NCBI GenBank assembly: GCA_027080505.1
Contig: JALWRX010000105.1
Span: forward strand, 1-39,413
Length of the DNA stretch: 39,413 nt
Reading direction: 5' to 3'
Source of the DNA: Ghiorsea sp.
GTDB lineage: Bacteria > Pseudomonadota > Zetaproteobacteria > Mariprofundales > Mariprofundaceae
The notes under the pieces were generated by a model. That model saw only the letters and a program-made list of their open reading frames with translations, ran no database searches and was not told where the DNA came from. This document shows positions 1-39,413 of this stretch, piece after piece; the stretch's first letter is position 1, and each line of letters begins with the position of its first letter. Made by a program: the position numbers and the translations under genes.

Positions 1-448
1 TCAAATGCTGTCTAATCTTACCATTTTTATCAATAATAAAAGTCTCTGGATAACGAAATACACCATATCCTTGCGCTGTTGTGGAGTCCACATCGTGCAA
101 CACAGTGAAAGTCATGTTTTGTTCTTTGACAAACCTCACCACATCATCCCGACTTCTATCAACAGATACCGCAACAATTTCAAAATCTTTATCTTTAAAT
201 TGATTGTATAACTTCACCATAGAAGGCACTTCTTTGCGACACGGTGGGCACCATGTTGCCCAAAAGTTTAACAACACAACCTTACCCTTTGGTAAACCTT
301 GTAGTTTGCCTTGTAAATCTGGCAAGCTTATTGGCTTAGCCAAATCACCAACCCGCACAGGTTTTACCGCTTCGGGCATCAATGCTACGATTGCAACACC
401 AATCACCACTACCAATGCCAATGCAGCCATAAGTCTTTTGTTCATCAT
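1..448 (-). CDS. TlpA/ResA-like thioredoxin-fold protein (partial, 3' end outside window)
   Basis: The minus-strand frame from ATG at 448 stays open to the window edge (149 codons). It starts with a short positive stretch and a hydrophobic segment (about residues 8-23), consistent with a signal anchor or signal peptide. The redox motif WATWCPPC follows, with cysteines 67 and 70, then a typical TlpA/AhpC-TSA fold (VVLLNFWATWC, EIVAVSVDRS, YPETFIIDKNGKI). The family acts outside the cytoplasmic membrane as a thiol:disulfide oxidoreductase, often in cytochrome c maturation or general disulfide reduction. The exact role cannot be told from this fragment. A GAGGG element precedes two adjacent ATG codons (448 and 445), so either may be used. 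It lies 184 bp downstream of the degP-like gene on the same strand. Confidence 0.88.
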   Translation of the reverse strand, partial: MMNKRLMAALALVVVIGVAIVALMPEAVKPVRVGDLAKPISLPDLQGKLQGLPKGKVVLLNFWATWCPPCRKEVPSMVKLYNQFKDKDFEIVAVSVDRSRDDVVRFVKEQNMTFTVLHDVDSTTAQGYGVFRYPETFIIDKNGKIRQHL

Positions 449-524
449 TTCCCTCTTTTGCCTTTCTTAATACTACAATCTCACTGTCCTCAACAAGGAC
501 GCTCATCTTCAAAGCTAGGAATGA

Positions 525-551
525 AAAGTACGGACACTCCGCCCGTACTTT
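525..551 (-). terminator. Perfect 9-bp hairpin between degP-like and tlpA-like genes
   Basis: AAAGTACGG at 525-533 pairs perfectly with CCGTACTTT at 543-551 around a 9-nt loop. It lies about 80 nt downstream of the degP-like stop codon, reading on the minus strand. There is no long T tract after the stem (TTTTCATT), so it may be a weak terminator or an mRNA-stabilising hairpin. I see nothing else definite in 449-632. Confidence 0.35.
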
Positions 552-632
552 CCTAAAAATATTCTATCTTTATCCACACACATCATCACAGAAGAAACAG
601 TTCTTTCATGTCACAATTTGTGATAAAACAAA

Positions 633-2027
633 TTATTTCGTCTTGGGTGGCACAACAATCACAAAAACTTGATCACCATGCCTATCAAGAAGCACTCTCA
701 ACGCATGCCCTTTGCTAAGATTTTTAGCATACTTCTCAAAAGTACGAACACTATCAATCACATGCCCATCAATACGTAAGATCACATCATTACGTTGTAT
801 CCCTGCTCTTGCAGCAGGCGAACCTTGCAACACTTGCTTCACAACAACTCCTTTATCACTTCGTGTACGCAGTTGTTCTGCCAAAGCTTTGGTCAAGGGT
901 TGTACTAAAATACCATGTTTAGCCAGCGATGTTTTTTGCTGTTGTTTTTGTGCTGCCATATCATCAGGCATCTCTTCCACAATCACTGGTATTGTTTTAC
1001 GTTTACCGTTACGAATCACTTCCACCAACACCCTATCACCCGGTTGATGACGTGCAATTTTAATTGGTAAATCATGTGCCTTATGAATCACTTGGCCATC
1101 CACTGCCACAATCACATCACCAGCCTGAATACCTGCTTTATCAGCCGCAGAGCCCGCTTCAACCTGTGGCACCAAAGCACCTTGACGATTTTTCAAACCC
1201 AAAGCTTTCATGGTCGCTTTGTCTACATCTTGAATACGCACACCCAACCTTGCCCGCTGCACATGTCCATTTTCACGTAAATCTTTAAATACTGATTTTG
1301 CTAAATTAATCGGAATAGCAAAGCCAATGCCGTTATTTCCACCACTTTGCGAATAAATAGCTGTATTGATACCCACAAGCTCACCATCAACATTAAATAA
1401 TGGGCCACCTGAGTTGCCGGGGTTAATCGCGGCATCAGTTTGAATAAAGTCATCATAAGGACCCGAACCAATCACCCGACCTTTTGCCGATACAATGCCT
1501 GCAGTCACCGTTTGCTCTAGACCAAAAGGATTACCAATGGCAACAACCCAGTCACCCACTCGCAATTTGTCCGAGTTACCAAGCTTCACAGCTCTTAAAG
1601 CTAAACCTTTACTATCAATTTTCAGTAAAGCTACGTCTAATTTTGGGTCGGTACCAATCAATTTGGCTTCAAGCTCCTGCCCGTCACTTAAAGTCACTAC
1701 AATTTCATCCGCATCTTTAACCACATGATTATTGGTAACAATATAACCCTTTTTAGAAAGGATGAAACCTGTACCTAAAGCATGACGCTCTTGTTTAGGC
1801 ATTTGATCCAAAAAGCCGCGAAAAAAGTCATCAAATGGTGAGCCTGGCATATGACCAAATGGCATTTGCAACTGTGGTGCTTTGGCATATTGCGTGGTAC
1901 TAATATTCACCACCGAAGGTTTTTGTTCCGCTGCCAAGTCGGCAAAACTATCTGGCATTGCATAACTTAAATGTGGCAACACCAGCATCAGTGTTGCAAT
2001 CAATAAAGGTTTCATCATCTGTTTCAA
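633..2027 (-). CDS. degP: Periplasmic serine endoprotease of the DegP/DegQ (HtrA) family
   Basis: 464 aa. The signal peptide ends near SYA (residue 23). The trypsin-like domain shows the full triad: His101 (TNNHVV), Asp131 (KLDVALLKI) and Ser206 (NPGNSGGPL). Two PDZ domains follow (about 250-350 and 375-460), the DegP/DegQ layout. The family degrades or refolds damaged envelope proteins in the periplasm. The start is probably TTG at 2027, because AAGGAG at 2035-2040 lies 7 nt upstream; the ATGs at 2018 and 2015 would be too far away. The neighbour upstream in transcription is rseC, a sigma-E-associated gene, which suits an envelope-stress role. I saw no clear sigma-E promoter in the 107-bp gap. 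DegP versus DegQ/MucD cannot be decided from sequence alone. Confidence 0.93.
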   Translation of the reverse strand: MKQMMKPLLIATLMLVLPHLSYAMPDSFADLAAEQKPSVVNISTTQYAKAPQLQMPFGHMPGSPFDDFFRGFLDQMPKQERHALGTGFILSKKGYIVTNNHVVKDADEIVVTLSDGQELEAKLIGTDPKLDVALLKIDSKGLALRAVKLGNSDKLRVGDWVVAIGNPFGLEQTVTAGIVSAKGRVIGSGPYDDFIQTDAAINPGNSGGPLFNVDGELVGINTAIYSQSGGNNGIGFAIPINLAKSVFKDLRENGHVQRARLGVRIQDVDKATMKALGLKNRQGALVPQVEAGSAADKAGIQAGDVIVAVDGQVIHKAHDLPIKIARHQPGDRVLVEVIRNGKRKTIPVIVEEMPDDMAAQKQQQKTSLAKHGILVQPLTKALAEQLRTRSDKGVVVKQVLQGSPAARAGIQRNDVILRIDGHVIDSVRTFEKYAKNLSKGHALRVLLDRHGDQVFVIVVPPKTK

Positions 2028-2134
2028 AATCTATCTCCTTATTCCTATCGTCATGAGTTCAAGCATGCAAAACATTGAAAGCGCAACATGAATCTTTTAT
2101 GAAACTGGATGCACTCTTTTTGTATATTGGGTTC

Positions 2135-2569
2135 TCACTTTTGAATTTCAACCATTTTTGGCATTTCAAAACTATCAGCTCGCTTCATCAACCATAGCCA
2201 TGTCATACCTGCACCAAGCAGACCTCCAATAGCAGAAAACAAGTCACCAGATAAACCGAAGTTTTCAGCAAATTGAAATGCAAGCCCGCCAACAATCAAA
2301 AATGCCAACACAGGATAACCATAAAACATCATGCTTGCTGTTAAAATCAATTGATCGGGTACTTCTACCGTCACAATATCACCTTCTCGGGCATTTAAAG
2401 CATTGGGCAAGCGAATATCAAAGTCATCTTTATTCTTTTCCTTAAGATTCCAAGAACCCAATGTGCCGCAGGCTGCTTTACCCGCACATGAACCACATGA
2501 TGAGTCGCGTTGAGCGCGAATAATCACATTATCCTTTTCAACAGCAATCACAATACCGATTTTTTTCAA
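2135..2569 (-). CDS. rseC: RseC/MucC-like membrane protein (SoxR-reducing / sigma-E regulator family)
   Basis: 144 aa. The N-terminal cytoplasmic part carries clustered cysteines 25, 28 and 34 (CGSCAGKAACG), as in RseC. Two hydrophobic segments follow at about 75-97 and 105-125. In the family, RseC modulates sigma-E activity and, together with Rsx proteins, the reduction of SoxR; both roles are known from enterobacteria and are only inferred here. The start codon overlaps the fmt stop (ATGA at 2566-2569), so translation is probably coupled to fmt. The degP-like gene follows 107 bp downstream. Confidence 0.85.
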   Translation of the reverse strand: MKKIGIVIAVEKDNVIIRAQRDSSCGSCAGKAACGTLGSWNLKEKNKDDFDIRLPNALNAREGDIVTVEVPDQLILTASMMFYGYPVLAFLIVGGLAFQFAENFGLSGDLFSAIGGLLGAGMTWLWLMKRADSFEMPKMVEIQK

Positions 2570-3504
2570 GCCAGCTCATCCCCAATTTTTATTTGGGTGC
2601 CACGCAAATAATCCACTGCATTCATAGCTTTTTTACCTTCAGGTTGAATTTGCGTGATGCGATAGACTTGACCATTCCCACAGCTTACATCCAAACCGTG
2701 CTTTATATCAACCACCACACCTGCTTGTTGTTGTTTTGAACCATTTAGAACTTCACCCGCAATGATTTTGAGCAACTTGCCTTGATAAGATGTGCGCACT
2801 CCAGGTTTAGGCGTAAAACAGCGTACTAAACGCTCGATATATTCAGCATCCAAAGCCCAATCAACCACCCGCTCTTCATTGGTTATTTTCTTGGCATAGG
2901 TGACACCCGCCTCGTCTTGCGGCGTGGGCTGTAGTTCTCCTGAAACAATGCATGGTAAAGCCTGCATCAAAGCTTGTGCACCCAAAACTTCTAGCTCTGA
3001 CCACAAAGTATGCCCTGTGCTTTCAGGCGTAATGGGCATACGTTTTTCAAGGTATATACCACCTGTATCCAAGCCTTCTTCCATCTGCATAATGCATACA
3101 CCCGTTTCACTATCGCCAGCCAACAAGGCGCGTTCAATAGGTGCAGCACCTCGCCAACGTGGCAGCAGCGATGCATGTACATTAATCGGCGCAACTTTAG
3201 GTGTTTCAAGCCAAGATACTGGCAAAATCATGCCAAATGCCACCACTACCAACACATCACAGTCTTTTTCTTTTAACCATTGCAATGCTTCATCATTATC
3301 CCTCAATTTCTCAGGTGTAATCACATCAATATTGGTCGCTAAGGCTGCTTTCTTCACAGGTGATGGGGTCAACTTCATACCACGTCCAGATTTGCGGTCA
3401 GGCTGTGACACCACCCCCACAACTTCTACATCATCTGATGTCATCAAAGCATTTAGGCAGCCCACAGAGAATGCAGGTGTACCTGCAAATACCACTTTAA
3501 TCAT
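2566..3504 (-). CDS. fmt: Methionyl-tRNA formyltransferase
   Basis: 312 aa, the usual length. The N-terminal formyltransferase fold carries the catalytic set Asn108-x-His110 (PINVHASLLPRWRG) and Asp146 (EEGLDTGG). A C-terminal OB-like domain (about 205-312) binds tRNA. The enzyme transfers a formyl group from 10-formyl-THF to Met-tRNA(fMet) for initiation. It overlaps def upstream (ATGA, 3501-3504) and rseC downstream (ATGA, 2566-2569). The def-fmt pair is very common, because the two enzymes add and remove the same formyl group. Confidence 0.96.
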   Translation of the reverse strand: MIKVVFAGTPAFSVGCLNALMTSDDVEVVGVVSQPDRKSGRGMKLTPSPVKKAALATNIDVITPEKLRDNDEALQWLKEKDCDVLVVVAFGMILPVSWLETPKVAPINVHASLLPRWRGAAPIERALLAGDSETGVCIMQMEEGLDTGGIYLEKRMPITPESTGHTLWSELEVLGAQALMQALPCIVSGELQPTPQDEAGVTYAKKITNEERVVDWALDAEYIERLVRCFTPKPGVRTSYQGKLLKIIAGEVLNGSKQQQAGVVVDIKHGLDVSCGNGQVYRITQIQPEGKKAMNAVDYLRGTQIKIGDELA

Positions 3505-4022
3505 GATAGGTACTTCTTCTTCAACTTCTTAATAATCATACGCCGTTTAAGCGGCGAAAAGTAATCAATAAATACTTTACCATCCAAATGGTCAAACTCA
3601 TGTTGCAATGCCACCGCTTGAAAACCTGTGAAATCTTCTTCGTGTTTTTTGCCATTCAAATCATACCAACGCAGTCGTACCGCATTCGGGCGCTCTACAT
3701 CGCCATAAATTTCTGGTAAAGATAAACAACCTTCTTCATTCACATCCGTTTCTTCACTTTTCCAAAGAAATTCAGGATTGATCCATACTTTATGATTGCG
3801 CTGCCCTTCGGCTTCTTCACTGCGCCAGTCCACATCAGTAACCGCCACGCGCAACGACACGCCAACTTGCGGTGCAGCAAGCCCTACACCTGGTGCATCA
3901 TACATGGTATCCAACATATCCTGTACTAGCTCGTGCAAAGCTGGGTCATCAAAGACTTTCACAGGTTTTGCTACCTGCTTTAAACAGTCTTCAGGATAAA
4001 TCAGTATTCGCCTAATCGTCAT
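3501..4022 (-). CDS. def: Peptide deformylase
   Basis: 173 aa. All three deformylase motifs are present: GVGLAAPQVG (45-54), EGCLSLP with metal ligand Cys99, and QHEFDH with ligands His141 and His145 and catalytic Glu142. The enzyme removes the N-formyl group from nascent proteins at the ribosome and is normally an Fe(II) enzyme. It sits 13 bp downstream of serB and overlaps fmt by 4 bp, so it is part of the serB-def-fmt-rseC minus-strand run. Confidence 0.96.
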   Translation of the reverse strand: MTIRRILIYPEDCLKQVAKPVKVFDDPALHELVQDMLDTMYDAPGVGLAAPQVGVSLRVAVTDVDWRSEEAEGQRNHKVWINPEFLWKSEETDVNEEGCLSLPEIYGDVERPNAVRLRWYDLNGKKHEEDFTGFQAVALQHEFDHLDGKVFIDYFSPLKRRMIIKKLKKKYLS

Positions 4023-4035
4023 ATCTTTTCACTCT

Positions 4036-4968
4036 CTATGGGTTATCTGAAGTATAAGGGGTAAGTAAATGTAAAGTTTGGTCTAAACCACCATTACTTA
4101 ATGCATACGGCGCAAGCTCACGCACTTTGGGTTTAGCATGAAACGCAATACCCACAGCAGCAGCCTCTAACATAGGCAAATCATTCGCCCCATCACCCAA
4201 AGCCACAGATGCTTGTAAATCAATGCCCCATACTTCGCTTTGTTGCTTTAAAAGTTCTTTTTTTACTTGGGCATCAACAATACTACCAAGCACACGCCCC
4301 GTAAGTTTACCATCCACGATTTCTAAAGTATTCGCTGCTACGAAATCTAAATCCAAACGTTCTTGTAACAAAGCTGTGAAATAGGTAAACCCACCCGATA
4401 CCAAACCAACCTTCCAACCCGCTTGATGCACTGTTTCAATCAAGTTTTCAGCACCCTTGGTCAAACGAATGCGTTCCTCATACACACGTTTTAACACTGA
4501 TTCATCCAAACCTGCCAATAGCTTCACCCGCGCAACCAATGATTCCGAAAAGTCCAACTTACCTTCCATGGCCTGCTGTGTAATAGCTGCAATATCTTTT
4601 TTGATACCTAAAAAATCTGCAATTTCATCAATACATTCGCACTGAATCAATGTGCTGTCCATATCCATAAATAAAATGCCTGGTGCTTCCAAGCTTGGTA
4701 CGGGGTTAGCTTCCACGAACGCAATATCAATACCGACTTCTTCAGATAGTTTGCGGAATTGCTTGCTTAAAAACTTACCACTTGAGCCTTGCCCATAAAT
4801 ACCAAGCTTCCAGCCTCCGCTTACTTCAAGCGCATATGTTACTTCAAGCCCTGCATCATCAAGAGCTGCTGCCACCTTGGCATAGGCTTCATCATGCGAT
4901 GTTTGCGACAAATAAAGCTGCAAATTTGCTACATGTTCACAGCTTTCAGATACATAAGATTTCAACAT
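4036..4968 (-). CDS. serB: Phosphoserine phosphatase
   Basis: 310 aa. A HAD-superfamily phosphatase with motif I DMDSTLIQ (nucleophile Asp102, acid/base Asp104) followed by CECIDEIAD, motif II LVSGGF, and motif III GDGANDLPML near the C-terminus. This matches the SerB type that catalyses the last step of serine synthesis. The N-terminal ~90 residues resemble the ACT-like extension of long SerB proteins. The start at ATG 4968 has no strong ribosome binding site, but no better start is seen. It is the first gene of the serB-def-fmt-rseC run; upstream lies a repeat-rich gap. Confidence 0.94.
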   Translation of the reverse strand: MLKSYVSESCEHVANLQLYLSQTSHDEAYAKVAAALDDAGLEVTYALEVSGGWKLGIYGQGSSGKFLSKQFRKLSEEVGIDIAFVEANPVPSLEAPGILFMDMDSTLIQCECIDEIADFLGIKKDIAAITQQAMEGKLDFSESLVARVKLLAGLDESVLKRVYEERIRLTKGAENLIETVHQAGWKVGLVSGGFTYFTALLQERLDLDFVAANTLEIVDGKLTGRVLGSIVDAQVKKELLKQQSEVWGIDLQASVALGDGANDLPMLEAAAVGIAFHAKPKVRELAPYALSNGGLDQTLHLLTPYTSDNP

Positions 4969-5025
4969 AAGCCGTAGCTTATAAAAATTCAGCGAGATTG
5001 CATCAATTCACTTTTACACCAAAAC

Positions 5026-5084
5026 AATAAACCGCAGAGAAGACAGAGGAATATAAATAAACCACGAAGCACACGAAGGAATAA
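5026..5084. repeat. Two diverged ~30-bp tandem units in the 4969-5405 gap
   Basis: AATAAACC followed by a purine-rich tract starts at 5026 and again at 5056. The two units align over about 29 bp with several differences (one contains GCAGAGAAGACAGAGGAA, the other ACGAAGCACACGAAGGAA). Motifs of this kind are, as I recall, scattered between genes in many environmental proteobacteria. The 437-bp gap 4969-5405 holds this and three further repeat structures, and no convincing gene. Confidence 0.5.
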
Positions 5085-5093
5085 ATAAAGTGG

Positions 5094-5113
5094 ATTCCCG
5101 CCTATGCGGGAAT
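5094..5113. repeat. 20-bp inverted repeat of the ATTCCC-N8-GGGAAT type
   Basis: ATTCCCGC (5094-5101) and GCGGGAAT (5106-5113) form a perfect 8-bp stem around the loop CTAT. The outline ATTCCC-N8-GGGAAT equals the published form of the neisserial dRS3 repeat. Similar 20-mers occur in other proteobacteria, so shared origin is not implied. It stands in a mosaic of repeats, not at a gene end. Confidence 0.65.
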
Positions 5114-5171
5114 GATGACTTTTCCCCTGCTATAGCTGCGCCGAAGCAAAGGGTGGAAGAAGGGGAATAAA

Positions 5172-5280
5172 GCAAAACACGTGCTTTGTTTTGCACCCGA
5201 CTTCCAGCCTTTAATGAGGAAACACGCAGCTATTTAGGGCATTTTCTTTGCTTCGTTTCTTTGATGACAAAGAAATGAAG
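5172..5280. repeat. Two imperfect inverted repeats
   Basis: GCAAAAC at 5172-5178 pairs with GTTTTGC at 5188-5194. CTTCGTTTCTTTG at 5251-5263 pairs with CAAAGAAATGAAG at 5268-5280 (12 of 13 positions, 4-nt loop). Neither is followed by a T tract and neither is next to a gene end. They look like parts of dispersed intergenic repeats rather than terminators. Confidence 0.5.
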
Positions 5281-5285
5281 ATAAA

Positions 5286-5354
5286 TGTCATGCTAAGCGT
5301 AGTTGAAGCAGCTCTTAGATTTCTCCACTCCGCTGCGCTACGGTCGAAATGACA
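5286..5354. repeat. 69-bp MITE-like repeat with TGTCAT / ATGACA ends
   Basis: The element begins TGTCAT and ends ATGACA. The similarity of the ends extends inwards as TGTCAT-N6-CGTAG on both sides, so it is a short imperfect inverted-terminal-repeat element without coding capacity. I recall very similar sequences as dispersed intergenic repeats in other bacteria, but could not search. Its right end contains an ATG (5349) in frame with the dppB-like gene, so it lengthens that open frame artificially. Confidence 0.55.
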
Positions 5355-5405
5355 AATACTATTAGTACATTGCATAACCCCTCATCCCCCCTTACGCTTG
5401 CAGCC

Positions 5406-6377
5406 ATGAAAGCTTATGCACTCAAACGTCTCTTGGGCATGGTTCCCTTGCTGCTGGGCATCACCATCATATCCTTTGGTATGATGCACCTTGCTCCGGG
5501 TGAACCATCGGTAGTCGGTCAAGCTTTCGACCCTAAAGTATCCGCCCAAGATATTGAACGCCTACGTAGCTTCTATGGTCTAGATAAACCTTTATATGAA
5601 CAGTACTATAACTGGCTAAAACGTGTTGTTGTTTTTGACTTTGGTAATTCTTTTTCGGCTGATAGCCGCCCCGTACTTGATAAAATATGGGAACGCCTTC
5701 CCATAACTCTTTTGATAAGCGTGTTAACAATCGCATTCATTTTTATCGTTGCTATCCCTATAGGCATTGTTTCTGCTGTACATAAAGATAGTTGGTTAGA
5801 TAAAAGTTTAACCGTTTTTGTTTTTATAGCTTTTGCTGTACCCTCATTTTGGCTTGGTCTACTTTTAATGATAGCTCTGGGGGTACACATGCAGTTGTTA
5901 CCTATATCAGGCATACATGAATATGACTGGAAACAAATGAGCTGGCTTGACCAGCAACTTGATTTACTTCAGCACCTAGCCATACCTGTATTTATATCTG
6001 CCATTGGTGGGCTTGCTAGTATGTCGCGTTTTATGCGTACAGGCATGTTGGATGTGATTCGCAGCGAATATATCACCACAGCTAGAGCTATGGGTGTGTC
6101 CGAAACATCTATCCATTATCGCCTAGCATTTAAAAATGCTCTCTTACCTATTATTACGCTTTTAGGGCTTTCTATCCCAGGACTAATTGGGGGCTCAGTT
6201 ATTGTTGAAACACTCTTTTCTATCCCAGGGTTAGGCTTATTGTTTTTCGAGGCGATTATGTCACGTGACTACCCCCTCATTATGGCCATCACTGTAATTA
6301 GTGCTATTCTTACACTAGTAGGTAGCCTAATTGCCGACTTAGCCTACGCTTGGGCTGACCCACGCATTCGACAATAA
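5406..6377 (+). CDS. dppB: DppB/OppB-type ABC transporter permease (orphan)
   Basis: 323 aa from ATG 5406 (MKAYALKRLLGM), the typical DppB start: a basic turn, then the first transmembrane helix and the periplasmic motif HLAPGEP. Six hydrophobic segments are visible. The EAA loop that docks to the ATPase (EYITTARAMGVSE) lies near residues 215-230, and the family C-terminus ADPRIRQ is complete. An in-frame ATG at 5349 lies inside the repeat element and is rejected as start. The family forms half of the membrane channel for peptides, nickel or other solutes. No binding protein, ATPase or intact DppC partner lies nearby; a possible dppC remnant follows. The transporter is therefore probably incomplete here unless the partners are encoded elsewhere. 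Confidence 0.85.
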   Translation: MKAYALKRLLGMVPLLLGITIISFGMMHLAPGEPSVVGQAFDPKVSAQDIERLRSFYGLDKPLYEQYYNWLKRVVVFDFGNSFSADSRPVLDKIWERLPITLLISVLTIAFIFIVAIPIGIVSAVHKDSWLDKSLTVFVFIAFAVPSFWLGLLLMIALGVHMQLLPISGIHEYDWKQMSWLDQQLDLLQHLAIPVFISAIGGLASMSRFMRTGMLDVIRSEYITTARAMGVSETSIHYRLAFKNALLPIITLLGLSIPGLIGGSVIVETLFSIPGLGLLFFEAIMSRDYPLIMAITVISAILTLVGSLIADLAYAWADPRIRQ

Positions 6378-6486
6378 GGCTTTAACACCCCCACTGACAG
6401 TACGACCTTGTTTTATACCCAACCTGTACCTGCTTGTTAGCATTGGCATCGTACTTATTTCCCTTACCTATTTCACACCCCTATAA
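6376..6486 (+). pseudogene. Possible remnant of a dppC-type permease gene
   Basis: In the frame starting at 6376, overlapping the dppB stop, the DNA reads KALTPPLTVRPCFIPN, then the hydrophobic stretch LYLLVSIGIVLISLTYFTPL, then stop (6484-6486). A polar N-terminus followed by a first helix ending in F-x-P is what a DppC/OppC N-terminus looks like, and dppC normally follows dppB directly. There is no start codon and the rest of the gene is missing. Chance hydrophobicity cannot be excluded. Confidence 0.4.
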
Positions 6487-6546
6487 CCTTTCGCTTTTTT
6501 ATAACAGTTTAGTTAAGATATGCCCCACTGATATTTAGGAGTTTAC

Positions 6547-7317
6547 ATGCCAATTCATATTGTTGTTGCCAACCGGCTGATTAAAATTTTTGGCGCATTG
6601 ATTAAGGCATTGAGCTATGTGTTTCATGCTGTGCTACCCAATTATCGTTTTACTATCCCTGACTACAGCTCAGCCAAGTGCAAATCGAAAAAGCAACAGC
6701 AAATCCCCAAAATTATTTGGCAAACCAACTTCACCAACAAAGCGTCTTTTCCAGTATATATCAATTATTTATTTAACCGCTTGATGTCATTATCTTATGA
6801 CTACCGCTATGTTAGCACAGAAGCACGCCTTGAATATTTAGAGCAATATGCATCGCCAGAGGTTATCACTGCCTACAAACAACTTACCAATGGAGCAGCC
6901 CAAGCCGATTTATGGCGCATGTTTGTACTCAATCATGAAGGTGGTGTGTATATGGACATTGATGCTCACCTCGTCTGGCCATTGGCATGGTTGATTAAAC
7001 CCGAAGACAAAGAGTTGTTTCTCGTCAATAAAGAGCATTACACCAATTATCTCATTGCCTCCACGCCCAACCACCCTATTCTTAAAGAAACCATTAATAT
7101 TATCGTGGACAACATTGAAAACCGCAGGGTTGACCAAGGTGTATATTATTTAACAGGCCCTGTTACCTTTAACCAAGCCATTGGTGAACAAAAGCCCAAC
7201 AGTAGGTTTTACCGTGTCACCTGCATTCAGGGCAGCTTCACCAACGAGCACTTTCAATATATCGACCGCCCACGTAGCAAGTGGACACATGTAGATAACA
7301 AAGACCTTTTAAAGTAA
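6547..7317 (+). CDS. GT32-type glycosyltransferase with DXD motif
   Basis: 256 aa. After ~45 N-terminal residues comes IPKIIWQTNFTNK (53-65), then AAQADLWRMFVLNHEGGVYM and the DXD motif Asp137-Ile-Asp139. These are the hallmarks of the sugar-transferase family that includes OCH1-like and capsule-type enzymes (GT32). DXD binds the metal and the nucleotide sugar. AGGAG at 6537-6541 sets the start. Substrate and acceptor are unknown. A role in lipopolysaccharide, capsule or surface-protein glycosylation is possible, but nothing adjacent supports one choice. The APC permease gene follows after 7 bp. Confidence 0.82.
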   Translation: MPIHIVVANRLIKIFGALIKALSYVFHAVLPNYRFTIPDYSSAKCKSKKQQQIPKIIWQTNFTNKASFPVYINYLFNRLMSLSYDYRYVSTEARLEYLEQYASPEVITAYKQLTNGAAQADLWRMFVLNHEGGVYMDIDAHLVWPLAWLIKPEDKELFLVNKEHYTNYLIASTPNHPILKETINIIVDNIENRRVDQGVYYLTGPVTFNQAIGEQKPNSRFYRVTCIQGSFTNEHFQYIDRPRSKWTHVDNKDLLK

Positions 7318-7324
7318 TGCAACC

Positions 7325-8626
7325 TTGAACACAAAAACAAGAAGTATTGGGCTATTGGGTGCCATATCCATTGGTATTGGCGGCATGGTTGGTGGTGGAA
7401 TTTTTGCTGTACTTGGTGAGGCAGTATCTTTAGCACATGGAGCAACAGCTATTGCTTTTTTATTTGCAGGTCTTGTGGCTCTTTTAACCGCGTACGCCTA
7501 CAGTAAACTATCGATAACTTTTCAAAACCGTGGTGGTACTGTAGTATTTATCGACCAAGCTTTCGGCAACAATATTTTATCCAGTAGCGTAAATTTAATG
7601 CTTTGGCTTAGTTATCTCATCACAATAGCACTTTATGCATCAGCATTTGCATCTTATGGGCAAACTTTTCTACATGGTAGCTCTACATCTTTACAGCACC
7701 ACTTTTTGATTACCATTGCTATTATTTTACCTGCCATCATTAATTTAATAAGCACTTCATTTGTCAGTAAATCTGAATTTATTATTGTATTGATTAAAGT
7801 TACCTTGTTGATTCTTATCATCATATCAGGTATTTTCTATATTGACCCCGACAAGTTATCCCCCGCTCATTGGGAATCACCACTAGCCATCGTTACTGCA
7901 GGTATGATTATTTTTGTTGCATATGAAGGATTTGAGCTCATTGCCAATGCTGCAGAAGACATCAAATCACCGGAAAAGAATCTTCCTAAAGCATTTTTTA
8001 CTGCAACAATCTTTGTTATTTTATTATATGTTCTTATTTCTTTGGTGACTGTCGGCGTTGTTCCTGAAGCGCAACTTTTAGAAGCCAAAGATTATGCACT
8101 AGCTATTGCTGCTAAACCAGCCCTAGGTAATATTGGTTTTACTGTCGTAGCAATCGCAGCTCTTCTTTCAACCTTCTCTGCCATCAATGCCACCATTTAT
8201 GGCAACGCAAGGTTGGGTTATTTTCTTGCTAGAAAAGGAGAGCTTCCACAAGAGCTCAGCACACTTAGAAAAAATATACCTAGCCATGACATCATTGTTA
8301 TTTCATTACTCAGTATCGGCATTGCCAACGCCATTTCACTGAATGAAATTGCAATTATTGGCAGTGCAGGATTCTTGCTTGTTTTCACTATTGTTAATTT
8401 CGCAGCTTTCAAACTTCGCCATAAAATTCATGCGCGAGCAGAAGTCCTTATTGCTGCTTTCACCTTGAGTCTCGCTGCATTGCTAACCCTCATTACCTAT
8501 ACCTACAATACAAGCCCTAAAGCCGTCATCGTCTTTGCTGGTTTTATTATGATAGCCGTGCTCTTTGAACTTTTATATGGTGTATTTGTTCGAAAACATT
8601 TTTTTAAACGTAATTACCAAGTATAA
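7325..8626 (+). CDS. APC-family amino acid permease
   Basis: 433 aa, about 12 hydrophobic segments. The N-terminus has the family signature SIGIGGMVGGGIFAVLGEA (helix 1 with the unwound substrate site), and FVAYEGFELIANAAEDI matches the conserved helix 6 region of APC transporters. It probably exchanges or imports amino acids or amines across the cytoplasmic membrane; the substrate cannot be named. The start is TTG at 7325, 7 bp after the glycosyltransferase stop; the nearby ATG at 7317 is out of frame. The close spacing suggests co-transcription with the glycosyltransferase, though a functional link is not evident. Confidence 0.85.
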   Translation: MNTKTRSIGLLGAISIGIGGMVGGGIFAVLGEAVSLAHGATAIAFLFAGLVALLTAYAYSKLSITFQNRGGTVVFIDQAFGNNILSSSVNLMLWLSYLITIALYASAFASYGQTFLHGSSTSLQHHFLITIAIILPAIINLISTSFVSKSEFIIVLIKVTLLILIIISGIFYIDPDKLSPAHWESPLAIVTAGMIIFVAYEGFELIANAAEDIKSPEKNLPKAFFTATIFVILLYVLISLVTVGVVPEAQLLEAKDYALAIAAKPALGNIGFTVVAIAALLSTFSAINATIYGNARLGYFLARKGELPQELSTLRKNIPSHDIIVISLLSIGIANAISLNEIAIIGSAGFLLVFTIVNFAAFKLRHKIHARAEVLIAAFTLSLAALLTLITYTYNTSPKAVIVFAGFIMIAVLFELLYGVFVRKHFFKRNYQV

Positions 8627-8738
8627 GCTGACTTATAGGCAGATAAGGGTTTTGGTTCATATATTGTAAGCTGCAAACTCAACGCACCTGCGTATTGCTT
8701 ACTTATACTTATCAAATGCAATACGAGCCCCTTTTAAG

Positions 8739-8766
8739 TTGACATATTATTATTGTATAATATATT
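8739..8766 (+). promoter_or_regulatory. Sigma-70-type promoter for the SQR-like gene
   Basis: A consensus -35 box TTGACA at 8739-8744 is followed after 16 bp by TATATT at 8761-8766, in an AT-rich stretch ending 36 bp before ATG 8803. A TATAAT also lies at 8756-8761, but only 11 bp from the -35 box. This gene and its small partner therefore probably form their own transcription unit, separate from the permease. Confidence 0.65.
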
Positions 8767-8802
8767 TATGCGCTAAATTCAAAAACAGTGAGAGGAGTTT
8801 TT

Positions 8803-10266
8803 ATGGCACGGGTGGTTATTTTAGGAGCTGGAATTTCTGGTCATACAGCAGCACGATATTTAAACAAATCATTAGGCAGGGAGCATGAAATCATTATGAT
8901 TTCTCCAAATGCAACATGGAACTGGGTTCCATCAAATATTTGGGTTGGCGTAGGTCAAATGAAAGAAGAAGACGTTACTTTCGACCTTGCAGAAGTATAT
9001 AAAAAGAAAACCAATATTGATTTTAGACAAGCCAAAGCTTTATCGATTCACCCCGATGGCAGCAAAGATAATACAAAACCATTTGTTACCATTGAATATA
9101 CATTGGAAAGCAAAGCTGGAGAGCAAGAAACCATTGAATATGACTATTTAATCAATGCAACTGGACCAAAACTTAACTTTGCAGCAACAGAAGGACTAGG
9201 ACCTGACCATGGTCATACTGTTTCGGTTTGTACCCCAAGTCATGCTATTGAAGCCAGTGAAAAACTTCAAGCAACTATTGATTCTATGCGCGAAGGCAAA
9301 GAATGCACATTTGTTATTGGTACGGGTCATGGCATGTGTACATGTCAAGGTGCTGCCTTTGAATATATTTATAATATTGAACATGTGCTTAAAGAAGCAG
9401 GTGTTCGTGATAAAGCACGTATCGTATGGTTAAGTAATGAGTATGAGCTTGGCGACTTTGGCATGGGTGGCGTTCATATTAAACGTGGTGGTTATATCAC
9501 CAACGGTAAAACCTTCGCAGAATCACTGATGGTAGAGCGCGATATTGAATGGATTACGCGTGCCCATGTTTCTAAAGTTGAAGCAGGAAAAATTCACTAT
9601 GAAACTCTGGATGGTTCAACCCATGAAATTGAATTTGATTTCTCTATGTTGATTCCACCATTTGCGGGCGTTGGTTTAAAAGCTTTTAATAAAGATGGTG
9701 AAGACATTACAAGCGATATTTTTGCACCCAATGGTTTCATGAAAGTTGATGCCGACTACACACCTCGCCCATACGAAGAATGGAGCGCTGGTGATTGGCC
9801 AAAACATTACCAAACACCAAGTCACAAAAACATGTTTGCCATTGGTATCGCTTTTGCCCCACCGCATTTGATTAGTAAACCTATGCAAAGTGCAAATGGA
9901 ACACCTATCAACCCAACACCACCGCGAACAGGCATGCCATCGGCTGCTATCGCAATTGCTGTTGCCAACAGTATCAGCGATATGATTAAGAAGGGTACGG
10001 ATGAACCTACCCATCATGCTTCCATGGCGGAAATGGGTGCTGCTTGTGTTGCGTCAACAGGTGCAAGCATGTTTAGCGGAAGTGCTGCAACCATGACAGT
10101 ATTCCCTGTTGTCCCTGATTTTGAGAAATACCCTGAACACGGGCGTGATATTGAACTCACCACAGGTGAAGTTGGTTTGGCAGGACATTGGATGAAATCC
10201 CTTCTCCACCACACCTTTATTTATCAAGCCAAAATGAAACCCGGCTGGTCGATTTTACCAGACTAA
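8803..10266 (+). CDS. FAD-dependent oxidoreductase, sulfide:quinone oxidoreductase-like
   Basis: 487 aa from ATG 8803, which follows AGAGGAG (8791-8797) by 5 nt; the earlier in-frame GTG at 8788 would overlap this site. The N-terminal Rossmann motif VVILGAGISGHTAA binds FAD, and the second dinucleotide fold begins near 168 (FVIGTGHG). Cysteines relevant to SQR chemistry are Cys143 (SVCTPSHA) and Cys179/Cys181 (GMCTCQGAAFEY); a further cysteine lies in AACVASTG near the C-terminus. SQR enzymes oxidise sulfide at the membrane and pass electrons to quinone; related flavoproteins oxidise flavocytochrome c substrates. The C-terminal amphipathic part could dock to the membrane. I cannot assign an SQR type. 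A 54-aa ORF follows 36 bp downstream. Confidence 0.8.
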   Translation: MARVVILGAGISGHTAARYLNKSLGREHEIIMISPNATWNWVPSNIWVGVGQMKEEDVTFDLAEVYKKKTNIDFRQAKALSIHPDGSKDNTKPFVTIEYTLESKAGEQETIEYDYLINATGPKLNFAATEGLGPDHGHTVSVCTPSHAIEASEKLQATIDSMREGKECTFVIGTGHGMCTCQGAAFEYIYNIEHVLKEAGVRDKARIVWLSNEYELGDFGMGGVHIKRGGYITNGKTFAESLMVERDIEWITRAHVSKVEAGKIHYETLDGSTHEIEFDFSMLIPPFAGVGLKAFNKDGEDITSDIFAPNGFMKVDADYTPRPYEEWSAGDWPKHYQTPSHKNMFAIGIAFAPPHLISKPMQSANGTPINPTPPRTGMPSAAIAIAVANSISDMIKKGTDEPTHHASMAEMGAACVASTGASMFSGSAATMTVFPVVPDFEKYPEHGRDIELTTGEVGLAGHWMKSLLHHTFIYQAKMKPGWSILPD

Positions 10267-10302
10267 GTTCATTGAATAATAAAAGATTCGTAGGAGAATA
10301 GC

Positions 10303-10467
10303 ATGACCAGAAAAGTAACCAATAAAGAGCCCTATCAACAAGCTTATTACGCGCCAGCACCAACAGGTTGGACGCGATACATGCGTACTTCAATTTTATG
10401 GCAGGGCATACGTTTTTTAGTGATTAATTTCAAAATGCTTAAGCTTATGATGAAATCTCACCACTAA
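10303..10467 (+). CDS. Small 54-aa protein downstream of the SQR-like gene
   Basis: This ORF starts at ATG 10303 with an AGGAG site at 10292-10296 and ends with TAA 10465-10467. It lies 36 bp after the SQR-like gene and just before a strong hairpin terminator, so it belongs to the same transcript. The protein is basic, with an aromatic N-terminal half (EPYQQAYYAPAPTGWTRYMR) and a short hydrophobic/basic segment (WQGIRFLVINFKMLKLMM). The latter could be an amphipathic membrane-surface helix. I do not recognise a family. A membrane anchor or accessory peptide for the oxidoreductase is a guess from position only. Confidence 0.7.
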   Translation: MTRKVTNKEPYQQAYYAPAPTGWTRYMRTSILWQGIRFLVINFKMLKLMMKSHH

Positions 10468-10479
10468 TAAAGATAAAAG

Positions 10480-10530
10480 CCAACGTGTTACATCTTCTCA
10501 ACTTAGAAGGTGTGCGCGTTGGTTTCTTTA
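10480..10530. terminator. Bidirectional rho-independent terminator
   Basis: CCAACG...CATCTTCT (10480-10498) pairs with AGAAGGTGTGCGCGTTGG (10505-10522), with one internal mismatch zone. The plus-strand side continues GTTTCTTTAT and the minus-strand side CTTTTATCTTTATT. It lies between the convergent 54-aa ORF and the M48 protease gene and can serve both. Confidence 0.8.
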
Positions 10531-10541
10531 TAAGCTAGAAT

Positions 10542-12440
10542 CTAGCTAGCGCTTAACAAAGGCATTGGGCAACCCAACATCATCGAAATAAGTCGCACAG
10601 TTTCCAGTTCTTCTGTGCTCACTAAGCCATCGCTTAGCACACCATAGACAACAGCCTGCAATAATTTCTTTTTATCCTCAAAAGAACAGGCATTAAGTTT
10701 TTCTAGTGCTTTAATAAGGTCTTTAAGGTTTGATTTTTTAACACCCTCTTTAACCTTCTCATTTGGAAAAATTTGAGCCCAAGCCTTTGCCTTCACATGC
10801 CTTGGTTTATTGGTTTTATTCATACTACAAACCCTATCAAGCAGCAATTCAACCTCTGGCTTCATACGCTCAATAACAATATATGTATTGGATGGCTGAT
10901 TGGTCTTAAAACCAAAACTATACAAAAAGTTTTGATACAATAGATATTCAAATAACGATACTTTACGATTAGCAGCAATCAGTTTTTTCAATGTATCTAA
11001 AAATACACGCTGTTGCGCAACAGTAAGCTCTGATAACTGGGGAGAAACCATATCTAAAATGGGTAATTTAAGCTCTGCCTTCATATTTGGCATGATATTT
11101 CGAATGCGTAACACCTCTGCCAAAGCTTGCGAAGAGTCCACACTCGAAATCATCTGCATTTGTTCTCTAGCTATATCTTTACTGGCATCTAAAAGTAGAA
11201 CATAGGTCATACACTTGGCAACAAAGGTATCACTTAACAAATCATGAATATCATTAGGTATTTGTTGCATAAGGTGTTGCGCCTGATTCAAATGCTGAAC
11301 ATCAAGCTCACCTATCGATTGCATGACTTGGGCTACACTCTGTTGTAATTGCTCAGCATTGGGTGGTGGTGAAAAATGACTAATCGCATGTTCTTGATTT
11401 CTTGCACGTACAGCAGACTCATCAATCTTAGTCATACGACCACGAAACCTTGGGTCAATGCGTTGAATACGTTTAACTAGTGGTGGATGACTTGCCCACC
11501 AATTGCTTTGCCACCATACCTTAACTGCTTCACAAAAAAACAAATGGCTTACCTGCTGCATCTCAGGAAGATTTAAGCGTGAACCTGCTTGATAACCACC
11601 AATCACTTTTAATGCATTGCCAATGCCTTCAGGATTGCGTGTAAATTGTACTGCTGATGCATCAGCCAAATACTCTCGTTGCCTAGACATTGCTGCTTTA
11701 ATCATATCTGCAGCCAACATTCCCAACAAACCTACTGTGAAAAACAATACCCCAGACAACATCACCACAGGATGTGAACCACGCATGCGCCCTGAATAAC
11801 TTACTGATGAGCGCCCTGCAATCAGTAAAATACCCAAGTCTGAAATCATAGTAATACCATGCAATAAACCCATCATTTGCATTTTTAGCCCTGTATCACC
11901 ATGTAAGATATGACTAAATTCATGAGCAACCACACCTTGTAACTCATCCCGGCTTAGCACTTCCATTGCACCACGTGTAACTGCAATCGCAGTATCATTA
12001 AACGCATACCCCGCAGCAAATGCATTGATACCCCGTTGTTCCAAAATGAAAATTGCAGGCGTAGGCACACCCGATGCAATCGCCATTTCTTCAACAATAT
12101 TTCGCAATTGCCGCTCAAGCGGGTCTTGGCTCACCTTTAAACGTTTCCCACCCAGCATTTGGGCAACAGCAATACCACCACCTTGTTTTAATTGTCTTAT
12201 TTTATACCAACTACCAAGCAGTATAAGTAAAATTGTACTCACACTTACAATCACAAACCTATCCAACTCCCAAAACTGGGAAGGTACTGCGATGTCACGT
12301 GCCAACAAAGGCAGTAAATACATAGATAATGTAACAACAGCATATACGGCGATAACAATCGCTAAAATTGCCACTGCAAATAACACATACAACCAAAATG
12401 TATTGCGTTTGGCTGCAGCTTGGTATTGAAAAAAGTCCAT
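10542..12440 (-). CDS. Large M48-family (HtpX-like) membrane metalloprotease with C-terminal extension
   Basis: 632 aa, roughly twice the length of HtpX. There are two N-terminal membrane segments (about 16-47 and 62-78). The zinc motif HEFSH is His173-Glu174...His177, followed by two more hydrophobic segments (about 190-250) and the third-ligand region REYLADASAVQFTRNPEG. This is the M48 Ste24/HtpX core with its active site on the cytoplasmic side. Beyond ~330 is a mostly helical extension. Its last ~70 residues (LLQAVVYGVLSDGLVSTEELE) look like a TerB-like helical domain, which I infer only by pattern. The start ATG 12440 lies 12 bp downstream of the lemA-like gene. This LemA-M48 pair is widespread and points to a joint envelope quality-control function. 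Confidence 0.87.
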   Translation of the reverse strand: MDFFQYQAAAKRNTFWLYVLFAVAILAIVIAVYAVVTLSMYLLPLLARDIAVPSQFWELDRFVIVSVSTILLILLGSWYKIRQLKQGGGIAVAQMLGGKRLKVSQDPLERQLRNIVEEMAIASGVPTPAIFILEQRGINAFAAGYAFNDTAIAVTRGAMEVLSRDELQGVVAHEFSHILHGDTGLKMQMMGLLHGITMISDLGILLIAGRSSVSYSGRMRGSHPVVMLSGVLFFTVGLLGMLAADMIKAAMSRQREYLADASAVQFTRNPEGIGNALKVIGGYQAGSRLNLPEMQQVSHLFFCEAVKVWWQSNWWASHPPLVKRIQRIDPRFRGRMTKIDESAVRARNQEHAISHFSPPPNAEQLQQSVAQVMQSIGELDVQHLNQAQHLMQQIPNDIHDLLSDTFVAKCMTYVLLLDASKDIAREQMQMISSVDSSQALAEVLRIRNIMPNMKAELKLPILDMVSPQLSELTVAQQRVFLDTLKKLIAANRKVSLFEYLLYQNFLYSFGFKTNQPSNTYIVIERMKPEVELLLDRVCSMNKTNKPRHVKAKAWAQIFPNEKVKEGVKKSNLKDLIKALEKLNACSFEDKKKLLQAVVYGVLSDGLVSTEELETVRLISMMLGCPMPLLSAS

Positions 12441-12452
12441 CTACAATAAAGA

Positions 12453-13049
12453 TTAAAGGGAAATACGGACGGGTTTTGCCTGCTCTGGATTACTTAGCTC
12501 GAAATATACAGCTTCCCCAAAATTAAACATATTGGCAATCAACACATCAGGAAATAGCTGCCGCTGCGTATTATAGTTCATCACATCATCATTATAACGC
12601 TGCCTAGCAAATGCAATACGATTTTCAGTTGATGTTAATTCTTCTTGAAGTTGAGCAATGGTTTCATTGGCTTTAAGCTCTGGATACGCCTCTGTAAGTG
12701 CATTAAAATTCAACATTGCACCACCCAAGGCTGATTCAGCAGCAAGTAAAGACTGCATAGCTTGGCTATTGGATGGATCAGCCTTGGCGGCTTTCATCGC
12801 TGAAGCTGCTGCATTTCGAGCGGAAATTACTGCATCCAAAGTTTCACGTTCATGGCTTAAATAAGCCTTGGCTGCTTCAACAAGATTCGGAATAAGATCA
12901 TACCTACGATTGAGTTGTACATCAATTTGTGAAAAACTGTTTTTAAAAATATTTTTATAACTCACCAAACGGTTGTATATCACCACAATCCATACAATGA
13001 GCAGCACAAAAATACCGAAAAAAATTAAAATCAAAGTCCCCAAAGTCAT
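12453..13049 (-). CDS. lemA: LemA family protein
   Basis: 198 aa. One N-terminal transmembrane segment (about 5-25) is followed by YNRLVSYKN and the family core RRYDLIPNLVEAAKAYLSHE, continuing into long helices. LemA proteins are membrane-anchored with the helical part mostly outside; their biochemical role is unknown. An AGAGGAGAGGTG ribosome binding site precedes ATG 13049. The adjacent M48 protease is in the same operon (12-bp gap) and is the most informative clue. Confidence 0.92.
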   Translation of the reverse strand: MTLGTLILIFFGIFVLLIVWIVVIYNRLVSYKNIFKNSFSQIDVQLNRRYDLIPNLVEAAKAYLSHERETLDAVISARNAAASAMKAAKADPSNSQAMQSLLAAESALGGAMLNFNALTEAYPELKANETIAQLQEELTSTENRIAFARQRYNDDVMNYNTQRQLFPDVLIANMFNFGEAVYFELSNPEQAKPVRISL

Positions 13050-13179
13050 GGTTCACCTCTCCTCTTTTAGTTACACGTTAAAACAAGCAAGGTGCAAAAC
13101 ATGATAAGTGTGCATATTGCTTTCAACCTTAAGCATAGTAGCTTTGCCAACCTTGCACAAATAGATGTTGGAGTAATGA

Positions 13180-14314
13180 ATGAGCGTTGAAGATTTAATT
13201 TCGGGTTTTAGAACCCGTGCCGAAGATTATAGCAGTCGATTGGATTCGCTGCGGAGGTCACTTTGACCTTGATACCAAGGTTGAAGAATTAAAAGAATTA
13301 GACGCTCGAACCGAAGACCCTAGCCTTTGGGACAACCCTGATGAAGCGCAAAAAATCATGCAGCAAAAAACATCCCTAGAGCGTACCATCAATGGTTTTA
13401 ACAAAACATTAAATACGCTTGAAGAAGCGTCTATGCTCTTTGAAATGGGCATGGAAGAAAATGACCAAGACAGCAAACTCGAAGCCGTTGCCGAGATTGA
13501 TAAAGTGCAAAAAGATATTGAAAGCTTTGAATTGGCACAAATGCTGGGTGGTGAAACCGATGCTGAGTCTGCCTTTTTAGATATCAATGCAGGCTCTGGC
13601 GGCACTGAAGCCCAAGACTGGGCAGAAATGCTGCTTCGTATGTATTTGCGTTGGGCCGAGCGCAAAGGTTTTAAAACTGAACTTATTGAGTGTACACCTG
13701 GTGAAGAAGCTGGCATTAAATCGGCAACGGTCTCGATTAAAGGCGAATATGCCTATGGTTTCCTCAAAGCGGAGATTGGTGTACATAGACTTGTTCGCAA
13801 GTCCCCTTTTGATTCAGGAAATCGCCGCCATACTTCTTTTGCATCAGTATTTGCCTTCCCTGATATTGATAGAGACATTGATATTGATATTAACCCTGCT
13901 GATGTGCGTATTGATACTTACCGTGCATCGGGTTCAGGTGGTCAGCATATCAATAAAACTGATTCTGCCGTACGCATGACGCATGAACCATCAGGTGTGG
14001 TCGTACAATGCCAAAGTGATAGGTCGCAACACAAAAACCGTGACCATTGTTGGAAAATGCTTAAAGCACGCTTGTATGAATTAGAAATTGAAAAACAACA
14101 GGCTGAGAAACAAGGACTTGAAGATACCAAGTCCGATATTGGTTGGGGGCATCAAATTCGTTCGTATGTGCTTGATGCTTCACGCATTAAAGATTTGCGT
14201 ACAGGTATGGAAACCAGCAACACACAAAACTTTTTGGATGGTGATATAGATGATTTCATCGCTGCCAAACTGATGGGCATTAACAAAGGCAGCGGAGCAA
14301 GTGACGATGAGTAA
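13180..14314 (+). CDS. prfB: Peptide chain release factor 2, expressed through programmed +1 frameshift
   Basis: The true gene starts at ATG 13180 (GGAG at 13170-13173, MSVEDLISGF). It reads 28 codons to CTT-TGA at 13261-13266, then shifts +1 so that GAC 13265-13267 continues into the long frame (…LDLDTKVEELKELDARTEDP). The joined product, codons 13180-13263 plus 13265-14314, is 377 aa, normal for RF2. The long part carries the RF2 stop-recognition motif SPF (RLVRKSPFDSG) and the catalytic GGQ (ASGSGGQHINKT) for peptidyl-tRNA hydrolysis at UGA and UAA. The frameshift is the classic autoregulation: when RF2 is scarce the in-frame UGA is read slowly and shifting rises. era overlaps the 3' end. 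Confidence 0.96.
13253..13267 (+). promoter_or_regulatory. prfB programmed frameshift site
   Basis: The internal Shine-Dalgarno-like GGAGG (13253-13257) is separated by 3 nt (TCA) from CTTTGAC (13261-13267). This is the same spacing and slip sequence as in the Escherichia coli prfB site. The ribosome slips +1 on CTT at the UGA codon. Confidence 0.95.
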
Positions 14315-15251
14315 ATCTTTAGAAGATATGATTAATGATGTACAAACATTTACCACTGACAATGAAGATTACCGCTGTGGTTCAGTAGCCCTTTTGGGTC
14401 GGCCTAACGTTGGTAAATCAACCTTAATGAACAAAATCATTGGCACTAAAGTTGCCATTGTAACACCCAAACCACAAACCACTCGCCATAGAATCCTCGG
14501 TATTCATAGTGATGAAAACCAACAAATTGTATTTGTAGATACACCTGGTATTCATAAAGGTAGCCAACAACTCAACCGTAACATGGTGAAAGTAGCATAT
14601 ACCGCAGCAGAAGAAGCCGATGTGCTTTGTATTATGCAAGATGGCTCTAAACCTATGGATAGAGGAACCATCGCATTGATTGAACGTTTTGCTGATGGTC
14701 GCTTGGATAAACCTCGTATTCATGTCATCAATAAAATTGACCAGTCCAACAAAGATAGATTGCTACCCCGTCTGCAAGAAATTCAACAACTCGACCCTAA
14801 AGCGGATGCTTATATCCCCATTTCAGCCAAAAAAGGTTCTCAAGTTGAGGCTTTGGTCAAAGAAATAAGTAAATACTTACCCCAACGCCAACCTATGTAT
14901 GACCCCGAATGGTTTACCGACCAATCCCAACGTCAAATGGCAGCCGAATATGTACGTGAGCAAGTATTTTTGTCTATGTACCAAGAAATTCCCTTCCAAA
15001 CTGCCGTAGATATTGAAGACTTTGTTGATTTGGGTGATAAAATTGAAATTACAGCAGTCATTCTCGTTGCCACAGAACGACATAAGCCTATGGTGATTGG
15101 TAAAGGTGGCGAATTGATGAAACGCATTGGCATCAAAACGCGTGAAGGTTTGGAAGATTTATTAGGCTGTAAGGTAAACCTAAAACTATGGGTTAAGGTC
15201 CAAAAAGATTGGTTTGACAAGCCTGGTATTTTACAAGAGCTCGGCTTGTAA
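14307..15251 (+). CDS. era: GTPase Era, 30S ribosome assembly factor
   Basis: 314 aa from ATG 14307 (GGAG at 14294-14297, 9-nt spacing); GTG at 14301 is an in-frame alternative. GTPase motifs: G1 GRPNVGKST, G3 DTPG, G4 NKID. A C-terminal KH domain carries VIGKGGELMKRIG, which binds the 3' end of 16S rRNA. The gene overlaps the end of prfB by 8 bp and is followed after 5 bp by recO, the usual era-recO pairing. Confidence 0.96.
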   Translation: MSKSLEDMINDVQTFTTDNEDYRCGSVALLGRPNVGKSTLMNKIIGTKVAIVTPKPQTTRHRILGIHSDENQQIVFVDTPGIHKGSQQLNRNMVKVAYTAAEEADVLCIMQDGSKPMDRGTIALIERFADGRLDKPRIHVINKIDQSNKDRLLPRLQEIQQLDPKADAYIPISAKKGSQVEALVKEISKYLPQRQPMYDPEWFTDQSQRQMAAEYVREQVFLSMYQEIPFQTAVDIEDFVDLGDKIEITAVILVATERHKPMVIGKGGELMKRIGIKTREGLEDLLGCKVNLKLWVKVQKDWFDKPGILQELGL

Positions 15252-15256
15252 ATACC

Positions 15257-15943
15257 ATGGCAGAACAAAGGGATCATGCCCTTTTATTACGTAGCATTGC
15301 TTATAGCGACTCCTCATTGATTTTGCATTGTTTAACACAGCAGCATGGACGCATTAGCCTTATGGCACGTGGTGCAAGACGAGCCAAAAGCCCTTTTCGC
15401 GCGGCTTTAATGCCTTTATATGCACTGCAACTGCGTTGGAAAGAGCCTAGAACAGGGTCTATGGGCACATTACTTGAAGCACAACGCTTTTCTGCATTAC
15501 TACCCGAATCCATGATGCTCTCAGGACAAACATTGTTAGCCACTGCATCCACACTTTTTCCTGATGGTGTAAGCCATGGTTATGCAGAGCTACAACATGC
15601 CTGCAGCCTACTCTCAGAACGCTCTGAGGATGCTGGTTTATGTGCAGCAACTTGGGTTATGCTTGAACAATCAGGCTGGACTGGTGACTTAAATCATTGT
15701 TGGAACTGCGTAGAGCCTATTGACCTCAATATTGATATGTATTGGCGACAAGGACACTTATTGTGCTCAAGCTGTGCTAAAGAAAGTGGATATAAACTTT
15801 ATTCAGGATTTCGTAAAACCATTGCTGCTTTTATGCTTCAACCTAATGTGACCTTAAAACAAGAACATATTACTTTGTGGAAAATGATGATAAAAGATGT
15901 GTTCAAAACACATCAAATGCGTGATTCCGTCGGTTCAATATAA
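15257..15943 (+). CDS. recO: DNA repair protein RecO
   Basis: 228 aa. The N-terminal OB-fold has the RecO pattern (HALLLRSIAYSDSS, HGRISLMARGARRAKS). The C-terminal helical part has a four-cysteine zinc module: Cys148, Cys151, Cys170, Cys173 (CWNC and CSSC). RecO anneals single strands and, with RecR, loads RecA onto SSB-coated DNA. It directly follows era (5 bp). It converges on the cyclic-nucleotide-binding gene with an 18-bp gap and no visible terminator. Confidence 0.93.
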   Translation: MAEQRDHALLLRSIAYSDSSLILHCLTQQHGRISLMARGARRAKSPFRAALMPLYALQLRWKEPRTGSMGTLLEAQRFSALLPESMMLSGQTLLATASTLFPDGVSHGYAELQHACSLLSERSEDAGLCAATWVMLEQSGWTGDLNHCWNCVEPIDLNIDMYWRQGHLLCSSCAKESGYKLYSGFRKTIAAFMLQPNVTLKQEHITLWKMMIKDVFKTHQMRDSVGSI

Positions 15944-15961
15944 GCGACTTAATATAAGCAG

Positions 15962-16837
15962 CTATAAACTTTGAATCTTGGCAATTGTCTTTTTATTCTG
16001 TTGCATCACAAATTGTTGCAAACGTTTGACAATTGCAGGATCAACTTGTTGCATAACAAGCATAGCTTCTTTATCTAAAGCAAGTAAGTCTAACTGATTT
16101 GTAGCTACAGCCGTATAACCATATTTACTGCCTTTATCCAAGCGTACTTCACCTAATATATCGTTATCTCTACGTATTTCTAAAAGCAAAGATTTACCAG
16201 ACTGTTGCACCAACACTTCAGCTTCACCCGATAAAATCATATAATATTTATCTGCATTATCACCTTGGGAAAACAGTGTTTCACCGCGCTTTAACTCTGA
16301 AACGGTTAACTGTGTGGATAAGCTCTCTCGAATTGATGCTGAAAACACACTAAACACCACATGTGTATAAAGGAAACTATTTAAGACACGCTGCCTCATA
16401 ATAGAAAATACCCTAGACTTAAAGTCTGCATCTGCATCTAAGACTTGTTGTATAGCCTGCAAACCAACCCGTATAACCACTGAAGGCTCTGCCGTATAAA
16501 CAGATGCAAAACGCGTTTTTCCTCGTAATACGCCATATTCCCCATAAAAGTCACCTGCTTTTAAAGTCGCAACAACCAAAGGCTTACCCGCATGTTTTTT
16601 AGCTACAGCCAAAGAACCTTGCGCAATAAAATATAAATCATGTGGTGTATCACCTGCCACCATCATTTCGACACCCTTGGCAACATTTATGACTTGTGAA
16701 TCTTGATTTAATATACGGAGATTAAGTGGTGACAATCCTTTTAGCACTGGAAAAACACTACCGCTTAACTGCTGTAGGGTCTTCTCCTTATGAAGACCTG
16801 AAATCTCTAAAAAACCTTCATCATTGATATTTGCCAT
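15962..16837 (-). CDS. Protein with two cyclic-nucleotide-binding (cNMP) domains, no output domain
   Basis: 291 aa, no signal peptide. The first cNMP fold (about 35-145) has an intact phosphate-binding cassette (GDFYGEYGVLRGKTRFASV with Gly-Glu and Arg). The second (about 165-290; GETLFSQGDNADKYYMILSG, then NDILGEVRLDKGSKYGYTA) keeps Gly-Glu but lacks the arginine, so it may not bind nucleotide. There is no helix-turn-helix, kinase or channel domain, so it probably acts by protein contact. It is the last gene of the minus-strand DUF11 cluster, 39 bp after the giant barrel protein. That suggests, without proving, that the cluster responds to a cyclic nucleotide. Confidence 0.85.
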   Translation of the reverse strand: MANINDEGFLEISGLHKEKTLQQLSGSVFPVLKGLSPLNLRILNQDSQVINVAKGVEMMVAGDTPHDLYFIAQGSLAVAKKHAGKPLVVATLKAGDFYGEYGVLRGKTRFASVYTAEPSVVIRVGLQAIQQVLDADADFKSRVFSIMRQRVLNSFLYTHVVFSVFSASIRESLSTQLTVSELKRGETLFSQGDNADKYYMILSGEAEVLVQQSGKSLLLEIRRDNDILGEVRLDKGSKYGYTAVATNQLDLLALDKEAMLVMQQVDPAIVKRLQQFVMQQNKKTIAKIQSL

Positions 16838-16876
16838 GATTTAATTCTACCTGTTAATTAATAAACATAATTATGC

Positions 16877-19800
16877 TTATTTTAACATGTCTGCAAGGCT
16901 GTTTTGATCATATTTAAAGCGGAAGCGTATATAAGTACCAGCTTGGGTATACTCTGCCGCTGTGAAGTCTTGATCATAAAAGCCAACAAAATTATAACCC
17001 ATGCTTAACCAAAAGTTTTCAAACATATTATAACCTAAGGCAAAACCAACTGTAGGTTGATAGTTATTCAAATGTCGCACACGTAACGCAGCTGCTTGCA
17101 TGGTCACATCCCAACTTTCATTCACATCATAAATCACATACATACCTAACAAGTCTGTTAAGCCAGACCAAGCATCACCCTGAATTGTTTCATCGGATAA
17201 CTTAATACCATGATTTAACCTAAGCTGCCAAGAAGCTGTTGTTTGCCAGTTTGCGGTCATATTATTGATATAACGTAAACTTTTACTTTCTAATCCTGTT
17301 CCTGATTGTTCATTCCTTCGCACATCAAAGCGATTTAATAGAATCAACTTATCAAACTCAGGTCGCCATGCTACACGTAGTGAAGCATCTGAGCTCAAGT
17401 TGTACCCACCCGTTGCTAAAACATCATGTTGCCAAAGCATAGTCCATTGCATTGAAAGATCGTCCAATGGTGAGCCTTGGATACCTATGCTAGCTCCCCT
17501 ATGCTTACTTAAATCACTGGTGCGATATTCTAATCGATTCGACCATACCCAATCACCTGGATGATAGTCTGTACCTAGAGATAGCGCAGTAAAATCTTCA
17601 CCACCAGTCACAATAGGCGCATTTAAGTTCACTTGGACAGGTTGTGTTGTTTTTAATACCTTGGTTTGATCTAGGCTTGCACTTAAACTTAACCTTTCAT
17701 TAAACTCCCAAGTTTGTAATAAACCCGCATTAGCAAAACTGCGCATACCTGCCTCACTAAGCTGTTGCTCATAACTGCTGGACATGGTTGCGCCATTCCA
17801 AGGCTGTGTATTCACTCCAAGACGAGTTGATGATGTATCTTGCACTGCACCACGTGTCCATTCTTGCGTTGCCGTTAAACTTGTCGTTGCCGTAATACTA
17901 TATTCTGCACCAAGTGTTGAACGACTTGGGAAATCAACACTATTATTGCTACCAAGTGCCTGTTCATGGTCTGCGCGCAACGACATACGCGTACTTATTT
18001 TTTTACTTGCACCTACGCTGGCTAAGGTGCCACCTGTCACAGTGCCTACACCATCTACATCTTGTGTAGCACGCAATCCAGTGCGCACATCATAATCATC
18101 AATTTTATCTTGGTACTGAATACTCGCCATATCTCGTACAGCACCTGTATTTAATACTTCCTGGCGGAATACCTCACCATTAATACTAGCTTGTTTATCC
18201 AATCGGTATTGACCATTGGCACCCAGCTTGCGGGTTGCATTTTCACTGCCCAATTGCTGACCAAGACCAAAGTTATCATCTTGTTGCCGTGCATAGACTG
18301 TACCACTTACAGTTTCATCAGCTAAACGTGCTTCAAGCTTAAACGCACTACTGGTTACAGCGTTATTTGTACTACTTGCGATTTCAGATACAACTTCAAC
18401 TGTATCATTCACCTGAACTTTTACATCTACACCACTTAAGGTATTGCTACCTGCCAAAGTACCTTCAGATACAAAAGTTCCCCCTACTTCAATACGTTCA
18501 TTTGGTTTGACATAAACACGCCCCCCCGCGGTGGTCAATTCACTACCACCACTATCAGCCTCATATTCAACACGAATCATAATCGGATTAAGCTCTGAGT
18601 CCCGGCTTAATACAGGCTGCTTAAACCAAATTGTACCCAGAACATAATCAATATCATAATCAAGGTGGCGTGTAAGTTTTACTGATTTAAGTATGACTTC
18701 ACTCCTAAAGCGATCAACCGTTTCAATCAATACTGTTTCCGTATTACTGATAATATTTTGATTGCTCAAGCGATACAGACCACTGGTACCATTACCTTGT
18801 ATTTCATCACGGTACATAGCTTGACCCGTTTGTGTGGCAAACGCTGTAAAGCCAATAGTATCTTCATGCATTTCAGCTTTTACACCAGTAAAAACGCGTG
18901 AATAACGTGTTAGTTCCGTTGTCGAAAGTCCTGTTTCATAATCACCAAACAAGGCATAAAATGTGTCTCTTTCAATTTTAACATATAACTTCTTACTACT
19001 TGTACCATCAAACTGCTGTTGCGTGGTATCATTGTAAACTGTGTACATCGCATTAGGGTCAATATCACCAAAGCGACTATTTTGTTCAGTTAACGTTTTT
19101 TGTGCTGTGTCATATGCCAATGTTAGCAAAAACTTACCTGGGATTTGTCCTTTAGCATAAAAGGCAAGTTGACCATCTTTATAAAACTTATCTTGTTCTG
19201 ATGGCTTTGTAATCGGTTGAATAGCTCCTTTTAGGTTATTATAGCCTAACGTTCCCTCACCAAAACCAACCAAAATCCAATCTCGCATTTCAGGTTTTAC
19301 ATATACTTCAATAGTTTCTTGCACATTATTATAGCCCAATATAATGCGGTGTGTGCCACTGGTCGTCACTGGAGCTAGGGTCACCCAACCATCAGCATCC
19401 ACAAATACTTTTTGTGATGCTTCCTGGGTTAAAAGTGGTGTATTTTGATTTTGACGAACCAGTAAATCACCACCCAATTGTGCCAACTCTATGCTACCAT
19501 GAATCACTGAATTTGTGTTATCAGCAAGAGCTAACCTAAAACGAATCGGGGTTTTGCCATCAGCAATATTTTCACCCGTTTCAACCAATTTAATGGAAGA
19601 TAGTTCCCCAGTTCTCACCACACGAATCGTTTCTTCAAAACGTGCATTACCAAAACTATCCATACCTTTAACATTTAAAGTGTGTTCACCCTGTTTGCCA
19701 AAATCAACACCAATATAAGTATATGTTGTTTTGCCCGTTTCAGGATTTTCCGATTTGAAACCAATGCGCTCATCCGGCACTGGGCGATCATCAACTCGCA

Positions 19801-22800
19801 AATCAACACTTAAGCTCGAAGGCAAAGCGATACGTACCGAAGCAATGGGGTGAGGTAAGCTCATGCCATCAGCAGGTGATAAAATACCTTCTATTTTTTT
19901 ATCTTTAGGTGCTTCAACCTGTATTACATCTGCTTTATCCCATGAGCCCAATGCAACACCTTGACCTTGGGCTTGTGTATCTTGTAATTGTGTAGAAAAA
20001 TCATGCGTAATCTTATCTGCACGAACTTTAAGCACCACACGCCTATTTTGTTCACGACCTTTACGTGTTTTATTCGAGGCAATTGGCTCTTGCTCACCTT
20101 TACCCACTGCAAAAACAATGCCTTCATCCAGCTGCAAATGTTCTTTTAAATAAGCTGCAACATAATTGGCCCGTGCTTGTGACAGTACTAGGTTATTTTT
20201 GAACTCTTTCTGGTTGCGTTTAGCAATTGGAATATTATCCGTATGCCCTTCAACAATCAGTTCACGAACGACTAAGCCATTGAGCGAATGAATCAATTCT
20301 TTTAATTTGCTTAACTCTTTTTCAGGCACTTCTGCTTGGCGTGATGCAAACTTCAAGTGCAAGGTAAAAGACCGCTGATCATGTAGCTCTTTCAGCGTAT
20401 CTTGAATTTTAATGGTTGCTAGACCTGTACGCCCTTGTTTTGAACCTGCTGAAACAAACCTTGCATAAGCACTAGCTTGCTTTAGACCACCCTCACCTGC
20501 GCCGCGCATAGCTAGGTGGATATATTGTTTATCTTTTTGCGTATCAAGCTGCCACACTAGACCTACAGGTGATTGCTCTGGCTCCATTGGCTCACCATTC
20601 ACTGTAGCACTACCAGATACATACTTCCAACCTTGTGGAAGGTTATAGAATGCTTGAAGCTTTGACAGTTCAACCTTCCCACTTTGACTTACTTCAACAT
20701 CAGCTACTACAAGCCCTTTCTGCTCACCTTCACCTTCACTTAATGCATGCTTCACCAATACTGGTGTTTCTTCAGGTGCGCGATTGATAAGACGGAAGTT
20801 AGCGCGAGCTAAACCACCACCTGTCACTTCAACAAATTGCGAATAATCATTTTTAGAAAAACGCGTTTGTTTCAAACCAACCGCTTGATAACGCTGCGCA
20901 ATGGTTGCTCTATCCATTTGTACAACATGTGTACCTAGTTTCACTGCATCAAAGTGGTAGCGACCATTTTTATCAGTAACAATGCTACGACCATCTTGCA
21001 TAAAAATACGAATACCTTGTACACCTGGCTCATCTTTATCTTGAATTTCATTCATGTTTTCATCAATAAAGACAACGCCAGCAATAAACCCACGACTACG
21101 AATCAAATCCTCACGAATAGTTACATTTGCCTTTGAAGTATTTGAACTAACCGCACTACCTAACATAGTGCCCGTTGCATATGCACTATTGGTTGCAATT
21201 CCAAGCCGTGTATTTGCGCCTACCACAGCTGTATAGGATAGGTTAACTACCGTAGGTGCTGCAGCTATACTACCAATACTAAAACTTAAATCTCGTCCAT
21301 TTGCAGAAATAATAGGGTCAGCCAGAGCCACACCATCCAAAGTAGCAGACCCCGCTTGATAGCGGAAACCAAGCGGTAAAGTATCATGAATTACACTCGT
21401 ATTTGACGAAGCTGTAGCATGTATATTTTCCACACTGATTTGGTATGCAACACGGTCTCCAATAGCCGCAGTACTTGTTGAAGTTGTTTTACGCACAAAC
21501 AAGTTCACACCTTTGCCATCCAGTGGCACGTCAATATGCAATGCTGGACCTGCTTGAACCTTAAAGGTTTCACCACGCGAACCTGTCACAATTGAAAATG
21601 GACCGGTTGGAATGGCTTGAATATCAGCTGTAGCTACTTGCGATGGATAGCTATATCCAGGCGGTGGTGTGATTTCTAAACGGTAATCACCCAGTGGCAT
21701 GAATGGGAAACGATATTTACCTGTACCAAAGGTATAAACCGCACCTGATGCGTCTGTCACAGTAGAGCCTGATACTACAGTAGATGGATAAATGCTTACA
21801 CCGTCATCACCATACACTGTAGCTGGCAAACCTGTTGCTACATCAATGATTGTGATTGTTGCACCATCTAACGGTACACCACTGCTGGAATCAAAAACCA
21901 AACCAAAAGGATCTACCAATGCAGCGGATGCCGCAACATCTGTATTGTCAAACTTATCTGTATATGTTGCTGTGATGGTTGAATCAACATTGACTGAAAG
22001 TACCCCATCATTTGGTGTTGCTGTTGGTGAACGTGTAGAGGCAATATTGCCAATAAATATGCCTGTATTGTTACCTGTTTCTGTTAAAACAATCGTTTCA
22101 GTATCACTGCTTGCACTGTCGGCCAGCGTAACAGTCACTGTTTGTTTGGTATATGGGTCTAAATTTTGGTCACCATCTTTGACTTGAACGTATATATTTT
22201 GCCCTGCATGGTATATTTCAGCAGGCGTATATTGACTCGTGGTTGTATTCAAGTACATAAAAGCAATTTGAGCTTTAGTGCGTGTTGTAATAATTTGCAC
22301 TGGTGCAGCATGGCTCGCCAACTTCGCATTATTGGCATGGTAATCCGCAGGTATAGTCGTCGCACCCAATGGCGCTGTTGTTGGCACTACCAATGAAGCT
22401 GGAAATGTAAAGTTTTGACCCACGAGCAAATTAGGTACAGTTACCAACCATGCTAAAGGAAGGGTTGGGTGCGGCACAGCAACATATAAACCATAAGGAT
22501 CCACAGGAATTGTTAAAGTAGTACCTGCAGGTGCAGTAATCACAACATTACCATTCAAAAGATTATTGATACCTGTATTGGTAATTTGAACACTAACAGG
22601 TGATGTTGTACCTAAGCGTGCTGTTGCTGGGGTAGTAACCATAATACTAGCTGAATTTGCTGTGGCGATAGTCGCATAGACATCAACCGAAGTATTAATT
22701 ACGGCTGGTGCAGTTGTATAGCTAAGCTGTGCCGTATTTGTAATTGTTTGTGATAGTACTGCATAAGCAGGTGAGCTAAAGCCCACCATCACTATCAAAC

Positions 22801-22882
22801 AGGCAGCAATATAGGCAAGCTGATGGGTAGTATTACTCATCAACCTTAAAGCCACCTGTTTAATAGTATGAATCATATTCAA
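16877..22882 (-). CDS. Giant DUF11/SdrD-B/OmpA/beta-barrel outer-membrane protein
   Basis: 2001 aa. The signal peptide ends at SPAYA (residue 41). In rough order: a DUF11-like N-module starting TITNTAQLSY (45-150), further Ig-like modules and a CarboxypepD/SpaA-like region (200-450), a DUF11 module (450-590), an SdrD-B-like module with FIDENMNEIQDKDEPG (595-660), and an OmpA-type peptidoglycan-binding domain (about 830-957; LIVEGHTDNIPIAKRNQ, SQARANYVAAYLK). Ig-like spacers follow (960-1195), then ~800 residues of alternating amphipathic strands ending YIRFRFKYDQNSLADMLK, an outer-membrane barrel. It probably sits in the outer membrane with a peptidoglycan clamp in the periplasm. The start is TTG 22882 or ATG 22876, with no good ribosome site; the preceding stop is 15 bp upstream, so coupling is likely. 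Anchor or exporter for the neighbouring secreted proteins is inference. Confidence 0.82.
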   Translation of the reverse strand: MNMIHTIKQVALRLMSNTTHQLAYIAACLIVMVGFSSPAYAVLSQTITNTAQLSYTTAPAVINTSVDVYATIATANSASIMVTTPATARLGTTSPVSVQITNTGINNLLNGNVVITAPAGTTLTIPVDPYGLYVAVPHPTLPLAWLVTVPNLLVGQNFTFPASLVVPTTAPLGATTIPADYHANNAKLASHAAPVQIITTRTKAQIAFMYLNTTTSQYTPAEIYHAGQNIYVQVKDGDQNLDPYTKQTVTVTLADSASSDTETIVLTETGNNTGIFIGNIASTRSPTATPNDGVLSVNVDSTITATYTDKFDNTDVAASAALVDPFGLVFDSSSGVPLDGATITIIDVATGLPATVYGDDGVSIYPSTVVSGSTVTDASGAVYTFGTGKYRFPFMPLGDYRLEITPPPGYSYPSQVATADIQAIPTGPFSIVTGSRGETFKVQAGPALHIDVPLDGKGVNLFVRKTTSTSTAAIGDRVAYQISVENIHATASSNTSVIHDTLPLGFRYQAGSATLDGVALADPIISANGRDLSFSIGSIAAAPTVVNLSYTAVVGANTRLGIATNSAYATGTMLGSAVSSNTSKANVTIREDLIRSRGFIAGVVFIDENMNEIQDKDEPGVQGIRIFMQDGRSIVTDKNGRYHFDAVKLGTHVVQMDRATIAQRYQAVGLKQTRFSKNDYSQFVEVTGGGLARANFRLINRAPEETPVLVKHALSEGEGEQKGLVVADVEVSQSGKVELSKLQAFYNLPQGWKYVSGSATVNGEPMEPEQSPVGLVWQLDTQKDKQYIHLAMRGAGEGGLKQASAYARFVSAGSKQGRTGLATIKIQDTLKELHDQRSFTLHLKFASRQAEVPEKELSKLKELIHSLNGLVVRELIVEGHTDNIPIAKRNQKEFKNNLVLSQARANYVAAYLKEHLQLDEGIVFAVGKGEQEPIASNKTRKGREQNRRVVLKVRADKITHDFSTQLQDTQAQGQGVALGSWDKADVIQVEAPKDKKIEGILSPADGMSLPHPIASVRIALPSSLSVDLRVDDRPVPDERIGFKSENPETGKTTYTYIGVDFGKQGEHTLNVKGMDSFGNARFEETIRVVRTGELSSIKLVETGENIADGKTPIRFRLALADNTNSVIHGSIELAQLGGDLLVRQNQNTPLLTQEASQKVFVDADGWVTLAPVTTSGTHRIILGYNNVQETIEVYVKPEMRDWILVGFGEGTLGYNNLKGAIQPITKPSEQDKFYKDGQLAFYAKGQIPGKFLLTLAYDTAQKTLTEQNSRFGDIDPNAMYTVYNDTTQQQFDGTSSKKLYVKIERDTFYALFGDYETGLSTTELTRYSRVFTGVKAEMHEDTIGFTAFATQTGQAMYRDEIQGNGTSGLYRLSNQNIISNTETVLIETVDRFRSEVILKSVKLTRHLDYDIDYVLGTIWFKQPVLSRDSELNPIMIRVEYEADSGGSELTTAGGRVYVKPNERIEVGGTFVSEGTLAGSNTLSGVDVKVQVNDTVEVVSEIASSTNNAVTSSAFKLEARLADETVSGTVYARQQDDNFGLGQQLGSENATRKLGANGQYRLDKQASINGEVFRQEVLNTGAVRDMASIQYQDKIDDYDVRTGLRATQDVDGVGTVTGGTLASVGASKKISTRMSLRADHEQALGSNNSVDFPSRSTLGAEYSITATTSLTATQEWTRGAVQDTSSTRLGVNTQPWNGATMSSSYEQQLSEAGMRSFANAGLLQTWEFNERLSLSASLDQTKVLKTTQPVQVNLNAPIVTGGEDFTALSLGTDYHPGDWVWSNRLEYRTSDLSKHRGASIGIQGSPLDDLSMQWTMLWQHDVLATGGYNLSSDASLRVAWRPEFDKLILLNRFDVRRNEQSGTGLESKSLRYINNMTANWQTTASWQLRLNHGIKLSDETIQGDAWSGLTDLLGMYVIYDVNESWDVTMQAAALRVRHLNNYQPTVGFALGYNMFENFWLSMGYNFVGFYDQDFTAAEYTQAGTYIRFRFKYDQNSLADMLK

Positions 22883-22897
22883 TTAATCAATCTTGAA

Positions 22898-23992
22898 TTA
22901 ATTTACAGTTACTTGGAAATCAACAGATACTTCTGTACCTGCTGCACCACCAACAATCACACCAGCGGCTTGCCCCAAGCTGTTCACTTGAAGACCACCA
23001 ACCAATGGTGTTGTACCTGCCACATCGGCTACAGCTGCGGGTGCGGTTGCACCAGCAGGACCATCAACGTCTAACTTGGTTGAATTAAGTACATACGTCA
23101 TAAATGGTGGAATTGTATCCGTAAACTTAACACCATTAAGCGTAGAATTTGCAGGAACTTGTGCAATCATACGATACGTTAAAGTATCACCACTTTTAAC
23201 ATTTTGTAGCGTTGTTAAAAATGCACCGCCATTCACACTCACCGATTTAATAAATACAATTTTCACGACATTCACAGTACCAGTTACAGCTGCTGAAGGA
23301 TTGCCTACTGAATCCTTACTAACCACCGAAATGACTTCAGTACCTGCTGTTGCAGGTGGTGTTACAACACCTGCCGTAATGCTAACCGTGAAGCTTTGTT
23401 GTTCACCAATTTGATCACCAACAGCCACTGCTGTTGTCAAAGGTGTCGTAAGCGTAAGCGTTTGATTGCCTGTTGCTGTATCGGTAATCGTTGAAACAAC
23501 GTAAACATTGCCACCAATGACAATACTATCACCCGCGACAATACCATTCAGGCTATTATTCGCTGTACCATCTGCTGGTACAGTAATCGTTGTCGCACCA
23601 ATTGCGGCAGGTGCTGCTGCAGCCGTTGCACCCAAAGTAATCCCTACTGGCGTGGTTGGCGCAGACGAACCTGTCACATTCGTTGCCACACTGGTTGGTG
23701 CATTAAATGTGTATGCATCAGGACCATTAGCATTAGCTCGAATCTGATATATTAATGTCGCCGTCTGACCTTCAGCAACTGTTACAGCTGTTGGTGCAAT
23801 CACTGTGGCTGCTGCTGGCACAAGCAATACTGTCACATCAACACTAGCCGTAATTGGTGTAACCAAACCTGTATATGATAATGATGCAGTATTGGTAATC
23901 GTACTATTTGCAGGTGCAACGGCTTGCGCACTTTGCACGCCTGCAAAAGCAAGCAATGCCATCATCACACTTCCTAATATTATTTTCTTCAT
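22898..23992 (-). CDS. Secreted DUF11-domain protein, 364 aa
   Basis: The signal peptide ends at SAQA (24). The mature N-terminus STITNTASLSYTG is shared with the giant barrel protein. A middle module contains GDSIVIGGNVYVVSTITD (near 160-177) and EQQSFTVSITAG, matched by the neighbouring 412-aa protein. The C-terminal DUF11 module (from about 250; LTYRMIAQVPANS, FTDTIPPFMTYV) ends exactly at DFQVTVN-stop. The protein is rich in Ala, Thr, Val and Gly, with few charged residues and no cysteine apparent, like a structural surface protein. AAAGGAGTAGGA precedes ATG 23992. A role as fibre or coat subunit is inferred from the paralogy and cluster. Confidence 0.8.
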   Translation of the reverse strand: MKKIILGSVMMALLAFAGVQSAQAVAPANSTITNTASLSYTGLVTPITASVDVTVLLVPAAATVIAPTAVTVAEGQTATLIYQIRANANGPDAYTFNAPTSVATNVTGSSAPTTPVGITLGATAAAAPAAIGATTITVPADGTANNSLNGIVAGDSIVIGGNVYVVSTITDTATGNQTLTLTTPLTTAVAVGDQIGEQQSFTVSITAGVVTPPATAGTEVISVVSKDSVGNPSAAVTGTVNVVKIVFIKSVSVNGGAFLTTLQNVKSGDTLTYRMIAQVPANSTLNGVKFTDTIPPFMTYVLNSTKLDVDGPAGATAPAAVADVAGTTPLVGGLQVNSLGQAAGVIVGGAAGTEVSVDFQVTVN

Positions 23993-24037
23993 TTCCTACT
24001 CCTTTTACTCTTAAACTGGTTTAAAACTCAAACATCC

Positions 24038-24107
24038 TCCGAAATCATTTGGTCCTTCACCAGTAAACTTCGGACGATGGACGGCAGGATAACCTGCCGC
24101 CAAAGTC
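24038..24107 (-). other. Structured intergenic RNA element between the two DUF11 subunit genes
   Basis: Reading on the minus strand, CGGCAGG-ttat-CCTGCCG (24099-24082) is a perfect 7-bp GC-rich hairpin. It is flanked by AGACTTTGG and CCGAAGTTT, which can pair with wobbles. A second stem joins TCCGAA (24074-24069) and TTCGGA (24043-24038). The two larger helices share bases and would compete. There is no T tract after the GC hairpin, so simple termination is unlikely. It could be a partial attenuator, a processing site or an mRNA stabiliser that sets the ratio of the two subunits. It does not match a riboswitch class I know. Confidence 0.45.
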
Positions 24108-24123
24108 TTACCTGTGATAATTA

Positions 24124-25362
24124 TTATTGAATTGTCACTTGATAGAACAACACAACCGTTGCACCTGCTGCCACAGTAGGTACAGACAATGTTGCTTGGT
24201 TTGCCGCGGTTACACCAAAGTCATAACCATCTGCATCTGCCGCATCTGTTAATGCAACATTCGCAACATCAGCAAACAATGCACCAGCAACCGAAGAAGA
24301 TTTAGCACTACCAGCAACGTATTTTGTATATGCTGGCATAGGGTCTGTAATCACTACTGTTGAAGCTGAACCTGCACCACCATTCGTAATGGTAATACGA
24401 TAAGTTAGTGTAGATAATGGTGCACCTGAACCTGTTGTAGCAAATGTTGCACCACCGTCAGAGCTCACTTCTTTGGTGATCGTAAGATTTGCACCTTGAA
24501 CCGTTGTTGTTGTTGTAATTGGTGCTGTTATTGGCGTGCCAGGAGCTGGGCCACCAACTGTAATATCAAGTGGCACCGTACCATCACCTGGTGCAACTGT
24601 TGAAGATAAAACATCAACTGTAAATGCTTGCTGCTCTGCAACCAGCAAGCCAATTTGTGGTGAAGGTGTGCCCACAACTGAAGGCGTAAATGCTGGGGTA
24701 ATGTTCGAACCTGCCGTATTAGCTGCCAAAGTAATCGATACTGGCACTTCAGCAGTAATCGTACCTGCAATTGTTGCACCTACATTCGCTTTTGCAGCAG
24801 TACCTGCACCTGATACTTTGGATACCAAGTAATCAGTACCATTGATAACCACAATATCATTCACAGCCAAATTGGAAGCTGTACCTGCTGGAACAACAAT
24901 AATATTAGCTGCTGTTACATCACTAATCACAGATGATGCAAGTGTTAGTTGTGTAACCGTTGTAGCCCCTTGCTTAAATACCACCGTTGGTGCAGTTGCA
25001 TTAGTAGTTCCTGCAGCACTCACTGCTGAATTCAAATTATAAGTATCACTACCATTCGCATTCGATGTTGCAGTAAATGAATACGTTATTGCTGTGCCTG
25101 ATGGTGTAGCCCCCGTAGTAGCTCCCACTGCCGCTAAAGTAACTGCAGTTGGCACTAAGGTAACTGTTACGCTAGCTGATGCACTTGCAACCAACGCAAC
25201 GCCACCAGGACTTTTATAGTTTACAGTCACAACGTTAAGAATTGTTGTTCCTGCACCTGTGTTGGCTGAAGATGTTTGTGCTGCAGCCATCAACACTGCG
25301 GCAAACAATGTTGTTGCAACAACCTTCAACACTCCTTTTCTTATGTTTGATATGATTTTCAT
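24124..25362 (-). CDS. Secreted DUF11-domain protein, 412 aa
   Basis: The signal peptide runs to about residue 33 (TSSA). The layout repeats that of the 364-aa neighbour: an N-module with TILNVVTVNYKSPGG and ASVTVTLVPTAV, a middle module VNDIVVINGTDYLVSKVSG followed by AEQQAFTVDVLSS, and a C-terminal DUF11 module (SSDGGATFATTG, STLTYRITITNGGAG, ITDPMPAYTKYV) ending FYQVTIQ-stop. The middle part is expanded compared with the 364-aa protein. Composition is Ala/Thr/Val-rich and nearly free of charge and cysteine. AAGGAG precedes ATG 25362. The 127-bp gap to the upstream gene shows no strong promoter. The two proteins are probably paralogous subunits. Confidence 0.8.
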   Translation of the reverse strand: MKIISNIRKGVLKVVATTLFAAVLMAAAQTSSANTGAGTTILNVVTVNYKSPGGVALVASASASVTVTLVPTAVTLAAVGATTGATPSGTAITYSFTATSNANGSDTYNLNSAVSAAGTTNATAPTVVFKQGATTVTQLTLASSVISDVTAANIIVVPAGTASNLAVNDIVVINGTDYLVSKVSGAGTAAKANVGATIAGTITAEVPVSITLAANTAGSNITPAFTPSVVGTPSPQIGLLVAEQQAFTVDVLSSTVAPGDGTVPLDITVGGPAPGTPITAPITTTTTVQGANLTITKEVSSDGGATFATTGSGAPLSTLTYRITITNGGAGSASTVVITDPMPAYTKYVAGSAKSSSVAGALFADVANVALTDAADADGYDFGVTAANQATLSVPTVAAGATVVLFYQVTIQ

Positions 25363-25489
25363 ATCACTCTCCTTTTTTCATCCGTAGATGTTATAAATTG
25401 CCCATAGGCATTGTTGTTAAACTTATCTATTTATGACTTGTTGTTTATTTTGTATCATGCACAACCCTCTATTCACTTTACACCAGCTT

Positions 25490-25960
25490 TTAATTTACTT
25501 TAACTCTAAAGCCTACAACACCTGACTTCCCTGCAGGTATCTTTTTCACAATCCAACGAATATGTGTATATTGCTCTGGCGAAGCTTTACGCTGCTCTGT
25601 TTTACCATTTTTGTTCACTGTATACGTTAAAAGACTTGGTTTCTTAAAGGTTTTTCCATCCACTGAAAACCTCACTTCAGCCAGTGGACCAAAAGCAGAT
25701 GCCACTATATACGATGTTCCTTGCGGGATAGGGTCATTCAGCACCACATTTTGCGCGGCTTCATCACCTTTGTTTTCATATTGCAATGTATAAACAATTA
25801 CATCTCCAGGTACTACATCTGTAGCGGACACACGTTTTTCAACCTGTTTTCCATCCTTTTCAACAACCACAACTTTCTCAGCCGTAATTGAGACTTGGAT
25901 ATCTGGAGCTGCCCATGCCAATGACGGCAACAACAGCAAACATACTAGTAAATACTTCAT
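25490..25960 (-). CDS. Small secreted single-module DUF11 protein, 156 aa
   Basis: ATG 25960 is chosen because TAAGGAGAAAGGA lies directly upstream (25961-25973); a longer open frame to 25990 would add ten residues before it. The signal peptide MKYLLVCLLLLPSLAWA is followed by one module: VVPGDVIVYTLQYENKGDEA, VVLNDPIPQGTSYIV, RFSVDGKTFKKP, YTHIRWIVKKIPAGKSG, ending GFRVKVN-stop. This is the same subtype (S-x-D-x-G-x-T-Y/F ... T-H-hydrophobic-R/K) as the last module of the giant protein encoded 29 bp upstream. Unlike its neighbours it is rich in lysine. A capping, chaperone-like or assembly role is a guess. Confidence 0.82.
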   Translation of the reverse strand: MKYLLVCLLLLPSLAWAAPDIQVSITAEKVVVVEKDGKQVEKRVSATDVVPGDVIVYTLQYENKGDEAAQNVVLNDPIPQGTSYIVASAFGPLAEVRFSVDGKTFKKPSLLTYTVNKNGKTEQRKASPEQYTHIRWIVKKIPAGKSGVVGFRVKVN

Positions 25961-25989
25961 TCCTTTCTCCTTATATACACTTAAAAACA

Positions 25990-28900
25990 TTATTTCACCT
26001 GTACTTGATACTGAATACTAAAACTAGGATTTGCTGCTTGGTTGGCATTCATCGTACCATTCATGAGAATACGGAAATTGGTAATGGCAGGGTCATGACC
26101 TGTACCATCATCCACTGGAGTGTAATTATAGGTTGCACCATTATCATTCGAGAAACTCACGGTAGCTGTACCAGGTAAGCCTGAAGTGTTAGCCCCATCT
26201 GTAAAACTAAAGATTGTGGTATTCCCAGGTGCAAAAGGTGTTAACGCTAGTTTTGTATAAGGGCTCATTGTGTCTGTCACCTTCACAGTTTTTGCCTGAC
26301 CCGCACCTGTATTGGTAATCACAACTGTATAAACTATCGTATCCCCTGGTTTAGCAGTAGGGTTATTCGCTAGCTTTAACACAGTTAATGAAGGCTGTGG
26401 CTCTAATACTGTAACTGGTGCCGTTGGGCCAGGATTAGGGAATGAGAACCCTGTGGCTGTACTAGCTTGTACCGTATTATAATAAATTCTTGGTGTCGCT
26501 GTAGTTCCCACATCTGCTGAAAAGGATATTGTTGTTACCGAATTATTAACCACTGTTGGCAACGTCCATAAAGGAGTGGTTGCCGTACCTGTAGGGTCTG
26601 CTGCTGCAACACCATTAATTAATGTACTTCCTGCTTTATAGGTAAACCCAGTAGGCAACACATCTGAAACATTAATATTATTGATTGTGGTAACACCATT
26701 ATTGGCAACGGAAATAGTATATTTTGCTACACTACCTTGTGTTACCGAGGATGTTGAAGTCGTTTTACTAAGCTGCACATCGACAAGCTCAACATTTGCC
26801 GTAACACCTGCAAGCGATCCGCCATTGATGGAGGTCATGCTTACCGTATTCACCTGTGTACCTGCTAATGTAGTTGGTGAAATATTGGTGGTATAGTTAA
26901 TGACCAATTTACCATTGCTAACACCATTTTTAGCAGGAATCGTGAAGCCTCCGGCAGGTGCTGTTGTTATCGTCAACGTTTGACCAACTTGAGACAATGA
27001 CACAGAGGCTGCTGCTTGAGCAACGCCATTGATATAAACTGTACCAGCCCCAAGGCTGAAGCCTAAAGGCAACGTATCTGTCAACACCACCCCTGTTGCA
27101 GGTGCTGCCCCTGTGTTGGTCACTGTAACCGTATAACTTGCTGGAGCGTAGTTTCCTGCTGCATCACGGCTAATCACTGGTGTTGAGGTTGCTTTCACCA
27201 TACTTAAAATAGGCTGCGATACTGTGACGGGTGCTGTATTGCCTGTTGATAGCACCGTGGGCAGTGGCAGCACAGCAGGTAATGGCACAGGTACTGCTAC
27301 TGCCGAGGCAGTCGCAACATCTGTGTGGCTACCTGAGGTAGCCGTAGACCCAACCAAGACATCAAAACTCAATGTGATTTGACTCAAAGCATTTCCTGCC
27401 AATGTTGCTGGGTTCAATGCAGGCATTACCCACGTTAAAGTTTGTCCTACTTGTGTAGGCACGGGGGCAACCGCAATTGGATTCACAGGTGCTACAATCA
27501 CCGTTGAGTTGGGCACATATGTAAAACCTATAGGCATTGTTTCAGTAAACTGTGAAACACGTTGCTCCAATGCTGCTGGCGTATTTTGCAATGTGACGGT
27601 ATAGGTAATGGTATCACCAGCAGCCACTACAGGTTCACCACCTAACCAAGGCAAACCATTTACCTTGGTTACAGCCTTACTTAAAATACCAGTCGATGAG
27701 ACCACCACAGTTGCCAAATCGGGGGCATCAACTTGCACCGGTGCAAGCCCATTCTGATATGCATATTGCACACCATTGTAATATGTGCCATCAATGGCAT
27801 CACTAAAGGCTGTGAATGTAATGGTTAATGTGGATTGCCCTGGCATACTAAAGCCAGACCAAACAGGCTGCGTAGAAAAATTAGCAGGCTGTGTTGGAAT
27901 ACTAAAAGGCAAACCATTGAGCGTTACATTATCTGTACTTAAATATAAAAAGCTACCCGATGATGGTGTGTACGTTGGAGGTGCTACTACCAGTGGGTTG
28001 GTTGAAGGTAATATATCTTTCACTACAAAATTATTCGCTGCACCACCTGTATTGGTAATGGTAATGGTATAACCCACTGCTGCATTTTGCCCAGCCACAG
28101 GGTTTGCTGTTGTTTTTGTTACAGTAATAACTGGTGGCGCACTAAACCCATAGTCAAACGTCAATTGATCTACACCAGCAACTGCCGTCACTGGTACTGC
28201 AGGGTTTGCAACACCTGTAAACGGATTGGTTACAATCAAACTGTATGTGCCCGAAGCCACACCTTGGAATAAGTAGTTTCCTAAATTGTTGGTTGTCGTA
28301 CTATATATAGTTACTCCACCCTGTTGTAATACAACGGACACATTCGGTAAACCCACTTCACCAACATCTAAGAGACCATTGGCATTGGTATCATCAAAAA
28401 TCAAATCGCCAATGCGGCTACCAATGCGGTAGCCAAAATTAACCGTAGAAACAGAGCCTGGAAGCAAGCCTGTTAGGCTCACTGGAGATACGATACCTGT
28501 CGTTAAATACCTATTCGTAAGCAGCCCTGCTGTATCGGTGATTGCTAAAATATAATCACCTTGTGCCACGTTATTAAAAACATAGTCACCCAACGCATTT
28601 GTTGTGGTCGCTGCCAAAACAATACCCGTTGGGGTACGCAACTCTATACTCACACCAACCAAAGCAGCTTCGCCCACGTCTTCAATACCGTTGCCGTTCA
28701 CATCATCAAACATACGACCTTTCACCTGTGCAGGTGAACCTACGAAATCATAAGAAAAATTCTGATTTGCCAGTGTTTGACCACTTACCAAAGTTACGGG
28801 TAGCGGGTTGGTAAAACCAGTACTTAATGCTAATCCTGATAGTATGCCATTTAAATCTGTAACGCGCACATCCCAAGCACCTGCTGCAGGTGCTGGCAAA

Positions 28901-31900
28901 CTATAGAACCCATTGGCATCAGTAAACGTATTCACCGTATCAATATTACTGCCTGTTGCCTGCAATGCTACTGTAACATTCGCCACCCCATTTGCTACAG
29001 AACCGCCTGTATAAATATAACCTGAAACTGTCGTCTGCGGTACGGTAAGCGGTGATGCTGAGATTACCGTTGCTGTTGACAGTTCCGTAGATGTAATCGA
29101 AATATCATTGTTAAGCACTGTGCCTTGGGCAACCCCAGCTTTAACCACACCAGACACCGTAAATACAGCCGTTGCCCCTTGAGCAAAGCTGTTAGCATTC
29201 CAGGTAATCACCCCTGTTGCAGTAGGGCCTGCAATTGTCCAGCCCACAGGCTGCGTGGTTGTCAATGTCGCAATATCCAATACATTGATGTTAATCGCAT
29301 CGCTTATACTAATATTGCTCGAACCTGCTGCATCATTGCCAGTGTCTGTCAGTGTAATGGTATATGAAACAGTATCACCAGGCACAATCGTTGTGGCATT
29401 AACACCATTCACCGTTGCCGTTTTTGTTGAAGCAGAATAATTCGGTTGTGCGGTCACCGTTGTTGTCGTTAAATCGGCAAGCCCTGGCAATGCAGGGTCA
29501 TCACTTTTAAAAACCGTTAAACCCGTTTCCAAACTGGTTAAATTTGCCTGATTTAAAATCTGCACACCGTTGCCCAACAAGGGGGAAAGCTGAACCCTAA
29601 AGCTTGGTGTTGCCGATGCATTAACCGCTACACTTGCATACGTAAATTTAACATGCGTAACCGCTGCATCCACAGCCCCAACCAAGCCTACAGGTGTATA
29701 TAAGTAAGTTAGCCCACCATCATTAGAATAACTAACCACGCCACCGACACCTGCGACTGCAGTACTCACAACAAAACTGGTATTGGCTGGTATTGCATCC
29801 GTAATCACCACATTGGTCGCTGCTACTAACCCTGTATTGGTTGCGTTTAGCGTGTATTGCAGCGTTTCCCCTGGCCCTGTGGGTGCACCATTAATATCGG
29901 TTGCTGTTTTCCAAAACGTCGTAAAATCAGGGCTAGACACAGATACTGGAGCAAGATTTGGGGTAACCTTACTAATATCTTTACCCGCCTTCCCTTTCAC
30001 TGCATCCCAAGTGCCTACATAGCTTTCAGCTTGGTTATAGTACACGCCCGGTAGCGTAGTCGGTGCAACCGTTGCATAAAAATCAACTTGCAAGGTACCC
30101 GTTGCAAAATCAAATGGTGTGGCTGCAGGTAATGGCAGACCAGTAACTGGTGATGGGAAACCTGCTGGGTAATTTAAAATTTGCCAAAACACATCACCAG
30201 GGCGCGTTACAGTATCAACAGTATAATCGCCAACAGCTAATGGATAGACAATACCCGTGTTGTTATCTTTAAGGGTTACCGCAAGTGTATTTAGATAACT
30301 CATTGCTTTAACTACAGGCACTACTCCAGGGGCAGAAGATACTGGCAAAGAGTCACCCACAATAACACCACCACCTGTTGCAGGCGGCACTGCAGGAACA
30401 CCCAAGCCAGCGGGATAAATAGAGCCTTTAGCGGGTTTATTATTACCTTTAGCAGGTTGTGTAATTGCCCCACCATGATTGACCAATTGTATACTGTATA
30501 ATACTTGACCACCGGGAGCAGCAACACTCGGTGTCACTGTTTTGGTTTGCGAAATATTTGGCACAGCACCTGTTCCAGATATATTCGAGACAAAAGATGA
30601 CTGAGCATTAATCAGTAAAGGTGCAGCAGGTGGTGTTGTAGTGCTTGCTGTTGCAGAAACCACATTGCTTGTAATTGCTCCTCCACCTGCGGCAGTGATT
30701 TGCACCACCACTTCCATAGATCCTCCACCACCAGGGCTTAACTGAGGAATAACTGGCCAGGTAACATTGGGCGCAAGATAAGTAGCAGCACCCACAAATG
30801 GGTTACCTGTATTGGATGAAACGTAAATAGCTTCAAGCGTATCAATCTTATCCGTAACCGTCACATTAAAAAGTGGTGCCGAGGCTGCGTTCAAATAGTT
30901 CAAGCGATACTTTACCCATTGCCCTGGAGCAACAAAAGCCCCGTCAGATGAAATCCATGGGCCAGTAGGGCCAACATTGGATACAGCAATCACTTTTTTG
31001 GTTACCATCAATTGTGCGTTATTGTTAGCTTGGCTAGGGCCGATATAGGCAAACACCATATCTTTCCCGCCTTGAGCCCCCCCTGATGCATCGCCACCAA
31101 AAACTTCCGAATGGTTGGTATAAGCAGTGTTGTTAAGCGACCCAGCAGCAAATGCCGCCAAATTCGTAACACGCATTTTGATTTTAACATACTCAATAGA
31201 TCCAACTGTGCGCTCGCCAATAGCCCAACGCACTGCATTCGTTGTTGGTGGCAATGGGTTTGCCGTTGACAATGCCCAGCCAGCAGATGTCGGCACACCT
31301 GCAATAATTTCAGGACCATTCACAGCATAGGGCACAACAGCCCCCGAGCCACCAATCAATGAACCTGGCGCATAAATACGTTGCCACGGTCCTACAGTTT
31401 GAAAATCCGCCAAACTTGGTGTTGCAAAAATACCGTCACCCAAAGGGTTATAATCATTAGTATAATAAGTTTGCGGCCCAGCCACTGGCGATGACAGACC
31501 AACAAAAGTACCTGGTACAATTCCTGTCACAATGGGTGGGTTACCACGACCTGTGCCACCCGTTAGCAATTTAATAGCACCGCCGCCACAAGCATTCTTA
31601 CTGTCACCAAATGCAATAGCCTGGTCATAATCCCATTGGTTATATGTAATGAAAGCAAGCTGACCACCTGCTAGTCTTGATTTTGAGCATGCTGTAATAT
31701 CAACAGGTGCTGTTGCCGGAGCTGCAAGTGGTGGCAACAAAGGGACAGTCAAAGGTCCAGCAGGCAACCTCTGAGTTCTAGGGTCTGTAGAGAAAAAGAT
31801 ACCTGTATCTTGTGTACCCCTAGCGATACTACCATTGGCAAAAGGAGCAAGGTAAGCTTGACAGCCTCGCTGACCACAGCCATCACCTAAAATACCAGGT

Positions 31901-32322
31901 AAATTTACGGGTCTATCAATAAATGCAAAACCTCCCACCTTTGTCGGGTCAGGTACTTTATCCACAAAGCTTGCCCCAACAACTTCCATACCAGGCGGAA
32001 TATAATCAGTCACATAACCTGCTGAACCCAATGTTGCACCATTCGGAGATGGTACAGACTCAATGATATAGCTTAAAACATCACCTGTACGAATACCTGG
32101 ACCGCCCGCTGTAACCCCTGACGCGCGGTCTAACAACATCTGAACAGTTTCTGGCGCAAAGTATTTTGATGTTTGAGATTGCCCTACATTATGCGCATAA
32201 CCAACCCTACCAACCATCAAAATAGTTAGTAAAAACAAAATCATAAATACATTTTTATGTACAAAGGTAGCGATGCCAACTTCTCCTTCTTCCCCACAAT
32301 AGAGGAAAGTGACATTAATCAC
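25990..32322 (-). CDS. Giant secreted multi-DUF11/SdrD-B surface protein
   Basis: The open frame is 2110 codons. A hydrophobic export signal spans about 27-43 (ending VGRVGYA). An N-terminal domain unique to this protein (44-430) holds four cysteines in GDGCGQRGCQ, DITACSKS and KNACGGG. About four DUF11-type modules follow (430-1080), then three SdrD-B/Cna-B-like modules (1095-1390), two of them with calcium-loop-like DDVNGNGIEDVGE and DDTNANGLLDVGE. Five more DUF11 modules (typical core YTVTVTNTG...VLTDTLPLGF) run to the C-terminus QYQVQVK. Such modules build rod-like adhesins and surface fibres. GTG 32322 is the longest frame, but it lies at or before the predicted transcription start, so initiation is probably internal (see 32272-32288). 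It is the first gene of the cluster; no LPXTG or autotransporter domain is present. Confidence 0.83.
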   Translation of the reverse strand: MINVTFLYCGEEGEVGIATFVHKNVFMILFLLTILMVGRVGYAHNVGQSQTSKYFAPETVQMLLDRASGVTAGGPGIRTGDVLSYIIESVPSPNGATLGSAGYVTDYIPPGMEVVGASFVDKVPDPTKVGGFAFIDRPVNLPGILGDGCGQRGCQAYLAPFANGSIARGTQDTGIFFSTDPRTQRLPAGPLTVPLLPPLAAPATAPVDITACSKSRLAGGQLAFITYNQWDYDQAIAFGDSKNACGGGAIKLLTGGTGRGNPPIVTGIVPGTFVGLSSPVAGPQTYYTNDYNPLGDGIFATPSLADFQTVGPWQRIYAPGSLIGGSGAVVPYAVNGPEIIAGVPTSAGWALSTANPLPPTTNAVRWAIGERTVGSIEYVKIKMRVTNLAAFAAGSLNNTAYTNHSEVFGGDASGGAQGGKDMVFAYIGPSQANNNAQLMVTKKVIAVSNVGPTGPWISSDGAFVAPGQWVKYRLNYLNAASAPLFNVTVTDKIDTLEAIYVSSNTGNPFVGAATYLAPNVTWPVIPQLSPGGGGSMEVVVQITAAGGGAITSNVVSATASTTTPPAAPLLINAQSSFVSNISGTGAVPNISQTKTVTPSVAAPGGQVLYSIQLVNHGGAITQPAKGNNKPAKGSIYPAGLGVPAVPPATGGGVIVGDSLPVSSAPGVVPVVKAMSYLNTLAVTLKDNNTGIVYPLAVGDYTVDTVTRPGDVFWQILNYPAGFPSPVTGLPLPAATPFDFATGTLQVDFYATVAPTTLPGVYYNQAESYVGTWDAVKGKAGKDISKVTPNLAPVSVSSPDFTTFWKTATDINGAPTGPGETLQYTLNATNTGLVAATNVVITDAIPANTSFVVSTAVAGVGGVVSYSNDGGLTYLYTPVGLVGAVDAAVTHVKFTYASVAVNASATPSFRVQLSPLLGNGVQILNQANLTSLETGLTVFKSDDPALPGLADLTTTTVTAQPNYSASTKTATVNGVNATTIVPGDTVSYTITLTDTGNDAAGSSNISISDAININVLDIATLTTTQPVGWTIAGPTATGVITWNANSFAQGATAVFTVSGVVKAGVAQGTVLNNDISITSTELSTATVISASPLTVPQTTVSGYIYTGGSVANGVANVTVALQATGSNIDTVNTFTDANGFYSLPAPAAGAWDVRVTDLNGILSGLALSTGFTNPLPVTLVSGQTLANQNFSYDFVGSPAQVKGRMFDDVNGNGIEDVGEAALVGVSIELRTPTGIVLAATTTNALGDYVFNNVAQGDYILAITDTAGLLTNRYLTTGIVSPVSLTGLLPGSVSTVNFGYRIGSRIGDLIFDDTNANGLLDVGEVGLPNVSVVLQQGGVTIYSTTTNNLGNYLFQGVASGTYSLIVTNPFTGVANPAVPVTAVAGVDQLTFDYGFSAPPVITVTKTTANPVAGQNAAVGYTITITNTGGAANNFVVKDILPSTNPLVVAPPTYTPSSGSFLYLSTDNVTLNGLPFSIPTQPANFSTQPVWSGFSMPGQSTLTITFTAFSDAIDGTYYNGVQYAYQNGLAPVQVDAPDLATVVVSSTGILSKAVTKVNGLPWLGGEPVVAAGDTITYTVTLQNTPAALEQRVSQFTETMPIGFTYVPNSTVIVAPVNPIAVAPVPTQVGQTLTWVMPALNPATLAGNALSQITLSFDVLVGSTATSGSHTDVATASAVAVPVPLPAVLPLPTVLSTGNTAPVTVSQPILSMVKATSTPVISRDAAGNYAPASYTVTVTNTGAAPATGVVLTDTLPLGFSLGAGTVYINGVAQAAASVSLSQVGQTLTITTAPAGGFTIPAKNGVSNGKLVINYTTNISPTTLAGTQVNTVSMTSINGGSLAGVTANVELVDVQLSKTTSTSSVTQGSVAKYTISVANNGVTTINNINVSDVLPTGFTYKAGSTLINGVAAADPTGTATTPLWTLPTVVNNSVTTISFSADVGTTATPRIYYNTVQASTATGFSFPNPGPTAPVTVLEPQPSLTVLKLANNPTAKPGDTIVYTVVITNTGAGQAKTVKVTDTMSPYTKLALTPFAPGNTTIFSFTDGANTSGLPGTATVSFSNDNGATYNYTPVDDGTGHDPAITNFRILMNGTMNANQAANPSFSIQYQVQVK
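32272..32288 (-). promoter_or_regulatory. Ribosome binding site with in-frame ATC, candidate true start of the giant DUF11 gene
   Basis: AAGGAG (32288-32283) is the only strong Shine-Dalgarno sequence in the leader. Eight nt further, in frame, is ATC (32274-32272). Initiation there would give (M)ATFVHKNVFMILFLLTILM, a well-formed signal peptide with a basic residue before the hydrophobic core. The in-frame ATG at 32244 has no such site and yields a signal sequence without an N-terminal positive charge. Confidence 0.4.
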
Positions 32323-32327
32323 GGCGA

Positions 32328-32356
32328 ATTATAAATAAAATCAAGCACTTATACAA
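32328..32356 (-). promoter_or_regulatory. Sigma-70-type promoter of the DUF11 cluster
   Basis: On the minus strand TTGTAT (32356-32351), a 17-bp spacer and a consensus TATAAT (32333-32328) face the giant gene. The expected transcription start is near 32321, leaving a leader of about 50-75 nt. The 218-bp divergent region 32323-32541 also has to drive mgtE, for which I saw only weak candidates. Confidence 0.6.
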
Positions 32357-32541
32357 CAGAAAAATGCTTTACAGCTACTTTTGTGATGCTTGTCACTTTT
32401 TTATAAAGCTTTAAAAAAGACACAAAACTTACATTATAAAATGATTTTCTTGATATTTCCCTTTAAAATTAACACCATTACCATTAATAATAAATTCACA
32501 AGCCTTAGCAATGACTACTTTTCAAACCAAACGAGGGTAAT

Positions 32542-33873
32542 ATGCCAGAAGACAATAAACATGTAGGTATAGAAACATCTGCCATGGGGTTGCAAAAAAG
32601 AGTTGCAGCCATGCATGCTTCAGAACTTGCTGAAGAGCTTCTTGCCTGCCGCAATGATGACGAACGTTTGCGACTGATGCAGGTCATCCCTGACGATTTA
32701 TTGGGTGACACCTTGCTTGAACTACCTGAGGGGATGAAAGAAGACTTGCTTGCCAAACTCAACCCTAGCGATATTGAAGATGTGGTTGAACATCTGGATT
32801 CAGATGATGCCACTGACATCCTGCAATCGGTCAAACCTGAAGTTGCAGATGAAGTCATCAAAGGGTTAGACCCTGAGGATAGGCGCGGCATCGAACCACT
32901 TATGGCTTATGAAGAAACCTCTGCTGGCGGACTTATGCAGGCAGAGCTTTTCAAAGTTCGCGATGACTGGAACGTTGAGAAAGTACTTTCCGTATTACGC
33001 CGCTGGGGGCAATCGATTGAAAACCTAACTTATATTTATGCTGTGAATCAGCACGACAAACTTACTGGCGTTGTTCCTCTGCATGCACTTCTTTTTACCG
33101 AGCCTGACGAAGAAATTTGGCGCATTGCCGACGCAGATTTTCCCTCTGTTACTGTAGATGAAGACCAAGAAGAAGTTGCTAGAATCTTTCATAAATATGA
33201 TGTTTTGGCTTTACCAGTTGTCGATAAAAAAGGCGTACTGGTTGGACGAATTACAGCCGATGATATCATTGACGTGGTACATGAAGAAGCCACTGAGGAT
33301 ATGTTTCACCTTGCAGGTTTGTCGCATCAAGATGACTTGGCTGAGCCTGTACGTATCACAGCTTGGCGGCGTGGCGTATGGCTGATGTTCAACCTAGTTA
33401 CTGCTGTGATTGCATCCATTGTGATTGCCCAGTTTCAAGGCACCTTGGAGCAAATCGTAGCACTTGCTGTCTTGATGCCTATTGTCGCCAGTATGGGGGG
33501 TATTGCGGGCACACAAACCTTAACAGTGATGGTACGCGGCATTGCTTTGGGGCGGGTAACGTTTAACAATGCAAAACGCGCATTATTCAAAGAAGTCAGC
33601 GTAAGTATGGTCACTGGCTTATGCTTTGCTTTCTTGGTCGGTTTATTGGCAAGCTTATGGTTTCCTGAATATGGAGCAACGCTTGGCTTTATCATTGCTG
33701 CAGCCATCATGATTAATTTACTGGTTGCAGGGCTTGCAGGCGCACTCATTCCTCTCACCCTACAACGTCTACACATTGACCCAGCACTTGCCAGTGGAAC
33801 CATACTTACAACAGTGACTGATGTGGTTGGTTTTTTAGCATTCTTAGGTTTAGGAACCATATATTTATTATGA
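32542..33873 (+). CDS. mgtE: Magnesium transporter MgtE
   Basis: 443 aa, the usual size. The acidic N-terminal helical domain (about 15-150; ELAEELLACRNDDERLRLMQ, LDSDDATDIL) is followed by tandem CBS domains (155-275; VTVDEDQEEVARIFHKYDVL, GRITADDIIDVV). Five hydrophobic helices (290-443) include the pore-region sequence MPIVASMGGIAGTQTL. The cytoplasmic domains sense Mg2+ and gate the channel. The GAGGG site just before ATG 32542 sets the start. The stop overlaps the transglycosylase start (ATGA 33870-33873). Confidence 0.95.
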   Translation: MPEDNKHVGIETSAMGLQKRVAAMHASELAEELLACRNDDERLRLMQVIPDDLLGDTLLELPEGMKEDLLAKLNPSDIEDVVEHLDSDDATDILQSVKPEVADEVIKGLDPEDRRGIEPLMAYEETSAGGLMQAELFKVRDDWNVEKVLSVLRRWGQSIENLTYIYAVNQHDKLTGVVPLHALLFTEPDEEIWRIADADFPSVTVDEDQEEVARIFHKYDVLALPVVDKKGVLVGRITADDIIDVVHEEATEDMFHLAGLSHQDDLAEPVRITAWRRGVWLMFNLVTAVIASIVIAQFQGTLEQIVALAVLMPIVASMGGIAGTQTLTVMVRGIALGRVTFNNAKRALFKEVSVSMVTGLCFAFLVGLLASLWFPEYGATLGFIIAAAIMINLLVAGLAGALIPLTLQRLHIDPALASGTILTTVTDVVGFLAFLGLGTIYLL

Positions 33874-34472
33874 TATTACAACGACTTACGTGTGTAGTTG
33901 TATTAGGCATCAGTTTTCCTGCCACCGCAGATATTTACACCTACCATGATACTGATGGCCAATTGTATTTTACAGACAAACGCATGGACAGCTCATACAA
34001 ACTCATTTCCATTTATCGCCCCAAACTGACACAACAAAGTACCGCAGGGTACAACTTTGAAAAATATCAAAGAAATAAAACCAAGTTTCTACCACATATT
34101 CGCTATGCTGCTATTCAAAACCAATTGGATTACAAGTTATTACAGGCTATTATTGATGTTGAATCTGCTTTTAACCCCCAAGCATACTCCAAAGCTGGTG
34201 CCATAGGACTGATGCAACTCATGCCTCAAACGGCCAAACAACTCCAAATTCAAAACAGTTGGAATCCCATACAAAACATACAAGGTGGTGCAAAATACTT
34301 CAGGCAACTACTCAACACCTTTGAACAAAATATCGAATTATCCCTTGCTGCCTATAATGCAGGACCCAATGCTGTTAAACGCGCGGGCAATAGCATACCC
34401 AACTACCCAGAAACCAAGCGTTATGTCAAAAAAGTAATGCAAACTTATCGTAAGCTCAAAGCTTCAAGTTAA
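33870..34472 (+). CDS. Lytic transglycosylase (SLT domain) with DUF4124-like N-terminus
   Basis: 200 aa. The signal peptide ends at FPATA (20). A short DUF4124-like module follows (DIYTYHDTDGQLYFTDKR, 21-38), then a family-1 SLT domain with catalytic Glu98 (DVESAFNP), GAIGLMQLMP and AAYNAGPNAV. The enzyme cleaves the glycan strand of peptidoglycan to 1,6-anhydroMurNAc in the periplasm. It is translationally coupled to mgtE by a 4-bp overlap, though no direct functional link is known. It converges on the DUF455 gene with a 20-bp gap. Confidence 0.92.
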   Translation: MILQRLTCVVVLGISFPATADIYTYHDTDGQLYFTDKRMDSSYKLISIYRPKLTQQSTAGYNFEKYQRNKTKFLPHIRYAAIQNQLDYKLLQAIIDVESAFNPQAYSKAGAIGLMQLMPQTAKQLQIQNSWNPIQNIQGGAKYFRQLLNTFEQNIELSLAAYNAGPNAVKRAGNSIPNYPETKRYVKKVMQTYRKLKASS

Positions 34473-34492
34473 CCATAACACATCAATATATA

Positions 34493-35290
34493 TTAACCAT
34501 CTAGCAATATTTGCAACTCATGCTCGGAAAAACCTGCTGCTTCACGTGCATCCATATTATACGGACCGTATAAACCTTTAGGAAAATATTCATGCAACAA
34601 AGTAAAAAACGTATCATCTGCTTTCTTATGCTCTTGTTTGCATAAATACCTAAACCAACGTGTACCTACTTCAACATGCCCTATTTCATCAGTAAAAATA
34701 ATATCCAACAAGGTTGCTGCATGTTTATCACCAGATTGGCGCAGTTTCTTTTGAATACCTGGTGTAACATCCAAACCTCTTGCCTCTAATACCCTAGGCA
34801 CCAAAGCCATTCTGTGTAACACATTGTGCGCTGTTTTTTCCACCATATCCCACAAGCCATTATGCGCTGGATAATCACCATAATCAGCACCTAAAAAGCG
34901 CAAATGTGCGCGTATAAGTTCAAAATGGTAAGCTTCTTCATCAGCAACCTGCAACCAATCTCGATAGTATTCCTCAGGCATATTCGGAAAACGTTGCACC
35001 GCATCCAAAGCTAAATTCATGGCATTAAATTCAATATGAGCAATGGCGTGCATCATAATTGCCCTACCCTCAAGGCTACCAAAACCACGCTTTGGAACAC
35101 TTGTTGCTCCAACCAACTTTGGTTTATCAGGGCGACCATTTTCCGTCACACTCAGCGCATCACCAAAAGACTGCACATGAACCTCACCACCTTGACGCAT
35201 TTCTTTTGCCAACTGGTGAATTTTTATCACCTTTGTATCTATATTTTTTTCTACTAAACAATGACGAACCTGTGTAAAAAAATCACCCAC
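34493..35290 (-). CDS. DUF455 family ferritin-like protein
   Basis: 265 aa. The sequence matches the DUF455/COG2833 family: IAHIEFNAMNLALDA, VADEEAYHFELIRAHL and FTDEIGHVEVGTRWF. Glu87, Glu119, His122, Glu202 and His205 are placed as in a ferritin-like four-helix di-metal site, related in pattern to MiaE-type hydroxylases. The reaction and substrate are unknown. The start is GTG 35290, preceded by GAGGTG about 6 nt upstream. It stands alone on the minus strand between two plus-strand operons. Confidence 0.87.
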   Translation of the reverse strand: MGDFFTQVRHCLVEKNIDTKVIKIHQLAKEMRQGGEVHVQSFGDALSVTENGRPDKPKLVGATSVPKRGFGSLEGRAIMMHAIAHIEFNAMNLALDAVQRFPNMPEEYYRDWLQVADEEAYHFELIRAHLRFLGADYGDYPAHNGLWDMVEKTAHNVLHRMALVPRVLEARGLDVTPGIQKKLRQSGDKHAATLLDIIFTDEIGHVEVGTRWFRYLCKQEHKKADDTFFTLLHEYFPKGLYGPYNMDAREAAGFSEHELQILLDG

Positions 35291-35350
35291 AATAACACCT
35301 CAATAAACCTATACTTGTGACATCCTATATACACCGCCACACTACGCCAC

Positions 35351-35992
35351 ATGAAAGCTGTACCCTACCACTCAAATGATAAAGCCCAACGCGAAAAGCA
35401 ACGTGCACTTGCTGTAGCTGCGTTAGTTCAAACATCGTGTCTTATTACTTCCATCAGCCAAACAGGAAAGTGTGACCCTGTTTATTTCAAACACTGTATG
35501 CATGCTTTACTCAATGATGACTATACCCAAGATGGGTATTTCTCTCTAGGAAACACCCAAGCCAAACGCCTACTCCAAGGTCAAGACATCAATCATGCAA
35601 AACAAATCGTCAAATATGCTGCTGGTATGCTCACCATAGAAAAGAAACTTGCCAAACAACCCAACATCTTACAACACATCGGTGATGGTATGCTAAGAAT
35701 CCACAAGCAAGTACAGTTTTTCAACGACCCATGTCATGAAAATATTATTGCAGCTATTGCACATTTATACGGGGAAACGGTGAGCACTATAAAACCTCGT
35801 ATGATTATCCGTGGTAAACCTGAGCACCTCAAACAAAGTAAAAACACTGAACAAATACGCTGTTTATTACTATCTGGCATACGTGCTGCATGGATTTGGC
35901 GCATCAATGACGGACACCCCTTTCGGTTTATTGTTGGGCGAAAAAAACTCATTCGCAGCCTACAAAATTTAAGTGGTCACACATCCCTATGA
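35351..35992 (+). CDS. hflD: HflD homologue (DUF489)
   Basis: 213 aa, all-helical. Landmarks of HflD are present: ALAVAALVQTSCLITSISQTG at the N-terminus (15-35), GDGMLRIHKQVQFF (111-124) and SGIRAAWIWRINDG (175-188) followed by RKKLIRSL. In Escherichia coli HflD is a peripheral membrane protein that affects phage lambda CII stability; its normal cellular role is unclear, and its gene usually lies next to the tRNA thiolase gene mnmA. Here the partner is ruvC, overlapping by 4 bp (ATGA 35989-35992). No clear ribosome site precedes ATG 35351. Confidence 0.82.
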   Translation: MKAVPYHSNDKAQREKQRALAVAALVQTSCLITSISQTGKCDPVYFKHCMHALLNDDYTQDGYFSLGNTQAKRLLQGQDINHAKQIVKYAAGMLTIEKKLAKQPNILQHIGDGMLRIHKQVQFFNDPCHENIIAAIAHLYGETVSTIKPRMIIRGKPEHLKQSKNTEQIRCLLLSGIRAAWIWRINDGHPFRFIVGRKKLIRSLQNLSGHTSL

Positions 35993-36489
35993 GTAGCATT
36001 CGTTTTATGGGAATAGACCCTGGTTCACGCAAAGCAGGTGTAGGTATTATTGATGTCCATGGCAACAAAGTACGCCATGTTCACCATCATGTTATTCGCT
36101 GTGGTACGGGTGAGTTCACTGAACGGCTGGGGATATTATTCCACGAGCTTTCAAGCATTATTGAAACCTATCAGCCATCTTGTGCAGCCATTGAAGATGT
36201 TTTTGTATCAAAGAATGTATCGTCAGCTTTAAAACTAGGACAAGCTAGAGGGGCTTTGATTGCCGCATGTTGCCATGCTAACCTTGCTATCAATACTTAC
36301 TCGGCAACAGCAGTCAAACAAGCCATTGTCGGGCATGGTCGCGCCGATAAGAACCAAGTGCAACACATGATTAAGGCTCTACTCAAACCTCCCCTTCCCT
36401 TGCCTGAAGATGCCGCCGATGCACTGGCTGTTTGTTTATGTGATGCACACCATAGACCATTAAAAAACCGATTGGATAATATAACTTAG
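35989..36489 (+). CDS. ruvC: Crossover junction endodeoxyribonuclease RuvC
   Basis: 166 aa. The four catalytic acids are visible: Asp10 (GIDPGSRKAG), Glu69 (AAIEDVFVSKN), Asp141 and Asp144 (EDAADALAV). RuvC cuts Holliday junctions in complex with RuvAB; ruvA and ruvB are not in this window. Translation is coupled to hflD. An 82-bp gap separates it from the kinase gene, with a TTGACA at 36500-36505 but only a poor -10 box. Confidence 0.95.
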   Translation: MSSIRFMGIDPGSRKAGVGIIDVHGNKVRHVHHHVIRCGTGEFTERLGILFHELSSIIETYQPSCAAIEDVFVSKNVSSALKLGQARGALIAACCHANLAINTYSATAVKQAIVGHGRADKNQVQHMIKALLKPPLPLPEDAADALAVCLCDAHHRPLKNRLDNIT

Positions 36490-36571
36490 CTCATTTGCCT
36501 TGACATTGCGCATTGAACATTAACAATCGGCTTATCGGCATGGATATAAAGCCTGAAATACAGGAGATCTT

Positions 36572-38416
36572 TTGAACGACACCCCTGAACAGAACTCATC
36601 CAGTGAAGACCTAACACACTTAGGTTCTTATATTATTGAATCACGCCTTGGTCAAGGCGGGATGGGCGTTGTTTATCGTGCTATTGATAAAGAACTGGGG
36701 CGACCTGTAGCAATTAAAGTGTTACACCCACACTTGCTTAGACATGAAAATTTAAAACAACGCTTCCGCCGTGAAGCACGTATGCATGCTAAGGTCATGC
36801 ACCCTAACATCGTAACCTTGCTTTCCTTGTTTGAAGATGAAACCCATATGGCTTTGATTATGGAATTGATTGAAGGTGAAGATTTAAAAGCTTACCTAAA
36901 AAACAACCCCGACCTACCACTAGAAAAGAAACTGAGCATTGCTATTGATATACTTACAGGCTTAGAAGCCGCACATCACTTTGACATGGTGCACCGTGAC
37001 TTAAAACCTGCCAATGTGCTCGTTTCAAGTAATGATGAAGTTAAACTATTGGATTTCGGGCTTGCTAAACCTGAGCATGGTGAAGATGACCTCACCCAAA
37101 GTGGTGCTACCGTTGGCTCATTTCGTTACATGGCACCTGAACAAATTTTAAACAAGCCTATTGATGCAAGAACTGACCTTTATGCTTTCGGCATATTATT
37201 GTTTTACATGGTTTTGGGTAAACTTCCTTTTGATGCCTCCAGTAATGGTGGTGAATTTGAAATCATGGAAAAACAGGTACGTGAACCTGCCCCTATTCCT
37301 AATAAGTTGGATCCATCCATACCATCAGCCTTATCTGACCTTATTCTTAAGTTACTCAGTAAAAGTAAACATAGCCGCCCAGAAAGTGCTGCCATTGTTC
37401 GTGATAAAATTGTTGATATCATGGCTCACCTTAAACCCGTGCCCACCAAGGCAAGAAAACCACAACAAAGTTCAAGTACAAGCTCACAAACGAGCACTAC
37501 TTCTATCATTCTCCCCCCTCCTAGCAATGCTGAAGTCGCACAGCAATGGATACAGCATGGCAAAGAAAAGCTCTCCCATTTGTGGCACAATACTTTACCA
37601 AAACTTCGCCAACTTTTTTCTGGTTTATCAGGCATAGCACTGCTCTTTGTAGTTTTAGGCGCACTTGTTATTGCCGTGCTAACTATGGCAGAAAAAACTG
37701 CTTCACCATATCTGCAAGAAACATCACGCCAAGAAACACAAACCAACCCCATTTTAGCAAAACACAAAGAAAAACAAGTGCAAGCTCAACAACCCAATAA
37801 TAAACAAATAAAGCCAAGTACTTCAAAGCCTCATGTGGCAAAACAAAACACCCAAAAGGCAAGTGCAACAAAGAAAAAAGAAGTTCAAACAAAAAAGATA
37901 AATATAACTAAGAAAAAAACTGCACAAACACCGAAAATAAACAAGCCTAAAAAAGAAAAGACAGTAAAACCCGTACTTTTAACTAAACAAGTACGTTATA
38001 CTGTGACACGTAGTGATAAGTCTAAAGTGCTATCCAGTAGCAAACATGAATTCAAAGGTGGAAATCATGTTTTTTTTCAAAAAATATTTAAGAGAAACAG
38101 TAACAAAACACATAGGGCAATCAGCAGAACTGGGGAATCCAAACTGGTTTTTGATCAACCCCAAGTGATTTCTAAAATTATCTTACATAAAGCCAGTGTT
38201 GGTCGCGCAGACTTTCACAAGGGATATGTTTATTTGGAAATAAAACCTGCCAATGGCTTTACATGGAAGCGTATCTTTGAACGCAAAGGTGATGATGTAG
38301 ATATTCAAGTTACCATTGATGACATCATTAAGGTTGCACCACTGATTCAAGCCATACGTATCCGCTTTAAATCTACAAGCCCGATTACGATTGGTCCTAT
38401 TGATATTCTCTCGTAA
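36572..38416 (+). CDS. Transmembrane Ser/Thr protein kinase (PknB type) with C-terminal extracytoplasmic domain
   Basis: 614 aa. The kinase domain spans 20-285: Gly loop LGQGGMGVVY, Lys49 (VAIKVL), Glu68, catalytic loop HRDLKPANVL (Asp143), DFG Asp161 and MAPEQ, so it should be active. A Ser/Pro-rich linker leads to one transmembrane helix (about 351-372). A long Lys/Thr-rich segment follows (395-475), then a beta-rich domain (about 490-614; HEFKGGNHVFFQK, FHKGYVYLEIKPANGFTWKR) that I do not recognise; it is not PASTA. The layout is that of a sensor kinase with the sensor outside the membrane. The start is TTG 36572, 5 nt after AGGAG (36562-36566). The rRNA methyltransferase gene follows after 3 bp. 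Confidence 0.9.
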   Translation: MNDTPEQNSSSEDLTHLGSYIIESRLGQGGMGVVYRAIDKELGRPVAIKVLHPHLLRHENLKQRFRREARMHAKVMHPNIVTLLSLFEDETHMALIMELIEGEDLKAYLKNNPDLPLEKKLSIAIDILTGLEAAHHFDMVHRDLKPANVLVSSNDEVKLLDFGLAKPEHGEDDLTQSGATVGSFRYMAPEQILNKPIDARTDLYAFGILLFYMVLGKLPFDASSNGGEFEIMEKQVREPAPIPNKLDPSIPSALSDLILKLLSKSKHSRPESAAIVRDKIVDIMAHLKPVPTKARKPQQSSSTSSQTSTTSIILPPPSNAEVAQQWIQHGKEKLSHLWHNTLPKLRQLFSGLSGIALLFVVLGALVIAVLTMAEKTASPYLQETSRQETQTNPILAKHKEKQVQAQQPNNKQIKPSTSKPHVAKQNTQKASATKKKEVQTKKINITKKKTAQTPKINKPKKEKTVKPVLLTKQVRYTVTRSDKSKVLSSSKHEFKGGNHVFFQKIFKRNSNKTHRAISRTGESKLVFDQPQVISKIILHKASVGRADFHKGYVYLEIKPANGFTWKRIFERKGDDVDIQVTIDDIIKVAPLIQAIRIRFKSTSPITIGPIDILS

Positions 38417-38419
38417 CGC

Positions 38420-39413
38420 ATGAGCGAACAACACACAGCAACAGTAGAAACCATATTACCTGGCGGTGAAGGTTTAGTTCGTGAACGCAACAATACAGTA
38501 CTCATTCCTAACACAGTTGTGGGAGACACCGTCCAATTCCAGTACACACAAAAAAAACGTGGTGCTTTTCGTGGTGAGGTTACAGCTATTGTCACACCAT
38601 CACCGCAACGTATTTCAGCCAAGTGTCCTGTTGCACAAACATGCGGTGGTTGCGCCCTACAAAACTTATCGCAACAAACACAAGCTGACTTGAAAAACAG
38701 CTGGGTCACTGACGCATTTCAAGCTTTTATAACAGAGCACACAAACATTATTCCTGAAACGCCTCAAACTACGGAGTTTGCAGGGCGCAGGCGAGTTCGC
38801 TGGTTTATGGACAATGGCAAACTTGGCTTTCGTAAACGGTTCAGTCATAACATTGTTCATACCAACACTTGTATAGCTATTACCCACGGTTTAGACACAC
38901 TTCGTAGACAGTTAGAAACAAGCCACTTACCAACATCTATCCAAAGCATTCAAGCTGTAGAGCTAAGCAATGGTACACATATTATTGTAGAGTCTGAACA
39001 AAGCTGCCCTACTGATTTTACCCCCCCTATCCAGGAGAACCAACAGTGGTGGTGGCGTAAAATTGGTAGCCCCTCCGTTAAAGCGCTTCACAAACCTATT
39101 CAAACCTTATTCGACACTATTCAAATTACAAAAAATAAATCTATCAACATACAAATAGGTCCCAACGATTTCATACAAGGTCATGCTCGAGGCAACCAAA
39201 TCCTCATTCAACAAATTTTGGAGTGGAATAAAGGTGCAAAGCGTGTTGTCGATTTATTTTCAGGCTGTGGCAACTTATCTCTACCCCTTGCAGCAGCTAT
39301 AGGCTGTGAAGTTGCAGGTGCTGAATTAAACCCTGCCAGTGTCAAAGCTGCCAATAACAATGCCAAACGTTTAGGCTTCAATGCAAGCTACCAAACACTT
39401 GATTTATTTGGTG
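38420..39413 (+). CDS. rlmD: 23S rRNA (uracil-5-)-methyltransferase, RlmD/RumA type (partial)
   Basis: 331 codons to the window end; the 3' part is missing. An N-terminal TRAM domain (1-60; TILPGGEGLVRE) is followed by four cysteines for a 4Fe-4S cluster: Cys69, Cys75, Cys78 (CPVAQTCGGCALQ) and Cys151. The SAM-binding fold has VVDLFSGCGNLSLPLA. The C-X5-C-X2-C spacing fits RlmD, which makes m5U1939 in 23S rRNA, but RlmCD and other RumA relatives cannot be fully excluded without the catalytic C-terminus. It starts 3 bp after the kinase stop, so the two are co-transcribed. Confidence 0.88.
   Translation, partial: MSEQHTATVETILPGGEGLVRERNNTVLIPNTVVGDTVQFQYTQKKRGAFRGEVTAIVTPSPQRISAKCPVAQTCGGCALQNLSQQTQADLKNSWVTDAFQAFITEHTNIIPETPQTTEFAGRRRVRWFMDNGKLGFRKRFSHNIVHTNTCIAITHGLDTLRRQLETSHLPTSIQSIQAVELSNGTHIIVESEQSCPTDFTPPIQENQQWWWRKIGSPSVKALHKPIQTLFDTIQITKNKSINIQIGPNDFIQGHARGNQILIQQILEWNKGAKRVVDLFSGCGNLSLPLAAAIGCEVAGAELNPASVKAANNNAKRLGFNASYQTLDLFG

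Follow-up and report, generated by a model that had tools for sequence, protein, structure and literature searches.

What might a run of secreted DUF11 proteins build on the surface of a bacterium when the usual assembly genes do not accompany it? The question is raised by the window, a stretch of 39,413 nucleotides from Ghiorsea sp.; the host is an iron-oxidising deep-sea bacterium. An ORF check bore out six consecutive minus-strand ORFs at the positions given in the original prediction, together with the gaps of 29, 127, 131, 15 and 39 bp between them, the gap of 29 bp holding only if S starts at the inner ATG at 25960. We refer to the genes and their products as G, S, A, B, P and C.

25990..32322, minus strand: G, ORF of 2110 aa, proposed tip type ('T'), with at least five DUF11 and two SdrD_B modules
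25490..25960, minus strand: S, 156-aa secreted protein with a single DUF11
24124..25362, minus strand: A, 412-aa secreted subunit
22898..23992, minus strand: B, 364-aa paralogue of A
16877..22882, minus strand: P, 2001-aa proposed base protein, from profile matches and conservation
15962..16837, minus strand: C, two-cNMP-domain protein, a neighbour outside the conserved fibre module

Pfam and NCBIfam profiles agree with the domains originally assigned to these proteins, the barrel of P excepted. G matches DUF11 five times and SdrD_B twice, DUF11 is matched in S and in A, B carries a DUF11-type/RrgB-like isopeptide domain, P combines SdrD_B, DUF11 and OmpA (OmpA E 2e-14), and C, the last gene, has two cNMP domains (E 1.8e-30). 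The TIGR01451 cut-off of 24 bits is exceeded by G, S, A, B and P; PF01345 is matched by G, S and P, and by A at the cut-off.

The length of about 2100 aa given for G holds for the ORF, but the GTG at 32322 is probably wrong as its start codon. This GTG is an unlikely start because it coincides with the +1 position predicted from a candidate -10 (TATAAT, 32333-32328) and because the upstream frame is closed by TAG in two relatives; a conserved candidate, ATC at 32274, lies 8 nt after AGGAG and is probably the true start. The 'one good promoter' claimed ahead of G proved weak: a perfect TATAAT is paired with a poor TTGTAT 17 nt upstream, and the sites in a consensus scan did not rise above those in shuffled DNA. 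An Rfam search of the operon returned zero matches.

32328..32356, minus strand: candidate promoter TTGTAT-17-TATAAT, 5' of G, unproven

The genes flanking the six are mgtE, a lytic transglycosylase, prfB, era, recO, LemA and similar. As predicted, no standard assembly gene lies near the locus: a scan of the six genes and the ten that flank them turned up no PapD-like chaperone and no sortase, the proteins show no LPXTG-type motif, their C-termini ending in a beta-strand, and P has no Pfam or NCBIfam match to the usher family. Classical usher, sortase and type I systems were each considered and rejected.

Comparison between genomes redraws the boundaries of the set. The claim of a six-gene system that includes the cNMP protein did not survive it: almost every one of the Zetaproteobacteria examined carries the C gene, whether or not the fibre genes are present; it lies on a separate contig in two other genera that have the fibre genes, and is retained where these have been deleted. 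We therefore rejected C as a member. G was likewise rejected as an essential part: among the Zetaproteobacteria compared it is confined to the clade of the window and a single further genus (G016), and by gene content it is an optional, replaceable member. The core, so judged, is S, usually one to three paralogous A/B subunits, and P with its OmpA and large C-terminal domain, and it was found in Ghiorsea, other Zetaproteobacteria, sphingomonad-like and other Pseudomonadota, and one cyanobacterial plasmid. The expectation that the genes stay together in related genomes was confirmed, the S-A-B-P order being retained at 35-65% identity between genera and also in another family, a conservation that on sequence comparison is beyond chance. 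Twelve genomes outside the Zetaproteobacteria have both S and P, at most 8 kb apart in 12/12, and among 399 genomes S occurs without P in 4 and a near-full P without S in 3. S is the best conserved small protein of the set.

A feature overlooked by the original prediction, a split DUF11 domain, supplies a concrete mechanism. The reference for a complete domain is the CLIPPER/DUF11 crystal structure 9IFR, in which a Lys715-Asn806 bond forms with an Asp nearby (PMC12617251). A profile of the internal DUF11 of P matches it (E 9.7e-8), placing Lys13 on K715 and Asn113 on N806, and Lys13, Asp48 and Asn113 are invariant in this domain of P, which thus holds the whole triad. In their terminal domains G, A and B do not have the triad in one chain, Asn being absent: in A/B and the tip proteins the chain of the C-terminal DUF11 stops just before the Asn hairpin, on a strand of type h-x-F-x-V-x-V. 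A has a donor hairpin, a middle domain and an acceptor DUF11, B a donor hairpin and an acceptor domain, G (whose mature N-terminus bears no donor hairpin) and S an acceptor end only, and P a donor only; S, at least one subunit with both ends and the donor-bearing P are adjacent in the window.

25993..26412, minus strand: acceptor domain of G, last 140 aa (Lys codon 26376-26374, Asp codon 26274-26272, ending ..FSIQYQVQVK, then stop)
25147..25263, minus strand: donor hairpin of A (NTGAGTTILNVVTV...; Asn43 codon 25236-25234)
24127..24501, minus strand: acceptor domain of A (Lys297 24474-24472, Asp340 24345-24343, ending ..VVLFYQVTIQ, then stop)
23816..23920, minus strand: donor hairpin of B (VAPANSTITNTASLSY...SVDVTV; Asn34 codon 23893-23891)
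22901..23266, minus strand: acceptor domain of B (Lys249 23248-23246, Asp292 23119-23117)
22655..22762, minus strand: donor hairpin of P (AVLSQTITNTAQLSYTT...SVDVYA; Asn49 codon 22738-22736)
21095..21526, minus strand: complete internal DUF11 of P (Lys, Asp and Asn in one chain, invariant in 13 loci)

From this arrangement we propose, at slightly better than even odds (about 0.55), that the set would build an outer-membrane-anchored pilus of DUF11 (CLIPPER) subunits, joined by donor hairpins and sealed by Lys-Asn bonds. In the putative shaft subunits A and B, the hairpin missing from the end of the C-terminal DUF11 would be the one found right behind the signal peptide, and subunit n would have its open C-terminal domain filled by the N-terminal hairpin of subunit n+1 (donor-hairpin complementation). 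With Lys and the catalytic Asp retained in the acceptor and Asn supplied by the donor, a Lys-Asn isopeptide bond would form autocatalytically between the subunits and seal the joint, and a domain split in this way would need no sortase or chaperone. G and other acceptor-only proteins would sit at the tip. P, a donor with no acceptor, would cap the last subunit and hold the fibre to peptidoglycan through OmpA and to the outer membrane through a putative barrel; it may also act as exporter in the manner of an usher, the export route being our guess. S, acceptor-only and lacking the catalytic residues, would most likely be a non-covalent cap or initiator, again a guess, and the fibre would likely serve adhesion or surface coating. 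That S, A and P remain genetically linked in different families counts in favour of the model; against it counts the difficulty that periplasmic subunits would have to be kept unpolymerised without a known chaperone. A bolder form of the claim, that this is a new and widespread class of pilus with the CLIPPER domain split between subunits and a single covalent chain from tip to anchor, made without chaperone, classical usher or sortase, is more tentative, and we place it somewhat below even odds.

Residue counts over 22 loci bear on the proposed bond. The acceptor Asp is kept in 41/41 A-type and 10/10 tip proteins (together 51/51), and the acceptor Lys, counted from a MAFFT alignment, in 40/41 and 9/10 (together 49/51); in S neither is reliably kept. 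A donor Asn lies about 5-20 residues from the predicted signal peptide in 40/41 A-type proteins and 15/22 P, and a hairpin with Asn occurs in 0/10 tip proteins and 0/20 S; these donor counts were corrected by hand, the A-type protein of L039 (VIGNQASA) being added and the P of L029, L032 and L033 and the S of L088 dropped as spurious. It is unlikely that the fibre is held by donor hairpins without any inter-subunit bond, Lys, Asp and Asn being merely inherited from an ancestral complete DUF11: the three are near-invariant in subunit pairs down to about 30% identity in the 22 loci, which is hard to explain if no bond forms. Covalency does appear dispensable at some joints, given the state of S and the 7 of 22 P donors without Asn, and archaic chaperone-usher and TasA-type fibres are non-covalent. 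Most other Ghiorsea have Ser or Thr in place of the Asn of the P donor, so that the joint at the base would there be non-covalent or differently made.

The split was also examined by completing acceptor domains with donors. The acceptor of B ends (..SVDFQVTVN, then stop) at position 105 of the 123 of TIGR04226, a Lys-to-Asn isopeptide domain, with 28.6 bits. Appending the B donor gave 42.3 bits and a match to position 122, the P donor gave 43.7 bits, and a shuffled donor (one shuffle) 30.8; PF16569 rose from 18.6 to 24.9 or 32.2 bits with a donor and stood at 20.1 with one shuffle. A home-made profile from the internal domain of P points the same way at most loci, most clearly at those that are sphingomonad-like; for the window's own proteins its gains are modest, with none for the P donor on B. 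Single-sequence PDB searches with completed acceptor domains returned chance matches only. It is very unlikely that the hairpin is part of its own protein's first domain and the truncated DUF11 a domain variant, the products being independent fibrillar proteins that P displays or exports. A similar 'NTA' stretch may begin many secreted DUF11 proteins, and an AlphaFold model of the B acceptor domain read through the stop into the N-terminus of P (pLDDT 45, from a shallow alignment of few close sequences) lends no support to pairing. Yet the curated isopeptide profiles gain only with the true donor (one shuffle as control), donor and acceptor ends are distributed in a complementary pattern among the tip, S, A/B and P roles, and a complete DUF11 is present inside P at the same loci.

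Pairing in trans, as the pilus model has it, must also be weighed against pairing in cis. The type 1 pilin FimA is reported to be able to fold as a monomer or as a polymer (PMC6615685), a precedent that makes it physically possible for the hairpin of A or B to fold onto its own C-terminal DUF11, yielding separate secreted adhesins or coat proteins and no polymer. We consider this distinctly unlikely. A complete-looking middle domain of about 200 residues stands between hairpin and acceptor; the tip proteins and S have an acceptor without a hairpin and P a hairpin without an acceptor, so that these ends could be satisfied only in trans; and a natural fusion in G030, a 966-aa double subunit, runs from an inner DUF11 to a hairpin in the same chain, the order expected for trans pairing, its last DUF11 ending without a hairpin.

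At the proposed base, P has an Ig-like N-terminal rod, an OmpA domain and a putative barrel, a layout that can be compared with those of inverse autotransporters and fibrillar adhesins; in order, it comprises the donor hairpin, MG2-like and SpaA-like stretches, the complete DUF11, SdrD_B, OmpA and a C-terminal region of about 1000 aa.

20024..20350, minus strand: OmpA peptidoglycan-binding domain of P (profile match)
16880..19315, minus strand: putative large outer-membrane barrel of P, proposed from conservation

Conservation of the C-terminal region extends over about 1000 residues in 9 loci, and annotations elsewhere call it a TonB-dependent receptor, OmpA family or DUF11 protein. No profile in Pfam, NCBIfam or PDB covers residues ~990-2001, a PDB search with a profile of the region found no chain at E<=10, and AlphaFold gave pLDDT 30 for the last 1047 residues from an alignment of few close sequences. 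The original idea of a fibre or coat at the cell surface, served by an outer-membrane protein of its own, is supported; the barrel of P is a feature that we infer.

The prediction that no described system has this gene set also stood, in that none was found in the literature searched, and the set seems not to have been described previously; the search, made up mostly of papers other than subscription articles and preprints, yielded no DUF11 pilus and no inter-subunit CLIPPER bond. The closest analogues are chaperone-usher pili (type 1, P and archaic), which share Ig-like subunits, an N-terminal donor extension, a C-terminal acceptor groove, an acceptor-only tip and an outer-membrane platform, the likeness here being predicted from sequence; they differ in that the subunits here are DUF11/CLIPPER, the isopeptide Asn is brought by a donor hairpin, and P carries OmpA and a donor. 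The CLIPPER domains of fibrillar adhesins (9IFR) share the domain and its Lys-Asp-Asn triad, but their bond lies within one chain, whereas here Lys and Asp are predicted to be in one protein and Asn in the protein that follows. Archaeal threads of Saci_0406 combine donor-strand complementation with a proposed covalent inter-subunit isopeptide bond and use no sortase (PMC9715654), and resemble the proposed model in all three respects; their subunit is unrelated, there is no outer membrane, and the bond runs from Asn57 to the alpha-amino group at the N-terminus of subunit n+2 rather than, as predicted here, Lys to the donor Asn of n+1. Sortase pili of Gram-positives (RrgB, SpaA) are also covalent chains of isopeptide-forming Ig-like pilins, and B matches the RrgB D2 model, but their bond is made by sortase at an LPXTG-type motif and the present organism has an outer membrane. 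GhpA, the grappling hook protein of Aureispira, has extracellular DUF11-type modules and is the best PDB match of the P DUF11 profile (E 2.8e-10), but is a single 5898-aa protein. F-ENA and other endospore appendages insert an N-terminal arm into the preceding subunit, and some have anchors with DUF11; unlike the present set, F-ENA consists of DUF4183 trimers on Gram-positive spores, with DUF11 only as an anchor spacer (PMC11952670, which lists donor-strand fibres).

If true, the model would add a pilus type for diderm bacteria, explain sortase-like covalent strength without a sortase, and assign a function to the many proteins at present labelled 'DUF11 domain-containing' or 'OmpA family'. 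Its split isopeptide pairs, which would be nature's equivalent of SpyTag/SpyCatcher, would be of use in protein engineering. For the Zetaproteobacteria it would offer a concrete candidate for the organic scaffold behind iron-oxide sheaths, which some Ghiorsea form in the absence of the stalk (sfz) genes (PMC10734525). That the Ghiorsea fibre is part of this scaffold is speculation, and highly improbable: many organisms not known for iron sheaths carry the genes as well, and the case turns on a single gain/loss comparison in which the identity of G008 is one that we infer. In its favour, at least P is present in AMOR20_M1306 (L047), a proposed sheath-former, and G. bivora TAG-1 makes amorphous oxide (PMC8250860). 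In G008, a complete Ghiorsea genome that probably belongs to G. bivora, which forms no sheath, a deletion of about 15 kb has removed precisely the genes from G to P, with both ends left as remnants.

All six open reading frames of the original prediction are present in the window as described, with caveats on details: the giant tip-type gene G, the single-DUF11 gene S, the paralogous subunit genes A and B, the DUF11/OmpA base gene P, and C, which encodes two cNMP-binding domains. The window belongs to a Ghiorsea genome (Zetaproteobacteria): P has its named relatives in Ghiorsea MAGs, of which one is deposited as Mariprofundus sp. The six genes are flanked by prfB-era-recO genes on one side and mgtE on the other. 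The order S-A-B-P-C is kept in other Ghiorsea, at the same chromosomal place wherever contigs permit checking, and other zetaproteobacterial genera, as well as a further family, share S-A-B-P without an adjacent C. Among the Zetaproteobacteria compared, G was confined to the window's clade and genome G016; a divergent LuxR-type regulator and a sensor kinase occupy its place in other Ghiorsea. Where this response regulator and hybrid sensor kinase adjoin S (L027 4401-6256, L031 3207-5050, L032 13830-15673), they may control the fibre. The module of S, A/B and P, with G as an optional part, is real and conserved, and apparently undescribed so far.

Membership of the cNMP protein in the system, as first proposed, was not borne out, since C orthologues are independent of the fibre genes. 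They occur in nearly all Zetaproteobacteria examined, with fibre genes or without; G016 and G021, which both have fibre genes, carry C on another contig, and in G008, a complete Ghiorsea genome, G-S-A-B-P is missing, yet the cNMP gene still adjoins mgtE. The cNMP gene lies outside the conserved fibre module. The 497 bp that separate the two genes in G008 hold a decayed 3' end of P (a strong match, E 1e-42, that includes the start of C) and fragments from the 5' portion of G that are singly weak (E 1e-4 to 5e-3) but colinear, all on the same strand:

L102 6561-7120, remnants of P and G in G008 (sequence matches to the P 3' end and the G 5' part)

These colinear remnants record a deletion of the fibre genes, with about 15 kb missing from within P to within G. 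G008 is probably G. bivora TAG-1, which forms amorphous oxide (PMC8250860). AMOR20_M1306 (L047), a MAG proposed as the former of 1-um sheaths at Favne, falls in a group with G. bivora and carries at least P; fibre-gene loss in the one versus P in the other agrees with a possible role in the sheath, as a single comparison that depends on the name inferred for G008.

The structure of DUF11 has recently been determined and the domain given the name CLIPPER; in it an isopeptide bond joins a first-strand Lys to a last-strand Asn with the assistance of an Asp (PMC12617251). The invariant residues of the complete DUF11 within P are exactly Lys13, Asp48, and Asn113 (13 loci), and its profile matches the CLIPPER crystal structure with Lys13 at K715 and Asn113 at N806. 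At their C-termini, A, B, and the tip proteins bear a DUF11 that keeps the Lys (49/51) and the Asp (51/51) but whose chain stops before the Asn hairpin; we call this end an acceptor. The donor, that hairpin with its Asn at the mature N-terminus, is found (counts after manual correction) in 40 of 41 A and B proteins and 15 of 22 P proteins, and is absent in the tip proteins and S. In a natural double subunit of G030, the inner DUF11 is immediately followed by the hairpin and the last DUF11 lacks it.

Acceptor and donor ends were joined on paper and scored against curated models, with a shuffled donor as control. The acceptor alone scored 28.6 bits with TIGR04226 and reached position 105 of 123; with donors added the scores were 42.3 and 43.7, reaching position 122, against 30.8 with the shuffle. 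PF16569 rose from 18.6 to 24.9 and 32.2 (shuffle, 20.1). Joined, the two ends complete independent curated isopeptide models. With a profile built solely from the internal DUF11 of P, most true donors outscore most shuffles; the margin is clear at sphingomonad-like loci, where they gain roughly 5 to 14 bits, and modest in the window. Two structure predictions were of too poor quality to inform on mechanism.

The complementary ends and their residues, as read from the sequences, fall into three classes that set a polarity: G, the other tip proteins, and S have only an acceptor, A and B have both donor and acceptor, and P has only a donor. Gene order in the window runs from tip to base. On the simplest reading of these ends, subunits would polymerise head-to-tail by donor-hairpin complementation, with joints sealed by self-made Lys-Asn bonds. 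P provides the last donor and also has an OmpA domain; its long C-terminal region, which is conserved, is probably a large barrel, and the fibre may be exported through P. S, because its Lys and Asp are not conserved, would act as a non-covalent cap or initiator. A self-assembling DUF11 pilus whose subunits are linked to one another by isopeptide bonds is the best explanation for the module, at a confidence of 0.55.

Full-length S proteins also exist outside the Zetaproteobacteria. Outside this class, a search for S, by profile, and for near-full-length P found both in 12 genomes, always within 8 kb of each other, S alone in four, and P alone in three, of 399 genomes searched; typical gene runs are [tip]-A-S-A'-P or S-A-B-P. 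Related loci appear in plasmid records of Novosphingobium (at whose locus S was not found), Acinetobacter haemolyticus, and the cyanobacterium Picosynechococcus sp. NIES-970, their proteins annotated, if at all, solely as DUF11, OmpA, or hypothetical. Some genera and A. haemolyticus have a variant layout, with P followed by a separate OmpA-family protein of about 350 amino acids and another large protein:

L038 8357-9409, variant layout, P then OmpA-family protein
L039 10700-11743, variant layout, P then OmpA-family protein
L110 11992-13074, variant layout, P then OmpA-family protein

Several observations concern neighbouring genes. G009 has a 2813-amino-acid lipoprotein-like multi-domain ORF downstream of the cNMP gene (L027 16603-19901 and L048 16413-24854). 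In the window, ruvC has a gene for a serine/threonine protein kinase downstream of it (36572-38416). The release factor 2 gene of the window, prfB, has an ATG-started leader frame of 28 codons, followed by the classical programmed frameshift site CTT TGA C (13180-13270). An unusual ATC codon at 32274, 8 nt after AGGAG, may be the start of G (32322-32272); in two relatives a TAG closes the frame upstream, and no in-frame ATG, GTG, or TTG occurs ahead of the charged stretch of the signal peptide.
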